A stretch of DNA of 64,000 nt, taken from NCBI RefSeq assembly GCF_011492945.1, contig NZ_CP045119.1:930001-994000 (forward strand). The letters run 5' to 3'. Both the position numbers and the translations under genes were made by a program. Each line of letters begins with the position of its first letter. Position 1 is the stretch's first letter. The notes beneath the pieces are model-generated. The model was not told the origin of the DNA, did not search any database, and saw nothing but the letters and a program-made list of their open reading frames with translations. Below are positions 1 through 64,000 of the stretch, piece by piece. The DNA is from Rubrobacter tropicus. Lineage in GTDB: Bacteria; Actinomycetota; Rubrobacteria; Rubrobacterales; Rubrobacteraceae.

Positions 1-11
1 GCCAGGGACAA

Positions 12-96
12 AAAAGCTGAAGGCTGAGAGCGAAGCCGAAGCGGGCTGATCGCTGACGGCGCGGTTTTCGGGAGCAATTGCTCCCGAAAACCGCTC
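12..96. repeat. heptad repeat element with perfect palindrome (copy a)
   Basis: Contains degenerate 7-bp units (AGCTGAA, GGCTGAG), a box reading GCGGGCTGATCGCTGACGGC, then a perfect 34-bp palindrome at 61-94 centred on AATT (arms begin GCGGTTTTCGGGAGC). The same box and a variant hairpin recur at 13742-13801. It lies directly upstream of the xylose genes and could end transcription of a gene left of the window. Confidence 0.75.
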
Positions 97-124
97 CAGG
101 TCGGCCCGGGGCGTCGGACCCGGC

Positions 125-130
125 TATGAT
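125..130 (+). promoter_or_regulatory. putative -10 element TATGAT upstream of the xylose genes
   Basis: TATGAT matches the bacterial -10 consensus at five of six positions and lies 36 nt before the chosen start. No clear -35 hexamer is visible. The same hexamer precedes the transporter gene at 3969. Confidence 0.45.
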
Positions 131-166
131 TCGTCAGCGGTGGAACGCAGACAGAGGAGGAGAGGC

Positions 167-1252
167 ATGATCGAGAACTCCGTGGGCGTCTGGGCCTTCG
201 GGCCGGCCGTGACGCGGTTCGTCCCGCCCGGCTACCACAACGAGGTCGCCGACGAGCCGATGACGGACAAGACCCGGAGGGTATGCGAGGGCCTCTCCGA
301 CCTGCTCGAAGGCCTCGAATACCATTACCCGGGCGAGGTCAACGAGGAGAACCTCGCGGAGATACAGGGAATCCTCAAGGAGCATGGGATGGGCCTGCCC
401 GTGGTCGCCGCCGGCCTCCATCCCGACCCCACCTACGGCAAGGGCGCCTTCGTGAACCCGGACGACAAGGTGCGAAGGCAGGGTATAGACGCCCTGAAGC
501 GGGGTGTCGACCTGTGCGGCGAGGCGGGGGCGAACTTCATTATCTGGCCCGGCGCCGAAGGGTACAACTACACGTTCCAGAGGCCGTATGCGGAGACCTG
601 GCGGCGGTTCGTCGAGGGCGTGGCCGAGGTAGTCGACCACGCCAACGAGAGGGACGTGAAGGTCTTTTTGGAGCACAAGAACTCAGAGCCCGCCATGAAG
701 ATCCTGATGCAGAACATCGGGATGACGCTCTTCACGATCCAGAAGGTGAACGCCCTCGGCGTCGACACCCGTAACCTTTTGGTCAACATGGACTGGCAGC
801 ACCTCATAATGAACGGCGAGAACCTTGCCGAGTACGCGGACCTTCTCGCGTCCGAGCACAAGCTCGGCCACCAGCACGGCAACGACGGCTGGGGCACCTT
901 CGACGACGACAACGTGGTCGGCACCAACTTCTTCATGCAGACCCTGGAGCTCGCCCAGACCCTTCAGGACGTGGGCTACGGGACCGAGGGCGAGATCCTC
1001 GGCTTCGACCTCTACCCCTACACCGAAGACCAGGTGGCCGCTGTGAGGCGGGCGATACTTCAGTGGGAATTCATCTGGGATCTGGCGCAGAAGATCGACC
1101 GCGCCGCCTTGCGCGAAGCCCGCGCCGGTGCCGACGCCCTGGCCGGGCAGAGGGCCGTCTACGCGGCGCTCGGGATGGACGACGGCTACGAGGCCGAGGT
1201 CGTGCGGCGCCGCAAGGAGGCCCGCGAGGGCCGAGGCGGGACGCGGACGTGA
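167..1252 (+). CDS. xylA: xylose isomerase-like TIM-barrel sugar isomerase
   Basis: The 361-residue product looks like a xylose isomerase/AP-endonuclease-2 type TIM barrel. Visible elements are WPGAEGYNY (about residue 120), EHKNSEP with a likely metal-binding Glu, MDWQHLIMNGEN and HQHGNDGW, arranged as in sugar isomerases. Expected role: interconversion of D-xylose and D-xylulose in the cytoplasm. The ATG at 167 is preceded by AGGAGGAGAGGC, a strong ribosome site, so the GTG at 140 is not used. The stop overlaps the xylulokinase start by 4 nt, and this pairing is the best support for the function. It is somewhat short for classical XylA (about 385-395 residues), so another ketose/aldose substrate is possible. 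Confidence 0.75.
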   Translation: MIENSVGVWAFGPAVTRFVPPGYHNEVADEPMTDKTRRVCEGLSDLLEGLEYHYPGEVNEENLAEIQGILKEHGMGLPVVAAGLHPDPTYGKGAFVNPDDKVRRQGIDALKRGVDLCGEAGANFIIWPGAEGYNYTFQRPYAETWRRFVEGVAEVVDHANERDVKVFLEHKNSEPAMKILMQNIGMTLFTIQKVNALGVDTRNLLVNMDWQHLIMNGENLAEYADLLASEHKLGHQHGNDGWGTFDDDNVVGTNFFMQTLELAQTLQDVGYGTEGEILGFDLYPYTEDQVAAVRRAILQWEFIWDLAQKIDRAALREARAGADALAGQRAVYAALGMDDGYEAEVVRRRKEAREGRGGTRT

Positions 1253-2754
1253 GCGTCCACGTGGGGCTCGACGTCGGGACCGGCGGGGCGCGGGCCGTCG
1301 CCGTGGACGAGGCGGGGAACGTGGTCGCCGAAGCCTCTTCCGAGTACCCGCTGCACAGCCCCAGGCCCGGCTGGACGGAGCAGAACCCCGCGGACTGGTG
1401 GGAGGGGGCGAAGACGGCGCTCGGGCGGGTGGCAGGCGAGGTCGGGGGGGACGTCTCCGGCATCGGTCTTACCGGACAGATGCACGGTTCGGTCTTTCTC
1501 GACTCCGCCGACGCGGTCATTCGTCCGGCCTTGCTGTGGAACGACCAGCGGACCGGGAGGCAGTGCGCGGAGATAACACAGGCGGTTGGGGCGGAGCGCC
1601 TGATCCAGATCGCGGGCAACCCCGCCCTCACCGGCTTCCAGGCCCCGAAGGTGCTCTGGCTCGGGGAGGAGGAGCCCGAGAACTACGCCCGCGTGGCCCG
1701 CGTCCTCTTGCCGAAGGACTACGTGAGGCTGCGGCTCACCGGGGAGTACGCCACCGACGTCTCCGACGCCTCCGGGACGCTCTTTCTCGACGTGAAAGAA
1801 CGCCGCTGGTCAGAGGAGATCCTGGACGCCCTCGAAATTCCACACGGCTGGATGCCGGGTGCCTACGAAGGTCCCGAGGGCACGGGAGCGTTGCGCGCGG
1901 AGGCGGCGGAAGAGCTCGGTCTGCCCGCCGGCGTCCCGGTCGCCGCGGGCGGTGGCGACAACGCGGCGGCCGCCGTCGGCACCGGGATCGTGGCCCCCGG
2001 CCTGGTCAGCTCCTCGGTCGGGACTAGCGGTGTGCTCTTCGCCCACTCGGAGGAGTTCAACCCGGACCCGTCGGGCCGGCTGCACGCCTTCTGCCACGCC
2101 GTCCCGGGGGCCTACCACCTCATGGCCGTAACGCTCTCGGCCGGCGGATCGCTCTCCTGGTGGCGCGACGTCGTGGGCGGCGACTTCGAAGACCTCGTCG
2201 GGGCTGCCTCCGAGGTGCCGCCGGGCTCGGAGGGGCTCGTCTTTTTGCCCTACCTCTCGGGAGAGCGGACGCCGCACCTGGACCCGGGGGCGAGGGGGTC
2301 CTTCTTCGGCCTCACGGCGAGGCACGGGATCCCGCACATGACGCGGGCCGTGATGGAGGGCGTCGCCTTCTCGTTGCGGGAGGGGTTGGAGATCATGCGC
2401 GGGCTCGGCGTCCCCGTCGAGGACGTGCGGGCGACGGGCGGCGGGGCGAGAAGCGCGTTGTGGCGCGAACTCCAGGCCGACGTCTACGGTGAGCCCATTC
2501 GGCGCACCGCCGCCGACGAGGGACCCGCATACGGCGCGGCGCTGTTGGCCGGGGTGGCGGCCGGGACGTACGGGGACGTCGGGGAGGCCGCGGGCGTCGT
2601 CAGCCTGCGCGAGGAGGTCACCGAGCCCGACCCCGGGCGGGCCGAGGTCTACGGCGAGCACTACGAGGTATACCGCTCGCTGTATCCCGCGACGAGGGAG
2701 GCCATGTCCCGGCTGACGGGGCTGGCGTCGGGCGCGGGCGGGGTGCCGGGATAG
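1249..2754 (+). CDS. xylB: xylulokinase (FGGY family)
   Basis: The 501-residue product has the FGGY carbohydrate kinase layout: N-terminal phosphate loop GLDVGTGGARA, substrate region LTGQMHGSVFLD, and GGGDNAAAAVGTG plus GGGARSALWRELQAD in the C-terminal ATPase half. Length is normal for xylulokinase. It phosphorylates D-xylulose to xylulose 5-phosphate for the pentose phosphate pathway. The GTG start overlaps the stop of the upstream isomerase (GTGA), indicating translational coupling. A 62-residue upstream extension of the open frame lies entirely inside the isomerase gene and is rejected. Confidence 0.9.
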   Translation: MSVHVGLDVGTGGARAVAVDEAGNVVAEASSEYPLHSPRPGWTEQNPADWWEGAKTALGRVAGEVGGDVSGIGLTGQMHGSVFLDSADAVIRPALLWNDQRTGRQCAEITQAVGAERLIQIAGNPALTGFQAPKVLWLGEEEPENYARVARVLLPKDYVRLRLTGEYATDVSDASGTLFLDVKERRWSEEILDALEIPHGWMPGAYEGPEGTGALRAEAAEELGLPAGVPVAAGGGDNAAAAVGTGIVAPGLVSSSVGTSGVLFAHSEEFNPDPSGRLHAFCHAVPGAYHLMAVTLSAGGSLSWWRDVVGGDFEDLVGAASEVPPGSEGLVFLPYLSGERTPHLDPGARGSFFGLTARHGIPHMTRAVMEGVAFSLREGLEIMRGLGVPVEDVRATGGGARSALWRELQADVYGEPIRRTAADEGPAYGAALLAGVAAGTYGDVGEAAGVVSLREEVTEPDPGRAEVYGEHYEVYRSLYPATREAMSRLTGLASGAGGVPG

Positions 2755-2819
2755 GCACCGCGGCGTCCGCAGGTCCGCTGCTCACGCGGTCCCTGACGCT
2801 CGTTCTCATCGCCGCTTTC

Positions 2820-3926
2820 GTGGCGTTCTTGAACGTCAACCTGCTGCTTCCTGTCCTCCCGGTCTTCGCGGCGAAGTTGGGAGGCGGGGACTTTCTGGCT
2901 GGGCTCTCGACGACCGTCTTTATGCTCGCGACGGTCCTGGCCCAACTCCGCACCCCGCGGCTGCTCGCCCGGATCGGCTACGGGCCCGCGCTGGTGGCCG
3001 GGCTCCTGTTGCTCGGCGCGCCGGGAGTTGTTTACCTCTGGATCTCCTCCCCATCGGCCGCGCTTCTGGTCACGCTGCCGCGCGGGGTGGGCTTCGGGAT
3101 CGTTACGGTGGCGTTCGCGGCGCTGGTGGCCGAGGTCGTGCCGGCCGGGAGGAGGGGGGAGGGGATCGGGCTCTACGGCCTCGCCTCGACGCTGCCGGCC
3201 GTCTTCGGGCTGCCCCTCGGCGTCTGGACGGCAGAGAACGTCTCTTTCGGGGCGGTCTTTTTGGTGGGCGCCCTCGCGGCGCCGGTCGGCGCCGGCTGCG
3301 TCCTGGCGGCCAGGGTAAGGACGGCCCGGCCGCCGGGGGACGCGGCCGGTTTTCTGGCCGGTCTGGCCCGCGGGGAGCTCCTGCGGCCTTTCCTCGCGTT
3401 CCTCTCGACGACGCTCGCGACCGGGGTGCTCGTGACGTTTCTCCCGCTCGTCGCGCCGGGGTCGGGCGTCGGGTCGGCGGCCGCGGCCCTGCTCGCCTGG
3501 GGTGTGACCCAGTCCGTGGCCAGGCTCTGGGCCGGACGGTTCAGCGACCGGTTCGGGGCGCAACGGCTGCTGGTCCCGAGCCTCGCGCTGAACGGCGTCG
3601 GCATGGTCTTTATCGGCTTCAGCGGAAACGCGACCCTCCTGCTGCTCGGGGCGACCATCAACGGCTTCGGGTTCGGGGTGTTTCAGAACGCCGTGATGTC
3701 CGTGCTCGTCGGGCGCGTGGAGCGGGAGGAGTACGGGATGGTAAGCACCCTCTGGAACGTGGGCTTCGACGCCGGCGCCGGCCTGGGGCCGCTCCTGCTC
3801 GGCGCCCTGGTCTCGGGGGCCGGTTTCGCCCCGACCGCCGCCGCCTCGGCGGTTCTCATCTTCGCCTCGGTCGGCCTCATCATTCCAAGCGGTAAGCACA
3901 AGCCGGGGCGTCCACCGCGCGGGTAG
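2820..3926 (+). CDS. MFS transporter, start uncertain
   Basis: The product is a 12-helix major facilitator with repeated hydrophobic segments and MFS loop motifs (RIGYGPA, RFSDRFGAQR). Given its place directly behind xylA and xylB, a sugar or sugar-derivative transporter is a reasonable guess. The first conventional start, GTG 2820, falls inside what should be helix 1: the hydrophobic stretch continues upstream in frame as LTLVLIAA. No ATG, GTG or TTG is available upstream, but an ATA at 2751 overlaps the xylB stop (ATAG) in the manner of an ATGA overlap. The true start may therefore be non-canonical, or a base may be missing. Confidence 0.75.
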   Translation: MAFLNVNLLLPVLPVFAAKLGGGDFLAGLSTTVFMLATVLAQLRTPRLLARIGYGPALVAGLLLLGAPGVVYLWISSPSAALLVTLPRGVGFGIVTVAFAALVAEVVPAGRRGEGIGLYGLASTLPAVFGLPLGVWTAENVSFGAVFLVGALAAPVGAGCVLAARVRTARPPGDAAGFLAGLARGELLRPFLAFLSTTLATGVLVTFLPLVAPGSGVGSAAAALLAWGVTQSVARLWAGRFSDRFGAQRLLVPSLALNGVGMVFIGFSGNATLLLLGATINGFGFGVFQNAVMSVLVGRVEREEYGMVSTLWNVGFDAGAGLGPLLLGALVSGAGFAPTAAASAVLIFASVGLIIPSGKHKPGRPPRG

Positions 3927-3956
3927 TGCGACGCTGGGGCATGTCGGGACGCGTGC

Positions 3957-3962
3957 TATGAT
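3957..3962 (+). promoter_or_regulatory. putative -10 TATGAT, probable leaderless promoter
   Basis: TATGAT ends 6 nt before the ATG at 3969 and there is no ribosome-binding sequence between them. This is the geometry of leaderless mRNAs, which are common in Actinobacteria. Confidence 0.5.
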
Positions 3963-3968
3963 CGTCCG

Positions 3969-5219
3969 ATGCATCGCGACGCGACGGGTTCGGGTATCGC
4001 TCCTCCTGCGGGCCCTCCGGAAGAAAAGCCTCTGGATTACAGGCCCGTCTTGCTCGCCGTGGCCGTCGCGACCGCGGGGGTGTTGCCGGCATTTCTGACG
4101 GGCGGGCTCGCGGTCCAGGTGCGGGGCGAGATGGGCTTCGGGTCGGCCGCCCTGGGACTCGCGGTGGCCCTGTTCTTCGTCACGTCGTCCACGGCTTCGG
4201 TAGTGATGGGCCGGGTGGTCGAGAGGATCGGGGCGCACCGCGGGATGCGGCTGGCCGTCGTAGGGAGCGCGGCCTCCCTGTCGTGCGTGGCCCTGTTCGC
4301 CGGGTCCTGGACCGGGCTGGTGGTTTGCCTGATGTTCGGCGGGCTCTCGAACGCCATGACGCACCCTGCGACGCACCTTTCGCTCGCCAGGCAGGTGCCG
4401 GAGGGAAGGCAGGGGTACTCGTTCGGCATCAAGCAGGCCGCCATCCCGGCTGCGACCCTGCTCGCCGGCCTCGCGGTCCCCGGTATAGCCCTGACCTTCG
4501 GCTGGCGCTGGGCCTTCGCCGGCGGCGCCCTGCTCGCGGTTGGCGTCGCGCTTCTCGTCCCGAAGGAACGTATCGGCGGCGTCCGGAAAGTAGCAGAGGC
4601 CCGCACTTCGGACGCGCCGATGGGGCCGCTGGTCTTGCTGGCCGTCGGAATAGGGCTCGGCTCGGCCGCCGCGACCCCTTTGGGGGCCTTCGTCGTCGAG
4701 TCGTCGGTCGAAACAGGACTTCGGGTTGGCACCGCGGGCCTCCTGCTGGCGCTCGGGAGCGCGGCCAGCATCGTCGTTCGGGTGCTCTTCGGGCGTCTCG
4801 CGGATGGGATGGGCGGGGGGAGGCTGCTGCTCGTGGCGGGGATGCTCGGGGCTGGCGTGGCCGGGTTCGTGATGCTCTCGACGGGGTCGGCGGCGCTCGT
4901 GGTGCCCGGCGTCCTGCTCGCGTTCGCCGCCGGGTGGGGTTGGCCGGGGCTCTTCAACTTCGCCGTCGTGAAGAGCAACCCGGGCGCGCCGGCCGCGGCG
5001 ACGGGCGTTACGCAAACCGGGGCCTCGGGCGGGGCGGCGGTCGGACCGATACTTTTCGGCCTCGTGGTCGAGGCGGCGGGGTACGGGACGGCCTGGCTCT
5101 TCTCCGGAGTTCTCGCGCTCGTGGCGCTCGTCGCCATTCTGGCCGGGCGGCGGATGGTCTTGCGGGGCCGGGCCGGCTTCGGGGCCGGGCCCTTTACAAA
5201 CGTTCGCGAAAAAGGGTAA
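3969..5219 (+). CDS. MFS transporter
   Basis: The 416-residue protein has about twelve hydrophobic helices and typical MFS loops: GRVVERIGAHRG after helix 2 and GRLADGMGGGR between helices 8 and 9. SFGIKQAAIPAATL in helix 5 resembles the sugar/organic-anion MFS group. Substrate cannot be read from sequence. The ATG at 3969 sits immediately behind a TATGAT hexamer, so translation is probably leaderless. The downstream mannosyltransferase starts 1 nt after its stop, so the two are likely cotranscribed. Confidence 0.85.
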   Translation: MHRDATGSGIAPPAGPPEEKPLDYRPVLLAVAVATAGVLPAFLTGGLAVQVRGEMGFGSAALGLAVALFFVTSSTASVVMGRVVERIGAHRGMRLAVVGSAASLSCVALFAGSWTGLVVCLMFGGLSNAMTHPATHLSLARQVPEGRQGYSFGIKQAAIPAATLLAGLAVPGIALTFGWRWAFAGGALLAVGVALLVPKERIGGVRKVAEARTSDAPMGPLVLLAVGIGLGSAAATPLGAFVVESSVETGLRVGTAGLLLALGSAASIVVRVLFGRLADGMGGGRLLLVAGMLGAGVAGFVMLSTGSAALVVPGVLLAFAAGWGWPGLFNFAVVKSNPGAPAAATGVTQTGASGGAAVGPILFGLVVEAAGYGTAWLFSGVLALVALVAILAGRRMVLRGRAGFGAGPFTNVREKG

Positions 5220-5220
5220 C

Positions 5221-6531
5221 GTGGCCTTCATGAAGTCCATGTTGCGCAGCGAGAATCCGTGGGCGTTCGGGGCCGTTCTCGCGACGGCCGTCGTGGCGCT
5301 GGCGGTCGGGGTGTGGGGGAGGGTGTGGAACCTGAGCTTCCCGCCGCAGAAGATGTGGGACGAGATCTACTTCCCCGTCATGGCCGACAAGTACCTGCGC
5401 GGCGTCGAGTTCTTCGACCTCCACCCGCCCCTGGGCAAGTTCATCATCGCCGCGAGCATAGCCCCCTTCGGAAACACCCCCTTCGCGTGGCGCCTGATGC
5501 CGGCGATCTTCGGCATCGTCCTGATAGCCCTCGCCGGCGCCGTCGGCTGGTACCTCTTCAGGGAGCGGGTGGCCGCGCTGCTGCTGGTCGTCCTCTTCGC
5601 CGGGGAGACCATCCTTATAGTCCACTCCCGGACCGGGGTCATGGACATCTTTCTGGTCTTTTTCGTGGTGGCCACGTTTCTCGCGGCGCTTTGGGCCCGG
5701 AGGCCGGGGCAGGCGATCTGGCCGGCCGTCCTGCTCGGGCTCGCCGTTAGCACCAAATGGGCCGCCTTTCCGGTCGCGATCCCGGCCGGCTACGTGCTCT
5801 GGCGCAAGGGGCTCCTCAAATACTTCGTGGCGAATCTGTGGGTCTCGGTGGCCATGTACTTCGTCTTCGTTTACGTGGAGAGGCTGATCATCGTCACGCC
5901 GAACCCCATCCAGGCGTGGGTCGAGGTCTGGGCGTGGCATCTGGAGGCGTTCGATAAGGTGACGGCCGCGATCCCCCACCTGTGGGGATCCCCGTGGTGG
6001 AGCTGGCCCATAATGCTGCGCCCGATCCGGTACGAGTACCTGGTCGACGCCGACGCGCAACTCCGGGTCATGCTCGCCATAGGCAACCCCTTCGTGTGGT
6101 GGAGCAGCACGCTCGCCGTCGCGGCCGGCCTCTTCGAGCTCGCGCGACAGGCGATCACCAGAAAGCTCTCCCTCGACGAGCCCCTGATCCCGATCCTTCT
6201 CGGTTACGTTCTTCTGTTGCTGCCGTGGATACCGGGCACCCGCATCCCGTACATCTACAACTACCTGCCGATGTACGCCTTCGCCCTGCTGGCGCTGACG
6301 TACTGGCTCGTGAGGATCTGGCACGGCGGGCGCTTCGGGCCATGGGTCGTGGTCCTCTTCGCGGTCTGCGCCCTCGCCTTCACCATCTTCTTCCTGCCGC
6401 TGGCGACCACCTATCCCATAGACCAGGACGACCTGATGCGGCGCATCTGGTTCGACTCGTGGTTCTACCAGGAGAACCCCGTGCCGGGCAGCGGCTGCAC
6501 GCCGCCAGACCCGGCCCCCCGCTGTTCCTGA
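5221..6531 (+). CDS. protein O-mannosyltransferase-like glycosyltransferase (GT39/PMT family)
   Basis: This 436-residue polytopic membrane protein carries PMT-family signatures: MWDEIYFPVMADKYL (the DE motif in the first extracytoplasmic loop) and LHPPLGKFIIA, followed by STKWAA and a C-terminal four-helix region ending near WFDSWFYQENP. GT39 enzymes transfer mannose from a polyprenyl-phosphate donor to secreted proteins. It starts at GTG 5221 behind AAAGGG, one base after the MFS stop; ATG 5230 is an alternative. It is shorter than mycobacterial Pmt (about 520 residues). A strong hairpin follows immediately. Confidence 0.85.
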   Translation: MAFMKSMLRSENPWAFGAVLATAVVALAVGVWGRVWNLSFPPQKMWDEIYFPVMADKYLRGVEFFDLHPPLGKFIIAASIAPFGNTPFAWRLMPAIFGIVLIALAGAVGWYLFRERVAALLLVVLFAGETILIVHSRTGVMDIFLVFFVVATFLAALWARRPGQAIWPAVLLGLAVSTKWAAFPVAIPAGYVLWRKGLLKYFVANLWVSVAMYFVFVYVERLIIVTPNPIQAWVEVWAWHLEAFDKVTAAIPHLWGSPWWSWPIMLRPIRYEYLVDADAQLRVMLAIGNPFVWWSSTLAVAAGLFELARQAITRKLSLDEPLIPILLGYVLLLLPWIPGTRIPYIYNYLPMYAFALLALTYWLVRIWHGGRFGPWVVVLFAVCALAFTIFFLPLATTYPIDQDDLMRRIWFDSWFYQENPVPGSGCTPPDPAPRCS

Positions 6532-6532
6532 A

Positions 6533-6643
6533 GCGGGTTGCGGGGCATCGCCCCGCAACCCGCGCCGTCGGCTATCAGCCCGCTCCGGCTCCGCCTCCGC
6601 TCTCAGTCTTCAACTTTTTTGATCTAGCTGACAGCTGAGAGCT
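6533..6643. repeat. hairpin plus heptad repeat element (copy b), bidirectional 3' end
   Basis: A hairpin at 6533-6563 (14-bp stem GCGGGTTGCGGGGC, loop ATC) begins just after the mannosyltransferase stop. It is followed by GCCGTCGGCTATCAGCCCGCT, the inverse of the box in copies a and c, and by AGCTGACAGCTGAGAGC heptads at 6626-6642. It separates two convergent genes and probably terminates both. Confidence 0.7.
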
Positions 6644-6652
6644 TTCTCCCTC

Positions 6653-7108
6653 CTACGCTTCTTCTATGTTGTCCCCGGGCCGGATGGGACCGGCCTCTAT
6701 TACCCTGGCGCAGATGCCGCCGCGGTTCTTCAGGGCCCGGGTCATGCCCCGCTCGCTCAGGTCCTGGACGTGTTTGCAGGGGGGTCTTGATCTGTCGTAC
6801 TCGAGGACGACTTCGCCGACGCGGAACCTCTTGCCCCGCAGGTTCAGAAGCGCGACGCCGCGGGTTACTATGTTGCGGCGGTGTTGGCCCGACTTTATGG
6901 CGATGCCCCGGGCCTCGATCTCGTCGAGGTGCTCGCCCTCGATGAGGGTGACCTGGCACACGTCCCCGTACTGCGTCCAGAACCCCGTCCCCTCGCAGTA
7001 GCGGTCGCCCTTGATGCCGCACCCTTTGACGGTCTCTATTTCCGCCACGCTCTCCATCGCCGCGCTGCCCTCGCCGGTGACGAAGATTTCCTCTACTACG
7101 CCGCCCAT
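6653..7108 (-). CDS. MOSC domain protein
   Basis: The 151-residue protein is a single MOSC (molybdenum cofactor sulfurase C-terminal) domain. Visible signs are GIKGDRYCEGTG, the conserved Cys in RPPCKHVQDL and GGICARVIEAG near the C-terminus. MOSC proteins carry or transfer a persulfide or bind molybdenum cofactor; stand-alone forms are poorly characterised. The ATG at 7108 is preceded by GAGGAG at suitable spacing and is preferred over GTG 7147. Nothing nearby is a molybdenum enzyme except the distant nitrate reductase. Confidence 0.85.
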   Translation of the reverse strand: MGGVVEEIFVTGEGSAAMESVAEIETVKGCGIKGDRYCEGTGFWTQYGDVCQVTLIEGEHLDEIEARGIAIKSGQHRRNIVTRGVALLNLRGKRFRVGEVVLEYDRSRPPCKHVQDLSERGMTRALKNRGGICARVIEAGPIRPGDNIEEA

Positions 7109-7163
7109 TTTGTGCTCCTCGTCGTTCTCGGGTTGTTGACTTGCCACCGGCAGAGGTTAGCAG

Positions 7164-8720
7164 TTAACGCGTGCTGGCCGCACTCCCGTACCCGCCGCCG
7201 CCCGGCGTCTCCACGGTTACGACGTCTCCCTCTTCGAGCTCCCGGCTCGTCTTCGGCGGCAGCTCCTCGCCGTTCAGGAGGTTCCGGCCGACGTTGCCGG
7301 GTCCGCCGCCTTCGGTGCCCCTCGGGGCGTGGCGGCGGCGGTCCGTCAAAAGGGAGAGGCTGGCCGGTTCGAGGACTTTTATGGAGCGGACGACGCCGTC
7401 GCCGCCGCGGTGTCGGCCCGCGCCGCCTGAGTCGTGGAGGATCTCGTAGCGTGTCACGCGCATCGGATACTCGAGCTCGAAGGCCTCGATGGGGGTGTTG
7501 AGGGTGTTGGACATGCCGACGTGGACGCCGGATGGTCCGGGCCCGCGGGAGGAGGCGCCCTGGCCGCCGCCTATCGTCTCGTAGTAGGTCCAGTTGCCGC
7601 GGACGCCGCCGATGATCGTGTTGTTCATGGTGCCCTGGCCCTGGGCCGGTATCCTACCGGGCGCGAAACCGGAGAGGGCTGCGAGCACGGTGTCCGCGAT
7701 CCGGTTGGAGGTCTCGACGTTGCCGGCGACCACGGCCGCCGGGTACGCGGCGTTCACGAGGCTGCCTTCGGGGGCCTTTATAGAGAGCGGGACGTAGGTG
7801 CCGGCGTTGGCGGGGATGTCCTTCGGCAGCAGGACGCGCAGGGCGAAAAAGCAGGCCGAGCGGGTCACCGGCAGCGGGCAGTTGATGTTGCCCCTGACCT
7901 GATCCGCGGTCCCCGAAAAATCCACGGTCATCGTGTCGCCTTCTATCCTGACGGATGCCTTTATTGGGATGTCCTCATCTGTCGAGCCGTCGCCTTCCAT
8001 GAAGTCTTCGGCGGCGTGTACGCCGTCGGGAAGCCCGCGGATGGCTTCCCGGGAGCGTTTCTCGGCGTACAGGACCACCTCCTCGAAGGCGGCGAGGACG
8101 ACGTCCTTGCCGCGGCGTTCTATAAGCTCGTTGACCCGTTCGTCCGCCACGTTGTTCGCGGCGATCTGGGCCCGCAGGTCCCCGCGTCTCAGGCCCGGGG
8201 TGCGTACGTTGGCGAGGAGGAGGTCGAGGACGTCGGGGACGTACTCCCCGTCCTCTACCAGGCGGACGGGGGGGATGATGATGCCCTCTTGAAAGATCTC
8301 CCGCGAGTCGCTCGGCATCGAGCCGGGCCGCATCCCGCCGACGTCCGAGTGGTGCGCCCTGGTCACGGCGTAGCCGACGATGCCGCCGTCGAAAGAGACG
8401 GGGGAGACGAGGGTTATGTCGGGCAGGTGCGTCCCGCCCGAGTAGGGGTCGTTTATGGCGAAGACGTCGCCCGGCTTCGGGTCGCGGGCCATGACGGCTC
8501 TGACCGCCTCCGGCATGGCGCCGAGGTGGACGGGGATGTGCTCGGCCTGGGCCACCATGTTTCCGTGCGCGTCGAAGAGGGCCGTGGAGCAGTCCCTTCT
8601 CTCCTTTATGTTCGAGGAGTAGGCGCCCCGGATCAGGACCGCCCCCATCTCCTCGGCCACCCCCGAGAGCGCGCTCGCGAGCACCGAGAGCGTTACCGGG
8701 TCCAACTTCTCCCTACCCAT
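7164..8720 (-). CDS. hyuB: hydantoinase B/oxoprolinase family protein (HyuB)
   Basis: The 518-residue product matches the HyuB family: opening LDPVTLSVLASALSGVAEEMG, then AEHIPVHLGAMPEAVRAV, NDPYSGGTHLPDI and HHSDVGG, with likely metal-binding His and Asp residues, and GAGRHRGGDGVVR near the end. With HyuA it forms an ATP-dependent amidohydrolase or carboxylase acting on hydantoins, 5-oxoproline or similar rings. It overlaps the hyuA stop by 8 nt. The substrate is unknown; the adjacent transporter is the best hint. Confidence 0.9.
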   Translation of the reverse strand: MGREKLDPVTLSVLASALSGVAEEMGAVLIRGAYSSNIKERRDCSTALFDAHGNMVAQAEHIPVHLGAMPEAVRAVMARDPKPGDVFAINDPYSGGTHLPDITLVSPVSFDGGIVGYAVTRAHHSDVGGMRPGSMPSDSREIFQEGIIIPPVRLVEDGEYVPDVLDLLLANVRTPGLRRGDLRAQIAANNVADERVNELIERRGKDVVLAAFEEVVLYAEKRSREAIRGLPDGVHAAEDFMEGDGSTDEDIPIKASVRIEGDTMTVDFSGTADQVRGNINCPLPVTRSACFFALRVLLPKDIPANAGTYVPLSIKAPEGSLVNAAYPAAVVAGNVETSNRIADTVLAALSGFAPGRIPAQGQGTMNNTIIGGVRGNWTYYETIGGGQGASSRGPGPSGVHVGMSNTLNTPIEAFELEYPMRVTRYEILHDSGGAGRHRGGDGVVRSIKVLEPASLSLLTDRRRHAPRGTEGGGPGNVGRNLLNGEELPPKTSRELEEGDVVTVETPGGGGYGSAASTR

Positions 8721-10689
8721 CTTCCCTCTCCAGGACCAGGTTGCCCACGCCGTCCACGGTACCCCCCCAGCCCGGCCGCACGACGCACGTCGACTCCCTG
8801 AACTCGACTATGGCCGGGCCTTCTACTTCGGAACCCTTGCCCATCCGTTCGCGCTTCAGGACCGGAACCTCAAGCCACTCCCCGTCGAAGTTCGCCTCCC
8901 GGCGTAAGGCCGTTGCCTCGCCCGAGGGTTCCGGTTCCTCCATCGGGGGCTTCTCGACCGGGACGGTCGCCACCAGGCGCAGGTTGACGAGCTCGACCGC
9001 CTCGTCCTCCATCCTGTAGCCGTAGCGTCCCTCGTGCGCCGCGTGGAACCCGCCCTCCAACTCCTCCAAAGAATCCGCCTCCACGGTCAGCTCGAAAGAC
9101 TGGCCCCTGTAGCGCAGGTCGGCGCGGCGTTGGAGGCTCGGGGTGCCGAGATCCCCCGCGGCGAACTTCTCCATCTCCCCGTACCTGCCCTCGAACTCCT
9201 TCCGGTCTACTTCGTCCAGCGGAACCAGGTAGGGGCGCACGTAGTCGCGGCGAAGGTCGCTTATGGCGAGGCCTAAAGCGCTGAGGACGCCGCCGGCGCG
9301 GGGGACGACGACGGTCTTTATGCCCAGCTCCTCGGCGAGCGCGCAGGCGTGCATCCCGCCGGCCCCGCCGAAGGCGAGCAGGGCGAACTCCCTGGGGTCG
9401 AGGCCCCGCTCGACGCTTATGACGCGCAGGGCTCGCACCATCTCCGCGTTGGCAACCCGCACGATGCCGAGCGCCGTCTCCTCGGCGTCCAGGCCGAGGT
9501 TTCCGCCGAGCGAGCCCAGGGCCCCCTCCGAGAGCCCGCGGTCCAGCACCACCTCGCCCCCAAGCTCAGCCCCATCCTTGAGGTACCCCAAGAACAGGTT
9601 CGCGTCCGTGACGGCCGGCTCCTCGCCGCCCTTGCCGTAACCCGCGGGGCCGGGCTCGGCGCCCGCCGAGTGGGGGCCGACGCGCAAGGCGCCGCCCGCG
9701 TCGGCCCAGGCGACGGAGCCCCCACCGGCGCTGACCGTGTGGACGTCCACCATGGGCAGTTTTATCGGAACGCCCGCGACCACCGTCTCGGTCGTGGTCT
9801 GCGCCTCGCCGGCGATGATCGGCGCGACGTCGGTCGAAGTGCCGCCCATGTCGAACGTGAGCAGATCCTCGTACCCGCCCAGAGCCCCGACGTGGGCCGC
9901 CCCGACCACGCCCCCGGCAGGCCCGGAGAGCACGCACCCCGCCGCGTCCGCGGCCGCGTCCTCGACCGGCACGACCCCGCCCGAGGATTGCATGATGAGC
10001 GGCGCAGGAACGCCCGCCCCGCCGGCCTTGTCCGCCAGGTTGTTCAGGTACGCCGCGAGCCTGGGACCCAGGTACGCGTCGGCGGCGGTCGTCGAGAACC
10101 GCTCGTACTCCCTGAACTCGGGCAGCACCTCGCACGAGAGCGAGACGTGCACGCCCGGCAGGGCCTCCCGCAGGGCTTCTCCCACCCCGCGCTCGTGTTC
10201 GGGGTGGGAGAAGCCGAAGAGCAGGCAGACGGCGACGGCCTCGACATCGGAGGCCTTGAGGGCCGCGACCGCGGCCTTCAGGCTCTCTTCGTCGAGCGGT
10301 TCGATCTCGCCCTCCGGCCCCATCCGTTCCTTCACGGTAAAGCGGAGGTCGCGCGGCACCAGCGGCGGCGGGCGGTCCCGGGCTAGGTCGTAGAGGGACG
10401 CGCGGTTCTGGCGCGCGATCTCCAGCACGTCCCTGAAGCCCTCGGTGGTGACGAGGGCCGTGCGGGCCCCCCGGCGTTCGAGCAGGGCGTTCGTCGCCAC
10501 GGTCATGCCGTGGGCTAAAGCGCCGACGGAGTTCGCCCCTATCCCGGCGGCGTTTATGGCGTTCATCACGCCCTCCGACTGGTCGGCGGGCGTGGATGGG
10601 ACTTTCGCCGTTACCAGCCTTCCTTCCGAGAGGGCGACCAGGTCGGTGAAGGTGCCTCCCACGTCGACGCCGAGGCGGGTCTCGCTCAA
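8713..10689 (-). CDS. hyuA: hydantoinase A/oxoprolinase family protein (HyuA)
   Basis: The 658-residue protein has the HyuA ATPase fold: phosphate loop VDVGGTFTDL, HGMTVATNALLERRG, the nucleotide-binding segment DMGGTSTDVA, GGGSVAWAD and AFGGAGGMHA. It is the ATP-binding partner of HyuB. It starts with TTG at 10689 behind GAGGATGATGTT, 4 nt after the upstream transporter stop, so transporter, hyuA and hyuB form one transcription unit. Length is normal for N-methylhydantoinase A. Confidence 0.9.
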   Translation of the reverse strand: MSETRLGVDVGGTFTDLVALSEGRLVTAKVPSTPADQSEGVMNAINAAGIGANSVGALAHGMTVATNALLERRGARTALVTTEGFRDVLEIARQNRASLYDLARDRPPPLVPRDLRFTVKERMGPEGEIEPLDEESLKAAVAALKASDVEAVAVCLLFGFSHPEHERGVGEALREALPGVHVSLSCEVLPEFREYERFSTTAADAYLGPRLAAYLNNLADKAGGAGVPAPLIMQSSGGVVPVEDAAADAAGCVLSGPAGGVVGAAHVGALGGYEDLLTFDMGGTSTDVAPIIAGEAQTTTETVVAGVPIKLPMVDVHTVSAGGGSVAWADAGGALRVGPHSAGAEPGPAGYGKGGEEPAVTDANLFLGYLKDGAELGGEVVLDRGLSEGALGSLGGNLGLDAEETALGIVRVANAEMVRALRVISVERGLDPREFALLAFGGAGGMHACALAEELGIKTVVVPRAGGVLSALGLAISDLRRDYVRPYLVPLDEVDRKEFEGRYGEMEKFAAGDLGTPSLQRRADLRYRGQSFELTVEADSLEELEGGFHAAHEGRYGYRMEDEAVELVNLRLVATVPVEKPPMEEPEPSGEATALRREANFDGEWLEVPVLKRERMGKGSEVEGPAIVEFRESTCVVRPGWGGTVDGVGNLVLEREDG

Positions 10690-10693
10690 AACA

Positions 10694-12022
10694 TCATCCT
10701 CGTTGTTCGGAGACGAGCTCGCGCTCTTCGGGTTCGTCGGCGTAGATGTCCTTTTGGGACGTCTCCTCGGCGAGGAAGTAGCAGAGGACGCTCAAAGCGC
10801 AGAGGGCCGCGATGTAGGTGGAGATCAAGGTCGTGCCGCCTATGGGGAAGAGCGTGGCGGCGATTATCGGGGCGAGGGCGCCGCCGAAGATGCCGGAGAT
10901 CTGGTAGCTAAAAGAAGCCCCGGAGTAGCGCACGCGCGTCCCGAAGAGCTCCGCGTAGAAGCTGGCCTGGGTGCCGTAGACAGCCGCGTGCCCGACGGCG
11001 AGGCCGACGACCACCGCCACGACTATCAGGACCGTGGAGCGGGTGTTGAGGAGGGCGAAGAGCGCGAAGGTCCACACGCCCATGAACGCCGCGCCGCCGA
11101 TGAGGAGCGGCCTGCGGCCGACGCGGTCGGAGAGCGAGGCGAACGCCGGGATGGTGAAAATTTCGAGCAGCGCCGCGATGGTGATGGCTGCGAGGCCTAT
11201 GCCCTGGGCGAGCCCGAGGTTCGCGGTGACGTGGGTCAGGGTGTAGACGGCGAGGATGTAGAAGGCCGCGTCGATGCCGATGCGGGAGCCCACGCCGAGG
11301 AGCACGTTCTTCGGGTAGGTGCGCAGCACGTCCACGATCGGCATCCTCGCCTCCGTGCCTGACTCGCGCACCCTGGAGAACGCGGGGCTCTCGTAGATCG
11401 AGAGACGGATAAAGAGCCCCACGACTATAAGGATGGCGCTCAGGAGGAAGGGCACGCGCCAGGCCCACGCCGCGTCGCCCGAGACCGCGTTGACTGCGGC
11501 GAAGACGCCCGTGCCGAGCACGAGGCCGGCCGGAACGCCCATCTGCGGCCAGCTCCCGTTCAGGCCGCGCTGGTCGTCCGGGGAGTGCTCCACGGCCATC
11601 AGGACCGCCCCGCCCCACTCGCCGCCGAGACCGATGCCCTGGAGGACGCGCAGCAGGACCAGCAGGATGGGTGCCGCGATGCCTATCGCGTCGTAGCCGG
11701 GAAGCACGCCGACCAGGAAGGTTGCTATACCCATGATCATGAGGGTGGTGACAAGCATGGTCTTGCGCCCGATCTTGTCCCCGTAGTGGCCGAAGACGAC
11801 ACCCCCCAGAGGCCGCGCCACGAAGCCTACGGCGAAGGTCGTGTAGGAGAGTATGGTCCCCGTCGTGTCGCCGAAGCCGGGGAAGAAGACCTGCGGAAAG
11901 AACAGCGCCGCGGCCGTGGCGAAGATGAAGTAGTCGTACCACTCGATGGTCGTCCCGATAAAGCTGGCAACGACCACCCTCCGGATCGGGGTGGACATCC
12001 CCTCGCCGCCGGCTCTCTCCAC
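10694..12022 (-). CDS. MFS transporter, metabolite:H+ symporter (MHS) family
   Basis: The 442-residue membrane protein is of the ShiA/KgtP/PcaT type. Its N-terminus SFIGTTIEWYDYFIF is diagnostic of the MHS family, followed by RPLGGVVFGHYGDKIGRK and GIGLGGEWGGAVL. These proteins import organic acids and related solutes with protons. As first gene of the hyuAB unit it probably brings in the substrate of that enzyme. GTG 12022 has GGGAGAGG upstream; ATG 11998 is an alternative start giving the usual short N-terminus. Confidence 0.88.
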   Translation of the reverse strand: MERAGGEGMSTPIRRVVVASFIGTTIEWYDYFIFATAAALFFPQVFFPGFGDTTGTILSYTTFAVGFVARPLGGVVFGHYGDKIGRKTMLVTTLMIMGIATFLVGVLPGYDAIGIAAPILLVLLRVLQGIGLGGEWGGAVLMAVEHSPDDQRGLNGSWPQMGVPAGLVLGTGVFAAVNAVSGDAAWAWRVPFLLSAILIVVGLFIRLSIYESPAFSRVRESGTEARMPIVDVLRTYPKNVLLGVGSRIGIDAAFYILAVYTLTHVTANLGLAQGIGLAAITIAALLEIFTIPAFASLSDRVGRRPLLIGGAAFMGVWTFALFALLNTRSTVLIVVAVVVGLAVGHAAVYGTQASFYAELFGTRVRYSGASFSYQISGIFGGALAPIIAATLFPIGGTTLISTYIAALCALSVLCYFLAEETSQKDIYADEPEERELVSEQRG

Positions 12023-12159
12023 GTCAGCCCCTCTCCCGAAAAGACCACCGTCCTCCCCCGAAAATTATATAGACCGCGCCCGCCTCGCGCTTGCCGACGG
12101 TTGACGCTGTGCCCGCCCCCGGCCACACTGATACGCCAACCGGAAAAGGAGAAGCGCAC

Positions 12160-12972
12160 GTGCCGGAGGCAAACGCGGCCGAACGAATCTTCGATTTGGA
12201 GCAGCCGCGCACCGAAGGGATGCCCATACACCCGGCCCATCGTCAGGCCGGCTACTCTTACCTGCTCCACCGCCGCCACGAGGACGAGTACAGCCCGGAT
12301 GATTCGGGCCCGCGCACCGGCGCCGCCGGCGTCCTGGTCTGCGGCGAGCACACCGGCACCCACATCGACGCCCTCTCCCACCAGGCCGACGCCCTGACCC
12401 TCTGCGGCGGTATCCCGGTCGGCGACGTCCAGACCCCCCGCGGGTTCACCGAGCACGGCGTCGAGAAGATACAGCCCATCGCGGCCCCGGGCGTGCTCCT
12501 GGACGTGGCCGCCCTGAAAGACGTCGAGGCCCTAGAGCCGGGCCACGTCGTCACCGACGCGGACCTCGCGGCGTGCTGCGAACGGCAAGGGATAGAAGCC
12601 TCGCCCGGAGGCGTGGCGCTCGTGCGGACCGGCAACGGGCGTTTTTGGGGGGACGAGGAAAAGTACCTTGCAGGGCCCGGGATGGACGCGGCGGCCTCGC
12701 GCTGGCTCGCGGACAGGGGCGTTATCGCCGTGGGGGCCGACAACATGGCCTGGGACGTTCCGGGGAGGCGCGACCCCGACCTCGGGTGCCTGATGCCGGG
12801 GCACCTGATCCTGCTGGCCCGTCGGGGCGTCTACATTATCGAGAACCTGGCCCTCGAAAGGATCGCCGCCGCCGGACACCACGAGTTCGAGTTCGTCTGC
12901 CTGCCCCTCAAGCTCGTCGGCGCCACCGGCTCCCCGGTGCGGCCCGTGGCGCTGGTCTCTGCTAGTGTCTGA
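12160..12972 (+). CDS. cyclase family protein (kynurenine formamidase-like metal hydrolase)
   Basis: The 270-residue product contains HTGTHIDALSH, the HxGTHxDxxxH metal-binding motif of the cyclase/KynB family. Other family features are LVRTGNGRFWG and GADNMAWD. Members hydrolyse formamide, lactone or cyclic amide bonds using a divalent metal. GTG 12160 follows AAAGGAG and is preferred over the upstream start at 12091. It is divergent from the MHS transporter-hyuAB unit with a shared promoter region, so a role in the same pathway is plausible but unproven. Confidence 0.85.
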   Translation: MPEANAAERIFDLEQPRTEGMPIHPAHRQAGYSYLLHRRHEDEYSPDDSGPRTGAAGVLVCGEHTGTHIDALSHQADALTLCGGIPVGDVQTPRGFTEHGVEKIQPIAAPGVLLDVAALKDVEALEPGHVVTDADLAACCERQGIEASPGGVALVRTGNGRFWGDEEKYLAGPGMDAAASRWLADRGVIAVGADNMAWDVPGRRDPDLGCLMPGHLILLARRGVYIIENLALERIAAAGHHEFEFVCLPLKLVGATGSPVRPVALVSASV

Positions 12973-12996
12973 TCAGGACAGAGGAGAGGAGAGACG

Positions 12997-13188
12997 ATGG
13001 AGGTACCGAAGGCCATGATCGTCGAGAAGATCCGGGGCAAGAGCGGCGCCGAGAAGGCGAACGAGGCCGACAAGGAACTCCCCGATAAAGTGGATACCGA
13101 AACCGACGCGGCCCTGCTCGAGAAGTACGGCCTCAGCCACGAAGACCTGAGCGAAGACTTCGGGGGCCAGGCGCCGAGCGCCGGGTAG
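12997..13188 (+). CDS. small acidic hypothetical protein
   Basis: A 63-residue soluble, highly charged protein with no signal peptide or membrane segment and no recognised family. The first part (VEKIRGKSGAEKANEADKELPDKVD) is Lys/Glu-rich; the end is LSHEDLSEDFGGQAPSAG. AGAGGAGAGGAGAGACG precedes the ATG, a very strong ribosome site, which supports a real gene. It follows the cyclase gene by 24 nt and may be its downstream partner. Confidence 0.65.
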   Translation: MEVPKAMIVEKIRGKSGAEKANEADKELPDKVDTETDAALLEKYGLSHEDLSEDFGGQAPSAG

Positions 13189-13209
13189 CAGGCCGGCGCC
13201 TGACGGGCC

Positions 13210-13542
13210 TCAAGCCCGCGAGGCGGCCTCCAGCAGCCGCACCAACAGCTCTATCCGCTCGACCTCAAGCCGCGCCTCGTAGTGCGCAAGCTCCGCCCGG
13301 CGCTTCGCGGAGAGAAGCTCCGCGTGCTCCGGCGTGTCCAGGATGCCCTCCAGGTAGAGCGCGGCGGTGCGCTCGTTCTTGGCCTCGAGCAGGGTGTCGG
13401 CGTTCTCGACCTTCGCACGCCGCTCGTGGTCCGAGAGCGCGTCCGTGGCCGCAACGAGCTCTCGGCGGGTAGCGACCAACCGCCCGTAGGCGGCCGGGAT
13501 TTCCCGTGCCAGATCCCCGGCTTCCGACCTCGTCTCGCCCAC
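13210..13542 (-). CDS. hypothetical coiled-coil protein
   Basis: The 110-residue product is almost entirely helical and charged, with heptad-like spacing in the C-terminal half (HYEARLEVERIELLVRLLEAA). GTG 13542 is chosen because GGAGGGGG lies 8 nt upstream. A TAAGAT hexamer coincides with the earlier ATG at 13584, suggesting that ATG is part of the promoter and not a start. It is convergent with the small gene at 12997. No family is recognised. Confidence 0.6.
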   Translation of the reverse strand: MGETRSEAGDLAREIPAAYGRLVATRRELVAATDALSDHERRAKVENADTLLEAKNERTAALYLEGILDTPEHAELLSAKRRAELAHYEARLEVERIELLVRLLEAASRA

Positions 13543-13665
13543 GCGACGTACCCCCTCCGAAGTATCAACCCGGCCGGGACGCATCTTACCCCGTTACGGG
13601 CACCTCATCTTCGCGTTTCGAAGGCGTCTGAAAGCGGTTTGCAATGAGAGTGAACCTCTTTGCAA

Positions 13666-13801
13666 GGCTGTCAGCTCTCGGCCATCAGCTTTCAGCAAGA
13701 GCAAGAAGCTGATGGCCGAGAGCGTAGGCCTGCGGAGCAGCCCGAAGCGGGCTGATCGCTGACGGCGCGGTTTTCGGAAGCTCATTGCTTCCGAAAACCG
13801 C
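13666..13801. repeat. heptad repeat element with hairpin (copy c)
   Basis: Left heptads include an 18-nt arm at 13674-13691 that is the exact reverse complement of 13706-13723. This is followed by the GAAGCGGGCTGATCGCTGAC box and a hairpin at 13767-13801 (15-bp stem, loop TCATT). Compared with copy a, the stem has GGAAGC paired with GCTTCC where copy a has GGGAGC with GCTCCC. Confidence 0.8.
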
Positions 13802-13802
13802 T

Positions 13803-14081
13803 CTAGGCGAGCTCTTCGGGCAGGAGGGCACCCGGGGCGTTCTCGAACCACCAGCGCCTCATGCGCCACTTCGTGCCCGTGCGGCAGCCCTGGCCGATGG
13901 GCGCCTGCGTCTCCGCGTCCAGGACCCGTCCCACGAAGAGGTATCCGTCGGGCCTGGCGGCGTCCTCGATCCGGACGACCTCGACGACCGTGCCGGGCAC
14001 CACGACCTCGTCGCCGTCGCGCTCGAACCTCCACCCGTCGGAGAGCCAGAGCCCGACCAGCTCGGCGTGCAGGCCGATCAC
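13803..14081 (-). CDS. hypothetical protein, 92 residues
   Basis: A small soluble protein with beta-rich composition (DGDEVVVPGTVVEVVRIED) and a Trp/Arg-rich C-terminal part (GTKWRMRRWWFENAPG). No family is recognised. Its ATG overlaps the stop of the next upstream gene by 4 nt, and that gene overlaps a third, so the three small genes at 13803-14738 form a coupled operon. Its end abuts repeat copy c. Confidence 0.55.
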   Translation of the reverse strand: MIGLHAELVGLWLSDGWRFERDGDEVVVPGTVVEVVRIEDAARPDGYLFVGRVLDAETQAPIGQGCRTGTKWRMRRWWFENAPGALLPEELA

Positions 14082-14296
14082 GCCGGTGTCCCCGCGAGTT
14101 CCGTCCGCCCGGGGTCGGCGAGTCTCTCGACGCCCTCGGGGATGTCCTCCGGCTGAAAGAAGGCCCCCGGGTCCACGGGGAAGACCAGGCGCGCCCCCTC
14201 CCCGGCGAGCTCCGCGGCCCGCTCGATTGAGGGCGCGGTCACCCTCGATCTGACGGTTGCCGTTCCGTAGCGTCTCTCAAAGGTGACGTGGATCAT
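14078..14296 (-). CDS. hypothetical protein, 72 residues
   Basis: A small protein that begins MIHVTFERRYGTATVRSRVTA and continues with an acidic helix (IERAAELAGEGARLVF). It overlaps the preceding gene by 20 nt and the following one by 4 nt. This tight packing supports translation. No known domain is recognised. Confidence 0.5.
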   Translation of the reverse strand: MIHVTFERRYGTATVRSRVTAPSIERAAELAGEGARLVFPVDPGAFFQPEDIPEGVERLADPGRTELAGTPA

Positions 14297-14738
14297 CGTC
14301 TCTCCCGCGTTCTTTGCTTTCTTTGCATACGAACTCCGAACCTCTCCGGATCTCCCTCGCCGCGCGGTCGTCCCTCCCCGGTTTGGCGCAGGGTACTCCC
14401 AGGCCGTCTACGATCGAGAGCAGATCCTCCAGGTCGGCGTCCTCGAGCGTCGAGCAGTGGCCGTCCGCGCGGATGCTGATCTTCGGCGCCTCGGCGTAGG
14501 GGTAGAACTCCACCCAGACGGGACCGCCGTCGCGGCCCGACCGCCGGTAGGGCTGGCTGCAGAGCACCAGGCGGGGGCCGAGGCGCCGCACCTCGGCGGC
14601 GAGGTCGTCCGGATCGACGACCCTCAGGTCCAACCGGGGCCTCAACCGCCCGATCGCCGTGCCGATGGCGCTGGCGTAGAGGCGCGGCTCGACCGCCACC
14701 AGGACGACGGGGCGATCCCCCTCCGAGACGCCCGTCAT
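14277..14738 (-). CDS. hypothetical protein with degenerate receiver-like fold
   Basis: The 153-residue product alternates strands and helices like a response-regulator receiver: VVLVAVEPRLYASAIGTAI, then LRVVDPDDLAAEV and PRLVLCSQPYR. The position of the phosphoacceptor Asp is occupied by CSQP, so phosphorylation is unlikely. The C-terminal part resembles nothing known and ends in Lys/Arg-rich sequence. ATG 14738 has GGAGGGC just upstream. Encoded next to, but divergent from, a histidine kinase; a pseudo-receiver role is only a guess. Confidence 0.6.
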   Translation of the reverse strand: MTGVSEGDRPVVLVAVEPRLYASAIGTAIGRLRPRLDLRVVDPDDLAAEVRRLGPRLVLCSQPYRRSGRDGGPVWVEFYPYAEAPKISIRADGHCSTLEDADLEDLLSIVDGLGVPCAKPGRDDRAAREIRRGSEFVCKESKERGRDDDPRHL

Positions 14739-15062
14739 CCGCCCTCCGCCCGCGCAGGACCTGCCAGGGCCAGGAAGGTGGGCTCGGGGGCGGCTGGGGT
14801 GATGGGTGGGGAAGAAAGGAGGTGCCGCCCGGGTCCGAGCCCGTCGATGGCGCACCGCCGGCGACGAAAGCGCGGCGTGTGCCGCTCCTTGTGTGTGCCG
14901 ACGTCCATCTTGCCAACGAGTATGACCCGCCACGACCGTCCTGCCATCGGGCTTTCTCACTACCGGCGGGCGGGGAATAACGGCTAGGGATAACGCCGCA
15001 CGCGAGGTCGCCGGCGGCGCGCTTTTTGGGGCTCTGATCGGCCCCGACCCCGGGGTAGTAGA
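14739..15062. other. divergent intergenic region, 324 bp
   Basis: Separates the small-gene operon (minus strand) from the histidine kinase (plus strand). A TAGAAT hexamer at 15059-15064 overlaps the first ATG of the kinase frame. No repeat element, RNA gene or convincing coding sequence was seen in the rest. Confidence 0.5.
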
Positions 15063-16955
15063 ATGTACGGACGCTGCGGGGCAGCGGAAAACCGTCTACC
15101 GGACCAACGAAGTCTTGGAGGGTCGTGGTCGGCGTTGGAAGAGGGAATTTACCGCGCGGTGGTGGAGCGTAACCCCGTCGGGGTTCTGGTCTACGACCCG
15201 GATACCAGGGGCATCCTGTACGCCAACCCGGCGCTGGAGGGCATGCTTCTGTACGGGGCGGGGGAACTACGGGAGACGCAGCTGTACGACCTCTTCGCCC
15301 TCGACCGCCGGGACACGGACGCCCGGACGGGCCGGGCCCTCGAGGCGGGGCAGTGCCCGCCGGACGAGGTAAGGCTGCGACGCAAGAACGGCTCCCTCGT
15401 CCGCGCCGAGGTCCGTCTGGTCGCGATACCCCACGTCGGCCGCGGGGCCGTCTGCGCGCTGGTTCGGGATGTCGAAGACGAGGTCCGGGGCAAGCCGCGC
15501 GGCACCGCGGCCTTCGCCCGATCCGCCATCGACAGCCTCTCCGCGCACGTGGCGATCCTCGACGGGACCGGAACCATCGTCGCCACCAACAGGCCCTGGC
15601 GCCGGTTCGCCGAGGCAAACGGGGCCGTCCCGGCGGAGGTCTCGGAGGGCGTCAACTACCTGGAGGTCTGCGACGCGGCCGCGGGCCGGAACTGCGCCGA
15701 CGCCGCCGCTTTCGCCCGGGGGATGAGGTCCGTGCTCTCCGGGCGGGAGGAGGCCTTCGAGCGCGAGTACCCCTGCCACTCGCCCACCGAGCGCCGGTGG
15801 TTTGTCGGGCGGGTTACGCGGTTCGCCGACACCGAACCGCCGTGGGCGGTCGTCGCCCACGAGAACGTTACCGGGCGAAAGAAGGCAGAGAACGCCCTGC
15901 AGGACCAGAACGTATTGCTGAAGACCACCCTCAGCCAGGCGGCCGAAGCCATCGTGGTCTGCGACCTGCAAGGGAGGTTCACGTTCGCCAACGACGCGGC
16001 GAGACGCATGGCGATGACGGAACCCGAAGGCTCCACCCTGGACGCCGTATCGGAGGTGGCGGGGGTGCCCCACTACCCCGATGGCACCCGCATGCCCGTG
16101 GAACAGAGCGCGATGCGAAGGGCCCTGCGGGGGGAGACCACCGTCGGCATGGAGGTACGAATGGTCAGGCCCGACGGCAGCCACTACGATCTCCTCGCCA
16201 GCGCCGGTCCTCTGGAGAATTCGGACGGCACGATCGTCGGCGCGGTCGCGAGCTTCCGGGACATCACGGAGCAAAAGGCGATGGAGGAGGAGAGGGAGCG
16301 TTCGCGCGGACGGGAGATCGCGACCCGCACCCAGAGAGAGGAGCGGCGCAGGATCTCCCGGGACCTGCACGACATGGTGCTCCAGGATCTCTCAGGGGCG
16401 CTGCAGTCGCTGCGCCTCGCCCACCTGCACGCCAGAGGCGCGGGGTCGCCCCTCGACCTGGAGGAGGAGCTCGGGGCCCTGCGGCGGGCGACCGCGGGCC
16501 TGCGGGGCGCCATCTACGACCTGAGGCACGAGGAAGAACGGACGTTCGTGAGGTCCGTCGAGTCGCTCGTCGAGCTCAACCGCCAGGCGACGCCGGGGCG
16601 CCGGATCTCGCTCGGCGTGGAGGAAGGGTTCCCGGAGGAACTGCCTGGCGAGGTGGGCGTGGAACTGCTTCGCATCCTGCAGGAGGCGCTCGCCAACGCC
16701 AGGCGCCACTCCGGGGCGGAGAACGTGCGGGTGAGGCTTCTCGCGGAGGGCGGCGAGGCGCTGGCGGAGCTGACCGACGACGGTCGAGGGTTCGAGCCGG
16801 GGGAGGTCAGGGAGGGCGTCGGGCTCTCGGCCATGCGAGAGCGGGTCGAGCGCCTGGGCGGCGGGATCGAGGTGGTCAGCCGGCCCGGCGAAGGGACGCG
16901 GGTTACGGTCAGGGTGCCTCTGGGGGGCGGTACTCCAGATCCTCGACCTCTATGA
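15063..16955 (+). CDS. multi-PAS sensor histidine kinase, NarL-type (HisKA_3)
   Basis: The product has three PAS-like modules (roughly residues 25-140, 155-275 and 280-410), each with PAS features such as GILYANPALEGML and GRFTFANDAARRM. The third ends in DITEQKAMEEERE. A HisKA_3 dimerisation helix follows, with EERRRISRDLHDMVLQ containing the phosphorylated His, then an ATPase with EALANARRHSG, DDGRGF and GVGLSAMRERVERLGG. No transmembrane segment is evident, so sensing is probably cytoplasmic. The first ATG coincides with a TAGAAT hexamer; TTG 15135, behind GGAGGG, may be the true start. The gene converges on its probable partner regulator and overlaps it by 47 bp. Confidence 0.88.
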   Translation: MYGRCGAAENRLPDQRSLGGSWSALEEGIYRAVVERNPVGVLVYDPDTRGILYANPALEGMLLYGAGELRETQLYDLFALDRRDTDARTGRALEAGQCPPDEVRLRRKNGSLVRAEVRLVAIPHVGRGAVCALVRDVEDEVRGKPRGTAAFARSAIDSLSAHVAILDGTGTIVATNRPWRRFAEANGAVPAEVSEGVNYLEVCDAAAGRNCADAAAFARGMRSVLSGREEAFEREYPCHSPTERRWFVGRVTRFADTEPPWAVVAHENVTGRKKAENALQDQNVLLKTTLSQAAEAIVVCDLQGRFTFANDAARRMAMTEPEGSTLDAVSEVAGVPHYPDGTRMPVEQSAMRRALRGETTVGMEVRMVRPDGSHYDLLASAGPLENSDGTIVGAVASFRDITEQKAMEEERERSRGREIATRTQREERRRISRDLHDMVLQDLSGALQSLRLAHLHARGAGSPLDLEEELGALRRATAGLRGAIYDLRHEEERTFVRSVESLVELNRQATPGRRISLGVEEGFPEELPGEVGVELLRILQEALANARRHSGAENVRVRLLAEGGEALAELTDDGRGFEPGEVREGVGLSAMRERVERLGGGIEVVSRPGEGTRVTVRVPLGGGTPDPRPL

Positions 16956-17637
16956 CCCCCTCCTTTATGGCGTAGACGACCGCCTGGGTCCTATCGAAGA
17001 TGTGCAGCTTGCGGTAGATGTTCGAGGTGTGGTTGCCCACGGTCTTCTCCGAGATGCCCAGAGCCTGGGCTATCTGCCGGTCGCTCATCCCCCGCGCCAG
17101 GCTCCTTATTACTTCCAGCTCCCTCCCCGTAAGGGGCGGCGGGGCGGCGAGGCGCGAGACCGCGGAGCCGCCCTCTTCGAAGGTCTGCAGCATCTTCTGT
17201 GCCAGGCCGGGCGCGATGATGGTGTGCCCGGCGTGTACCGTGCGGATGGCGCGCGAGAGGTCGTCGGGGTCCGCGTCCTTCAGCAGGTATCCCCGGGCGC
17301 CGGCCTTGATGCCCTCGAATACGTGCTCGTCCTCCTCGTGCCCGGTGAGGATGACGACGGCGGTCTGGGGCAGGAGGTCGGTGACCTCACGCGTCGCGGC
17401 GATGCCGTCGAGCTTGGGCATGGAGATGTCCATGAGCACGACGTCCGGCTCCTTCTCCCTGCACAGCCTGACGGCCTCCTCGCCGTCGTAGGCCTCGCCG
17501 ACGACCTCCACGTCGGGCAGCATGCCCACGAGGCCCGAGAGGCCCCTCGCGAAGAGCTTGTGGTCGTCCACCACCACGACCTTTATGGCGCCCTCACCGA
17601 CCAAGACCCCTACGCTCCTTTCTCGTTCGGCCGCCAT
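16909..17637 (-). CDS. NarL/FixJ family response regulator
   Basis: The N-terminal receiver has VVVVDDHKLFARGL, phosphoacceptor in VVLMDISMPKLDG, ILTGHEED and YLLKDA. A LuxR-type helix-turn-helix follows: LTGRELEVIRSLARGMSDRQIAQALGI..KTVGNHTSNIYRKL. It should be phosphorylated by the HisKA_3 kinase encoded opposite. TTG 17604 behind AAAGGAG is an equally good start. TAGAAT at 17741-17746 on the minus strand, the same hexamer as before the kinase, is a likely -10 and overlaps the acoX stop. The target genes are unknown; the adjacent aco cluster is a candidate. Confidence 0.92.
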   Translation of the reverse strand: MAAERERSVGVLVGEGAIKVVVVDDHKLFARGLSGLVGMLPDVEVVGEAYDGEEAVRLCREKEPDVVLMDISMPKLDGIAATREVTDLLPQTAVVILTGHEEDEHVFEGIKAGARGYLLKDADPDDLSRAIRTVHAGHTIIAPGLAQKMLQTFEEGGSAVSRLAAPPPLTGRELEVIRSLARGMSDRQIAQALGISEKTVGNHTSNIYRKLHIFDRTQAVVYAIKEGVIEVEDLEYRPPEAP

Positions 17638-17743
17638 CGCCCCCGGCGGTCGGGCCGGCAGGAACCCGCCACCTCTGCCCCAAGCATGGCCCGCTGGGAC
17701 CCCGTCTCCATCGGGAAATTCGTCCGCCCACGCCTGGGTAATT

Positions 17744-18820
17744 CTAGCCAGGCAACCCTCCCCAGTCTCCGCGACCCGTTGACGAAGACCTTCGGGCCGC
17801 GCCGTTCAACAGCCCGCGCCGGGCCGCTTCCCGCATCGCCGCGCCGACGTCCACGGTGAGTGGGCCGTTGGTATCGAGCTCCACCTCCACCCGGTCCCGC
17901 GGCCCCAACTCCATCTCCCGCTCGCCGTCCAGCGCCACGCTACCGGCGCCGGGCGCGAGCGCGACCGCCTCCCCCGGCTCGACGCGCGAGATCCCCTCCA
18001 CCCCGACAGGGACGACGAGCCCGGGGGCCAGCGGAACGTGGAGGACGGTCTCGGCGCGTTCGGGCGGGGCGAGGCGGACGTGGAGGCCGTGCGGGGCGTC
18101 GCGGCCCGTGGGATCCAGGAGGCCCGCGACGGAGGAGAGGCCGACCGCGTCGGGGCGGGCGGAGGTGACCACGATCTCGGAGATGTCCCCGGCGCGCCAG
18201 AGCGCGCGGGCGCCCACGAAGCGCTCGGCGTTCACGGCCACGTCCACCAGGGCGCAGTCGCGGTCGGGCTCGTCGTTCAGTTTCACGCGCAAGACCTTCT
18301 CCCGGCGCAACGCCTCCCCGCCGACCCGCCCCGACGCCACCAGCCCCGTCGCGATGCCCGCCACCGTCGCCTCGCGCATCTCGGGGAAGGCGTTGTTGGT
18401 CCCCGTCGAGAGGGGGCAGAGGGGAAGGTCCACCGGGCAGTGGCGCGCGACGATGCGGCTCGTGCCGTCTCCGCCGAGCACGACGATGGCGGCCACCCCG
18501 CGGCGTTCCATCTCCCCGACGGCGAAGACGGTGTCGGAAGCGTTGTGGCGGACCTTCATCTCTACGAGTTCCAGATCCGTCACCCGGCTGCGCGAGGCGC
18601 CCGAGGCGGCGGCCCTGAGGGTCCGTTCCAGGCTGTCGTAGAGGCCCGAGGCGGCCGGCATCATCAGGACGCGCTCGACGCCGACGGCGGCGAGGCCGAC
18701 CATCAGGCGGTAGACCATGTTGCCCTTCTCGCCGTTGTCGAAGACGGAGGCGCCCGAGACGAGCCTGCGTATGTCCCGGCCCGAGGCCGGGTTCGCGACG
18801 ACGCCGACCGTTACGGGCAA
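17744..18820 (-). CDS. acoX: AcoX-like ATP-NAD kinase family protein
   Basis: The 358-residue protein opens with VGVVANPASGRDIRRLVSGAS and has VLGGDGTSR and PLSTGTNNAFP, the signatures of the ATP-NAD kinase/AcoX family. AcoX is encoded with acetoin dehydrogenase genes in many bacteria; its biochemical role is unsettled. Here it is the last gene of the aco cluster, 10 nt behind acoC, starting with TTG. The context makes acoX the best name. Confidence 0.85.
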   Translation of the reverse strand: MPVTVGVVANPASGRDIRRLVSGASVFDNGEKGNMVYRLMVGLAAVGVERVLMMPAASGLYDSLERTLRAAASGASRSRVTDLELVEMKVRHNASDTVFAVGEMERRGVAAIVVLGGDGTSRIVARHCPVDLPLCPLSTGTNNAFPEMREATVAGIATGLVASGRVGGEALRREKVLRVKLNDEPDRDCALVDVAVNAERFVGARALWRAGDISEIVVTSARPDAVGLSSVAGLLDPTGRDAPHGLHVRLAPPERAETVLHVPLAPGLVVPVGVEGISRVEPGEAVALAPGAGSVALDGEREMELGPRDRVEVELDTNGPLTVDVGAAMREAARRGLLNGAARRSSSTGRGDWGGLPG

Positions 18821-18830
18821 GGTCCGCGCC

Positions 18831-19952
18831 TCAGGCGGAACCAGCCAGGAAACCCTGGATCAGGCGGTTCGTCGGCCCCGCCGCCTCCATCTGAACCATG
18901 TGTCCCTTGCCTTCGAGGATCTCCACCTTTGCGTGCTCCGGCAGGTTCTCCGAATGTTTCGCGGGCACGATCGCGTCCTCCCGCCCCCAGACGGCCAGTA
19001 TCGGGACTTCCGTCCCGGAAAGGTCGGAGACGCCCGCCTGTTTGCCGTCGGGGAACATCTTGTCGGCGACCGCCCGTAGGGCTTCGTCGACCCCGTCCTT
19101 GCGCTTGTACTGGAGCTGGTCGTTCACGAGCTGGCGCGTGACGAGGTCGGGGTCGGCGAAGAGGAGTTGCAGAACGTTCTTCATCTCCTTGCGCCGGTTC
19201 GCCGCTATAAAGCCCTCGATGTAGTCGGCGTTGATCTCCTCCCCAAGCCCCGCGCTCGCTAGCAGCACCAGCGAGGTGACCCGCTCCGGATGCGCCAGCG
19301 CGAAAGCCCCGGCTATGGCCCCGCCCATCGAGTGCCCGGCGAGGTGCGCCTTCTCCACGCCCATCTCGTCCAGAAAACCCTCCACCACCCCGACGAAGAA
19401 GTCCAGATCGCCTTCGCCGACGTCCTTCTCCGAACCCCCGTGGCCAGGCATGTCCAGGGCGTAGACGGCCCTGTCTTCGGAGAGCGCTTCCTGGTTGAAG
19501 ACGAAGATGTTGATGTCGCCGCCGAAGCCTGGGATCAGGACGAGCGGCACGCCGCCTTCGCCCATCCGGAGGTACTGGATGCGCCTCCCGCCGACCTCGA
19601 CCGTCTCGGGTTCGGGACCGCCCGCCTCGGCCGCCTCCGCGGGATCGAAGGTCTCCTGAAACTCCTCGACGAAGGCGTCCACCTCCGAGTCGGGGACGTC
19701 GGCCGGGGCTATCACGCCCAGGAGGCCGCCGACCGGGAGCACCTCGCCCTCCTTGGCGACCCGGCGGCGGAGGACGCCGGAGGCCGGGGTCTCCACCGCG
19801 TTGTTGATCTTCTCGCTCTCCACCTCGACCACTTCGTCGCCGCTGCTGAGATCCGCGCCCTCCTCGACGAGCCACTGCACGACCGTCCCCTCGGTCATGG
19901 AGAGCCCCCACTTGGGCATCCCGAGCTTGGCTATCTGCTGCGTCTCGCTCAT
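18831..19952 (-). CDS. acoC: acetoin dehydrogenase E2 component, lipoyl domain fused to alpha/beta hydrolase
   Basis: Residues 1-80 form a lipoyl domain with the lipoylated Lys in VESEKINNAVE. After a short linker, residues from about 115 form an alpha/beta hydrolase: LVLIPGFGGD, nucleophile elbow GHSMGGAIAG, Asp in VWGREDAIVP and His in GKGHMVQMEA. This is the AcoC layout; the hydrolase-like domain receives the acetyl group in acetoin cleavage to acetyl-CoA and acetaldehyde. There is no E3-binding domain between lipoyl and catalytic domains. It begins 7 nt after acoB. Confidence 0.92.
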   Translation of the reverse strand: MSETQQIAKLGMPKWGLSMTEGTVVQWLVEEGADLSSGDEVVEVESEKINNAVETPASGVLRRRVAKEGEVLPVGGLLGVIAPADVPDSEVDAFVEEFQETFDPAEAAEAGGPEPETVEVGGRRIQYLRMGEGGVPLVLIPGFGGDINIFVFNQEALSEDRAVYALDMPGHGGSEKDVGEGDLDFFVGVVEGFLDEMGVEKAHLAGHSMGGAIAGAFALAHPERVTSLVLLASAGLGEEINADYIEGFIAANRRKEMKNVLQLLFADPDLVTRQLVNDQLQYKRKDGVDEALRAVADKMFPDGKQAGVSDLSGTEVPILAVWGREDAIVPAKHSENLPEHAKVEILEGKGHMVQMEAAGPTNRLIQGFLAGSA

Positions 19953-19959
19953 GCCGCCT

Positions 19960-20978
19960 CTAGGCCCTCGCGCCCGCGCCGGCCACCTCGCGCACGGCCG
20001 CGGCGACCTTCTCCGGGTCGGGCACGTAGAGGTCTTCGAGGGTCGGGGAGAACGGCGGCGGGGTGTGGGGGGCGGTCACCATCTTCGGGGCGGCCTTCAG
20101 GTCGTCGAAGCACTTCTCCGCGACGCGGGACACGATGTCAGACGCCATGCTGCAGCGGGGGTTGGACTCGTCGACGACGACCAGGCGGCCCGTGTTCTCG
20201 ACGCTCTCGAAGATCGTCTCCTCGTCGAGCGGCGAGGTGGTCCTCGGGTCCACGATCTCGCACTCGATCCCCTCGTCGGCCAACGCCGCCGCGGCCTGTT
20301 CGGCCATCGAGACCATCCGGCCGATGGCGACTATGGTCACGTCGTCGCCCTCGCGCACGTACTCCGCCTCGCCCAGCGGAATCTCGTAAGACTCCTCCGG
20401 CACCTCGCCCTCCACCGCGTACAGGACCTTGTTCTCGAAGAAGATGACCGGGTCGTCGTCCCGGATGGCCGCGATCATGAGCCCCTTCGCGTCGTAAGGG
20501 CTCGAAGGCACCACGACCTTCAGCCCCGGAATGTGCGTGAAGATGGGGTACAGGCTCTGGGAGTGCTGGCTCGCGGCCCGGATGCCGGCCCCGTACATCG
20601 TCCTTATCACCATCGGCGTCCTGGCCTTGCCGCCGAACATGTAGCGGAACTTGGCGGCCTGGTTGTAGATCTGGTCGAAGCAGACCCCATGAAGTCCACG
20701 AACATCAGCTCAGCCACGGGACGAAGCCCGGAGCAGGCCGCACCCGCCGCCGCCCCTATAAACGCCGATTCGCTGATGGGGGTGTCCAGGATCTGGTTCG
20801 GGAACTTCCCGTAAAGCCCCTTCGTAACCCCCATGACCCCGCCCCAGGCGTCCATCTCACCGGGCGACCCGGTTCCCCCGACGTTGTCCTCCCCGAACAC
20901 CACGACCGTCTCGTCGCGCTCCATCTCCTGCTCGAGCGCCTCGTTTATCGCCTGCATGTAGGTGATGCTGCGGGCCAT
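19960..20978 (-). pseudogene. acoB: acetoin dehydrogenase E1 beta subunit, frameshifted
   Basis: Two overlapping frames together encode one transketolase-type E1 beta subunit. The first (start 20978) covers MARSITYMQAINEALEQEM to AELMFVDFMG. The second continues at MFGGKARTPMVIRTMYGAG through VDPRTTSPLDEETI and VVVDESNPRCS. The break is at a run of four C on the plus strand (20685-20688): a fifth base restores the expected GVCFDQIYNQAAKFRYMFGGKA junction. E1 beta pairs with AcoA to bind thiamine diphosphate. Since all neighbouring aco genes are intact, an assembly error is as likely as a real mutation; a similar break occurs in narK. Confidence 0.85.
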
Positions 20979-21000
20979 TGGGCCTCCCTTCGGTCGGCCG

Positions 21001-21039
21001 CTGTCGGCTGTCAGCTTTCAGCGGTCAGCTTCTTTCAGG
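21001..21039. repeat. heptad repeat cluster (copy d)
   Basis: Contains CGGCTGTCAGCTTTCAGCGG, units of NTCAGCT with 7-bp period. It lies between acoB and the VOC gene and reaches the VOC stop codon. Together with copy e it brackets that gene. Confidence 0.7.
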
Positions 21040-21412
21040 TGGCGGGTCGGTATGTGCCGAAGCTCCATTCGTAGCCTTCTGGGTCGAGGACGCGGTAGCG
21101 GCGCGTGCCGAACTCGGTGTCCTGGGGCGGGTAGACGATCTTCGCCCCGGCCTCTCTCGCCCTCTCGTAGTGGGCGTCCACGTCGTCGACCGTGACGTAG
21201 ATGCCGTGCGCGTTGGGCGACACGGCGTCGGGATCCAGCACCGGCGGCGGCTCCGCCGTCCCCATCATCAACGCGCCGTTTCCAAACCTCATCTCGGCGT
21301 GGACGACGGTCCCGTCTTCGTCGGGGTACGCCACGACCTTCTCGAACCCGAACGCGGACTCCAGCCATCCAAGGGCCGCGTTCGCGTCCCGGTAGCTGAA
21401 GTAAGGGAACAT
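21035..21412 (-). CDS. VOC/glyoxalase family protein
   Basis: A 125-residue single VOC domain: MFPYFSYRDANAALGWLESAFGF at the start, HAEMRFGNGALMMG in the middle and GTRRYRVLDPEGYEWSFG at the end. Such proteins include glyoxalase, bleomycin-resistance and dioxygenase-like proteins; the reaction cannot be assigned. It sits between acoA and acoB and is flanked on both sides by heptad repeats, so it looks like an insertion into the aco operon. Confidence 0.88.
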   Translation of the reverse strand: MFPYFSYRDANAALGWLESAFGFEKVVAYPDEDGTVVHAEMRFGNGALMMGTAEPPPVLDPDAVSPNAHGIYVTVDDVDAHYERAREAGAKIVYPPQDTEFGTRRYRVLDPEGYEWSFGTYRPAT

Positions 21413-21430
21413 TGGCCTCCCTTCGATCGG

Positions 21431-21588
21431 CGCTATCAGCTTTCAGCTAGCAGCTTCGTTATTCGCGGAGCGGCGATCCTCGCCCGGCCTACCTCCTGCG
21501 AGGCCAGGGATCTGATACGCACTGCACGTCCGGTTATGCCATCGACGGGAGAAGCTGACGGCTGAAAGCTGATAGCTAATAGCTAACG
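21431..21588. repeat. heptad repeat element with inverted arms (copy e)
   Basis: Left arm at 21431-21456 reads as NTCAGCT units; right arm at 21552-21588 reads AGCTGACGGCTGAAAGCTGA and continues as heptads. The right arm overlaps the acoA stop codon, so the last residues of AcoA (VSY) are encoded inside the repeat. About 95 bp of unrelated sequence lies between the arms. Confidence 0.75.
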
Positions 21589-22565
21589 TACACGTCGGTC
21601 AACAGGTTCTCGGCTTTCGGGTCGTCCGCGGCCTTCGCCTCCCTGACTGACTCGTCGATCAGGCTCTTCACCTCTTCGTCTATCTTGTCTAGATCCGCTT
21701 CTTCGACGAGGTCGGCGCCCGTCACGCGGCGGCGGAATAGCATGAGGCAGTCTTTCTCCCGGCGGACTTCTTCGACCTCGTTCTCCGCGCGGTAGGTCTG
21801 GGCGTCGCCCTCGAAGTGGCCGAAGTAGCGGTTTACCTTCGCCTCTATGAGAGACGGGCCGCCGCCGCCCCTGGCGCGCTCTATGGCCTCGCCCGCCGCC
21901 TCGTGGACGGCGAAGAAGTCGTGGCCGTCCACGACGATGCCCGGCATGGAGAAGCCGTCGGCCCGTTTGGCGATGTCTATGCCCTTGGACGAGAAGGCCT
22001 GGGCGGTCGCCTCGGCGTAGCCGTTGTTCTCTACTACGAAGACTACGGGGAGGTCCCAGGCGCTCGCGAGGTTCAGGCTTTCGAGGAACGTGCCCTGGTT
22101 GGCGCCGCCGTCGCCGGTGAACGAGACGGCCACCTGTTTCGTGCCGCGGGTCTTGGCCGAGAGGCCGACGCCGCAGACGAGGGGCGGGCCGCCGCCGACT
22201 ATGCCGTTGGCGCCGAGCATCCCTTTATCCAGGTCCGCTATGTGCATGGAACCGCCCTTGCCGTGGCAGAGGCCCTCTTGCTTGCCGTAGATCTCGAACA
22301 TCATGGCCTTCGGGTCGCAGCCCTTGGCGATGGCGTGGCCGTGCCCCCTGTGGGTCGAGGCTATGTAGTCTTCCCCATCCAGGTGCGCCATGACGCCCGC
22401 GGCGATGGCCTCTTCTCCGGCGTACAGGTGAACGAAGCCCGGGATCTCTCCGGTCGCGAACTCCGTGTGTAGCCGCTCCTCGAACTCCCGGATCGTGCGC
22501 ATCACCCTGTACGCGTCCAGCAACTGCTCCTTGCCGAGCTCCCTGGCTCCGGCGACCTCCGTCAT
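21576..22565 (-). CDS. acoA: acetoin dehydrogenase E1 alpha subunit
   Basis: The 329-residue thiamine diphosphate enzyme subunit carries STHRGHGHAIAKG, GKGGSMHIAD and the ThDP motif GDGGANQGTFLESLN..ENN. It matches pyruvate/acetoin dehydrogenase E1 alpha of the AcoA type. With AcoB it decarboxylates or cleaves acetoin on ThDP and passes the acetyl group to AcoC. ATG 22565 is preceded by AAGGAAGGGAG, and TACAAT at 22586-22591 on the minus strand is a possible -10. It is first in the cluster acoA-VOC-acoB-acoC-acoX. No lipoamide dehydrogenase gene is in the window. Confidence 0.92.
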   Translation of the reverse strand: MTEVAGARELGKEQLLDAYRVMRTIREFEERLHTEFATGEIPGFVHLYAGEEAIAAGVMAHLDGEDYIASTHRGHGHAIAKGCDPKAMMFEIYGKQEGLCHGKGGSMHIADLDKGMLGANGIVGGGPPLVCGVGLSAKTRGTKQVAVSFTGDGGANQGTFLESLNLASAWDLPVVFVVENNGYAEATAQAFSSKGIDIAKRADGFSMPGIVVDGHDFFAVHEAAGEAIERARGGGGPSLIEAKVNRYFGHFEGDAQTYRAENEVEEVRREKDCLMLFRRRVTGADLVEEADLDKIDEEVKSLIDESVREAKAADDPKAENLLTDVYVSY

Positions 22566-22640
22566 GCGGGCTCCCTTCCTTGCCCATTGTAAGTAAAAGC
22601 ACGATAAATCCGCCGCAACCCAGCGTCAAGGGAGGGTCTC

Positions 22641-22925
22641 GGGTCTACCGAACTTTGGATCATCGCTTTCAGTCCTGACTGGATCGAAATGATCTTCGGA
22701 GGCAAGCAGCAAGGGCACACCGATCGTTCGCGCTTGCCCGGATGGGCGACGTAGAGCGCGATCCAACCCGTAGAAGGTTCGAACACCCACAAGGAGTTCC
22801 CGAACGAACGCGGCGAGGGCCTCTATCGTCCCGGTCACGTTGTGGAAGATATCGACGAGGCCATAAGACGGATGGAGGAGAAGCGTTTCTCCCTCCTCCG
22901 GAGCGGACCTGCCCGGGTCAGGCGT
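22641..22925 (+). pseudogene. decayed VOC (glyoxalase/epimerase-like) gene remnant
   Basis: One plus-strand frame reads ELWIIAFSPDWIEMIFGGKQQ, then GWAT, an in-frame TAG at 22752, then IQPVEGSNTHKEFPNERGEG and VVEDIDEAIRRMEEKRF. The pieces match in order the second half of a VOC domain (pattern ELIQPVEG..EFL..GEG.HH..VVEDLDEAI). No start codon or intact C-terminus remains. It lies on the strand opposite to its neighbours and fills the acoA-Nudix gap. Confidence 0.6.
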
Positions 22926-23328
22926 CGCGTCGGTGAAGACCACCCTCGCAGACGGCGGCGATTCCGGCGGGACGGATCTCGAGGACCCGCAACCGCTCGA
23001 CCTCGGCCCACTCCAGATCGTAGCGGTTCTCGGGCGACATCCGCTCCCGCTCAGGACCTCCCACCCGCTGCGTCCCCTCGAACTTCGTGACCAGAAAGTA
23101 GTGCCCCCGGCGACCGTTGTCGTCGAAGACGCCGAGCTTACGGTCCAGCCTGACGTAGAGGCCCGTCTCCTCCCTGGCTTCGCGTACGGCCGCTTCGTCG
23201 GGCGTCTCGCCAGGTTCTATGCCGCCTCCGGGCAACACGTAGTAGTCTTCGGTCTCCTTTCTGCGGCGCATCAGCAAGACACGGTCGCCGTCCAGGATCA
23301 CTACGGCGGCCCGCTCGCCTACTCCCAA
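22918..23328 (-). CDS. Nudix hydrolase
   Basis: The 136-residue protein has a full Nudix box, GGGIEPGETPDEAAVREAREETGL, here interrupted only by expected variation (written in parts: GGGIEPGETPDEAAVRE and AREETGL). Such enzymes hydrolyse nucleoside diphosphates linked to another group. It starts with TTG 23328, overlapping the CoA-transferase stop by 10 nt, so it is the last gene of the hyuA2-hyuB2-cupin-CoA transferase unit. Substrate unknown. Confidence 0.88.
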   Translation of the reverse strand: MGVGERAAVVILDGDRVLLMRRRKETEDYYVLPGGGIEPGETPDEAAVREAREETGLYVRLDRKLGVFDDNGRRGHYFLVTKFEGTQRVGGPERERMSPENRYDLEWAEVERLRVLEIRPAGIAAVCEGGLHRRDA

Positions 23329-24449
23329 CCTTCCAGCCCACTGTGTTGACCCAGGGTCGGAGGGGGATATCGCACGGGCAGCCGCCTTCCATCCACGAGC
23401 ACCGGCGAGGCGAGCATCTTGAGCGTCCCGGCGGCCGGGTGCTCAACCACCTGCAACATGCCAGAGCCGAGTACGTGCTCGTCTTCGAAGACGTCGGACA
23501 GGGCGTTGACCGGCCCGCACGGTACGCCCGCGCCTCGAACCTTCTCGGTCCACTCATCCGCCGTCCGATCGGAGAACCGCTCTTGCAGGACCGCGACCAG
23601 CTCTCTTCTGTTCGCGACCCTGTCGGGGTTGGCGGCGTAGCGTTCGTCGTCGGCGAGGTCGGGCAGGCCGACGGCCTGGCACAACCTCCCGAACTGGGCG
23701 TCGTTGCCCACGGCGATCACGATGGGCCTGTCCGAGGCGTCGAACGTCTGGTAGGGGACGATGGAGGGGTGGGCGTTTCCGATGAGGCCCGTGTCGTTGC
23801 CGCTGATCAGGTACTCCTGCCCGCGGTTGGCGAGCCACGAGAGCGTTGACTCGAACAGGGGCACCTCGACGCGCGCCCCCTCTCCCGTCACGGAGCGGCG
23901 GTGCAGGGCGGCCAGGATCGCGTTGGCCGCCATCAACCCGCAGAAGATGTCGGCCGCGGCGACGCCGACCTTTGTCGGTTCGCCCCCAGGCTGGCCGGTT
24001 ATGCCCATGATCCCGGCCCTCGCCTGCACCAGAAAATCGTAGCCGGGACGGTCCTCGTCGGGCCCCGGACCAAACCCGGTTATGGAGCAGTAGATAAGGT
24101 CGGGGTTTTCTTCCTTTAGGGCTTCGTAGCCGAGGCCCATGCCTTCCAGGGCGCCGCGCTTCCAGTTCTCGATGACGACGTCGGCTTCCGAGGCGAGGCG
24201 CCTTACGCGCTCCAGCCCTTCTTCGGTCTTCAGATCCACCCCGATAGACCTCTTGTTCCGGTTCACGGAGAGGAAGTACGCGGATTCTCCGCCGGCGAAG
24301 GGCGGCCCCCAGTGGCGGGTGTCGTCGCCGCGTTCGGGGTGCTCTACTTTGAGGACGTCCGCGCCGAGGTCCGCGAGCGCCATCGTAGCGTAGGGACCGG
24401 CCAGCACCCGCGACAGATCTAGGACCCTCGACCCTTCGAGCGGGAGCAT
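23319..24449 (-). CDS. CaiB/BaiF family CoA-transferase
   Basis: The 376-residue class III CoA-transferase opens with LDLSRVLAGPYATMALADLG. It has KVEHPERGDDTR, VNRNKRSIGVDLK, and GYDFLVQARAG, where Asp is the catalytic residue. These enzymes move CoA between organic acids. The ATG shares one base with the cupin stop (TGATG), so translation is coupled. Placement with HyuAB suggests the ring-opened product of that enzyme, or a related acid, is activated as its CoA ester; this is inference. Confidence 0.9.
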   Translation of the reverse strand: MLPLEGSRVLDLSRVLAGPYATMALADLGADVLKVEHPERGDDTRHWGPPFAGGESAYFLSVNRNKRSIGVDLKTEEGLERVRRLASEADVVIENWKRGALEGMGLGYEALKEENPDLIYCSITGFGPGPDEDRPGYDFLVQARAGIMGITGQPGGEPTKVGVAAADIFCGLMAANAILAALHRRSVTGEGARVEVPLFESTLSWLANRGQEYLISGNDTGLIGNAHPSIVPYQTFDASDRPIVIAVGNDAQFGRLCQAVGLPDLADDERYAANPDRVANRRELVAVLQERFSDRTADEWTEKVRGAGVPCGPVNALSDVFEDEHVLGSGMLQVVEHPAAGTLKMLASPVLVDGRRLPVRYPPPTLGQHSGLEGWE

Positions 24450-24799
24450 CAGCCCTCGCGGGCGTCGTCTATGAGGAAGAGCAGGGTCGGGCCTTCGGAG
24501 GGGTTGTGCCCCCTGTGGGCCCCCGCGCCGAGGGGGGCGGGGGGAAGGAAGAACGCCTCGCCTTCAGAAGCCCATAGAGGTTCGCTGCCGTCGTCGAACT
24601 CGTACTCGATCTCGCCCGAGATCACGAACCCCCTGTGACCTTCTTCGCACCACTCCTCCCTCGCGGCCCCCGCCTCGTACTCGACCGTGGCCCACCGCGC
24701 CCCCCTCACGTCCACCTCGCGCGCCCGGATGCCCGGCGCGTCTTCGGCCCAGGGAAGCTCCCCGAAAGGCACCCTGCGCGCCCTCTCGATGTCTTTCAT
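24449..24799 (-). CDS. cupin domain protein
   Basis: A 116-residue cupin: EEGHRGFVISGEIEYEFDDG forms motif 1 and GEAFFLPPAPLGAGAHRGHN motif 2. His residues could bind a metal. The start overlaps the hyuB2 stop by 4 nt (ATGA). A longer reading of this frame up to 25783 lies inside hyuB2 and is not used. It may be a small regulatory or isomerase-like subunit in the HyuAB pathway. Confidence 0.82.
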   Translation of the reverse strand: MKDIERARRVPFGELPWAEDAPGIRAREVDVRGARWATVEYEAGAAREEWCEEGHRGFVISGEIEYEFDDGSEPLWASEGEAFFLPPAPLGAGAHRGHNPSEGPTLLFLIDDAREG

Positions 24800-26787
24800 G
24801 CGTGTTCCGCTCCGTTCTCCCAGTGGGACGTGGATCTCCGCGCGAGCATCGCCCGGAAGCCTTCCGTCGTGTTGGGCAGTAGCTCGCCCGTGCCCCAGTC
24901 CAGGATCACGCCGTGCCGCCGGATGACGTCGAGCGTCCCAAGCTTCCCATCTCTGTACCCCTGCGCGACTTTCTCCGGATCTTCTCGTAACCAGCCCAAC
25001 CTTCCTTCGCGAATAGTCGCCCGCTCTTTCTGCGTGGCCTCCTGGTCCACCTCCCACTCGGCGAGCTCGGCGTCGACCTCGCGCACGACGACGCCGTAGT
25101 CGCGCTTCGCCCCAGCAGGGGTGACGTAGCCGTCTTCCACGTCTTCCTTGACGGAATCGGGTTCGCGCAGGAGCGGGTCGCCGTAGCCGCCTCCGCCCGC
25201 CGAGGGCCGGGTGAAGGCGTCGCCTTCCTTGACGGCCACGTTGGAGAAAACCGCCCCCAGGAACCTCTCGTCCGGCCCGTCCTTGTTCAGCCATACGCCG
25301 TGGGGGCAGGAGGGGAGGCCGCCTTGCATGCCCCAGGTTATGGAGCGGGCGCGGTCGCAGCAGTAGGACATCACGGTGTCGTCTATCTCGGTGAGGGCGC
25401 CGCCCTTCTCGACGCCGCAGCCGCCCCGGAACCGGCCCGGACCGCCCGAGTCCGCGACTATGCGGTGGGAGGAGGTGACGACGGGTGTGAGGCGCTCCTG
25501 GCCCTCGAAGGGCTGGACGGCGAGGCCGACGCCGAAAACCGGGGAGGTGGCGTTCGAGCCGTCCCTGCCGTTCCGGCCGCCCCAGCCGCCGACCATCCAG
25601 TCGTACCACATGAAAAACGGGGAGGGGTCGGAGCGTTTGTCCTGGCCCCCGATCAGGAGGTATTCCAGATTGAAGCAGCAGGCGAGCGCCCGCTCGGGCA
25701 TCACCTCGGACCAGAGCTCGAAGAGGGAGTTCATGATCTTCTCGTAGGCCCCCGAGCAGAAGCCCGTCACGGCCGTCGGCCACGGCGCGTTGACGACCGT
25801 GTTCTCCGGCAGGAGCACGTCGAGGACCCGGTAGAACCCGGAGTTCAGGGGCACCTCGGGGAAGAACGTCTTCGTGCCGGCGACGATCCCGGAGAAGCCG
25901 GTGCCCATGCCGGCGTTCAAGAACGAGCCGATCACCGGGTGGCTCCCCGTCAGGTCGTAGGAGATGTTGTCCCCTTCTATGGTCATCTTGACCTTTATTG
26001 GGATGAGCCCCTCCTCGGCGCTCGGGTCGCCGTCTATGTAGTCCTCCGTCTCCCAGGTGCCGTCCGGCAGCTCGAGGACCCGTTTGCGGGTGAGGCGCTC
26101 CACGTAATCCTGGACCTCGGAGAACGCGGTAGTGACGGTGTCCTTGCCGTACTTCTCGACGAAGCGCAGGATCTCGCGCTCGGCCACCCGCGTCGCCTCG
26201 GCCTGGGCGCGCAGGTCCCCCTCGACGTCGCCCGGAGCCCTGGTGTTGGAGGTGATGAGGTTCACCACGTCCTGGCGGTACTCGCCCCTGGACCAGATCC
26301 TGACCGCCGGAATTCGCAACCCCTCCCCGAAGTGTGTCTTCGCGCTGATGTCGAAGGAGCCGGGGACCGTCCCGCCAACGTCCGCCCAGTGGCCGTTACT
26401 CTGGGCGAAGGCTATAAGCTCGTCTTCGGCGAAGATGGGCCGGATGATGCGCACGTCGTTGAAGTGCGTCCCGCCGACGTAGGGGTCGTTTATGGCGAAC
26501 ACGTCGCCGGGGTGTATGTCGCCCTCGAAGGCTTCGATGACCGCCTTGGCGGTGAAGTGGAGGGTGCCGACGTGGACGGCGATGTCCTGGCTGCCCTGCA
26601 TGATGGTGTTGCCCTCGGCGTCGCAGAGGGCGTTCGAGAAGTCCCTGGCCCAGATCACGAACGAGTGGCAGGTGCGCAGGATCTGCTCTGCCATCTCGTC
26701 GACGACCGTGACGAACGCGTTTTTCAGGACCTCGAAGGTAACAGGGTCGAGGGTCTGGGGCCCGGCCTCCGTCCGCCGCTCGGTCAT
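24796..26787 (-). CDS. hyuB: hydantoinase B/oxoprolinase family protein, second copy
   Basis: The 663-residue HyuB homologue has LDPVTFEVLKNAFVTVVDEM, IAVHVGTLHFTAKAV, NDPYVGGTHFNDV and GGPGRFRGGCGVEKG. It is about 145 residues longer than the copy at 7164, with an added C-terminal helical segment rich in Glu and Arg. That size and the CCFNLEYLLIGGQD region recall acetophenone or acetone carboxylase-like subunits. It overlaps hyuA2 by 4 nt. Confidence 0.9.
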   Translation of the reverse strand: MTERRTEAGPQTLDPVTFEVLKNAFVTVVDEMAEQILRTCHSFVIWARDFSNALCDAEGNTIMQGSQDIAVHVGTLHFTAKAVIEAFEGDIHPGDVFAINDPYVGGTHFNDVRIIRPIFAEDELIAFAQSNGHWADVGGTVPGSFDISAKTHFGEGLRIPAVRIWSRGEYRQDVVNLITSNTRAPGDVEGDLRAQAEATRVAEREILRFVEKYGKDTVTTAFSEVQDYVERLTRKRVLELPDGTWETEDYIDGDPSAEEGLIPIKVKMTIEGDNISYDLTGSHPVIGSFLNAGMGTGFSGIVAGTKTFFPEVPLNSGFYRVLDVLLPENTVVNAPWPTAVTGFCSGAYEKIMNSLFELWSEVMPERALACCFNLEYLLIGGQDKRSDPSPFFMWYDWMVGGWGGRNGRDGSNATSPVFGVGLAVQPFEGQERLTPVVTSSHRIVADSGGPGRFRGGCGVEKGGALTEIDDTVMSYCCDRARSITWGMQGGLPSCPHGVWLNKDGPDERFLGAVFSNVAVKEGDAFTRPSAGGGGYGDPLLREPDSVKEDVEDGYVTPAGAKRDYGVVVREVDAELAEWEVDQEATQKERATIREGRLGWLREDPEKVAQGYRDGKLGTLDVIRRHGVILDWGTGELLPNTTEGFRAMLARRSTSHWENGAEHA

Positions 26788-28808
26788 TCGCCACCACCAA
26801 CCTTTATGATCACGTTAAAGTACCCGTCAACCTCGGCCGTATCGCCGGGCGGCACTACCACCGTCGAGTCGAGCTGGTCTACTATCGCCGGACCCGAGAT
26901 CCGAGCCCCCGGCCGCAACCCGTCCCGCCGGTAGACCGCCGCCCCGACCGCCTCATCGTCGCCGAAGAACACCTCCCTGTGCTCGTCCGGTTCGGGCTCG
27001 TGGTCCTCCGGCTCTTGATGGGGAAGGTCCGGTTTCGGGGTCTCGCCGACGGCGGCCACCCTGAGCTGGTAGATCTCGACCGGGGAACCTTCCCGCTTGT
27101 AGGTGTGCTGGCGCTCGTGTTCCTCGTGGAAGCGGCCTAGCAAACCCTCCAGGGATTCGACCTTCCCGTCGACCGGGATCTCCAACGACCTCCACTGCCC
27201 GACGTAGCGCATGTCGACCGTCCGCAGCAGGCGCATGTCCTCCTCGGCGATGCCCTCCGCCCCGAGCCGCTCGCGGGCTCCTTCCTCGAGGGCGGCGAAG
27301 CGGCGTTCGATCTCTTGCGGGTCGGTCTCGCCCGCGGGGACCAGGTACATCTGGGAGAAGTCGTGGCGGATGTCCACGAGCAGGCACCCGAGGGCGCTCG
27401 TGATGCCGGGGTTCGGCGGAACGAGCACCGTCGGGATCGAGAGTTCGCGCGCGAGCTCCGCCCCGTGCAGGGGCCCCGCGCCGCCGAAGGCTACCAGCGC
27501 GAAGTCGCGGGGGTCGTGGCCGCGCTGTATGAGGGCGAGCCTTATGGCGTCGGCCAGGTTCGCGTTCGCCACCTCGACGACCGCCCGCGCCGCCTCCGTA
27601 ACGCCCAGGCCGAGCGGTTCGCCCACCTTCGAGACCGCCGCCTCCGCCCTGCCGCGGTCCAGTCGCATGGCGCCGCCTATGAGTTCATCGCCGAGACGCC
27701 CGAGAAGGAGGTTTGCGTCGGTGTTCGTAGGCTCCTCGCCGCCCCGGCCGTAGCAGGCGGGGCCGGGGTCGGACCCCGCCGACTGGGGGCCGTTGCGCAA
27801 AGAACCGGCGGCGTCGATCCAGGCGATGGAGCCACCGCCGGCGCCTATGGTGGAGACCTCGACGCTCGGGAACCGGATCGGGTACCCGTACTCGACGGAC
27901 CAGTCGTTCGTCGTGCGCGTCTCCCCGTCGACCATGACGGATATATCAGCGCTCGTGCCCCCCATGTCTAGGCCGACGGCGTTCCGGTATCCGGCGAGCT
28001 TGGCGAGGTGGCCGCAGGCGATGGCGCCAGCGGCGAGCCCGGAGGAGGCGAGCCGTCCCCCGAGCCGCTCGACCACGTCCACGGTCATGACGCCGCCGCC
28101 GGAGTGCAAAAGCAGCACGTCCCCCTCGTACCCGCCCTCCTTCATGCGCCCGGCCAGCCGGCGGGCATAGTCGCCAACGAGGGGGGAGAGAACGGCGTTC
28201 GCCACCGTCGTGGAGAAGCGCTCGTGCTCGAAGATTTCTGGCAGCACCTCGCTCGAGGTCGAGACGAAGGCGCCGGGCAACTCTTCTTCCAAGATCTCCT
28301 TTACTCGCTCCTCGTGGGCCGGGTTGGCGTGGGAATTGACCAGGCAGACGGCCACCGTCTCGATGCCGCGGCGGCGGATCAGGTACGCAGCCCGCCGCAC
28401 ACCGTCCTCGTCCAGCTCCCGGAGCACCTTGCCGGAGTAGTCGAGCCTCTCACCGACCTCGAAGCGGTCGCGCCTGCGGATGTAGGGCGGGGCCACGTCC
28501 TTGTAGGCGTCCCAGAGGTCCTGCTTGGTGCCGCGCCGGATCTCGATGACGTCCCGGAAGCCTTCCGTCGTGACCATCGCCGCCCGCGCGAACCGCCGCG
28601 TGATGAGCGCGTTCGTCGCCACGGTCGTGCCGTGGGAGAAGAGCCCCACCTCGGCCGGGGAGACCCCCACCGCCTCTATCCCCTCGAAGACGGCGTCTAT
28701 GGGATCCCGCGTCGAAGAGACCTTCCCGACGCGCGTCGTGCCGTCCCCTTCGTCGAAGACGCAGATGTCCGTGAAAGTGCCCCCTATATCCACAGCCAGA
28801 TGCAGCAA
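26784..28808 (-). CDS. hyuA: hydantoinase A/oxoprolinase family protein, second copy
   Basis: The 674-residue ATP-binding partner shows VDIGGTFTDICVFD, HGTTVATNALITRRF, DMGGTSADISVM, GGGSIAWID and AFGGAGPLHGAEL. TTG 28808 is chosen because TAAGGAGACAACA lies directly upstream; the open frame to 29765 crosses the divergent dehydrogenase gene and is not real. First gene of a five-gene unit (hyuA, hyuB, cupin, CoA-transferase, Nudix) with overlaps at every junction. Divergent from the glutaryl-CoA dehydrogenase-like gene. Confidence 0.9.
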   Translation of the reverse strand: MLHLAVDIGGTFTDICVFDEGDGTTRVGKVSSTRDPIDAVFEGIEAVGVSPAEVGLFSHGTTVATNALITRRFARAAMVTTEGFRDVIEIRRGTKQDLWDAYKDVAPPYIRRRDRFEVGERLDYSGKVLRELDEDGVRRAAYLIRRRGIETVAVCLVNSHANPAHEERVKEILEEELPGAFVSTSSEVLPEIFEHERFSTTVANAVLSPLVGDYARRLAGRMKEGGYEGDVLLLHSGGGVMTVDVVERLGGRLASSGLAAGAIACGHLAKLAGYRNAVGLDMGGTSADISVMVDGETRTTNDWSVEYGYPIRFPSVEVSTIGAGGGSIAWIDAAGSLRNGPQSAGSDPGPACYGRGGEEPTNTDANLLLGRLGDELIGGAMRLDRGRAEAAVSKVGEPLGLGVTEAARAVVEVANANLADAIRLALIQRGHDPRDFALVAFGGAGPLHGAELARELSIPTVLVPPNPGITSALGCLLVDIRHDFSQMYLVPAGETDPQEIERRFAALEEGARERLGAEGIAEEDMRLLRTVDMRYVGQWRSLEIPVDGKVESLEGLLGRFHEEHERQHTYKREGSPVEIYQLRVAAVGETPKPDLPHQEPEDHEPEPDEHREVFFGDDEAVGAAVYRRDGLRPGARISGPAIVDQLDSTVVVPPGDTAEVDGYFNVIIKVGGGE

Positions 28809-28983
28809 TGTTGTCTCCTTAACCCCCGTACGCCACGCCGCCACAGCGTACACGAACCGCCAACCCCGGGCCCGCCCGGTGCCGGGCCGCCGGTGGCGGA
28901 TCTCTGTAAAGGCGAACGCGCCCGGTCTTCGCCTTTTGTGGGACAATCGTGATCCGAAGGCCGGAGACCGGGAGGACTGGACG

Positions 28984-30201
28984 ATGACCACACCACGCAC
29001 GGAGGCCGGACGGAACGGGCGAGAGGCCCCGGCCCCGCCAGGGCAAGACTTCCTGAACATGCAAGCCCACCTCTCCGAAGAAGAGCTCGCGGTGCGAGAC
29101 AAGGTCCGCTCCTTCGTGCGCGAGAGGATCAAGCCCAACATAAACGGGTGGTTCGACAAAGCGATCTTCCCGAAAGAGATAGTCCCCGAGTTCGCGGACC
29201 TCGGCCTCCTCGGCATGCACCTGACCGGGTACGGCTGCGCCGGCAGAAGCGCCGTCGAGTACGGCCTGGCCTGCATGGAGCTAGAAGCGGGCGACTCCGG
29301 CCTTCGCACCTTCGTCTCCGTCCAGGGCTCCCTCGCCATGAGCGCCATCCACAAGTTCGGCTCCGAGGAGCAGAAACAAGAATGGCTCCCCCGGATGGCA
29401 AAAGGCGAGGCGATAGGCTGCTTCGGCCTTACGGAGCCTACGGCCGGCTCCGACCCCGCGAGTATGAAGACCTTCGCCCGCAGGGAGGGCTCTGATTGGG
29501 TCCTAAACGGGCAGAAGCGCTGGATCGGCCTGGCCACCATCGCCGACATCGCCGTCGTGTGGGCCCGCACCGACGAGGAGAACAACCCGGTCAGGGGATT
29601 CCTCGTCCCGACGGACGCAGAAGGTTTCTCGGCCAGGGACATCACCCCCAAGCTCTCGATGCGTGCGAGCATACAGTGCGACGTAACGTTCGACGACGTC
29701 CGCCTGCCCGAGAGCGCCATGCTCCCGCAAGCGCGGGGCCTCGGCGGTCCCTTCGCCTGCCTCAACGAGGCCCGCTACGGCATCATCTGGGGGGCGATGG
29801 GGGCGGCGAGGGACTGCTTCGAGTCTGCGAGGGACTACGCGCTCTCCAGGGAGCAGTTCGGCAAGCCGATAGGGTCCTTCCAGCTCGTGCAGCAGAAGCT
29901 GGTGAATATGCTCATCGAGATAGAGAAGGGGACGCTGCTGGCGCTCCACATCGGCAGGATGAAAGACGAAGGCACCCTCAGGCCCGAGCAGATCTCTTTA
30001 GGCAAGCTAAACAACGTGCGCGAGGCGATAGAGATAGCCCGCGAGGCGAGGACGGTCTTCGGCGGCAACGGGGTGACCTTGGAGTACCCGCCGATGAGGC
30101 ACATGGCGAACCTCGAAAGCGTGCGCACCTACGAGGGCACAGACGAGGTCCACACCCTCATCCTCGGCAACGCCATAACCGGCATCCAGAGCTTTCGATA
30201 G
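28984..30201 (+). CDS. acyl-CoA dehydrogenase, glutaryl-CoA dehydrogenase-like
   Basis: The 405-residue FAD enzyme has CFGLTEPTAGSDP, WIGLATIADIAVVWAR, QFGKPIGSFQLVQQKL and the C-terminal YEGTDEVHTLILGNAITGIQ. The Glu of YEGT is the catalytic base, and the HTLILG..TGIQ ending is typical of glutaryl-CoA dehydrogenase. It would oxidise and decarboxylate glutaryl-CoA to crotonyl-CoA, or act on a similar acyl-CoA. ATG 28984 has GGGAGG upstream; a GACAAT hexamer near 28943 may be its -10. It shares a divergent promoter region with hyuA2. Confidence 0.85.
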   Translation: MTTPRTEAGRNGREAPAPPGQDFLNMQAHLSEEELAVRDKVRSFVRERIKPNINGWFDKAIFPKEIVPEFADLGLLGMHLTGYGCAGRSAVEYGLACMELEAGDSGLRTFVSVQGSLAMSAIHKFGSEEQKQEWLPRMAKGEAIGCFGLTEPTAGSDPASMKTFARREGSDWVLNGQKRWIGLATIADIAVVWARTDEENNPVRGFLVPTDAEGFSARDITPKLSMRASIQCDVTFDDVRLPESAMLPQARGLGGPFACLNEARYGIIWGAMGAARDCFESARDYALSREQFGKPIGSFQLVQQKLVNMLIEIEKGTLLALHIGRMKDEGTLRPEQISLGKLNNVREAIEIAREARTVFGGNGVTLEYPPMRHMANLESVRTYEGTDEVHTLILGNAITGIQSFR

Positions 30202-30312
30202 CATTTCGGCTTGTCAGCATTTCAGCACTTCAGCTTTTTTGGCTGACTGGCTGAAAGCGAGGGCCGAAGGCCCGATGCGTGCCGAGAGCGGAGGCGCAGC
30301 CGGAGCGTGCTG
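30202..30312. repeat. heptad repeat element (copy f)
   Basis: Directly behind the dehydrogenase stop: GTCAGCATTTCAGCACTTCAG units, then TTTTTT, GGCTGACTGGCTGAAAGC and GAGAGCGGAGGCGCAGCCGG. The arms are opposed and the core contains GGGCCGAAGGCCC. The next gene starts 46 nt later, so the element may cause partial termination between them. Confidence 0.65.
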
Positions 30313-30357
30313 ACCCGCTCTGATACAGTCCGCGGCCCAAACACGATAGGAGACGAT

Positions 30358-31341
30358 GTGGCGCAGATGAAGGCGATAGTGGCCGATAAGCTCGGGGAGC
30401 CTGAGGTTCTCCGCTACGTGGACGCCGAGCGTCCATCGCCGGGCGAGGGGGAGGTCTTGATCGGGGTCGAGGCCGCCGGCATCAACTACGCGGATACCAT
30501 GCGCCGTCGGGACCAGTATCTAACCCGCCAGAAGTTCCCCTTCACCCCGGGCTCCGAGGTGGCGGGCACCGTCGTCGAGGTGGGGGAGGGCGTCGACAAC
30601 GCCTCCGAGGGAGATCGGGTCGTAACGCTGCTCGACACGGGCGGCTACGCGGACTTCGCCGTGGCGCCCGCCGCGTCCCTCATCCCCATGCCTGACGACC
30701 TTGACTTCGACGAGGCCGCCGCCGTCCCCCTGCAGGGCCTGACCGCCTACCACGTCATCAAGACCTCGGGCGCGCTGAAAGAGGGCGAGAGCGTGCTCGT
30801 CCACGCCGCCGCGGGCGGCGTAGGCACCCTGGCGGTCCAGATGGCGAAGCTGCTCGGCGCCGGCAAGGTTGTTGCCACGGCCGGCAGCGACGAGAAGCTA
30901 GATCTCGCCTGCTCCCTCGGCGCCGACGTCCTGATCGACTACACGCAGGAAGACTGGCCCGAGAAGGTCCGCGGGGCCACCGAGGGCAAAGGCGCCGACG
31001 TGATCCTGGAGATGGTGGGCGCCGACTTCCCCGAGAAGAACCTCGAATGCCTCTCCATCTTCGGCCGCATGGTCGTTTACGGGGCGGCCAGCGGGGACCG
31101 GGGCAACATTGTCCCCGCCGCCCTCATGACGGGCTGCCACTCCGTCGTCGGCTTCTGGCTCGTGCGCATCATGCAACGCCCCGATCTCTTCGTCCCTAGC
31201 CTGGAAGAGACCCTCGGCTGGATAGCGTCCGGAGACCTCAAGCTGACCATAGGAGCCAGGTACCCGCTCGAAAAAGCGGCCGAAGCCCACGCCGACCTCG
31301 AAGGCCGCAAGACCACCGGAAAGCTGGTACTCAAGCCGTAA
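30358..31341 (+). CDS. zinc-independent quinone oxidoreductase (MDR family)
   Basis: The 327-residue medium-chain reductase has AAGINYADTMRRRDQY, PGSEVAGTVVEVGEGV, the NADP-binding HAAAGGVGTLAVQMAKLLG and a C-terminal EGRKTTGKLVLKP. Zinc ligands of classical alcohol dehydrogenases are absent, which fits the quinone oxidoreductase (QOR) group. GTG 30358 has AGGAG 5 nt upstream and is preferred over ATG 30367. Probable role: NADPH-dependent reduction of quinones or enones. Confidence 0.88.
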   Translation: MAQMKAIVADKLGEPEVLRYVDAERPSPGEGEVLIGVEAAGINYADTMRRRDQYLTRQKFPFTPGSEVAGTVVEVGEGVDNASEGDRVVTLLDTGGYADFAVAPAASLIPMPDDLDFDEAAAVPLQGLTAYHVIKTSGALKEGESVLVHAAAGGVGTLAVQMAKLLGAGKVVATAGSDEKLDLACSLGADVLIDYTQEDWPEKVRGATEGKGADVILEMVGADFPEKNLECLSIFGRMVVYGAASGDRGNIVPAALMTGCHSVVGFWLVRIMQRPDLFVPSLEETLGWIASGDLKLTIGARYPLEKAAEAHADLEGRKTTGKLVLKP

Positions 31342-31497
31342 GCGGTTCGCGCAGCGAACCGCGCCGTCAGCCATCAGCTAAACCTTCTCTGGCGGGACCG
31401 CCCCCGACCACGCGGCCGAGTGAATCTCGTGCGCCCCACGGTGGGTCCACCGTCCGACCCTAAAAAGCTGAAAGCTGACCGCTGATAGCGCGCAGCA
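31342..31497. repeat. hairpin plus heptad repeat element (copy g)
   Basis: Begins at the base after the stop codon with a hairpin at 31342-31362 (9-bp stem GCGGTTCGC, loop GCA), then GCCGTCAGCCATCAGC, about 85 bp of other sequence and right-hand heptads AAGCTGAAAGCTGACCGCTG at 31463 onward. Lies between convergent genes. Same order as copy b. Confidence 0.75.
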
Positions 31498-31514
31498 GGC
31501 GCCAGCCCGCTGGG

Positions 31515-32291
31515 CTACTCGTCCGTCTCGCCCTCGAACACGGCGAAAACGGCACCCTGCGGGTCGTTGAGGACGGCGATCCTGCCCATCCCCGGCTCCA
31601 TCGGCCCGGCGAGCAGCCCGCCGCCCGACTCCTCCGCGCGCTCGACCGCCCGGTCGCAGGAAGGGACCGTGAAGTAGGTGAGCCAGAAGGACGGCGCATC
31701 GCCCTGCCGCCCGGACAAAGGCATGATCCCACCGTTCATCCAGCCGGCGGAGTTTCTTATGGTGAGGTAGACGGTCGACCCGTCCTGATCTATTGGTTCC
31801 ATCTGCCAACCGAAGAGGTCTCTGTAGAAAGAAGAGGCCTTCTCCGGCGCGCGGCTCTGGAGCTCGTTCCAGGCCATGCACCCCGCGTCGTTGACCCTGC
31901 CGGCGCCGATGTGGTCCCGCGGCTCCCACGCGCAGAGCACCGCGCCATCCGGGTCGGCCAAGACCGCCATGCGCCCGGACTCCATGACGTCGAAAGGCTT
32001 CTCGATCACGCGGGTGCCCAACCGCCCGGCCTTCTCCGCGGTCTCGTCGACGCTCGTGACGGTGACGTAATTGTTCCAGTGCCCGGGATGTTGGTCCTGC
32101 TCGACCATCGCGGCAACCGCGTCGCCCCGTAAATAGCACATCGTGTAGATCCCACCGCCCGGGATCTCGTCGTCCTCGAACTCCCAACCGAAGAGCCCGC
32201 CGTAGAAATCCTTCGCCCCGCCAACGTCGCCCGTCGACAGATCTACCCAGGAAAAAGTCCCGGGATCGTAGCCCTCTCTTTTGCCCACCAA
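31515..32291 (-). CDS. two-domain VOC family protein
   Basis: The 258-residue protein is a tandem of two VOC domains: FSWVDLSTGDVGGAKDFYGGL...ADPDGAVLCAWEP, then MAWNELQSRAPEKASSFYRDL...NDPQGAVFAVFEG. The GTFSWVDL start and the internal repeat are typical of actinobacterial VOC proteins related to CFP32 of mycobacteria. No function can be assigned. It converges on the oxidoreductase gene across repeat copy g. Confidence 0.88.
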   Translation of the reverse strand: MVGKREGYDPGTFSWVDLSTGDVGGAKDFYGGLFGWEFEDDEIPGGGIYTMCYLRGDAVAAMVEQDQHPGHWNNYVTVTSVDETAEKAGRLGTRVIEKPFDVMESGRMAVLADPDGAVLCAWEPRDHIGAGRVNDAGCMAWNELQSRAPEKASSFYRDLFGWQMEPIDQDGSTVYLTIRNSAGWMNGGIMPLSGRQGDAPSFWLTYFTVPSCDRAVERAEESGGGLLAGPMEPGMGRIAVLNDPQGAVFAVFEGETDE

Positions 32292-32380
32292 CGCCTCCTG
32301 GATAGCATTCTCTTCCCCACCAGGAGTCTACGAGCCTCGTCTTGATCCCCAAGTACCAATGCGCGACCGGCAAAGAAAAA

Positions 32381-32437
32381 GGCGGGGAGAAGATCCCCGC
32401 CCGAAAAGCTGAAAGCTGATTGCTGAAAGCTGACCGC
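32381..32437. repeat. terminator-like hairpin plus heptads (copy h)
   Basis: Hairpin GGCGGGGA/TCCCCGCC at 32381-32401 (8 bp, loop GAAGA) followed by heptads AAGCTGAAAGCTGATTGCTG at 32405 onward, ending at the SDR stop codon. Probably the 3' end of the SDR gene on the minus strand. Confidence 0.65.
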
Positions 32438-32438
32438 T

Positions 32439-33206
32439 CTAAATCACCGAGCTAGAAGGCCCGCCCGAGACGTAGATGGTCTCGCCGCTGATGTACGAGG
32501 CCTCGTCGGAGACGAGGAAGGCGACGACGTTGGCGATGTCCTCGACGCGGCCGAAGCGCTTGAGGGGGATGTTCTTGGCGAACCGCTCCTTCATGTCCTC
32601 CATGGTCATCCCGACCCGCTCGGCTGCCTCCTTGGTCATCTCGGTCTCGATCCAACCCGGCGCGACCGCGTTGACGTTTATGTTGAACCGGCCGACCTCG
32701 AGCGCCAACGTCCGCGCCAGAGCCTGCAAACCGGCCTTGGCCGCCGAGTAGTTGGCCTGACCTTTGTTGCCCAAAGCAACTATGGAGCTGGTCATCACGA
32801 TCTTGCCGTACTCCTGCTCGACCATGTACTTCTGCGCCGCCTTGGAGCAGAGGAAGCTGCCCTTGAGGTGCACGTCGAGAACCTTGTCCCAGTCGTCCTC
32901 GCTCATCTTGAACGAGAGGTTGTCCCTGAGGAGCCCCGCATTGTTGACCAGGATGTCCACCCGACCGAATCGGTTGTGGATCTCCTCGAAAGCCTTCTCG
33001 ACCTGCTGCGCGCTCGACACGTCGCACGCGATCGCAATGGCCTCGGCCCCGGCCGCCTCGACGGCCTCGACCGTCTCCTGACAGGCCTCCGCCGAAAGGT
33101 CCAACACCGCGACGTTGGCACCCTCCTGCGCCATCCGAATCGCCTCGGCCGCCCCGATGCCCCGCGCGGCACCCGTGACAACCGCCGTGCGTCCGCTAAG
33201 CCTCAA
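32439..33206 (-). CDS. SDR family oxidoreductase, 3-oxoacyl-[ACP]/acetoacetyl-CoA reductase-like
   Basis: The 255-residue short-chain reductase has TGAARGIG for cofactor binding, NNAG, catalytic Ser in MTSSIV and YSAAK. The C-terminal YISGETIYVSGG is typical of FabG-like reductases. It resembles phaB at 35989 in general layout. A TATRTGY-type dyad upstream at 33297-33315 suggests control together with PHA genes. Cofactor is not certain: GAARGIG followed by DLSAEA favours NAD(H). Confidence 0.85.
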   Translation of the reverse strand: MRLSGRTAVVTGAARGIGAAEAIRMAQEGANVAVLDLSAEACQETVEAVEAAGAEAIAIACDVSSAQQVEKAFEEIHNRFGRVDILVNNAGLLRDNLSFKMSEDDWDKVLDVHLKGSFLCSKAAQKYMVEQEYGKIVMTSSIVALGNKGQANYSAAKAGLQALARTLALEVGRFNINVNAVAPGWIETEMTKEAAERVGMTMEDMKERFAKNIPLKRFGRVEDIANVVAFLVSDEASYISGETIYVSGGPSSSVI

Positions 33207-33296
33207 AGTCCACCTCTCTCACTAGCCAAACACCAACAGCCACACCCGAAGGTGTGGACTTTGTTACATAAGCCTTAATTGTATACGAAGTGTATT

Positions 33297-33315
33297 TATG
33301 TGTCCAGTGGAGATA
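33297..33315. promoter_or_regulatory. imperfect PHA-regulon dyad
   Basis: TATGTGT-CCAGT-GGAGATA fits TATRTGY-N5-RCAYATA at 12 of 14 positions, with a perfect left half. Lies in an unusually AT-rich stretch between the SDR gene and the subtilase gene, 91 bp from the SDR start. Confidence 0.4.
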
Positions 33316-33379
33316 GATGCGGTTCACATCGTACGCGGTGGATGACGGCCGGCAGGGATTATATACGTGTTTCTATCCG

Positions 33380-33403
33380 AACGGCTAAAAAACATTAGCC
33401 GTT
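33380..33403. promoter_or_regulatory. 9-bp stem-loop in the subtilase promoter region
   Basis: AACGGCTAA and TTAGCCGTT are exact complements around AAAACA. No T-run follows, so an operator or mRNA leader structure is more likely than a terminator. It is about 75 bp before the protease start. Confidence 0.5.
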
Positions 33404-33478
33404 TCAGTATATCGCGCTGCCTCCTGGCGGATCATAATAGTGCGAACCTTCGGGAAAGTCCTTGGAAGAGGAGGAGAG

Positions 33479-35875
33479 ATGGGTCGCTCTGTTGGACGCG
33501 CCAGGTTCGTGTGGCTGGCATTGTTAGTAGTCGCGGCGGCCTTGCCTGGGGCTGCCATGGCCCAGGAAGCGGCGCCTTCGGGCGAAGACCGCTCCTCCTT
33601 CGGGTCCCAGATCCGGGACCTCAAAAAGGAGACGATTCCCGGCAGGATCATCGTTCGTTACGACGAGCAGAGCGGGCAGGCCGCGCAGGCCGCCGCGCGG
33701 CGCGAAGTGGGCGCCGTAAAGAAAGGCGACCTCGACCTCATAAACGCCGACGTGGTCAAGGTCGAAAGTGGAACCGTCGCGTCCGCCGTTGAGGACCTCG
33801 AGGCGAACCCGGTCGTGGAGTACGCCGTACCGGACCGCGTCGTGTACCCCATGGACTACCGCGACGAGCCCCGCTTCTCCGAGCTCTGGGGCCTCCACAA
33901 CACGGGGCAGGAAGTCCTAGGCCGCGCGGGCAAACCCGACGTGGACGTGGACGCTCCCGAAGCCGCTGCCACCTCCTCCGGCGGGCAGGACGTGGTGGTC
34001 GCCGTGATAGACGACGGTGTGGACTTCGGGCACCCCGACCTCGCGGGCCACGAATGGGTCAACGAAGACGAGGTTCCGAACAACAACATCGACGACGACG
34101 CCAACGGCTACGTCGACGACGTAAACGGCTTCGACTTCGCCAACGACGACAACACCGTCCACGACACCCTGGAGGACTTCCACGGCACCCACGTGGCCGG
34201 GACCATAGCGGCCTCCGTCAACGGGCAGGACGTCGTTGGCGTGGCGCCCAACGTCAAGATCATGTCCCTCAAGTTCCTGGGCGGGCCCTTCGGTTCCCTC
34301 TCGACCGCCATAGAGGCCATCCAGTACGCGGGAGACAACGGGGCCAGGATCTCCAACAACTCCTGGGGCTACGTCGGGCCGCCCGACCCCGCGCTCAAGG
34401 ACGCCATAGAAGCCTCCGGGATGCTCTTCGTAGCCTCCGCCGGCAACGAGGCCCTCAACAACGACACGGGGTTCCCGATCCCCGAGCTCGGGTTCACGGT
34501 CCGGGCCTACCCCGCCTCCTACGACCTGCCCAACGTCCTATCGGTGGCCGCCGTCAACAACACGGGCCGCCTCGCCTCTTTCAGCAACTTCGGCGCGAAG
34601 ACCGTGGACGTCTCCGCCCCCGGCGTGGACGTGCTCTCGACCGTCCCGTCCGTCCCGCAGAAGTCCGGCCTCACGCTCTCGGCCGTCGGGTCCGGCGAGG
34701 CGCTCGTCGCGGGCTTCGGGCTGGAGGAGATCTCCGGTGCCGACGCCAGGGCCGACTTCGCGGAGAAGGCACTCGATACGCTCGGCTACTGCACCGGCCT
34801 GGGCGGCGTGGCCTGCCCGACCTCGATGAACAAGGTCCTCCTCGTCGACGACGACCTGAGCTCGACGTTCCCGCCGGCCCTGGCCGAGTTCGGGCCGCCC
34901 GACGTGCGGCCGGTGGTGGCCGCGGCCCTGAACTCCGTGCAGAACGTGGACCTTGACGTGGTGAACGTCGGCGTGGGGGACGGTCCCTCGTTCGAGAAGC
35001 TCAGCCAGTACGATCACGTGGTCTGGGCCACGGGCCAGGCGCCGGTCTCGACCGACCCGTTCGACGAGACTGCCCCCGTCAGGAACACCCTGACCTTTAA
35101 CGACCATAACGCCCTGACCCGCTATCTGAACGGCGGCGGGGGACTCTTCCTGACCGGCCTCGATACTTTCTACCTGGACGAGAAAGCCGCCTTCGTGACT
35201 GAGACTTTGGGCCTCGAGGTTCAGGGTGACTACTACACCGGCGTCTTCGAGGGGGCTGCCGGCACGCCCTTCGGCGGGAACACCCACGACCTGAACAACG
35301 CCCCGTTCTCCGTTCCCTTCTTCCACGACGGCCTCACGCCAGCGAAGCCAAACGCCTCCTCCCTGGGCACCATCGGCACGCCGCAGGGCTACGAGGAGTA
35401 CTTCTCGGGAACCTCGATGGCGTCCCCGCACGCGACCGGTACGGCCGCCCTCGCCGCCGGCGAGTTCTCCGGCCTCCTGAACAGGCCAGCCGCCCTGAAG
35501 CGTCTCGTCATGGGAACTGGACAACCGGCGCCCCTCACGCAAGGCAAGACCGTCACCGGCGACATCGTGAACGCCCGGAACGCCGTAACCGACACCCGGC
35601 CGCGCATACCGGCGGTCTTCCCCAAAGGCGCCATCTCCGACACCACGCCAACGATACGGGCAAGAGTCGTCGACCTGCAGCAGATGCTTCCAAAGTCCAA
35701 CGTCGAGCTCTACGTGGACGGCAACCGCAAGATGACCTTCTCCTACAACCGCTTCTCCGGCGTCCTCTCCCACGCGGCCGGCCCCCTGAAGGAGGGCCGC
35801 CACTTCGTGCGGATAAAGGCCACCGACCCGCAAGGCGCTACGACGTCGAGGAGCTGGTCGTTCACCGTGAGGTGA
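33479..35875 (+). CDS. secreted subtilisin-like serine protease (S8) with inserted domain and C-terminal Ig-like domain
   Basis: The 798-residue protease starts at ATG 33479 behind GAGGAGGAGAG and has a signal peptide (WLALLVVAAALPGAAMA, cut near AMA-QE). Residues 50-115 form an inhibitor_I9-like propeptide (GRIIVRYDE...VEYAVPDRVV). Catalytic residues are Asp178 (VIDDG), His238 (GTHVAG) and Ser646 (GTSMASPH), with oxyanion Asn323 (SAGNE). Asn-to-Ser is 323 residues against about 66 in subtilisin, so some 250 residues are inserted. The insert (about 390-635) has KVLLVDDDLSS, YDHVVWATG and LNGGGGLFLTG, resembling a Rossmann-like glutamine-amidotransferase fold. Residues from about 705 form an Ig-like domain. 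Confidence 0.9.
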   Translation: MGRSVGRARFVWLALLVVAAALPGAAMAQEAAPSGEDRSSFGSQIRDLKKETIPGRIIVRYDEQSGQAAQAAARREVGAVKKGDLDLINADVVKVESGTVASAVEDLEANPVVEYAVPDRVVYPMDYRDEPRFSELWGLHNTGQEVLGRAGKPDVDVDAPEAAATSSGGQDVVVAVIDDGVDFGHPDLAGHEWVNEDEVPNNNIDDDANGYVDDVNGFDFANDDNTVHDTLEDFHGTHVAGTIAASVNGQDVVGVAPNVKIMSLKFLGGPFGSLSTAIEAIQYAGDNGARISNNSWGYVGPPDPALKDAIEASGMLFVASAGNEALNNDTGFPIPELGFTVRAYPASYDLPNVLSVAAVNNTGRLASFSNFGAKTVDVSAPGVDVLSTVPSVPQKSGLTLSAVGSGEALVAGFGLEEISGADARADFAEKALDTLGYCTGLGGVACPTSMNKVLLVDDDLSSTFPPALAEFGPPDVRPVVAAALNSVQNVDLDVVNVGVGDGPSFEKLSQYDHVVWATGQAPVSTDPFDETAPVRNTLTFNDHNALTRYLNGGGGLFLTGLDTFYLDEKAAFVTETLGLEVQGDYYTGVFEGAAGTPFGGNTHDLNNAPFSVPFFHDGLTPAKPNASSLGTIGTPQGYEEYFSGTSMASPHATGTAALAAGEFSGLLNRPAALKRLVMGTGQPAPLTQGKTVTGDIVNARNAVTDTRPRIPAVFPKGAISDTTPTIRARVVDLQQMLPKSNVELYVDGNRKMTFSYNRFSGVLSHAAGPLKEGRHFVRIKATDPQGATTSRSWSFTVR

Positions 35876-35996
35876 GTCAGCGAATCAGCCGGTCAGCACT
35901 TCGGCTTGTCAGCACTTCGACGCCGCAACAAAGAGGAGGGGCCCGGTTCACCGGGCCCCTCCTCAAACTTTGCTGACCGGCTGACCAGCTAGGTCC
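35876..35996. repeat. heptad repeat element containing bidirectional terminator (copy i)
   Basis: Left arm has GTCAGCGAATCAGCCGGTCAG units, right arm GCTGACCGGCTGACCAGC. Between them at 35933-35964 is a 14-bp stem (GAGGAGGGGCCCGG, loop TTCA). Sits between convergent protease and phaB genes and should stop transcription both ways. Confidence 0.85.
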
Positions 35997-36738
35997 TTAT
36001 GTAGACGCCGCCGTTGATGTCGAGTGACTGTCCCGTGATGTAGTCGCCGTCCTCGACCAGGTACCGGACGGCGCGCGCGATCTCCTCGGGCTCGCCGAAG
36101 CGCCTCAGCGGCACCGATTTCAGGAGCTTCTCCTTTGCCTCCTCCGGGATGGCCGCAACCATGTCCGTGTTTATGAAGCCGGGGCAGATGGCGTTGACGG
36201 TTATTCCGTAGCGGGCCAGCTCGAGGGCCGCGGTCTTGGTGAAGCCGAGCAAGCCGCCCTTGGCCGCGGAGTAGTTCGCCTGGCCGATATTGCCGGCCTC
36301 CCCGACGAAGGAGCTCATGTTGATGATCTTGCCCCCGCCTGCCTCGGTCATGTGCGGCAACACCGCGTGCACGGTGTAGAAGGCGCTGTTCAGGTCGACC
36401 TGGATCACTTTGTCCCAATCATCCACCGTGAGCTTCTTGAGCGTCTTGTCTATGTTGATCCCGGCGTTGTTGACCAACACGTCGATCCTGTTGAACCGCT
36501 CTATCGCCTTGTCTATGAGTGCCTGCGCCTGCTCCGGGTCCGAGACGTCACCCTGGACCGCTATCGCCTCACCGCCCGCCTCTTCTATCTTTGAGACCAA
36601 CTCTTCGGCGGGCTCCTTGCTTCGCGAGTAGTTGACGACGACCTTCGCCCCACCCGCCGCGAGCTCCTCGGAGATCGCCGCGCCAAGCCCCCGGCTCGCC
36701 CCCGTCACTACCGCAACCGCTTCTTTCAGAGTTCCCAC
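35989..36738 (-). CDS. phaB: acetoacetyl-CoA reductase / 3-oxoacyl reductase (SDR)
   Basis: The 249-residue reductase has TGASRGLG, VNYSRS after the second strand (an NADPH-type pattern), NNAGIN, NMSSFVGEAGNIGQANYSAAK with catalytic Ser, Tyr and Lys, and DINGGVYI at the end. In PHA synthesis PhaB reduces acetoacetyl-CoA to (R)-3-hydroxybutyryl-CoA. Divergent from the phaQ-phasin-phaA genes and preceded by a PHA-type dyad at 36804-36822, which supports PhaB over a fatty-acid FabG role. Confidence 0.82.
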   Translation of the reverse strand: MGTLKEAVAVVTGASRGLGAAISEELAAGGAKVVVNYSRSKEPAEELVSKIEEAGGEAIAVQGDVSDPEQAQALIDKAIERFNRIDVLVNNAGINIDKTLKKLTVDDWDKVIQVDLNSAFYTVHAVLPHMTEAGGGKIINMSSFVGEAGNIGQANYSAAKGGLLGFTKTAALELARYGITVNAICPGFINTDMVAAIPEEAKEKLLKSVPLRRFGEPEEIARAVRYLVEDGDYITGQSLDINGGVYIRT

Positions 36739-36803
36739 GTATCCTCCCTTTTACCGTAGTTTCCCTCGAAACAGTTTATTGACCGGGTAGACCAGCCGCA
36801 AAC

Positions 36804-36822
36804 TAGATACCCCAAGCACATA
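36804..36822. promoter_or_regulatory. imperfect PHA-regulon dyad upstream of phaB
   Basis: TAGATAC-CCCAA-GCACATA fits TATRTGY-N5-RCAYATA at 12 of 14 positions with a perfect right half. It is 66 bp before the phaB start and 75 bp from the perfect site of phaQ. Confidence 0.5.
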
Positions 36823-36880
36823 AGACCGCGAGATCCCACCCCCGAAACGTTACAATGCTACAGAAATGTCGCGAAAAACC

Positions 36881-36915
36881 TTGACGAGTACATATATATG
36901 TGTAGACTGCATATA
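36881..36915 (+). promoter_or_regulatory. phaQ promoter with overlapping operator
   Basis: TTGACG (36881-36886) and TAGACT (36903-36908) are separated by 16 bp. The dyad TATGTGT-AGACT-GCATATA at 36897-36915 covers the -10 hexamer, the arrangement expected for repression. Predicted transcription start is near 36915. Confidence 0.7.
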
Positions 36916-36934
36916 GAGTATGGAAGAGAGAGCT

Positions 36935-37345
36935 ATGAACAACGAAGAAAAAGGGCGTGCTGTCGGGGACCGGGAGGCTGGTTTCCGGGGGGTAGAGGCG
37001 CGGCCCAGGAACTGGCTGGTGCCGGTGATCCTGTTGTCGTTGCGCGAATGGAACTCCTACGGCTACGAGCTTATGGAGCGGGCTTCGAACTTCGGGTTCG
37101 AGGCGATGAACCCGGGGACGTTGTACAGGACGCTCAGGCAGATGGAGAAGGACGGGATCGTGGAGTCCAGTTGGGAGACCTCCAGGGGAGGACCGGCCCG
37201 CCGGATGTACACGATCACGGACGCGGGGAAGGCTTACCTGGACTTCTGGGCCAGGTCCCTCGAGCAGTACCAGCAGACCATGGACACCTTCTTCCGGCTC
37301 TACACGGGAAGGCCGTTGAAAGACGAGCCGGACGAGAAGAAGTAG
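36935..37345 (+). CDS. phaQ: PadR family regulator, PHA-responsive repressor PhaQ-like
   Basis: A winged-helix PadR protein: NWLVPVILLSLREWNSYGYELME is the PadR N-terminal signature, followed by PGTLYRTLRQMEKDGIVES and RRMYTITDAGKAYLD. A C-terminal helix (YQQTMDTFFRLYTG) should mediate dimerisation. PhaQ of Bacillus represses phasin genes and is released by PHA. Here the two phasin-like genes follow at once. ATG 36935 gives a 20-nt leader from the predicted start site with GGAAGAGAGAG; ATG 36920 is possible. The operator over its own promoter implies autoregulation. Confidence 0.85.
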   Translation: MNNEEKGRAVGDREAGFRGVEARPRNWLVPVILLSLREWNSYGYELMERASNFGFEAMNPGTLYRTLRQMEKDGIVESSWETSRGGPARRMYTITDAGKAYLDFWARSLEQYQQTMDTFFRLYTGRPLKDEPDEKK

Positions 37346-37384
37346 CAAGAGTTCGCGTCGCACGCGAGAAAGGGGTTAGCCCGA

Positions 37385-37720
37385 ATGGCTACCAACGTCG
37401 AGAAGGCCAACAAGGCCGCCGAGAAGCTGGCCGAGACCACGCGCGATTCCTACCAGACCGTCGTGGACCACGCGGTCGGGCTGCAGGAGCGGAACGTCAG
37501 GTTCGCGCAGGGTGTGGTCGATGGTTCCATCAAGGAGCTGCGCCACCAGGCCGAGAGCAACCGGGCGATGACCCAGGAGCTCGTGGAGCGGGCCGAGAAG
37601 CAGCGCGAAGCCTACCAGACGCTCGTCGAGCAGTCCCTCGACGCGTACCTGGACCTCGCCTACGCGCCCCTCTCCTACTACAAGGAGGGCCTGCAGGTCG
37701 CCAAGAAGGCCACCAGGTAA
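37385..37720 (+). CDS. phasin-like PHA granule-associated protein
   Basis: A 111-residue, fully helical protein without Cys or membrane segments. Long amphipathic stretches (NKAAEKLAETTRDSYQTVVDH, and LVERAEKQREAYQTLVEQ) match the phasin pattern, ending DLAYAPLSYYKEGLQVAKKA. Phasins coat PHA granules and influence their size. It follows phaQ by 39 nt and precedes a paralogue. Family assignment rests on composition, helix pattern and context more than on an exact motif. Confidence 0.75.
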   Translation: MATNVEKANKAAEKLAETTRDSYQTVVDHAVGLQERNVRFAQGVVDGSIKELRHQAESNRAMTQELVERAEKQREAYQTLVEQSLDAYLDLAYAPLSYYKEGLQVAKKATR

Positions 37721-37747
37721 ACAGACCGGCACGCGTCAACGTTTCGT

Positions 37748-37779
37748 GGGGGGTGGGCTTCCGGGCCCGCCCCCCTTTA
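37748..37779 (+). terminator. intrinsic terminator between the two phasin-like genes
   Basis: Stem GGGGGGTGGGC/GCCCGCCCCCC (one G-T wobble), loop TTCCGG, followed by TTTAT. It would end or attenuate the phaQ-phasin transcript before the second phasin gene. Confidence 0.75.
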
Positions 37780-37857
37780 TGTTTCGCGGGTCGTGTCCGG
37801 GGGTATGAAAGCGGGTTGTTCGGATAAGTCCCGAATAGAAAGGAAAGGATCGAAAAC

Positions 37858-38199
37858 ATGGATCAGAAACAGCAGAAGCAGGTAAACGAGGCGGCCGAGA
37901 AGTTCGCCGGGGCGATCAAAGAGTCTTACCAGGCGATCGCCGATAGGTCGGTCTCCGCGCAGGAGCTAAACGCGCAGCTCACGCAGGAGTTCTTCAACGG
38001 GGTCATCAACAACCTGAGGACCCAGGCCTCCAACAACCGGGCGCTGGCCGACGACCTGATCGAGCAGCAGCGCAAGCAGCAGGAGGCCTCCCAGGCGCTC
38101 GCCCAGGAGGGCGCGAACGCCTACATGGACTTCCTGAACTCCATGTTCTCCTACTACAGGGGGGACCTGGAAGAGGCCCAGAAGCGGGCCAAGAGGTAG
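37858..38199 (+). CDS. phasin-like protein, paralogue
   Basis: A 113-residue all-helical protein, Gln-rich at the N-terminus (MDQKQQKQVNEAAEKF). It aligns by eye with the upstream phasin-like protein: AIKESYQAIADRSVSAQELNAQ against TTRDSYQTVVDHAVGLQERNVR, and FSYYRGDLEEAQKRAKR against LSYYKEGLQVAKKATR. AGGAAAGGATCGAAAAC precedes the ATG. Its own terminator follows. The duplication suggests specialisation in granule coating. Confidence 0.75.
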   Translation: MDQKQQKQVNEAAEKFAGAIKESYQAIADRSVSAQELNAQLTQEFFNGVINNLRTQASNNRALADDLIEQQRKQQEASQALAQEGANAYMDFLNSMFSYYRGDLEEAQKRAKR

Positions 38200-38221
38200 A
38201 GGAAGCTTACAGAAGGTTTAG

Positions 38222-38257
38222 AAAGGCCCGGACCATTCGGTTCGGGCCTTTCTTTTT
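38222..38257 (+). terminator. intrinsic terminator after the second phasin-like gene
   Basis: Stem AAAGGCCCG/CGGGCCTTT followed by CTTTTT. It lies 22 bp after the stop codon, with canonical hairpin and T-tract. Confidence 0.9.
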
Positions 38258-38295
38258 GATGTATGCTTCGGTCAGGATAAGAGGAAGGAGAAAAG

Positions 38296-39504
38296 GTGAG
38301 CTTCGGCAACGGAAACGGCACCGAGATCGTGATCTCGACGCCCCTCAGGACCGCCATAGGCACGTTCGGGGGCGCGCTCAAGGACACGCCGGCCACGGAC
38401 CTCGGGGCGACGGTGGGCAAGGAAGTCCTCAGCCGCTCCGGCATAGAGGGCGAGCAGGTCGACCAGATCATAGTCGGCAACATCCTCTCGGCCGGGCAGG
38501 GCATGAACCCGGGCCGCCAGGTCGGCATGAAGACCGGTCTCCCGGTAACGACCCCGGGCATGACCCTCAACAGGATGTGCGGCTCGGGCCTTCAGGCCAT
38601 CATCTCGGCCGCCCAGGAAGTGGCCTTGGGTGATGCGGACGTCGTGATGGCGGGCGGCATCGAGAACATGGACCGGGCGCCCTTCCTTCTAGACAAGGGG
38701 CGTTACGGCTACAGGATGGGGATGCCTTCTGCCGAGATCCAGGACCACATGGTCTTCGACGGCCTGTGGGACGTCTTCAACAACTACCATATGGGCGTTA
38801 CGGCGGAGAACGTCGCGGAAGAGTACGGCATCACCCGCGAAGACTCCGACGCCTACGCGGTGCGCAGCCACCAGCGGGCGGCGAAGGCCCACGAAGACGA
38901 GCTCTTCGACGGCCAGATCGTGCCGGTCGAGGTCAGGCAGAAGAAAGAGAAGGTCCAGTTCACCACCGACGAGCATATCCGGGCCAACGCTAGCGTCGAG
39001 GGCCTCCAGAAGCTAAAGACGGTCTTCAAGAAAGAGGGCGGCACGGTGACCGCGGCCAACGCATCGGGCATCAACGACGGGGCCGCGATGATGCTCGTAT
39101 CGAGCGAGAAGAAGGCCGAGGAACTCGGCATGCCCGTAGCCGGCAGGCTCGTCTCGGCCGCCGTATCGGGCGTCGACCCGTCGGTGATGGGGACCGGCAT
39201 GATCCCAGCCTCCAGGATGGCGCTGAAGAAGGCCGGCCTCTCGGTCGACGACCTCGACGCCGTCGAGGCGAACGAGGCCTTCTCGTCCATCGCGATAGCC
39301 GTCGGGCGCGAGCTCGAGGTGCCCGAGGAGAAGCTCAACCCGGTCGGCGGCGCCGTCGCCCTCGGCCACCCCATCGGGGCCACGGGAGCCGTACTAACCG
39401 TCAAGATTCTGCACCACCTCGCCCGCACGAACGGCCGCTACGGCCTGGTAACCCTCTGCATCGGTGGCGGGATGGGCATAGCCGCGATCTTCGAGAGGGT
39501 GTAA
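38296..39504 (+). CDS. phaA: acetyl-CoA C-acetyltransferase (thiolase)
   Basis: The 402-residue thiolase has the acyl-binding Cys95 in NRMCGSGLQAI, NEAFSSIAIAV, GGAVALGHPIGATGA with catalytic His, and the second Cys in TLCIGGGMG. Biosynthetic thiolases join two acetyl-CoA into acetoacetyl-CoA, the first PHA step; degradative function is also possible. GTG 38296 follows GGAAGGAGAAAAG. It lies between phasins and other PHA-regulon genes, so phaA is the likely role. Confidence 0.9.
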   Translation: MSFGNGNGTEIVISTPLRTAIGTFGGALKDTPATDLGATVGKEVLSRSGIEGEQVDQIIVGNILSAGQGMNPGRQVGMKTGLPVTTPGMTLNRMCGSGLQAIISAAQEVALGDADVVMAGGIENMDRAPFLLDKGRYGYRMGMPSAEIQDHMVFDGLWDVFNNYHMGVTAENVAEEYGITREDSDAYAVRSHQRAAKAHEDELFDGQIVPVEVRQKKEKVQFTTDEHIRANASVEGLQKLKTVFKKEGGTVTAANASGINDGAAMMLVSSEKKAEELGMPVAGRLVSAAVSGVDPSVMGTGMIPASRMALKKAGLSVDDLDAVEANEAFSSIAIAVGRELEVPEEKLNPVGGAVALGHPIGATGAVLTVKILHHLARTNGRYGLVTLCIGGGMGIAAIFERV

Positions 39505-39507
39505 GAA

Positions 39508-39669
39508 TAGCTGTCAGCTTTTAGCTTTCAGCTATCAGCCAAGAGAAGGGACCGGGGTGAGAAACCCCGGTCCCTTCTCTTTTGCTTCGGCAAGACCGGC
39601 GAGGTCTGAAGCCCGAGAGTCCCGTCCCCAAACGGACAAGCTGAAAGCTGACGGCTGATAGCTGAAAGC
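39508..39669. repeat. heptad repeat element containing an 18-bp terminator stem (copy j)
   Basis: Left arm CTGTCAGCTTTTAGCTTTCAG and right arm AAGCTGAAAGCTGACGGCTG flank a perfect 18-bp stem at 39541-39581 (AAGAGAAGGGACCGGGGT, loop GAGAA) followed by TTTG. Lies between convergent phaA and GNAT genes. Confidence 0.85.
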
Positions 39670-39671
39670 CC

Positions 39672-40223
39672 TTACGCCGCCGTGCTCGGCCTCAGGTCGA
39701 TCTCGACGTGCTCGGCCCCGTCTTCCCACCGTTTGCGCTCCGGGAGGTCGAGGCTGCGCAGCAGGTGGAGCATCCCGGCGTTCTCGCGCATGACGAGGGC
39801 GTACAGCCGTTCGAGACCGTTCGCGCGGGCGGCCTCTATGAGGTGGCGGGTGAGCCCGATGCCGAGCCCCCGGTCCTGGAACCTGTCCTCCACGAGCGCC
39901 GCGTACTCGGCCGCGTCGGTGCCGGGCTCGCGCTCGTAGCGGACCACGCCCACGACCTCCCCGGGGTCCTCGGGATCGAGCGCCACCAGCGCGAACCGGT
40001 CCCGGCCGTCGACCTCCGCGAACCGCCGGGCCTGCTTGTCAGAGAGCCTCTTGAGGGGGCCGAAGAACCTCAACTCTACCGACCTGTCGCTCGACCGCGC
40101 CACGAGACGCTGCAGCGCCGCCGCGTCCCCGGCGCGTATCTCGCGCACCGGCACGCAAACGCCGTCTCGCAACGCCAGAACCCGCGTGTCGTCCATCATA
40201 TCGACGCCCCCGTAGAGGGCCAT
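39672..40223 (-). CDS. GNAT family N-acetyltransferase
   Basis: The 183-residue GNAT protein has VREIRAGDAAALQRLVAR at the start, VGVVRYE on strand 4 and the acetyl-CoA loop EDRFQDRGLGIGLTRHLIEAAR. VELRFFGPLKRLS resembles the GNAT domain of protein lysine acetyltransferases of the Pat type. ATG 40223 lies 3 nt after a TACAAT hexamer, so ATG 40199 or 40196 may be the real start. A perfect PHA dyad lies at 40234-40252 in its promoter, placing it in the PHA regulon. Substrate unknown. Confidence 0.82.
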   Translation of the reverse strand: MALYGGVDMMDDTRVLALRDGVCVPVREIRAGDAAALQRLVARSSDRSVELRFFGPLKRLSDKQARRFAEVDGRDRFALVALDPEDPGEVVGVVRYEREPGTDAAEYAALVEDRFQDRGLGIGLTRHLIEAARANGLERLYALVMRENAGMLHLLRSLDLPERKRWEDGAEHVEIDLRPSTAA

Positions 40224-40233
40224 GAATTGTATC

Positions 40234-40252
40234 TATGTGCGTATTGCATATA
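40234..40252. promoter_or_regulatory. perfect PHA-regulon dyad upstream of the GNAT gene
   Basis: TATGTGC-GTATT-GCATATA fits TATRTGY-N5-RCAYATA at all 14 positions. It precedes a TACAAT hexamer on the minus strand and sits 11 bp from the first ATG. Confidence 0.7.
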
Positions 40253-40293
40253 AAGAGCTTACCGCATAAGTCGGGGGTCTGGTTGTCAAAAGG

Positions 40294-40725
40294 TTAACTT
40301 TGCGGGTCTGTGGTCTCCTGTTGGGGGAAGTCTGGGCGGACGAGCTCGAGGAACTGGTCCTGGGTGACTTCCAGGTACTCTTTGAGTTGTTCCGGTGTCA
40401 GGCGGCCCGACATGGCTTGAACGAGGGTGTCGCGTTGGGCCTGGAGGAGCTTCAGGGCGCGGCGGTGGTCTTCTTCGAGGGAGCCTGTCCAGGTCTTTGC
40501 GGCCTCCTGGGCGGCCTGCTCGAATGGTTTGCCTTCCAGGATCAGGGCCGCGAGTTCCGCGGCCCTGTACGTGGTCGTCGCGAGGCGGCGCTGGGCCCGG
40601 ACGAGGCCCACAGTCGTGTTCAGGCTTATGGCGTAGCGGAGGAGGTTGGCGACGTGGCGGGCCTCTTCCGGCGAGACCCCGAGTTCCGCGCGGTCCGCTC
40701 CGCCGCGGGGCTGCGTCTCTTCCAC
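40294..40725 (-). CDS. hypothetical helical protein, possible phasin-like or regulatory
   Basis: A 143-residue soluble protein predicted to be mostly helical (ARHVANLLRYAISLNTTVGLV, EEDHRRALKLLQAQRDTLVQ). The C-terminal part has LTPEQLKEYLEVTQDQFLELV. No known domain is recognised. It starts with GTG 3 nt from the acyl-CoA dehydrogenase stop and is likely cotranscribed with it. Confidence 0.65.
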   Translation of the reverse strand: MEETQPRGGADRAELGVSPEEARHVANLLRYAISLNTTVGLVRAQRRLATTTYRAAELAALILEGKPFEQAAQEAAKTWTGSLEEDHRRALKLLQAQRDTLVQAMSGRLTPEQLKEYLEVTQDQFLELVRPDFPQQETTDPQS

Positions 40726-40727
40726 GC

Positions 40728-41978
40728 TCAGCGGGGTTTCTCTTCCGCCCGGCCGTCGCGGGTGGAGTCCTTCGGGGGGCGGGCCGAGAAGGCGCGGTGG
40801 CCCGTGATGGCCTGGCCCACGATCAGGGCGTTCACGTCGTTCGTGCCCTCGTAGGTGTAGACCCCCTCGATGTCCGCCATGTGCTCCATGACGCGGTAGT
40901 CGAGCAGGACGCCGTTGCCGCCGAGGACCTCGCGGGCAAGCGCCGCCGTGCGGCGGGCCTTGGCCACGTTGTTCATCTTGAACATGGAGACCGTAGGCGG
41001 GTCGAGGAGTCCCTCGTCTTTAAGGCGACCCACGTGGATGGAGAGGAGTTGGGAGAGGGAGATCTCGTTGACCATCTCGACCAGCTTCTGCTGCACGAGC
41101 TGGAAGGAGGCTATCGGCTGCCCGAACTGCTCCCGCTCCTTTGTGTAGGCCAGCGCTACTTCGTAGCAGTCCGCCGCCTGGCCCAGGCCGTCCCACCCGA
41201 CCCCGTAGCGCGAGTGCGTGAGCACGGACAGGGTGGACCCGAGGCCGGTCGCCCCCGGTAACCGGGCATCGGCCGGGACGTGGCAGTCTTCTAGCTTGAT
41301 GTGGGCCTGCCAGACGGCCCGCTGGGAGCCCTTACGGGGAAGGACCTCGGCCCGGAAGCCGGGGTTATCTCCTTCTACGAGGAAGCCGGAGATCTTGTTG
41401 TCCTCGGTCCTGGCCCAGATCACGGCCACGTCGGCGAACGTGGCGTTGCCGATCCACTTCTTCTCCCCGTCGAGCACGTAGCCGCCGTCTTTCTCCGTTG
41501 CAGTAGTCGCGAGCGAGCCCGGGTCGCTTCCCGCCCCCGGCTCGGTGAGGCCGAAGCACCCTACCTTCTCGCACCGCGCCATCTCCGGCAGCCACTTCCG
41601 CTTCTGATCCTCGGAACCCAACTCGTGGATGGCCGCCATCGCGAGCCCGCTCTGCACGTGCAGGAACGTGGCCAGGGACCCCGACCCGCGCGCCAGCTCC
41701 GCGATGGCGAGCCCGTAGGCCACGTTGTTCCACCCCGCGCAACCGTACTCCGGGGAGAAGGTGCCGCCCATGAGCCCGAGCTCCCCGAGGCCGGGGAGCG
41801 CCTCGAAGGGGAACTCAGCCCGGTCCCAGTGGTCCGCGGCGGACGGGATCACATCCCGCTCCACGAACTCGCGTACCCTGTCCCTGACCTCCTTCTCTTC
41901 CCCCGAAAGAAGGCGGTCAGACCGAATGAAATCGTTCTTTTGAGTCTCTTGCTTTACGCCATCGGGCGTGACGGTCAT
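40728..41978 (-). CDS. acyl-CoA dehydrogenase, glutaryl-CoA dehydrogenase-like, second copy
   Basis: The 416-residue flavoprotein has CFGLTEPGAGSDPGS, WIGNATFADVAVIWAR, QFGQPIASFQLVQQKL and YEGTNDVNALIVGQAITG with the catalytic Glu. It is clearly related to the enzyme at 28984 but differs through most of the sequence. Substrate may be glutaryl-CoA or a branched acyl-CoA. A TATATT hexamer near 42016 on the minus strand may be its -10. Confidence 0.85.
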   Translation of the reverse strand: MTVTPDGVKQETQKNDFIRSDRLLSGEEKEVRDRVREFVERDVIPSAADHWDRAEFPFEALPGLGELGLMGGTFSPEYGCAGWNNVAYGLAIAELARGSGSLATFLHVQSGLAMAAIHELGSEDQKRKWLPEMARCEKVGCFGLTEPGAGSDPGSLATTATEKDGGYVLDGEKKWIGNATFADVAVIWARTEDNKISGFLVEGDNPGFRAEVLPRKGSQRAVWQAHIKLEDCHVPADARLPGATGLGSTLSVLTHSRYGVGWDGLGQAADCYEVALAYTKEREQFGQPIASFQLVQQKLVEMVNEISLSQLLSIHVGRLKDEGLLDPPTVSMFKMNNVAKARRTAALAREVLGGNGVLLDYRVMEHMADIEGVYTYEGTNDVNALIVGQAITGHRAFSARPPKDSTRDGRAEEKPR

Positions 41979-42162
41979 CTCTGCCCCTCGTGGTCTGTCG
42001 GCGTGACGGTCCCCACGCCAATATATGCGCGGCGGCGACCACGGTCAATCTCGAACCCCCGGAAGGAACCGGTACCCGCCCGTGGGGTGAAAGGGAAAGG
42101 AGAAGACGCGAGCACCGGCTAAGCCTATAGATACCGTATCCACTCCATCCTTTAACTCCAAA

Positions 42163-42336
42163 ATGCCCCCACGCACCAAGAATGTGCCGAAGTGTGTAGC
42201 GCGACCTCCTCAAAGCCCAGGCTTCCTTACGCTACCCTCCGAACGCTCATACTTCGGCCCGAAAGACGCGGCGCGGCACAACCTCGCGGCCCGGCTCTCC
42301 ACCGAGAACGAACCCGACGACGACGCTTGTAACTAA
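42163..42336 (+). CDS. possible small ORF or gene fragment
   Basis: A 57-codon frame whose second half (SYFGPKDAARHNLAARLSTE) reads like folded protein, while the first half is basic and irregular. There is no ribosome site before the ATG. It may be the 3' remnant of a lost gene. The rest of the 485-bp gap holds only the promoter at 42344. Confidence 0.25.
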   Translation: MPPRTKNVPKCVARPPQSPGFLTLPSERSYFGPKDAARHNLAARLSTENEPDDDACN

Positions 42337-42343
42337 GTGCAAA

Positions 42344-42371
42344 TTGACAGTATATGCGTAGTGAATACAAT
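42344..42371 (+). promoter_or_regulatory. strong promoter with internal PHA-type dyad
   Basis: TTGACA (42344-42349) and TACAAT (42366-42371) with 16-bp spacing form the best promoter match in the window. The dyad TATATGC-GTAGT-GAATACA (42351-42369, 12 of 14 positions) fills the spacer and part of the -10. A leader of about 85 nt separates it from the next gene. Confidence 0.7.
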
Positions 42372-42463
42372 GATTTGGAGGTCCGGGCTTCGGGCCGTAA
42401 GAGATCGGGGACGACGGGCGATCGTAAGTGTTCGGTCCCTGAGTCTACAAGAGGTAGGAGTTT

Positions 42464-42643
42464 ATGAAGAAGGCGTTGTACGAGGCGGTTTTGCAGGACG
42501 TTGGCAGGTACGAGGATCTGGCCCTCAGGGCAGAGGGTTCCGCGGACGATGAGCTCGCGGGGTTCTTCCGCGAGGTGCGCGACGAGAACCGGCTCAGGGC
42601 CGAGAAGGCCAGGCGGTTGCTTGCTCAGCGGGTTGCCGAGTAG
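42464..42643 (+). CDS. small helical hypothetical protein, 59 residues
   Basis: Starts MKKALYEAVLQDVGRYEDLA and ends RLRAEKARRLLAQRVAE; charged and helical throughout, with no membrane segment. TAGGAG lies 3 nt before the ATG. It is first behind the strong promoter at 42344 and 23 nt before the adenylate-kinase-like gene. A granule-associated or regulatory role is possible from context only. Confidence 0.6.
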   Translation: MKKALYEAVLQDVGRYEDLALRAEGSADDELAGFFREVRDENRLRAEKARRLLAQRVAE

Positions 42644-42666
42644 CGGCGTTCAAGAGGAGGAACAGC

Positions 42667-43347
42667 ATGAGGGTAGCTTTCATAGGTCCGGTGGGATCGG
42701 GCAAGAGCAGTCAGGCGCAGAGGCTTTCGTGGTCGCTGCCGTTCTACAACCGGTCGCCGAGGCTCTCCACGGGTGATCTTGTGCGGGCCCAGATCGAGGC
42801 TCGCACGCCGCTCGGGGCGCGGATCGGGGCCCTCCACGATGCCGGCGAGCCGGTCCCCGACGGGGTCGTATTCGACCTGCTGCTGCCGCACGTGCGGACG
42901 GCGGGGGGCTTCGTCCTCGACGACTTCCCGGCCAACGCGGGGCAGGCCGAGATCCTGGACGCGGAGCTCGAGGAACGCGGCGCCGGGCCGTTGCGCCACG
43001 TGATCTCGCTAGAAGGACCGTCGGACGACGAGCTCGTCGGGCGGGTCCTCGGCGGCCGGGTCCACAGCCGGGCGACCGACGCCGCGTACCACCTGAAGAA
43101 CGACCCGCCGCCGGGGCCCGAGAAGAGGCTCGACCCGGGCCCGTTCGAGCGGCGCAGCGACGACACCGAGGAGTCGCTCAGGCGGCGTCTGGGCGCGTAC
43201 CGCCGGGAGCACGCGCTCCTCAAAGAGCACTACGAGGCGCGGGGCGTGCTGACGGTCATCGACGCCGGGCGGCCGCTCGACAAGGTGGCCGAAGGCGTGC
43301 TCGACGCGCTCGGGCATCCCGAGAACCCGCAGTACTACGCGGTCTAG
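42667..43347 (+). CDS. adenylate kinase-like nucleoside monophosphate kinase
   Basis: The 226-residue P-loop protein has GPVGSGKSSQAQRL, STGDLVRAQIEA, FVLDDFPANAGQAEILD and a LID-like segment with RRSDDTEESLRRRL, all in adenylate kinase order. The usual GFPR is replaced by DDFPAN, so the NMP-binding Arg of that motif is missing. Typical housekeeping Adk lies in ribosomal clusters; this is probably a divergent paralogue. It is cotranscribed with the small protein at 42464. Confidence 0.8.
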   Translation: MRVAFIGPVGSGKSSQAQRLSWSLPFYNRSPRLSTGDLVRAQIEARTPLGARIGALHDAGEPVPDGVVFDLLLPHVRTAGGFVLDDFPANAGQAEILDAELEERGAGPLRHVISLEGPSDDELVGRVLGGRVHSRATDAAYHLKNDPPPGPEKRLDPGPFERRSDDTEESLRRRLGAYRREHALLKEHYEARGVLTVIDAGRPLDKVAEGVLDALGHPENPQYYAV

Positions 43348-43377
43348 GCAGTCTTTGGAGATACGAAGGGCGGCCAC

Positions 43378-44295
43378 GTGCCAGTAACGATCACCGAGAA
43401 CACCAGCATAGACTACGACGTCCAGGGCGAGGGGCCGCCGCTGCTCCTCGTCAACGGGCTCGGCTTCGGCCGGTGGGGCTGGTTCAGGCAGGTCCCCGCC
43501 TTCTCGCGCCACTTCCGCACCATCACCTTCGACATCCGGGGCGAGCGAAGCCTCGGCAACGGCGTCGCCGACCTCGTCGACGAGGTCGTCGCCCTGTTGG
43601 ACCACCTCGGGGTGAAAAAGACGCACGTGCTCGGCACCTCGTTGGGCGGCTTCGTGGCGCAGGAGCTCGCGCTCGCGCGGCCCGACCTCGTGGACAGGCT
43701 CGTGCTCGTGTGTACGAGCTACGGGGGCAGGGGGCCCGAGGCGATGTCGCCGGGGGCGCTGGCGGACATGATGGGCCTGGGGACTTTCAGCGCCGAGGCC
43801 GCGGCCCGCAAGGCGCTGGAGGCGGCGACGGGCGAGGTCTACCGGGCCGAGAAGCCCGAAGAGTTCGAGAAGATAGTGCACTGGCGGCTCGCCGATTCGT
43901 CCTCCGCCGTCTCGTACTACGAGCAGGCGAAGGCGGGGGCCAGGTTCGACCTCTCCGGGGACGTCGGGCACATCACCTCGCCGACGCTCGTGATCCACGG
44001 CTCGGAGGACCGTTACGTGCCGCCCGCCAACGCCCGCGCCCTGGCGGACGCCATACCGGGCGCGAAGCTCCGGGTCCTCGAAGACGCCGGGCATCTCGTC
44101 TTTATCGAGAGGTTCGCGGACGTCAACAGGGAGGTCGTGCGCTTCCTGAAGTCCCGCGACGGGCGGCAATCTCGCGGAGTTGGCGGGAAGACCGGGGAGA
44201 AAGTGGCGCGGGAGCCCGGAGGGTGGCTCCGGGGCGCCGTGAACGCCCTCCGGGGGTGGGCCGCGCGGATGAGGGCCTGGATGGGCCTCTCGTAG
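43378..44295 (+). CDS. alpha/beta hydrolase with amphipathic C-terminal tail
   Basis: The 305-residue protein has an alpha/beta hydrolase core: LLVNGLGFGRWGW, nucleophile Ser in GTSLGGFVAQ, Asp in HGSEDRYVPP and His in DAGHLVFIERF. After residue 265 comes a basic, Gly/Arg-rich linker and an amphipathic helix (WLRGAVNALRGWAARMRAWM), unusual for the family and suited to binding a membrane or PHA surface. It directly precedes class I phaC, so a PHA depolymerase or granule-bound esterase is plausible. Confidence 0.82.
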   Translation: MPVTITENTSIDYDVQGEGPPLLLVNGLGFGRWGWFRQVPAFSRHFRTITFDIRGERSLGNGVADLVDEVVALLDHLGVKKTHVLGTSLGGFVAQELALARPDLVDRLVLVCTSYGGRGPEAMSPGALADMMGLGTFSAEAAARKALEAATGEVYRAEKPEEFEKIVHWRLADSSSAVSYYEQAKAGARFDLSGDVGHITSPTLVIHGSEDRYVPPANARALADAIPGAKLRVLEDAGHLVFIERFADVNREVVRFLKSRDGRQSRGVGGKTGEKVAREPGGWLRGAVNALRGWAARMRAWMGLS

Positions 44296-44326
44296 CCTCC
44301 CGCGTCTGGCAACCAGCCAAAACGGG

Positions 44327-44346
44327 TAGACTGTGTTCCGCAACAC
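44327..44346 (+). promoter_or_regulatory. phaC promoter: -10 TAGACT and adjacent inverted repeat
   Basis: TAGACT at 44327-44332 is followed immediately by GTGTT-CCGC-AACAC (44333-44346), a perfect 5-bp inverted repeat where transcription would start. No clear -35 was found. Confidence 0.45.
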
Positions 44347-44377
44347 AAGAAGAAGAACGGTTCGTCTGGAGGACTGC

Positions 44378-46297
44378 ATGAGCGAAGAAAAAACTGGCGG
44401 CAGCGGGACGATGGGTACCGCGTCGGCGCCCTTCGACCTGTGGGCGCAGTGGATGCGGGCCAACATGGGCGCGATGACGGCCACGCCGGGCGCGAGCGTC
44501 CCCTGGCTCGCCGCGCCGGGCGTCTCGACCGGGGACGAGGTCAAGGACCTTCCATCCGGTGCGATCCGTAACGATCCCCTGCTCTCGACCCTCGAGAAGT
44601 TGTGGGACGCCAACCCCATGCAGAACGTGCTCCCCATAAACTGGGTCGAGATCTCCAAATCCCTCCAGACCCTCTGGCAGCGCGAGCTCTCCGACCCCGC
44701 CGCCGCCATGCAACGGGCCACGGACTTCAACACGAAGCTCTGGGGCGCGACGCTCGAAAGCTGGCAGGACGCCGCCAACCGCTTCTGGGGCATCGAGGGC
44801 AAGAAAGAAGATGAGGGCCGCCCCGACAGGCGATTCTCCGCGCCCGACTGGACCGAGAACCCCTACTACGAGACGCTAAAAGAGTCGTACCTGCTCGCGT
44901 CCGAGTACCTGCTCAACGAGGTCGAGGAGACCGACGGCCAGGACAACGAAGAGCAGCGGCGCATGAGGTTCCACCTGCAGCAGTTCGTGGACGCGCTGGC
45001 CCCGGTCAACTTCCTTCTCACCAACCCGGCGGCCCTCAAGAGGGCATTCGAGACGGGCGGGGTGAGCCTCGCGGAGGGCACCCGCAACCTCCTCTCGGAC
45101 CTCGAAGAGGGCCGGATGAGCATGACCGACGCAAACGCCTTCCAGCCCGGCGAGAACCTCGCCATCACGCCCGGCAAGGTCGTATACAGGAACGATCTCA
45201 TAGAGCTCATCCAGTACGAGCCGACGACCGAGAAGGTCCACGAGACCCCGATAGTCTTCTTCCCGCCCTGGATCAACAAGTACTATATCCTCGATCTGCA
45301 GCCGAAGAACAGCATGGTCAAGTACCTCGTCGACGAGGGCTTCACCGTCTTCATGGTCTCCTGGAAGAACCCGGACGCCTCGATGGAAGAGACCAAGTTC
45401 GAGGACTACATGACGATGGGCCCGCTCGCGGCCGTCGAGGCCGTCAAGGACATCACCGGCTCCGAGAAGGTGAACCCGGTCGGCTACTGCGTCGGCGGGA
45501 CGCTGCTCGCCGTTACGCTCGCCTGGCTCGCCGCCGGCGGGGACGAGAACCCCTTTGGCGCCTGCACGTTCATGGTCTCCTTGCAGGACTTCGCCGAGGT
45601 CGGGGATACGGCGGTGTTCATGGACGAGCCGCAGGTCGAGTTCATGGAGCAGCAGATGATGGAGCGCGGTTACCTGGACAACCGCAAGATGGCGAACATG
45701 TTCAACCTGCTGCGTTCCAACGACCTGATCTGGTCCAACGTCGTCAACAACTACCTGCTCGGCCAGAAGCCGCCCGCCTTCGACCTCTTGTACTGGAACG
45801 CCGACGGCACGCGGATGGCCCGCGACGCCCACAGCTTCTACATCCGCAACACCTACCTCGAGAACAACCTCATAAAGCCCGGCAAGGTCGAGGTGCTCGG
45901 GCGCAAGATAGACCTCGGGACCATAGAGGGCGAGGCCTACGCCGTCGGCGCCGAGAAGGACCACATAGTGCCGTGGCACTCGGCGTGGAAGATAAGCCAG
46001 GTCACCAACCTCAACACCCGCTTCGCGCTCGCAAACTCGGGCCACATAGCCGGCATGATCAACCCCCCGAGCAAGGGCAAGGGTAAGCACTGGGTAAACG
46101 AGTCCGGCGACGCAGGCTCCGCCGCCACGGCCGAAGAGTGGCGCGCCAACGCCACGGAGCAAGAGGGCTCCTGGTGGGAGGACTGGACGAACTGGCTCGA
46201 ACCCTTCTCGGGCGAAGAGGTCGACCCGCCGAAGATGGGCAGCGAGAAGTATCCCCCGGTAGAGGACGCCCCCGGCTCTTACGTGAAGGAGAAGTAG
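44378..46297 (+). CDS. phaC: class I poly(3-hydroxyalkanoate) synthase
   Basis: The 639-residue protein has the PhaC N-terminal domain (QTLWQRELSDPAAAMQ, ENPYYETLKESYLLASEY) and the catalytic hydrolase domain. Cys371 lies in the lipase box GYCVGGT, with Asp528 (EKDHIVPW) and His556 (NSGHIAGMINPP). Length and the N-terminal domain place it in class I, which acts without PhaE. It polymerises (R)-3-hydroxyacyl-CoA on granules. ATG 44378 follows GGAGG. It is some 50 residues longer than typical class I, mainly by its acidic N-terminus and the C-terminal tail. Confidence 0.92.
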   Translation: MSEEKTGGSGTMGTASAPFDLWAQWMRANMGAMTATPGASVPWLAAPGVSTGDEVKDLPSGAIRNDPLLSTLEKLWDANPMQNVLPINWVEISKSLQTLWQRELSDPAAAMQRATDFNTKLWGATLESWQDAANRFWGIEGKKEDEGRPDRRFSAPDWTENPYYETLKESYLLASEYLLNEVEETDGQDNEEQRRMRFHLQQFVDALAPVNFLLTNPAALKRAFETGGVSLAEGTRNLLSDLEEGRMSMTDANAFQPGENLAITPGKVVYRNDLIELIQYEPTTEKVHETPIVFFPPWINKYYILDLQPKNSMVKYLVDEGFTVFMVSWKNPDASMEETKFEDYMTMGPLAAVEAVKDITGSEKVNPVGYCVGGTLLAVTLAWLAAGGDENPFGACTFMVSLQDFAEVGDTAVFMDEPQVEFMEQQMMERGYLDNRKMANMFNLLRSNDLIWSNVVNNYLLGQKPPAFDLLYWNADGTRMARDAHSFYIRNTYLENNLIKPGKVEVLGRKIDLGTIEGEAYAVGAEKDHIVPWHSAWKISQVTNLNTRFALANSGHIAGMINPPSKGKGKHWVNESGDAGSAATAEEWRANATEQEGSWWEDWTNWLEPFSGEEVDPPKMGSEKYPPVEDAPGSYVKEK

Positions 46298-46319
46298 CTT
46301 CAGGCTTCAGGCTTCAGGT
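46297..46319. repeat. short heptad repeat (copy k)
   Basis: Three tandem GCTTCAG units directly behind the phaC stop, between convergent genes. Same 7-bp period as the other copies but no paired arm is visible. Confidence 0.55.
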
Positions 46320-46367
46320 GGTGCGGTGCTGATGCCTGTGAAACCGTGGTTCGCGTTCCGCGAATCG

Positions 46368-47755
46368 CTAGCAAGGGATCTCGGCGTTTCGGCGGAAGTA
46401 GAACCACCAGGTAACGGCCATGCAGGTGAGGTAGAAGGCTATAAAGGACGTGAGCGCCACCTGCGGGCCTCCGAAGGCTTCGGCGGAACCGGCGAAGGCG
46501 CGGGGGATTATGAAGCCGCCGTAGGCGCCGATGGCGCCGGCGAAGCCGAGCACGAACGAGCCCTCTTTTAGCCCGATCCTGCGCGCTTCGGCCCGCGCGC
46601 CCTCGTCGTTCGCAGCCAGGCGTTCGCGCTCGGTGCGGAAGATGGTCGGGATCATGCGGTACGTCGAGCCGTTGCCGATGCCGGTGGTGGCGAAGAGGAC
46701 CATGAAGGAGATCAAAAACCCGGCGAACGACTGCTGGGCCAGGAAGAAGAGCACGGAGACGACGCCGAGCGCCATCGCGGCGAAGTTCCAGAACGTGACC
46801 GCAGCACCCCCGAACCTGTCGGCCATCCAGCCCCGAGCGGTCGCACCAGGGAGCCGACGACGGGGCCGAGGGCGGCTAGCCAGGTAACGGCGTACTCGGG
46901 GAATACCGTCCCGATCAAAACGGGAAAGCTGGCCGAGTAGCCTATGAACGAGCCGAAGGTGCCGATGTAGAGGTAGCTCATGACCCAGGCGTGCTTGCGC
47001 CTCATCACGGGCGCCTGCTCCCGCGGCGAGGCCTGCGAGACGTTGAGGTTGTTCATGAAGAAGAACGCGCACACCGCCGCCAGCACTATGAACGGCACCC
47101 AGAAGTAAGCCGCGTTCTGGGCGAAGACCTGCGTGTCCGTGTCGCTCTTGGTCTGAGAGCCGCCTATAAAGGCCAGGGCTCCGGCGCCGATCAGGATAGG
47201 CACCAGAAGCTGCACGATGCCGACCCCGAGGTTGCCGCCGGCCGCGTTGACCCCGAGCGCCGTCCCCTTGCGGTGGTTCGGGAAGAAGTACGTTATGTTC
47301 GCCATGCTGGACGCGAAGTTGCCGCCCCCCAGGCCGCCCAGGGCCGCCGCGACGGCGAAGAGCCAGTACGGGGTCTCCGGGTTCTGGATGATGGTGCCGA
47401 GCATCACCGTGGGTATCAGGAGTAGCAGCGCGCTGATGATGGTCCAGTTCCTGCCCCCGAAGATGCCGACGGCGAACGTGTAAGGGAACCGCAGCGTCGC
47501 CCCGACGAGCGGCGGCAGCGCCACGAGCCCGAAGAGCTGGGCGGGGGTGAAGTCGTAGCCGATGAGCGGCAACAGCGCCGCGACTATGCTGAAGAGCTGC
47601 CAGGTGGCGAACCCGAGGAACTCCGCGAAGATGGAGAAGACGAGGTTTCGCCTGGCAACGGCCCTCCCCTCGCGCTCCCAGAACTCCGCGTCTTCGGGGT
47701 TCCACTTCTCGATCCAACCGCCAGTCCTGCTCCTCGGAAACGTCGCCTCCGCCAA
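46368..47755 (-). pseudogene. narK: nitrate/nitrite transporter NarK, frameshifted
   Basis: Two frames together encode a full MFS nitrate transporter of the NarK/NasA type. Frame one gives LVFSIFAEFLGFATWQLFSI, GGGNFASSMANITYFFP and GSLVRPLG. Frame two resumes with GWMADRFGGAAVTFWNF and FATTGIGNGSTYRMIP. The break lies at a run of four C on the plus strand (46831-46834); a fifth base joins RPLG to GWMADRFGG. TTG 47755 behind GGAGGG is the likely start. The rest is intact, so an assembly error is likely. It should import nitrate for the divergent reductase. Confidence 0.85.
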
Positions 47756-47863
47756 GATCCACCCTCCGTCTCGTCCATCCGGCACGCCGGACCCCGGGCC
47801 CGACTCGTGACACCGTTCATGCTATGTGCCGGCGGGAGGCAAAGTCTTTATCAAGTCGTAGCA

Positions 47864-47891
47864 ATATGCGTGCTCACTGCCCGCGGCATAT
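47864..47891. promoter_or_regulatory. possible operator between narK and nasA
   Basis: ATATGC and GCATAT are exact complements separated by 16 bp in the divergent promoter region. No known nitrogen-regulator box (GlnR type) was recognised. Confidence 0.3.
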
Positions 47892-47973
47892 ATGTACATC
47901 GGGCCGATGAAGCGTCCCTGTCCCCTCGACTACCCTTTGCAGGGTAGGTTCGTTGGGTGCGAGAGGAACGTGT

Positions 47974-50208
47974 TTGGCATCAGATGTAGATAAGAGGCAG
48001 CCGGAGCGGTGGACGCGCTCGACGTGCCCGTACTGTGGGGTCGGGTGCGGCGTCGAGGCCGGGACCTCGGGCGGGAGACTCGTCGCGATCCGGGGCGACA
48101 AGAAGCACCCGGCGAACTTCGGGAAGCTCTGCCCCAAACCGGCCGGGCTGCCCGAGGCCGTCCACCACCCCGACCGCCTGACCCACCCCCTGCGCCGCCA
48201 CGGGGACGACTTCGCGCGCGTCTCCTGGGACGAGGCGTTCGAGGAGATAGCGGTCCATCTCGGTGGCGTGTTGGAGGAAGGTGGTCCGGAGGCCGCCGCG
48301 TTCTACATCTCCGGCCAGCTTCTGACGGAGGACTACTACGCGGTCAACAAGCTGGCCCGCGGCTTCGTCGGGACCAACAACGTGGACTCGAACTCGAGAT
48401 TGTGCATGTCGAGCGCCGTGGCCGGGTACGCTGGGGCGTTCGGGGCGGACGGGCCGCCGGCCGCCTACTCGGACATAAGCCATTCGGAGTGCATAGTGCT
48501 TTGGGGGTCGAACACGGCGGATTGCCACCCCGTCACCTTCGACCGCGTCAAGCGGCGCAAGAAGGATCCCAAGGTCTCCGTGGTCGTCGTGGACCCGAGG
48601 CGGACGCCGACGGCCGCGGTGGCCGATCTTTTCCTGCCGGTCAGGCCCGGGACTGACCTCGCGCTAGCCAACGCGATGCTGCGCGTGATCCTTGACGAGG
48701 GACTGCTGGACCGGCGGTTCGTCGAGCGCCACACGTCGGGATTCGAGGCCGCGGCCGAGGTGGCGGCTGAGTGGACGCCGCGGCGGGCGGCGAGGGTCTG
48801 CGGGATAGAGGCCGAAGACGTCGTGGAGGCCGCCAGGAGGTTCGGGGAGGCGAAGGCGGCCCTGATCCTCTGGACGATGGGGGTCAACCAGAGCACGGTC
48901 GGAACGCTCAAGAACCGCGCGATCATCAACCTCTGCCTCGCGACCGGCAACGTCGGCAAGGTCGGCGGCGGGCCCTTCTCCCTCACGGGCCAGCCGAACG
49001 CGATGGGCGGCAGGGAGACCGGAGGGTTGGCCCACCTGCTTCCCGGCTACCGCAAGATCGAAGACCCGAACCACCGCCTGGAGGTCGAGGAGGCGTGGGG
49101 AGTCGAGCCTGGCACCATCCCTGCGAAACCGGGCCTGCCCGCGACCGAGCTCTTCCGGGCCGTGGACAACGGGGGGGTGGAGTTCCTGTGGGTCGCCGCC
49201 ACCAACCCGGCTGTCTCGATGCCGGATCTCGCGCGAACCAGGCGGGGCCTCCGGAACGCCTTCGTCGTGGTCCAGGACGCCTACCCGACGGAGACGACGC
49301 GGCTGGCCGACCTCGTGTTGCCCGTGGCCGGGTGGGGCGAGAAGTCAGGGACAATGACCAACTCCGAGCGGCGGGTGAGCCTGGTCGAGAAGGTGGTCGA
49401 GGCGCCCGGCGAGGCGCTCGCGGACTGGGAGATCTTCGCCGGCGTCGCCCGCAAGATGGGATTTGGGGGGGACTTTGCCTGGAAGGACCCGTCGGAGGTC
49501 TACGAGGAGTACAGGGAGCTCACGCGCGGCAGGCCGATGGACGTAACGGGCCTCTCGCACGAACGGTTGAGACGCGGCCCGGTGCAGTGGCCCGTGCCCG
49601 AGCGCATCGAGCACGCGGAGCGTCCGTTCGGCGGGATCGTGCGCATGTGGGATCGCACGGAGGACGAGCACCCCGGCACCCCGCGCCTCTACGTGGACAG
49701 CAAGTTCGACACCCCGGACCGGCGCGCCCGCTTCGAGCCGACCCCGCACGAAGGCCTGCACGAGCCGCCCGGCGGGGAGTATCCATTGGTTCTCTCGACC
49801 GGCCGCGTCAAGAACCAGTGGCACACGATGACCCGCACGGGGCGCTCGGAGAAGTTGATGAAGGGGCTTGACGGCCCGTTCGTCGAGGTCCACCCCGAGG
49901 CGGCGGGCGAGGCCGGCGTGGAGAACGGCCGTTTGGTGCGCGTCGTTTCGGCGCGGGGAGAGTTCCTGGCCCGGGCCCTCGTCACGGAGAGTGTGGAACC
50001 CGGCACCATCTTCGCGCCGTTTCACTGGGGGGATCTGTGGACGGGGGGCGGCAGCGTAAACGAGGCCACCCACGACGCGGCCGACCCCGTCTCCCACCAG
50101 CCCGAGCTCAAGGGGGCAGCGGTGCGGGTCGAGGCAATCGGGGAACAGCAAAAAAGACGAGCACGCGCGGATCTTGCGGAGACGATCTCGGCGTGGGACG
50201 GGGGTTAG
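47974..50208 (+). CDS. nasA: assimilatory nitrate reductase catalytic subunit
   Basis: The 744-residue molybdopterin oxidoreductase has an N-terminal [4Fe-4S] cluster site (CPYCGVGC and LCPKPAG), VDSNSRLCMSSAVAGY with the conserved Cys near the molybdenum, WGSNTADCHP, GQPNAMGGRETGG and the C-terminal GRVKNQWHTMTRTGR. It reduces nitrate to nitrite in the cytoplasm. Length fits the NarB/NasA type lacking the extra C-terminal [2Fe-2S] domain. TTG 47974 has AGAGGA 6 nt upstream. Divergent from narK and followed 4 nt later by nirB. Confidence 0.92.
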   Translation: MASDVDKRQPERWTRSTCPYCGVGCGVEAGTSGGRLVAIRGDKKHPANFGKLCPKPAGLPEAVHHPDRLTHPLRRHGDDFARVSWDEAFEEIAVHLGGVLEEGGPEAAAFYISGQLLTEDYYAVNKLARGFVGTNNVDSNSRLCMSSAVAGYAGAFGADGPPAAYSDISHSECIVLWGSNTADCHPVTFDRVKRRKKDPKVSVVVVDPRRTPTAAVADLFLPVRPGTDLALANAMLRVILDEGLLDRRFVERHTSGFEAAAEVAAEWTPRRAARVCGIEAEDVVEAARRFGEAKAALILWTMGVNQSTVGTLKNRAIINLCLATGNVGKVGGGPFSLTGQPNAMGGRETGGLAHLLPGYRKIEDPNHRLEVEEAWGVEPGTIPAKPGLPATELFRAVDNGGVEFLWVAATNPAVSMPDLARTRRGLRNAFVVVQDAYPTETTRLADLVLPVAGWGEKSGTMTNSERRVSLVEKVVEAPGEALADWEIFAGVARKMGFGGDFAWKDPSEVYEEYRELTRGRPMDVTGLSHERLRRGPVQWPVPERIEHAERPFGGIVRMWDRTEDEHPGTPRLYVDSKFDTPDRRARFEPTPHEGLHEPPGGEYPLVLSTGRVKNQWHTMTRTGRSEKLMKGLDGPFVEVHPEAAGEAGVENGRLVRVVSARGEFLARALVTESVEPGTIFAPFHWGDLWTGGGSVNEATHDAADPVSHQPELKGAAVRVEAIGEQQKRRARADLAETISAWDGG

Positions 50209-50212
50209 AGGT

Positions 50213-52603
50213 TTGACGCAGAAGCTCAAAGTAGTCGTGGTTGGCAACGGCAACGCGGGGGCCGCGCTGGTGGACAGCCTGCTCGCGAAGGACGCCGGGG
50301 GAGTGGAGATTACGCTCTACGGCGACGAGGAGGTCGGCACTTACGACAGGGTGAGGCTCTCCGAGTTCATGGCGGGCACGGTGAACCTGGACGACCTGGG
50401 GATGCGCCCGGACGACTGGTACGAGGAGCAGAACGTCAGCTTCCGCCGCGGCGTCCGCGTCGAGGAACTGAACACGAAAGAGCGAAAGGTCCGCGGCACC
50501 GACGGCGAGTGGGTGGACTACGACCGCCTGGTCTTCGCCACCGGCTCCTCCTCCGCCGTGCCCGAGATCCCCGGCAACGACAAGAAGGGCGTCTTCGTCT
50601 TTCGGACCGTGCGCGACGTCGAGGAGATGCTAGAAGCCGCGCCCGAGAAGGCGGTGGTCATCGGGGGAGGGTTGCTCGGTCTCGAGGCGGCCTACGGGCT
50701 GACGACGCACGGTTCCGAGGTAACAGTCCTTCACCGTTCGCCGCACCTTATGAACCAGCAGTTAGATCCCGCCGCCGGGAGGATGCTCGGGCGCGAGATC
50801 GGCAAGATCGGGATCAAATTCCGCACCAACGCCCAGACCGAGGAGATCCGGGGCAACGGCCGCGTCCAGGGCGTGAAACTGGGGAGCGGAGAGTACCTGC
50901 CGACCGAGATGGTCGTCCTCTGCACCGGCATCCGCCCGAACACGCAACCGGCCGGACGCGCCGGAATCCGCGTGAACAGCGGCATCCTCGTCAACGAACA
51001 CATGGAGACGAGCGCCGAGAACGTCTACGCCGTGGGCGAGTGCACCGAGTTCCGCGGCCAGCTCGTTGGCCTCGTCGCCCCTGCGCTGGAGCAGGTAAGG
51101 GTCGTCGTGGACACGATCCTCGGGGAAAGGAAGCGGGTTTACGCCGGTTCGGGCGCCGCGGCGACGCTCAAGGTGGCCGGCGTCGACCTCGTTTCGGCGG
51201 GCGACGCCTACGGCCACGACGAGGAGTGCGAGGCGCTCGTCTCCTCCAACCCGCTCGACGGCGTGTACCGCAAGGCCGTCGTAAGGGACGGGAGGGTGGT
51301 CGGCGCGATCCTGCTCGGCGACGCCAGCGTGGGGCCGCAGCTAACCGAGGCGGTCAAGCGCGCGATGCCGGCCGAGGAGATCGCGGGCCTCGTAACCGGC
51401 ACCGTCGACGCCGCCGCAGCACCCCTGGAACTCTCCGACGGGGCGCAGGTCTGCGACTGCAACGGCGTGAGCAAGGGCCAGATAGTGGCGACCATAGAAG
51501 ACCTGAAGCTCAAGAAGGTCTCCGAAGTCGTCGCCCAGACGAAGGCGGGCAACTCGTGCGGGGGCTGCAAGCCGCTCGTGAAGCAGATCCTTGAGCAGTC
51601 GGCCGGCGAGGTCGAGGAGGACAAGAACTTCCTCTGCAAGTGCATGCAGCTCATGGCCGACGACGTGCGGGGCATCGTGGCGGAGCGTGGCCTCAAGAGC
51701 GTCTCGGAGGTGGGGGAGGCGTGTGGCGCGGGCAAGGTCTGCCCCGACTGCAAGCCGGCGCTTACGTACCTGGTCGCCACCGCCAACTTCAGCGGCCACG
51801 AGGAGGAGCGGCACGCCAGGACCATCAACGACCGGGTACACGCCAACATCCAGAACGACGGCTCTTTCTCCATAGTGCCGAGGAGCTACGGCGGGGTTAC
51901 GAGCCCCGAGCAGCTCCGCAAGGTCGCCGACGTCGCGGAGAAGTACAACGCCCGCATGGTCAAGATCACGGGTTCCCAAAGGTTGGACATCCTTGGCGTG
52001 AAGAAAGAGGACCTGCCTAAAGCCTGGGCCGACCTGGACATGCCTTCGGGGTTCGCATACACGAAGGCTTTTCGTCAGGTCAAGAGCTGCGTCGGGACGG
52101 AGTTCTGCCGCTACGGGGTGGGGGACTCGACGAAGCTCGCGATAGACATGGAGAAGGAGTTCGAGAACCTCTACACCCCGGCGAAGGTCAAGATGGGCTG
52201 CTCGGGCTGCCCGCGCAACTGCGCCGAGGCGAGCGTCAAGGACATCGGGGCCATCGCTATAGAGGGAGGGTGGCAGATCTACGTCGGCGGAGCCGCCGGT
52301 ATGGAGGTGAGGAAGGGGGACGTCATAGCGACGGTCGAGACGGAACAGCGGGCAAAGGACGTGATGATGGCTTTCATGCAGTTTTATAGAGAGAACGGCA
52401 ACCCCAAGGAGCGCACCTACGACTTCGTCCCGAGGATCGGCCTCGAAGAGATACAGAAGCGCGTCCTGGACGAGGACTCGGGCGAACCCGGGCGGTTGCG
52501 GGGGCGGTTGCGGAAGGAGAAGGCGGCGACGAGCGACCCGTGGCTGGAGCGTCAGGCGCCGATGACGAAGACGCAGTTCGTCGGGGAGATCGGGCGCGTA
52601 TGA
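50213..52603 (+). CDS. nirB: nitrite reductase [NAD(P)H] large subunit
   Basis: The 796-residue protein begins with an FAD/NAD(P)H reductase (VVVGNGNAGAALVDSLL, VVIGGGLLGLEAAYG, VYAVGECTEF). Two BFD-like [2Fe-2S] segments follow (CDCNGVSKG..CGGCKP; CKCMQLM..CPDCKP). The sirohaem/[4Fe-4S] reductase part has SCVGTEFCRYG and GCSGCPRNC. It reduces nitrite to ammonium with NirD. TTG 50213 gives the proper N-terminus; the stop overlaps the nirD ATG by 4 nt. Somewhat shorter than E. coli NirB (847 residues), mostly at the C-terminus. Confidence 0.93.
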   Translation: MTQKLKVVVVGNGNAGAALVDSLLAKDAGGVEITLYGDEEVGTYDRVRLSEFMAGTVNLDDLGMRPDDWYEEQNVSFRRGVRVEELNTKERKVRGTDGEWVDYDRLVFATGSSSAVPEIPGNDKKGVFVFRTVRDVEEMLEAAPEKAVVIGGGLLGLEAAYGLTTHGSEVTVLHRSPHLMNQQLDPAAGRMLGREIGKIGIKFRTNAQTEEIRGNGRVQGVKLGSGEYLPTEMVVLCTGIRPNTQPAGRAGIRVNSGILVNEHMETSAENVYAVGECTEFRGQLVGLVAPALEQVRVVVDTILGERKRVYAGSGAAATLKVAGVDLVSAGDAYGHDEECEALVSSNPLDGVYRKAVVRDGRVVGAILLGDASVGPQLTEAVKRAMPAEEIAGLVTGTVDAAAAPLELSDGAQVCDCNGVSKGQIVATIEDLKLKKVSEVVAQTKAGNSCGGCKPLVKQILEQSAGEVEEDKNFLCKCMQLMADDVRGIVAERGLKSVSEVGEACGAGKVCPDCKPALTYLVATANFSGHEEERHARTINDRVHANIQNDGSFSIVPRSYGGVTSPEQLRKVADVAEKYNARMVKITGSQRLDILGVKKEDLPKAWADLDMPSGFAYTKAFRQVKSCVGTEFCRYGVGDSTKLAIDMEKEFENLYTPAKVKMGCSGCPRNCAEASVKDIGAIAIEGGWQIYVGGAAGMEVRKGDVIATVETEQRAKDVMMAFMQFYRENGNPKERTYDFVPRIGLEEIQKRVLDEDSGEPGRLRGRLRKEKAATSDPWLERQAPMTKTQFVGEIGRV

Positions 52604-52956
52604 GCCGCTGGGTAGAGGTCTGCGCCGCCGACGACGTCCCCCGTTTGGAAGGTCGCCGCGTGGTCGTGGCCGGCTTCCACATAGCCGTCTTCCACACCGA
52701 GCAGGGCTTCTTCGCCGTGGGCGACGTCTGCCCGCACATGGGCGGCCCCCTATCCGACGGCGACGTGGCCGCGACCACCGTCTCGTGCCCCTTGCACGCC
52801 CGAAAGATCGAGCTGAAGAGTGGATGCGTCGGGAACGACGACCTCTCCCGCGTGCTCACGTTGCCGGCGACGGTCAGGGACGGCAAGGTCATCCTGGACG
52901 TCGAATCCCTGCCTCCCCTCGAAGAGCCGGCCGAGGACGACGAGGCCGTCGCGTGA
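52600..52956 (+). CDS. nirD: nitrite reductase small subunit, Rieske [2Fe-2S] protein
   Basis: A 118-residue Rieske-type protein with CPHMGGPLSDG and CPLHARKIEL, giving two Cys and two His ligands. It lies between nirB and the trpD2-like gene with 4-nt overlaps on both sides, so all are translationally coupled. The ligand pattern is complete, unlike some NirD proteins that lost the cluster. Confidence 0.9.
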   Translation: MSRWVEVCAADDVPRLEGRRVVVAGFHIAVFHTEQGFFAVGDVCPHMGGPLSDGDVAATTVSCPLHARKIELKSGCVGNDDLSRVLTLPATVRDGKVILDVESLPPLEEPAEDDEAVA

Positions 52957-54014
52957 CGCCCGGCGAAGGGTTCCGCGAGATCCTGAAGGCCCGCGCCCGC
53001 GGTCCCGAGCGCCTGGGGCCGCTCGACCCGGAACTCTGCGGGCGGGCGATGGAGCTCATCCTCTCCGGCGGCGCCACGCCGGCACAGGTCGGGGGCTTCC
53101 TCCTCGTCGGCCGGGCCGCCGGCGACGGGCCGGCGGAGATGGCAGGCTACGCTAGGGCAGTGCGGTCTTTCGTCAGGGAGATCGAGGCGCCGGATGACCG
53201 GCCTGTCGTTACCGTAACCGGCGGCTTCGACGGCAAGCTGCGCACCCTGAACGTCGGGGCCGCCGCCTCGCTGGTCGCCGCTGCCGCAGGAGCGCGTGTC
53301 GTGATGACCGGCTGCGAAGGCACGCCCCCGAAGGAAGGCCGCACGGTCTTCGATGCGCTCCGGGGCCTCGGTGTTTGTCCGTCCCTCTCGCTCCGCGAGG
53401 CCGAGGACTCGCTGCTGGAGCACGGTTTCGCGGCGGTCGGCACGGAGCACTACCTGCCCGAGCTACACGCCTTGCTGGGGCTCAGGTGGGAGATGGCGCG
53501 CCGGACGGTCCTGAACGTTGTCGAGAAGCTCGTCTCGCCCGTTCCCGGTTCGCGCATGATGGTTGGTATGACGCACAGGCCGTTCCTGAGGTCCGTGCCG
53601 GAGGCCCTGATCCGTCTCGGCGTGGAGCGGGCCCTCGTCTTCCAGGCCATCGAAGGCTCCGACGAGGCACCGCTCGACGGCGACTCCTCGATGGTCCGCG
53701 TGTCGAACGGAGAGACGGAAGAGTTACGCGTAGCACCCGAATCTGTCGGGCTGCCCAGGACGACGCGGGCGCGGATCCCCTGGACAGACCCTGAAGACGA
53801 AAAGCGAGGGGTGCTCGCCGCGCTGGAGTGTGAAGATGGCCCGGTGAGGAGCCTGATCCTCTACAACGCCGCCCTGCGGCTCTGGATGGCCGACGAGGCC
53901 GGATCCGTCGCGGCGGGCGTGGAGTCGGCCGAAGAAGCCGTCCGCTCCGGCGCCGCCCTCGGGCTGCTGGACGCTCTTCGCCAGCCCGCGGTCGTCCCAG
54001 CGCTCGACTCCTGA
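52953..54014 (+). CDS. anthranilate phosphoribosyltransferase-like protein (TrpD2/YbiB type)
   Basis: The 353-residue product has the TrpD fold: SGGATPAQVGGFLLVGRAAG, VTVTGGFDGKLRTLNVGAAAS in place of the PRPP loop (GTGGD..TFNIST), and LRWEMARRTVLNVVEKLVSP. The altered loop argues against tryptophan synthesis and for the TrpD2/YbiB group, some of which bind nucleic acid. It is coupled to nirD by a GTGA overlap, so it probably has a role in nitrate assimilation. Confidence 0.82.
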   Translation: MTPGEGFREILKARARGPERLGPLDPELCGRAMELILSGGATPAQVGGFLLVGRAAGDGPAEMAGYARAVRSFVREIEAPDDRPVVTVTGGFDGKLRTLNVGAAASLVAAAAGARVVMTGCEGTPPKEGRTVFDALRGLGVCPSLSLREAEDSLLEHGFAAVGTEHYLPELHALLGLRWEMARRTVLNVVEKLVSPVPGSRMMVGMTHRPFLRSVPEALIRLGVERALVFQAIEGSDEAPLDGDSSMVRVSNGETEELRVAPESVGLPRTTRARIPWTDPEDEKRGVLAALECEDGPVRSLILYNAALRLWMADEAGSVAAGVESAEEAVRSGAALGLLDALRQPAVVPALDS

Positions 54015-54039
54015 CGTCCAGGGCCGCAGCCCTCCGAAT

Positions 54040-54363
54040 TTACTGGTCCTTCGGGCGCTGGACCTCTTCGCAGACCACGTAGTGGACGCGGTCGGCTGGG
54101 ATGAGCCACACGCGGCTGGCCTGGGAAGAGATCCGCAACGGGCGGTTCTGTTGCAGGCTCTCGCCTATCTCCGAGAGGGCGCCTTCGGCCTCTTCCTGGC
54201 TCTCGTAGACGCCGTAGCGCATCCTGGGCAGGGTGTAGCCGACGTTGGCGCCCGTGGCGGCGCCTGGGGCCTCGTCGCGGCCGGCGGCGGCCCACTCCTC
54301 TTCCCTGTCCTGCTGCGGATGCTTGCCCGGGTCCACCAACCAGACCATCACGCTGTACGTCAC
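54040..54363 (-). CDS. hypothetical protein, 107 residues
   Basis: Begins VTYSVMVWLVDPGKHPQQDREEEW and ends RVWLIPADRVHYVVCEEVQR; the middle is Gly/Ala-rich (GAATGANVGYTLP) and then SQEEAEGALSEIGESLQQ. GTG 54363 follows AGGGAG. It looks soluble, with alternating strands and one helix. No family recognised. It converges on trpD2, with 25 bp between stops. Confidence 0.6.
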   Translation of the reverse strand: MTYSVMVWLVDPGKHPQQDREEEWAAAGRDEAPGAATGANVGYTLPRMRYGVYESQEEAEGALSEIGESLQQNRPLRISSQASRVWLIPADRVHYVVCEEVQRPKDQ

Positions 54364-54484
54364 GCCGTGCTCCCTTCTGCGTCGTTCTATCGAGGGAAAT
54401 GTATACTCACGACGTCCCGGATCATGTGTGCGGGCAGACAGAAGCGCCCGCAACCTATGTCAGGTCGAAGCACGAGCGGCTACC

Positions 54485-55195
54485 ATGACGCGCATGGACG
54501 CGGACGACGAGATTCCTCTGACGGGCGGACGTCAGACCTCCGGTATCGTCCGTGTGGGTGATACCGTGCGGCGTCCGATGGGACCGCGCTCGCCTTTCGT
54601 TCACGAGCTGCTGCGTTACCTGGAGACCGTCGGGTTCGGCGCCGCGCCGCGGGTGCTCGGCGTGGACGGGAGGGGGCGCGAGATCCTGACGTTCGTCGAG
54701 GGCCGGGTGTTCCACGAGTACGGCGAATACCGGCTCTCGGATGCGCAGTTGGCGAACGCCGCCGCGTTGATCCGGCGCTTCCACGACGCGACCGAAGGAT
54801 CCAGACTGGCCGCCGGCGCCGAGATCGTGGCGCACAACGAACTCGGTCCCCACAACGCGGTCTTTATCGGCGATGAGCCCGTCTCCTTCATCGACTGGGA
54901 CGACGCGGCCCCCGGTACGCGCCTCTTCGACTTCGCCAACGCCGTCTGGAGCTTCGCCGACGTGGGCGAGGGCGGCGGCCCCGTCGAGGAGCAGGCGCGG
55001 CGCGTCCGGCTGATGTGCGACGCCTACGGCTGGGACGATCCGCGCGAGGTCGTGGACGAGATACATGCCGACCTGCGCAGGGCCCTCGTCAACCACGAAC
55101 AGGCCGGGCGTCGGGGACCGGCGCGCGTCTTCCGGGAGATGGTGCGTTGGATTTCCGCCCACGCCGAAGAACTCAAAGCTAACGCAAACATCTGA
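54485..55195 (+). CDS. aminoglycoside phosphotransferase family kinase-like protein
   Basis: The 236-residue protein has VRRPMGPRSPFVHELLRYLE, ILTFVEGRVF, the catalytic-loop equivalent HNELGPHNAVF, and FIDWDDAAPGTRLFDFANAVW as the metal-binding region. In APH enzymes the loop normally reads HxD; here Asp is Glu, so activity may be changed. The family phosphorylates small molecules such as aminoglycosides, choline or sugars. No resistance function should be inferred. Confidence 0.82.
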   Translation: MTRMDADDEIPLTGGRQTSGIVRVGDTVRRPMGPRSPFVHELLRYLETVGFGAAPRVLGVDGRGREILTFVEGRVFHEYGEYRLSDAQLANAAALIRRFHDATEGSRLAAGAEIVAHNELGPHNAVFIGDEPVSFIDWDDAAPGTRLFDFANAVWSFADVGEGGGPVEEQARRVRLMCDAYGWDDPREVVDEIHADLRRALVNHEQAGRRGPARVFREMVRWISAHAEELKANANI

Positions 55196-55381
55196 CCATC
55201 AGTAGCTCGGTTAATCGCGCAAGGCGCATTCGAGGCAGCAAGAGGCAACAGTCTTCGACCTCCAAAGTCATCGATTAGTCCCAACGCGACGAAGCCCTAC
55301 CAGCGGATGGGGAACACCAGGATCGCTATACTTCCGGGCGCCCGCTGAAGTTCCAGGAGCGGCGCTACGGAAGGGGATGCG

Positions 55382-55750
55382 ATGGGCAGAACGGTCCTGG
55401 TAACTATAGTGTTGGTACTCACATTAGTTGATCCGGCGCCTGCAGATCCGGGGCACGACGTTCCCGATTTCGGCAGCGCTGTTCCCGTACCCTCCAACTC
55501 CGACTACCAGATCACCGCCGACGGCCACCTCATCTACGAGGGCGACACGGTGATCGGCTGCGAGGATGTACGGCCCGACTTCGTCGCTCCCCGGGAGCTC
55601 TACCAAGAGCAGGCCGAGATCTGCGCGCAGGCGGGGTTCCCGCCAGGAAAGGCGCTTCCAGACACGGGTGGTCCCCCGCTCCTCCTGGCGCCGCCCGCCC
55701 TGCTCCTTCTGGCCGCCGGGTTACTGGTCCGCGCGGCCGTCGCTCATTGA
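55382..55750 (+). CDS. small secreted protein with LPDTG sortase signal
   Basis: The 122-residue protein has an N-terminal signal peptide (VLVTIVLVLTLVDPAPA) and a C-terminal sorting signal: LPDTGG, a hydrophobic stretch LLLAPPALLLLAAGLLV and a short R-containing tail. It should be linked to the cell wall by a sortase. The mature part (about 70 residues) has two Cys (IGCEDV and EICAQAG) that could form a disulfide. TATACT at 55327-55332 is a likely -10. Confidence 0.75.
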   Translation: MGRTVLVTIVLVLTLVDPAPADPGHDVPDFGSAVPVPSNSDYQITADGHLIYEGDTVIGCEDVRPDFVAPRELYQEQAEICAQAGFPPGKALPDTGGPPLLLAPPALLLLAAGLLVRAAVAH

Positions 55751-55800
55751 GCCTCTTCTCGACCTGAGCCCGCCACCGAAACGACTCTCGGGACGAAGGG

Positions 55801-55885
55801 AAGGGCGAGGCTGCGAAAGCCCCGCCCTTCTCCTACAAGCCGGTCAGCGACGCAAAGAAGCTGACCGCTGAAAGCTGAAAGCTCT
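55801..55885. repeat. terminator hairpin plus heptads (copy l)
   Basis: Hairpin AAGGGCG-A-GGCT / AGCC-C-CGCCCTT at 55801-55829 followed by CTCC, then heptads AGCTGACCGCTGAAAGCTGA reaching the class III phaC stop codon. Lies between convergent genes. Confidence 0.7.
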
Positions 55886-56984
55886 AAGCGCCGGACCTTT
55901 CTCCGAGCCAGGAGCTAACCTTCGGCCAGAGGCCCCTCTTGGCGCCGCGGCCGGTCATGAGGCCGACGTGGCCGGCGTCCAGCGGGAAGAACTCCTTGTC
56001 CTCGCTGCCCACGAGGTTCATGGTCGCCTCGGCCTGCGGGAGGGCGCAGATGTGGTCCTTGGTGCCCGCGATGTTGAGGAGCGGGACCTTTATGTTGGAG
56101 AGGTCGACGCGGCGACCGCGGAGGACTATCTCGCCCTTGGAGAGCTTGTTCTGCTGGTAGAACTCGCTTATCCACTGCCTGAAGGTGGCGCCGGGGAACG
56201 GCGGGCCGTCGTTTACCCACTTGTTCATGGCGAGCCAGGTCTCCATCGGCTTGTCCTCGAAGAGGCGCTCCCACATGTTGACGTAGGTGCCGACGTAGTT
56301 TGTGACGGGCTTGAGCATCCTGTTGCCCGTGTCGATCAGGTCGCCGGGTATGTTCCCGAAGGCATCCGCCAGAAGCCCGGGGTTCATGTACTTCTCGCTC
56401 GTGAAGAGGCTGTAGAGCCCCATCTCGCCCTCCGGGAAGTCTATGGGGGCGGTGAGGAGCACGAGGTTCTTGAGGTGCTCCGGGTAGAGCGAGGCGTACA
56501 TCGCGCTCATGGTGCCGCCCATGCAGTAGCCGAGCAGCGTGAACTCGTCGGAACCGGAGTGCTTGAGGACCTTCTTGACGGCCCTCGGCAGGTAGTCGAG
56601 GACGTAGTTCTCGAAGTCGAGGTCCTTGTCCTCGTCGCCGGGGACGCCCCAATCGAGCATGTAGACGTCGAAGCCCTCGTCGCACAGGAACTCTATGAAG
56701 CTGTTGCCCGGCATGAGGTCCAGGATGTAGGGGCGGTTGATGAGGGCGTAAACCATCAGGATCGGGACCGGGTGCTTCTTCTCCGCGGCCGGGGCGTAGT
56801 GGTAGAGCCTGGCCTTGTTCTTGGTCCAGATGGTCTCCTTGGGCGTCTGGCCGGTGTCGGCCTGGGCGCCCTCGACCACGATCCTCATCCCGCGGCTGTA
56901 CTTGTCGAAAAAGTTCTCGACGTCGGCCGGGACCGTCGCGTCCTGCGACGTCGGCTGCGCGCCGTAGTTGGCGGTCTCCGTCAT
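55884..56984 (-). CDS. phaC: class III PHA synthase catalytic subunit
   Basis: The 366-residue protein has nucleophile Cys154 in GYCMGGT, Asp in GTKDHICALP and His in DAGHVGLMTG. LMVYALINRPYILDL and FDVYMLDWGVPGDEDK are typical of class III/IV PhaC. Length (about 360) and the adjacent phaE establish class III. It forms the PhaEC complex on PHA granules. The ATG directly follows the phaE stop. The window thus has two catalytic PHA synthases of different classes. Confidence 0.93.
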   Translation of the reverse strand: MTETANYGAQPTSQDATVPADVENFFDKYSRGMRIVVEGAQADTGQTPKETIWTKNKARLYHYAPAAEKKHPVPILMVYALINRPYILDLMPGNSFIEFLCDEGFDVYMLDWGVPGDEDKDLDFENYVLDYLPRAVKKVLKHSGSDEFTLLGYCMGGTMSAMYASLYPEHLKNLVLLTAPIDFPEGEMGLYSLFTSEKYMNPGLLADAFGNIPGDLIDTGNRMLKPVTNYVGTYVNMWERLFEDKPMETWLAMNKWVNDGPPFPGATFRQWISEFYQQNKLSKGEIVLRGRRVDLSNIKVPLLNIAGTKDHICALPQAEATMNLVGSEDKEFFPLDAGHVGLMTGRGAKRGLWPKVSSWLGERSGA

Positions 56985-58019
56985 CTAGCTGTCTCCCTTC
57001 TTGCGCACGTCCTCGACGGTGACCTGGCCGTCGGTCCCCGTGCCTTCTACGCTGGCGAGGTCCACGCCCAACTCCCGCGCCTTGCGCCTGGCCGCGTCCG
57101 TCGCCTTGACCTCCGCGGTCGCGGAGCCGTTGGCCTGAACATTTTGCGCCTGGGCCTGCGCCGCGCCGTTCTGGTTCTCCAGCGCCGCGAGCAGCTTGTC
57201 GAGCTTGCCCTCTACCCGGTCTAGCCGCCCGCCCAGCGTCTGCACGGATTCGGCGGTCGCGGCCTGCTCCCCGGCCTGCGTGATCCGCTTCAGGGCGCTC
57301 TCCAGGCCGCCGATCCGACCCTCCAACGCTTCGATAGAATCAGCTGTGGCCGGCTTGGCGGGGGTATACTCGAAGTCTTCGAGGACCTCCTCGATCCTGT
57401 CGACCTTGTCCTCCAGGTTGATGACGAGCCCTGCCACCCGCGAGATGTCAGACCGGACCGGCAACTGCAGGCTCTTCAGGTACTCCTCTGAGTTGCGCTT
57501 GAAGACCTTGTAGAAGCCCGCGTAGCTCTGGAGGAACTGGCTGGAAGGCTCCAGAAACTCCTCGCGCTCGATGACGTCCCCGAGAAAGTCCGAGAAGGGA
57601 CCGCTCGTGGCGTTGTACCACCGGGTCGCGAACTGGAGGGGGTCAGCCGGCAGGCTCCCGCCGGCGAGCAGGTTGTCCCGCGCCTCTTCGAGCATCTGCG
57701 TCCAGCGGGGCAAAAGGTCGAGGGCGTTCTGGCCGAGCTCGGCGCCCTTCTGCCAGGTCGCAGTCGAGGCTTCCTGCCACCGCTGCATCATGTCCTGCAT
57801 TCCTGGGTTGCCCTCCACGGCCTGGGGCGCCGCCCCGATCATGCGCTCCTGCATCTCTCGCGCGCCGTCGAACCACCGCCGGTAGAACTCGGCCGGGTTG
57901 CCGTAGCCACCCTGGGCCCCACGCGCCGCGTCAGACCACAGCCTCGTGCTCGTCTCGTACCACTGCCGCCACAGATCCGTGGGGTCCATGACCGACCGGG
58001 ATCCTCGCTCCTCCGTCAA
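56985..58019 (-). CDS. phaE: class III PHA synthase subunit PhaE with C-terminal E3-binding-like domain
   Basis: The N-terminal two thirds are PhaE-like: DLWRQWYETSTRLWSD, QDMMQRWQEASTATWQ, and the conserved region LEPSSQFLQSYAGFYKVFK. A helical section follows (ALEGRIGGLESALKRITQAG, LGGRLDRVEGKLDKLLAAL), probably a coiled coil. The last 35 residues, ARRKARELGVDLASVEGTG-TDGQVTVEDVRK, match the peripheral subunit-binding (E3-binding) domain of 2-oxoacid dehydrogenase E2 proteins, unexpected in PhaE. TTG 58019 has GGGAGG 8 nt upstream; ATG 57989 is possible. Confidence 0.85.
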   Translation of the reverse strand: MTEERGSRSVMDPTDLWRQWYETSTRLWSDAARGAQGGYGNPAEFYRRWFDGAREMQERMIGAAPQAVEGNPGMQDMMQRWQEASTATWQKGAELGQNALDLLPRWTQMLEEARDNLLAGGSLPADPLQFATRWYNATSGPFSDFLGDVIEREEFLEPSSQFLQSYAGFYKVFKRNSEEYLKSLQLPVRSDISRVAGLVINLEDKVDRIEEVLEDFEYTPAKPATADSIEALEGRIGGLESALKRITQAGEQAATAESVQTLGGRLDRVEGKLDKLLAALENQNGAAQAQAQNVQANGSATAEVKATDAARRKARELGVDLASVEGTGTDGQVTVEDVRKKGDS

Positions 58020-58066
58020 CCGAAAAACCTCCCTCGCATACGCTACTTAGTCTGCTTTCGGCCGGA

Positions 58067-58106
58067 ATTATACTGCAAAAAGAAACTTATGTGTTAATGG
58101 CATATA
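58067..58106 (-). promoter_or_regulatory. phaE promoter with perfect PHA-regulon dyad
   Basis: On the minus strand TATAAT occupies 58067-58072 and TTAACA 58092-58097 (19-bp spacing). The dyad TATGTGT-TAATG-GCATATA at 58088-58106 (plus-strand reading, 14 of 14 consensus positions) covers the -35 region, compatible with repression. Confidence 0.7.
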
Positions 58107-58116
58107 CCGTTGGGAG

Positions 58117-58276
58117 CAGTCAGCTATCAGCTGTCAGCTTTCAGCCGGTCGTTGGCAGACGGTACGTTTCTGGCGGTTCGTCTCTCTACTGCCGTACGCT
58201 ACCGGGCAGCGGTTTACGCTCCGGTGGCGGTACTACCAACAAAAAGCTGACAGCTGATAGCTGACAGCTGAAAGCG
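58117..58276. repeat. heptad repeat element with long inverted arms (copy m)
   Basis: Left arm: CAGCTAT, CAGCTGT, CAGCTTT units. Right arm: AGCTGAC, AGCTGAT, AGCTGAC, AGCTGAA units, the clearest tandem in the window. About 95 bp lie between. This copy is in a divergent promoter region, unlike most others, which follow genes. Confidence 0.85.
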
Positions 58277-58286
58277 CGGGTTTCTG

Positions 58287-58328
58287 AACGGCGCCCCGCC
58301 CCCGTTGCCGCTGGGGCGGGGCGCCGTT
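58287..58328. promoter_or_regulatory. perfect 16-bp GC-rich inverted repeat
   Basis: AACGGCGCCCCGCCCC pairs exactly with 58313-58328. The right arm runs into TATATTG, which may be the -10 of the following gene. No T-run follows, so it could be an operator or cruciform as well as a terminator. Confidence 0.6.
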
Positions 58329-58372
58329 ATATTGCCCGGACAGGGGAAGAGGCCACGGGGGAAGGGGATCGC

Positions 58373-59653
58373 GTGAGCGCTGGCGGAAACGAGACCATCT
58401 TTACCATGGAGGCGACGCCCATCAAGTACGGGCGGGGGGCCGCCGAGGAGGTCGGCTGGGAAGTCAGACGGCTCCGGATGAACCGCGTCATGCTCGTCTC
58501 CGACCCGGGGGTGATAGAGGCCGGGATCACCGGCCGCATCGTCGAGCTGATCGAGGCCGAAGGCGTCGAGGTCGAGGTCTGGGACCGCTCGCGCGTCGAG
58601 CCCACGGCCGACTCGTTGCAGGCCGCCGCCGACTTCGCCAGGGACGGCGAATTCGACGGGTTCGTCGCCGTCGGGGGTGGGACGAGCATAGACACCGCGA
58701 AGGTTTCGGACCTCATCGCGACGCACGGCGGTGAGATCATGGACTACGTAAACGCCCCGGTCGGCGACGGCAAGAAGCCCCCGTCCCCCCTGAAACCGCT
58801 CCTGGCCGTGCCCACGACGGCCGGCACCGGGGCCGAGGCGACGACGGTGGCCATCCTGGACATCCCGGAGCAGAAGGTAAAGACCGGAATCTCCCACCAG
58901 TACCTCCGCCCAGACCGCGGCCTCGTGGACCCGCTCCTGACGATGTCGATGCCCCCCGAGGTAACGTCCTCTTGCGGCCTCGACGTGGTCTGCCACGCGG
59001 CCGAGTCGTACCTCTCCAAGCCCTACGACGCCAGGCCCAAGCCCGACAGCCCCGACGACCGACCGCCCTACCAGGGGGCAAACCCCATTGCGGACATGTG
59101 GAGCGGCAAGGCCCTGGAGTTCGGCGGCAAGTACCTGAGGCGGGCCGTAAAGGACGGCGGGGATGTCGAGGCCCGGGGCGCGATGATGCTGGGGGCCTCA
59201 CTGGCCGGCGTCGGCTTCGGGTCGGCGGGCGTCCACATCCCGCACGCCTGCGCCTACCCGATAGCGGGCCTCAAGCACGAGTGGCAGCCGCCCGGTTACC
59301 CCGACGACCACCCCTTCGTCCCGCACGGCTGGTCCGTCATAGTCACGGCGCCCGCCGCCTTCCGCTTCACCTACGACGCCATGCCCGAACGGCACGACGA
59401 GGTGGCGGAGCTGCTGGCGGGGGAGAAGATCGAGAAGCCCGACGAAAACACGCTACCCGAGATCCTGATAAGCCTCATGAAAGACATAGGCGCCCCGAGC
59501 GGCGTCCGAGAGCTCGGCTACACCGAAGACGACATAGACGCCCTCGTTGAAGGCGCCATGAAGCAGCAACGCCTCCTCGTCGGCTCCCCGAAAGACGTGA
59601 CGGAAGAAGACCTCGCGAACATCCTGCGCGAGTCGATGGAGAATTGGCGATAG
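58373..59653 (+). CDS. iron-containing alcohol dehydrogenase, hydroxyacid-oxoacid transhydrogenase (ADHFE1) type
   Basis: The 426-residue group III dehydrogenase has VGGGTSIDTAK, PTTAGTGAEAT and metal ligands in GLDVVCHAAESY, SAGVHIPHACAYPIAG and VPHGWSVIV. YQGANPIADMWSGKAL is characteristic of ADHFE1/HOT, which oxidises 4-hydroxybutyrate to succinic semialdehyde using 2-oxoglutarate. GTG 58373 follows GAAGGGGATCGC. The lactonase behind it fits gamma-butyrolactone or 4-hydroxybutyrate use, also a PHA monomer. Confidence 0.85.
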   Translation: MSAGGNETIFTMEATPIKYGRGAAEEVGWEVRRLRMNRVMLVSDPGVIEAGITGRIVELIEAEGVEVEVWDRSRVEPTADSLQAAADFARDGEFDGFVAVGGGTSIDTAKVSDLIATHGGEIMDYVNAPVGDGKKPPSPLKPLLAVPTTAGTGAEATTVAILDIPEQKVKTGISHQYLRPDRGLVDPLLTMSMPPEVTSSCGLDVVCHAAESYLSKPYDARPKPDSPDDRPPYQGANPIADMWSGKALEFGGKYLRRAVKDGGDVEARGAMMLGASLAGVGFGSAGVHIPHACAYPIAGLKHEWQPPGYPDDHPFVPHGWSVIVTAPAAFRFTYDAMPERHDEVAELLAGEKIEKPDENTLPEILISLMKDIGAPSGVRELGYTEDDIDALVEGAMKQQRLLVGSPKDVTEEDLANILRESMENWR

Positions 59654-59654
59654 A

Positions 59655-59807
59655 GCTGTCAGCCATTAGCTGTCAGCTTTCAGCCAGTCGACGGAAGGCG
59701 GGGCGTTGTTCAGCCCACGAGACGCTAGCAGCCTGCGGGGAGTCAGGGCGACGCGAAGGAGTGACGCCGGAGGGAAAAGCTGACCGCTGAAAGCTGACAG
59801 CTGATAG
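59655..59807. repeat. heptad repeat element with inverted arms (copy n)
   Basis: Left arm AGCTGTCAGCCATTAGCTGT and further units; right arm AAGCTGACCGCTGAAAGCTG continuing to 59807. About 90 bp of unrelated sequence between. Lies between two genes on the same strand. Confidence 0.8.
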
Positions 59808-59829
59808 CGTTCGACCGAAGGGAGAACCA

Positions 59830-60618
59830 ATGGACGACTTGCGACTTTACTTTTTCGAGTGCGGCAGCTTGAAGACTCAGGTCCAGTTCATCAAGATGAA
59901 CCAGGGGCTCGGGGACCCGTATGAGATCCCGGTTCCTTTCTTCCTCATCACGCATCCGCGCGGGAACGTCCTCTACGACGGCGGAAACGCTCTCGAGGTG
60001 GCGCAGGATGCCAGGGGGCACTGGGACGCCGTCGTCGACGCGTACGACCCGGTGATGACCGAGGACGACTTCGTGGTCAACCAGCTTCAGCGGATGGACG
60101 TGGACCCGGCTTCGGTGCGGTACGTGATCCAATCTCACTTGCACCTCGACCACTCGGGCGCCATCGGGCACTTCCCGAACGCGGAGTACGTGGTGCAGCG
60201 GCGGGAGCTAGAGTACGCCTACACGCCCGACTGGTTTCAGAAACCCGCCTACATCCGCAAGGACTTCGACAGGGACGTGAGGTGGCTGTACCTGGACGGC
60301 GAGCACGACGATGGGTACGACCTCTTCGGGGACGGGACCATAAAGATGCTGTTTACACCGGGTCATGCGCCCGGACACCAGTCCGTTTTGGTGGATCTGC
60401 CGGGCGAGGGGCCGATGATGTTGACGGCGGACGCGTGTTACACGATGGACCACTACAAAGAGGCGGCGCTGCCCGGTCTGATCCACTCCGCCGCGGACGT
60501 CGCGAACTCTACCCGCAAAGTCCGCCGCATCGTCGAGGGCCACGGCGCGACCCTCGTCACGGGCCACGACCCGGAGGAGTGGCCGAAGTTCAAGAAGGCC
60601 CCGGACTTCTACGCCTGA
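59830..60618 (+). CDS. metallo-beta-lactamase fold lactonase, AttM/AiiA-like
   Basis: The 262-residue hydrolase has SHLHLDHSGAIGHFP, the HxHxDH zinc site, with further ligands in TPGHAPGHQS, TADACY and TGHDPEEWP. It closely follows the AttM/BlcC layout, a lactonase that opens gamma-butyrolactone and acyl-homoserine lactones. GGAGAACC precedes the ATG. Next to a 4-hydroxybutyrate-type dehydrogenase, gamma-lactone catabolism is the simplest role; quorum quenching is the alternative. Confidence 0.85.
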   Translation: MDDLRLYFFECGSLKTQVQFIKMNQGLGDPYEIPVPFFLITHPRGNVLYDGGNALEVAQDARGHWDAVVDAYDPVMTEDDFVVNQLQRMDVDPASVRYVIQSHLHLDHSGAIGHFPNAEYVVQRRELEYAYTPDWFQKPAYIRKDFDRDVRWLYLDGEHDDGYDLFGDGTIKMLFTPGHAPGHQSVLVDLPGEGPMMLTADACYTMDHYKEAALPGLIHSAADVANSTRKVRRIVEGHGATLVTGHDPEEWPKFKKAPDFYA

Positions 60619-61604
60619 TGCACACCGAGGCCAGGCGTCGGGAGTGGCCTCAGACCGCCGCCATCCTTGGCGCCGGCACGATGGGCCTCGGCGTCGCCGA
60701 GTGCTTCGCCGCCGCCGGCATGACGGTCAAGCTCGCGGACGCGACCCCCGAGCTCGCCCGCGAGGCGAGGGAGCGCCTGATCGCGCGGGCGCGGGGCCAC
60801 TCGGAGGCCGGGCTTCTGCCCGAGGAGGCGGTCGGGCGCGTGAGGGGCGTCGCGGCGGCGGACGGCGTGGCTGAGGCCGTTGCCGGCGTCGACCTCGTCT
60901 TCGAGGCCGTGCCGGAGAGCGTCGGGCTGAAGGAGGAGGTGCTCGGCGTCTGCTCGGCCGGGGCCTCTACCGGGGCCGTCATCGTCTCGAACACTTCGTC
61001 GTTGCCGATGGACGAGCTGGCGCGGTTCGTTGAGGGGGCCGGGCGGTTCTGCGGGATGCACTGGTTCAACCCGCCCGAGTGGACGCCCGGCGTGGAGGTG
61101 ATCCCGGCCGGGGAGACCGGGGCCGGGACCGTCGAAAGTCTCGTTGGTTTCCTCCGTTCCATCGGCAAGCGTCCCGCGGTCGTTGGAAGCGGGCCCGGTT
61201 TCGTCGCCAACCGCATCCAGAACGCCATGTTCCTGGAGGCCGTGCGCTGCGTGGAAGACGGCCTCGCCTCGCCCGAGGAGGTGGACGAGGTGGTGCGCAG
61301 TTGCTTCGGGTTCAGGTTGCCGTTCTTCGGGCCGTTTCAGATCGCGGACATGGCGGGCCTGGACGTCTACGCGAGCGTGCTCGGGGTGCTGCGGGACGGT
61401 TTGGGAGACAGGTTCGAGCCGCCGAAGATGTTGTTGGATCTGGTCGAGGAGGGGCGGACCGGCACCAAGGCCGGCGCAGGCTTTCTGGATTACACGGACG
61501 AGGAGCGGGGGCGGTTGCTCCTGGAGCGGGACCGCCGGTACGCGGCGCTGCTCGAGTTGCTTGGGCGGATGCCGCCCGTGGGGGCGGGGAAGGGGGAGGG
61601 ATGA
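60618..61604 (+). CDS. 3-hydroxyacyl-CoA dehydrogenase family protein
   Basis: The 328-residue NAD enzyme has AILGAGTMGLGVAECFAAAG, VFEAVPESVGLKEEV, VSNTSSLPMDELA, HWFNPPEW and GPGFVANRIQNA, the HCDH order. EWTPGVEVIPA and the single-domain form recall L-carnitine or hydroxybutyryl-CoA dehydrogenases. It shares one base with the lactonase stop (TGATG), so the two are coupled. Substrate may be a 3-hydroxyacyl-CoA or carnitine. Confidence 0.85.
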   Translation: MHTEARRREWPQTAAILGAGTMGLGVAECFAAAGMTVKLADATPELAREARERLIARARGHSEAGLLPEEAVGRVRGVAAADGVAEAVAGVDLVFEAVPESVGLKEEVLGVCSAGASTGAVIVSNTSSLPMDELARFVEGAGRFCGMHWFNPPEWTPGVEVIPAGETGAGTVESLVGFLRSIGKRPAVVGSGPGFVANRIQNAMFLEAVRCVEDGLASPEEVDEVVRSCFGFRLPFFGPFQIADMAGLDVYASVLGVLRDGLGDRFEPPKMLLDLVEEGRTGTKAGAGFLDYTDEERGRLLLERDRRYAALLELLGRMPPVGAGKGEG

Positions 61605-62614
61605 TCGACGCGAGCGTCCTGGTCGTGGGCGCGGGGGCCATAGGCGGCGTCACCGCGGCGAAGCTCGTGGGGAAGATCGGGCGGGTCGCCGTGCTCGACG
61701 CGAACGCGGAGCACGTCGAAAAGATGCGGGACCCCGGCCTCGTCGTCGACGTGCTCGGCGAGGAGCGCCGGGTGGAGCTGGAGGCCCACGCCGACCCGGC
61801 CGATCTGGACGGCCCGTTCGACTTCGCCCTGGTGACGCTCAAGGCCCCGCACCTGGAGGAGGCGCTTACGCCGCTCGTGGAGCGACGCCTGGCCGGGACC
61901 TACGTCTCCCTGTGCAACGGGCTCGTGCAGGAGCGCATGGCCGGCATCGTCGGGCCGGACAACCTGATCTGGGGCACCGTCGAGTGGGGCTCCACGAACC
62001 TCGGGCCGGGCCGGCTGGCGCAGACCACCAGCGCCCCCTTCGTCGTCGGCGAGCCGGACGGCGAGACGCGGGACCGGACCCGCATGCTCGCGGAGGTCCT
62101 CGGCGCCGTCGAAAGCGTGCGCGTTACGGAGAACATCCGGGGCCAGGTCTGGACGAAGCTGCTCGTCAACAGCTCCTTCTCCGGCCTCGGCGCCGTCTCG
62201 GGCCTGCTGTACCGCGAAGTGGTAGGGGACCCCGACGGACGCGAGGTAGCGCTCGCCCTCTGGCGCGAGGGCTACGACGTCGGAACGGCGCAGGGCATCG
62301 CGCTCGATGAGGTCCTCGGTGTGGAAGCAGGGGCGCTGGTCCTACGCGGTCCCGGGGACAGGAAAAAAGTGGACGAGGCCCTCGAGGTCGCGATGGGATA
62401 CGCCGGGGCCACGAAAGCTTCCATGCTCCAGGACCTCGAAAGAGGACTCAAAACGGAGGTCGACGTCATAAACGGCGCGGTCGTGGAGAAGGGCCGCGAG
62501 TACGGGGTGGAGACGCCCACCAACGCCCGCGTCGTAAGGTTGATGCACGCGATGGAGCGCGGGGATCGGCGTCCCGGACGCGAGGTGTTCGCCGAGTTGC
62601 TGCGCCCCGCCTGA
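61601..62614 (+). CDS. ketopantoate reductase family (ApbA/PanE-like) protein
   Basis: The 337-residue protein begins VLVVGAGAIGGVTAAKL and has VTLKAPHLEEAL, LCNGLVQERM, TKLLVNSSFSGLGAVSG and a C-terminal NGAVVEKGREYGVETPTN. These are ketopantoate reductase features; the last is the conserved substrate-binding helix. Translation is coupled to the upstream dehydrogenase by an ATGA overlap behind GGGGGAGGG. Many family members are not in pantothenate synthesis, and the operon suggests a different hydroxyacid. Confidence 0.85.
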   Translation: MIDASVLVVGAGAIGGVTAAKLVGKIGRVAVLDANAEHVEKMRDPGLVVDVLGEERRVELEAHADPADLDGPFDFALVTLKAPHLEEALTPLVERRLAGTYVSLCNGLVQERMAGIVGPDNLIWGTVEWGSTNLGPGRLAQTTSAPFVVGEPDGETRDRTRMLAEVLGAVESVRVTENIRGQVWTKLLVNSSFSGLGAVSGLLYREVVGDPDGREVALALWREGYDVGTAQGIALDEVLGVEAGALVLRGPGDRKKVDEALEVAMGYAGATKASMLQDLERGLKTEVDVINGAVVEKGREYGVETPTNARVVRLMHAMERGDRRPGREVFAELLRPA

Positions 62615-62723
62615 AACGGACCGTCAAAGCCGACCTCGAAGGGCCGTGCCCGGGCCGGGTTGCGCGGCGGGCGGAGGTGTGAACGTATCACGCCGCCAGC
62701 GTGTACCGGAGAGGCAGCGCGTT

Positions 62724-62729
62724 TAGACT
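62724..62729 (+). promoter_or_regulatory. putative -10 TAGACT upstream of the membrane protein
   Basis: Same hexamer as in the phaQ and class I phaC promoters. It lies 73 nt before the chosen start. No -35 recognised. Confidence 0.35.
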
Positions 62730-62801
62730 CTCTAACGTAGATGGTCCGGGTTTCACCCGAGAGGCGGCGTGCCGGACGGGTGCGGATTTCGAGGAGGGTA
62801 C

Positions 62802-63896
62802 GTGAGACTTCGGTGGTTGCTGTCTGGAATCGGCGGTGTGGTTGCCCTTCTCGTGGCCTCGGCGGGAAGTGCCCAAGCGCACGAGAAGTGGTTCGTGGGC
62901 GAGCCGGGCGCGGGTTTGCGGTGGGACCTGTTCTTCCGGCCGCTCCCGCTGGCGCTCGTCGGGGCGGTCCTGCTGGCGACCCTCGCCGGCGGGCTTTTGT
63001 GGAGGGCGAGGGGCCGTCGCGGCTTCGTGCCGGGGCCCGCGGCCTTCGGGGCGACCGACGGGCGGCGGAGCCTCCTCTACGGGTTGGTGCCCCTGATCCT
63101 TGGCATCCACGTCGCGGTGCCGCTGCTGGTCAACGGGGTGCAGGGGACGCTCTTCTCCCCCGACAACGAGATGCCGGGCGTGTGGGCCAACTTTCTCGGC
63201 CTCGCCCAGACGGGCATCGCGCTCGCCCTGTTCTACGGCGGCCTGACGCGCATCGCGGCGGCGGCGCTCGGCCTCCTGTGGACCTGCGGCGTCTTTCTCG
63301 TAGGCCCGGAGGCGATGCTCGAGAACGTCATGTACCTCGGCTTCGCCGCCTTCTTCCTGCTGGCCGGGCGCGGTCCCCTGTCGGTCGACCGCCTGCTGTT
63401 CCCCCGCCTGGAGCCCGGGGCGGGCCTCTCGCGCCACGCCGTGCCCGTCGCGCGCGTCGGGGTGGGTTTGAGCCTCGTCTTCGTCGCGTTCACCGAGAAG
63501 TTCGCCAACGTGCCCCTGGGCCTGTCGTTTTTGGAGGAGTACCCGCTCAACTTCACGGGTGCCCTGAGTATACCCCTTTCGGACGAGACGTTCGTGCTTT
63601 GCGCGGGGGCCGTTGAGCTGCTCGTGGGGCTCTGGATCGCCCTCGGCATCTTCGTGCGCGAGGTCGTGATCGTGGCCTGGTTCCCGATCAACCTGACCCT
63701 GACGCTCTTCGCGTGGGAGGAGCTGATCGGGCACCTGCCCATCTACGGCCTGATGGCCGTGCTCCTCGTGTGGGGGAGCGGCTCGAAGGAAGTCCCCCTG
63801 TGGCTCTCCGGCCTGCGGGAGCGCCTGCTCCCGCAGGCCCCCGCGGAGGAGGATGGCGGACGACGGCCGGCCGCCGCTTCAGAACGCGACGGCTGA
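62802..63896 (+). CDS. DoxX-like integral membrane protein with signal peptide
   Basis: The 364-residue protein has an N-terminal signal (WLLSGIGGVVALLVASAGSAQA) that would be cut before HEKWF. About eight hydrophobic helices follow, with charged residues in short loops; FTEKFANVPLGLSFLEEYP resembles the DoxX-type region. GTG 62802 follows GGAGGG. The mature protein would begin with His. Function unknown. It converges on the next gene with an 18-bp overlap. Confidence 0.7.
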   Translation: MRLRWLLSGIGGVVALLVASAGSAQAHEKWFVGEPGAGLRWDLFFRPLPLALVGAVLLATLAGGLLWRARGRRGFVPGPAAFGATDGRRSLLYGLVPLILGIHVAVPLLVNGVQGTLFSPDNEMPGVWANFLGLAQTGIALALFYGGLTRIAAAALGLLWTCGVFLVGPEAMLENVMYLGFAAFFLLAGRGPLSVDRLLFPRLEPGAGLSRHAVPVARVGVGLSLVFVAFTEKFANVPLGLSFLEEYPLNFTGALSIPLSDETFVLCAGAVELLVGLWIALGIFVREVVIVAWFPINLTLTLFAWEELIGHLPIYGLMAVLLVWGSGSKEVPLWLSGLRERLLPQAPAEEDGGRRPAAASERDG

Positions 63897-64000
63897 GCGC
63901 CCCTTCAGGCCAAAGACCCCGCGCGCTTCGTCGGGGGTGGCCGGCTCGCGGTCGAACATGGCCGCGAGGGCTACGGCTTTCTCGACGAGCTCGGCGTTCG
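63879..64000 (-). CDS. partial: C-terminus of probable BKACE (beta-keto acid cleavage) enzyme
   Basis: The minus strand encodes NAELVEKAVALAAMFDREPA, then TPDEARGVFGLKG, a stop at 63879, and continues beyond the window. That ending is typical of the BKACE/3-keto-5-aminohexanoate cleavage family (DUF849), which splits beta-keto acids with acetyl-CoA. Only about 40 residues are visible. A carnitine-type dehydrogenase nearby would be a logical partner. Confidence 0.55.
   Translation of the reverse strand, partial: NAELVEKAVALAAMFDREPATPDEARGVFGLKGRSAVAF

Follow-up and report, generated by a model that had tools for sequence, protein, structure and literature searches.

In the 64,000 nucleotides of Rubrobacter tropicus DNA analyzed here (the window; positions 930001 to 994000 of contig C1 in genome G000), a promoter-like sequence with a dyad in its spacer precedes genes for a 59-residue protein (mini59) and an adenylate kinase paralogue (ADK2), upstream of a class I PHA synthase gene. 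The locus raises the question of whether this promoter belongs to a PHA regulon and whether the two proteins are new members of it, as the initial annotation had supposed. Most of what is established about PHA regulation comes from Proteobacteria and Bacillus. PMC9049629 agrees with this picture. A Rubrobacter PHA paper (PMC8146576) describes PHA accumulation by R. xylanophilus and R. spartanus; a term search of its main text returned no mention of PhaQ or adenylate kinase, and among the literature matches listed, which cover few subscription journals, no title concerns PHA operators or phasin regulation in Rubrobacter.

A conserved promoter precedes mini59 and ADK2

The promoter and the genes behind it are as follows.

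42344 to 42371, plus strand: core promoter TTGACA-N16-TACAAT of mini59, ADK2, and abh, kept in G003 (two copies) and G001
42464 to 42643, plus strand: mini59, 59 residues, a predicted two-helix hairpin, half-ferritin-like and without the ExxH metal motif
42667 to 43347, plus strand: ADK2, a divergent adenylate kinase paralogue with the GFPR arginine replaced by alanine
43378 to 44295, plus strand: abh, alpha/beta hydrolase, 30 nt after ADK2
44372 to 46297, plus strand: phaC, encoding a class I PHA synthase, next after abh (TIGR01838, 672.1 bits, above the cut-off of 622.65)

The coordinates and sequence are as originally described: TTGACA at 42344, a 16-nt spacer, and TACAAT with its last base at 42371 (agreement with the consensus at 11 of 12 positions), followed by the 59-residue reading frame and the adenylate kinase-like one. 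The first starts with ATG behind GTAGGAG and the second, of 226 residues, with ATG behind AGGAGG. Between relatives, dN/dS is 0.19 to 0.42 for the mini59 frame and 0.20 to 0.44 for the kinase frame; both are under purifying selection. The best NCBIfam matches of abh are to 3-oxoadipate enol-lactonase models, with PHA depolymerase models weaker and all of them below cut-off. Because the gap between ADK2 and abh is so short, abh is probably on the same transcript as the pair.

The promoter had been called the best of the window, which holds for spacers of 16 to 18 nt; when spacers of 15 to 19 nt are scanned, it is tied at 11/12 with a 19-nt-spacer site upstream of phaE. A string within two mismatches of it occurs in 33 of 100 shuffled windows, so the hexamers alone are little proof, and conservation was therefore examined. 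The two hexamers and the distance between them are retained, as is the dyad, in G003 C129, G003 C182, and G001 (the last with TATAAT). At the level of sequence, this conservation among relatives is the real evidence for the promoter.

The dyad belongs to a box that marks PHA genes

We compared regions upstream of phaQ, phaB, GNAT, phaC, mini59, and other genes across Rubrobacteraceae relatives. The phaQ and GNAT leaders have in common the motif TATRTGY-N5-RCAYATA, which we call the PHA box. For scoring, 13 distinct sites from the phaQ and GNAT leaders were used to train a symmetric half-site matrix; a full-length 19-position matrix that included the spacer over-fitted the phaQ -10 element and was dropped in its favor. 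Besides those listed above, the PHA genes of the window are these.

32439 to 33206, minus strand: second phaB-like SDR, 45% identical to phaB
35989 to 36738, minus strand: phaB-type reductase (NCBIfam profile)
36920 to 37345, plus strand: phaQ-like PadR regulator, candidate box binder (TIGR02719, 136.2 bits)
37385 to 37720, plus strand: phasin-like protein 1, assigned from its place in the conserved cluster and a Phasin_2 match below cut-off (E 0.012)
37858 to 38199, plus strand: phasin-like protein 2, 41% identical to phasin-like protein 1 over 100 residues
38296 to 39504, plus strand: phaA-type thiolase (NCBIfam profile)
39672 to 40223, minus strand: GNAT acetyltransferase of the PHA cluster, with a paralogue beside ADK2 in a second module
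55884 to 56984, minus strand: class III phaC, with phaE behind the 58088 box
56985 to 58019, minus strand: class III phaE, behind the 58088 box

Six sites in the window score at least 12, none with an assigned strand.

58088 to 58106: box of the class III phaE-phaC genes, score 25.4, perfect match
36897 to 36915: phaQ box, divergent to phaB, score 25.4, perfect match
40234 to 40252: box of the GNAT gene, score 24.9, perfect match
42351 to 42369: box TATATGC-GTAGT-GAATACA within the mini59 core promoter, score 17.7, fourth in the window
33297 to 33315: weaker box-like site 91 nt upstream of the phaB-like SDR gene and also upstream of a plus-strand reading frame at 33440, score 15.3
36804: site in the phaB/phaQ interval, score 14.8

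In 30 simulated 64-kb sequences the top score was 16.7, and sites of at least 14 averaged 0.03 per sequence. The dyad in the 42344 promoter scores above this, at 17.7, and belongs, as had been claimed, to a PHA-associated operator family. Its left half is perfect; its right half is degenerate, matching GCACATA at four of seven positions (GAATACA), and overlaps the -10 hexamer. Because this half is imperfect, binding at the site is not certain. The same form, TATRTGC-N5-GAATACA, is conserved in three loci. As an internal control, no upstream region reached 12 for phaC (0/17), phaA (0/15), phasin1 (0/13), or h143 (0/6), with some loci counted twice.

The class I phaC has its own conserved leader, which contains no PHA box. 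This leader carries a conserved dyad of its own (TGTGTTCCGCAACACA type) at 44320 to 44350, right after a TAGACT -10 element; considered as a PHA box, it was rejected, as it gave no score with the matrix. Inverted AGCTGTCAGCTTTCAGCT-type repeats lie between genes at 39509 to 39663 and 58113 to 58275.

Across the window genome there are five perfect boxes, located before phaQ, phaE, GNAT, a phasin-like gene, and a phaC-III-like gene, so that each of the five precedes a gene of the PHA cluster or of PHA type. The matrix was trained on phaQ and GNAT genes and not on the other three. Every Rubrobacteraceae genome in the search (36 of 36) contains a perfect box, with 120 sites altogether, where a reversed control pattern gave 2 matches; genomes of other families contain 3 sites in 24. 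When one box was sampled from each of 26 other genomes of the family, 20 lay on stretches of about 3 kb with recognized PHA-cluster genes, and six (L187, L188, L194, L196, L200, and L204) had no recognized PHA neighbor. Among 349 other genes in the called loci, 15 have a site of at least 13 within 200 bp upstream, and these are PHA-cluster genes, phasin genes, or genes sharing an intergenic region with one of these or with a mini-protein gene. A one-mismatch box also lies upstream of another phasin-like gene of the window genome (C1:443708, L135), whose product is 32% identical to the phasin-like protein of L134.

It is very improbable, and strongly disfavored, that 42344 is a constitutive sigma-A promoter with a chance dyad and coincidental PHA neighbors: a string as good arises in one of every three shuffled windows, and the -10 hexamer shares positions with the right half of the dyad, but the dyad outscores the best of the 30 simulated windows, is kept in three loci, and has perfect counterparts at orthologues elsewhere. 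A sharply defined operator common to a deep actinobacterial family would make the PHA regulon of that family readable from sequence. The box points to proteins not previously tied to PHA in the literature examined, namely the mini59/C3 family, GNAT, and ADK2.

PhaQ is the candidate reader of the box

The PhaQ-like protein of the window falls just under the TIGR02719 cut-off of 139.35 bits; matches over the cut-off occur in 14 of 60 genomes. Its gene sits behind its own presumed operator, with phasin-like genes downstream. In Bacillus (Priestia) megaterium, PhaQ is a PHB-responsive repressor of phaQ and phaP, and a phasin gene comes immediately after its autoregulated gene (PMC9049629). The window has a similar arrangement, with two phasin-like genes behind a PhaQ-like gene of the PadR type, but differs in that the presumed operator is also found at phaE, GNAT, phaC-III-like, and mini-protein genes, and family-wide. 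From this analogy and from the position of its gene, we infer that PhaQ is the box-binding protein.

It is unlikely that the box, while real, is read by a regulator other than PhaQ, such as another PadR protein, and that its genes answer to a signal other than PHA. A box precedes phaQ in 16 of 16 upstream regions, with a score of at least 20.7 (G016 counted twice and training sites included), as expected of an autoregulated PhaQ, and box sites cluster at PHA genes. Such a regulator would fit the second PhaQ-like PadR protein of the window genome (C1:3158210, 77.3 bits), the slightly sub-threshold score of the phaQ product, and genome G007, a fragmented assembly with three boxes and no PhaQ hit.

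mini59 is a well-supported member of the PHA regulon

The strict mini59 family comprises eight copies, in G000, G003 (two), G005, G014, G031, G026, and G012. A box is present upstream in all seven orthologues with readable upstream DNA, the G005 copy being cut by a contig end. The boxes of G000 and G003 (twice) are promoter-embedded, have the TATRTGC-N5-GAATACA form, and score 16.7 to 17.7. G031 and G026, of one genus, and G012, of another, have perfect boxes 59 to 67 nt upstream of mini59, and in G014 a perfect box stands roughly 250 nt ahead of the gene, beyond the 200 bp over which this locus scored -4.4. In the mini59 loci of G031, G026, and G012, tblastn found no PHA gene or kinase in the surrounding 5.4, 9.0, and 10 kb read. 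Since orthologues retain the box even at loci where the search turned up no neighboring PHA gene, the membership of mini59 in the PHA regulon is well supported, as far as sequence can indicate. The proposal of a new regulon member is thus borne out for mini59, with the window copy of the box imperfect. G001 has lost the mini-protein along with most of the kinase; what remains before abh is a box (21.7) and the final 19 residues of the kinase. Because both genes lie behind a control element that marks PHA genes, mini59 and the kinase are probably new parts of the PHA programme. In G014, the DNA separating the PHA box from mini59 contains a short basic reading frame of 36 residues that has a ribosome-binding site (L043, 1645 to 1755).

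A paralogous family, C3 (63 residues), shares DDELA-F and LLAQR with mini59. Boxes scoring 13.7 to 26.4 precede 8 of the 11 C3 members with upstream DNA; the other three are the first copy in G003 C44 (9.7), G005 C131 (-5.2), and G004 C81 (none of at least 11). More remote mini59 homologues within the family have no box of at least 12 (18 loci), and those in Nocardia, Nonomuraea, Cellulomonas, Pseudonocardia, and others have none of at least 13 (15 loci).

The description of mini59 as a helical mini-protein is supported by a confident model of a two-helix hairpin (mean pLDDT 89.3). The hairpin superposes on a rubrerythrin half, sulerythrin, and EncB with query TM scores of 0.72 to 0.83 and Foldseek E values of 0.4 or worse. 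Profile searches lean weakly the same way, the best E value being 0.012 for a whole chain with no single convincing stretch. Searches of Pfam, NCBIfam, PHROGs, and plasmids yielded nothing above threshold for mini59, neither a family nor a relative. The modeled hairpin resembles two-helix ferritin-like proteins of the EncB type and rubrerythrin half-bundles, but mini59 has only 59 residues, lacks ExxH, and gives Foldseek E values of at least 0.4 against them. The ExxH metal motif is absent from all 22 aligned rows of the family, so an iron site is not expected. With phasins (PhaP) mini59 shares the character of a small helical protein of the same presumed regulon; it matches no phasin model, and its binding to granules is putative.

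Could mini59 instead be a general stress or redox protein, a half-ferritin that is co-induced with PHA and is not a granule protein? Its faint similarity to four-helix bundles of the rubrerythrin, ferritin, and PA2169 types fits such a role, as do the remote homologues without a box in other actinobacteria. We consider this possible but rather doubtful, given that none of the 22 aligned members has ExxH and that the PHA-boxed branch differs from its box-less relatives. Should mini59 prove to coat granules, its size would be exceptionally small for a granule protein.

ADK2 is a divergent adenylate kinase paralogue that lacks the GFPR arginine

ADK2 passes the gathering cut-off of Pfam ADK (PF00406; 84.8 bits against 26.8) with a match over its whole length; it scores 135.1 bits against NCBIfam adk (TIGR01351), below the cut-off of 168. 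Its nearest solved relative is 2rgx, and its structure model is poor (mean pLDDT 62.1, four sequences). ADK2 is like the bacterial adenylate kinases of these two families in its full-length match, P-loop, LID region, and most catalytic arginines. It differs from them in the GFPR motif and the second GRR arginine, in a four-residue insertion around residues 26 to 29, in its sub-threshold TIGR01351 score, and in being a second copy in a genome that has a canonical adk elsewhere, to which it is 44% identical. The GFPR motif does read DDFPAN, as initially noted. Its arginine is alanine in all four PHA-locus copies, which also have valine for the second GRR arginine and keep the P-loop lysine and four of five checked arginine positions. 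We take the GFPR arginine to be the AMP-phosphate contact of adenylate kinase, and the checked residues to contact the AMP and ATP phosphates.

In a midpoint-rooted tree of 41 kinase sequences (6 of 47 extracted were dropped as partial or broken, with fewer than 190 residues), the PHA-locus copies fall within a fast-evolving group of 12. The GFPR arginine is present in 33 of the 41, including all 29 sequences outside this ADK2 clade; the eight exceptions are all within it (Ala six times, Gln, and Leu). Among the PHA-locus copies dN/dS is 0.24 to 0.37; a single pair of canonical adk genes gave 0.10.

mini59 and ADK2 are not fixed at the PHA locus

The usual gene order is phaB, phaQ, phasins, phaA, GNAT, a gene for a 143-residue protein, acyl-CoA dehydrogenase, and phaC. 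In five loci (G007, G002, G013, G020, and G028 C117) abh stands before phaC and the pair is absent. In G000, G003 C129, and G014, mini59-ADK2 lies between the dehydrogenase gene and abh; in G003 C182 and G005 it precedes abh and phaC near a contig end. We sampled 28 class I phaC genes (27 plus that of the window, with some contigs short). Four have the pair, with the mini-protein of G005 contig-cut; one, G014, has an internally deleted kinase, with the pair and phaC on different contigs; one, G001, has only the C-terminal tail of the kinase; and 22 are without the pair, of which four (G017, G018, G023, and G028 C84) stand apart from the cluster. ADK2 occurs in the mini59 operon in two genera only. 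Its copies in G014 and G001 are deleted or broken, and that of G003 C44 carries a frameshift; all of these are draft assemblies.

The genus of the window has a second, paralogous module, in which C3, C2 (about 80 residues), ADK2, GNAT, abh, and phasin genes occur in various combinations (G003 C44, with a frameshifted kinase, G005 C429, G005 C467, and G004 C82, as well as G005 C13 without a kinase). This module also ties the kinase to phasins. In ADK2-clade loci of G010, G011, G023, G030, G033, G034, and G035, no PHA genes were found in the 3 to 20 kb read, and some genes of the group stand apart from PHA genes, as in genus g3, where ClpB- and QueF-type genes are among their neighbors. The proposal that the pair belongs to the regulon is supported for mini59 and is not supported for the pair as a fixed part of the PHA locus, which is present at 4 of 28 class I phaC genes. 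Occurrence independent of PHA genes, which together with a lack of coexpression was named at the outset as an argument against the proposal, was found for the kinase, whose clade is present in these seven genomes with no PHA genes in the stretches read. ADK2 is probably co-regulated where present, and it is not a core PHA gene.

A rival reading is that ADK2 is a decaying or neutral hitch-hiker, a duplicate adk behind the mini59 promoter that is expressed, contributes nothing, and is being lost. The GFPR and second GRR arginines are lost, dN/dS is raised relative to the canonical pair, the gene has an internal deletion in G014, a C-terminal remnant in G001, and a frameshift in G003 C44, and the pair is absent at 22 of 28 phaC genes. 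This is a real possibility, although we lean against it: dN/dS over the four copies is still well below 1, all four keep the P-loop lysine and four of five arginines, and the same kinase type is present in the second phasin module. An active ADK2 would be a direct link between nucleotide metabolism and storage.

Proposed explanation

We consider it fairly probable that 42344 is a PHA-regulon promoter repressed by PhaQ, with mini59 as a conserved member and granule accessory and ADK2 as a lineage-specific passenger or accessory. The assignment of the promoter draws on the observed box, its conservation, and its association with PHA genes. The repressor would be a PadR-family protein, with the PhaQ-like product of the gene at 36920 as the likeliest candidate, and by binding the box between -35 and -10 it would block RNA polymerase. 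On PHA accumulation, the repressor would be titrated to the granule, and mini59-ADK2-abh would be turned on together with the phasins, with transcription possibly reading into phaC. The predicted mini59 hairpin probably pairs into a four-helix bundle and probably serves as a small accessory to the granule or to one of its enzymes. ADK2, as a nucleoside-monophosphate kinase paralogue with a putatively altered acceptor site, might, tentatively, recycle AMP or another acceptor when AMP-forming CoA ligases re-activate stored 3-hydroxyacids. A bolder version, which we regard as quite improbable, is that in Rubrobacteraceae a novel class of PHA-regulated half-ferritin mini-proteins supplies granule-surface or enzyme-docking parts, one of these proteins being paired with a re-purposed adenylate kinase that links energy charge to polymer making or use; the missing AMP-site arginine would then reflect a new acceptor or a nucleotide-sensing role.

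Related small proteins and adk paralogues

Pairs of C3 (63 residues) and C2 (about 80 residues) genes occur, in several copies each, in G003, G004, G005, and G006 of the genus of the window. These pairs (L114 to L119, L035, L033, and L093) often have a PHA box, and four loci have a third protein of 118 to 121 residues. The small proteins of these pairs match no Pfam family. Another group of adk paralogues, with the GFPR arginine intact, adjoins formate dehydrogenase alpha-subunit genes at seven loci in six genomes (L098, L102, L103, L104, L038, L049, and L045). The longer of these loci add an iron-sulphur beta subunit and an NrfD-like protein (families scanned in L098). The alpha subunit of L098 is encoded by two adjacent reading frames (14699 to 15256 and 12152 to 14686), which may mean that the gene is split or that a stop codon is recoded.
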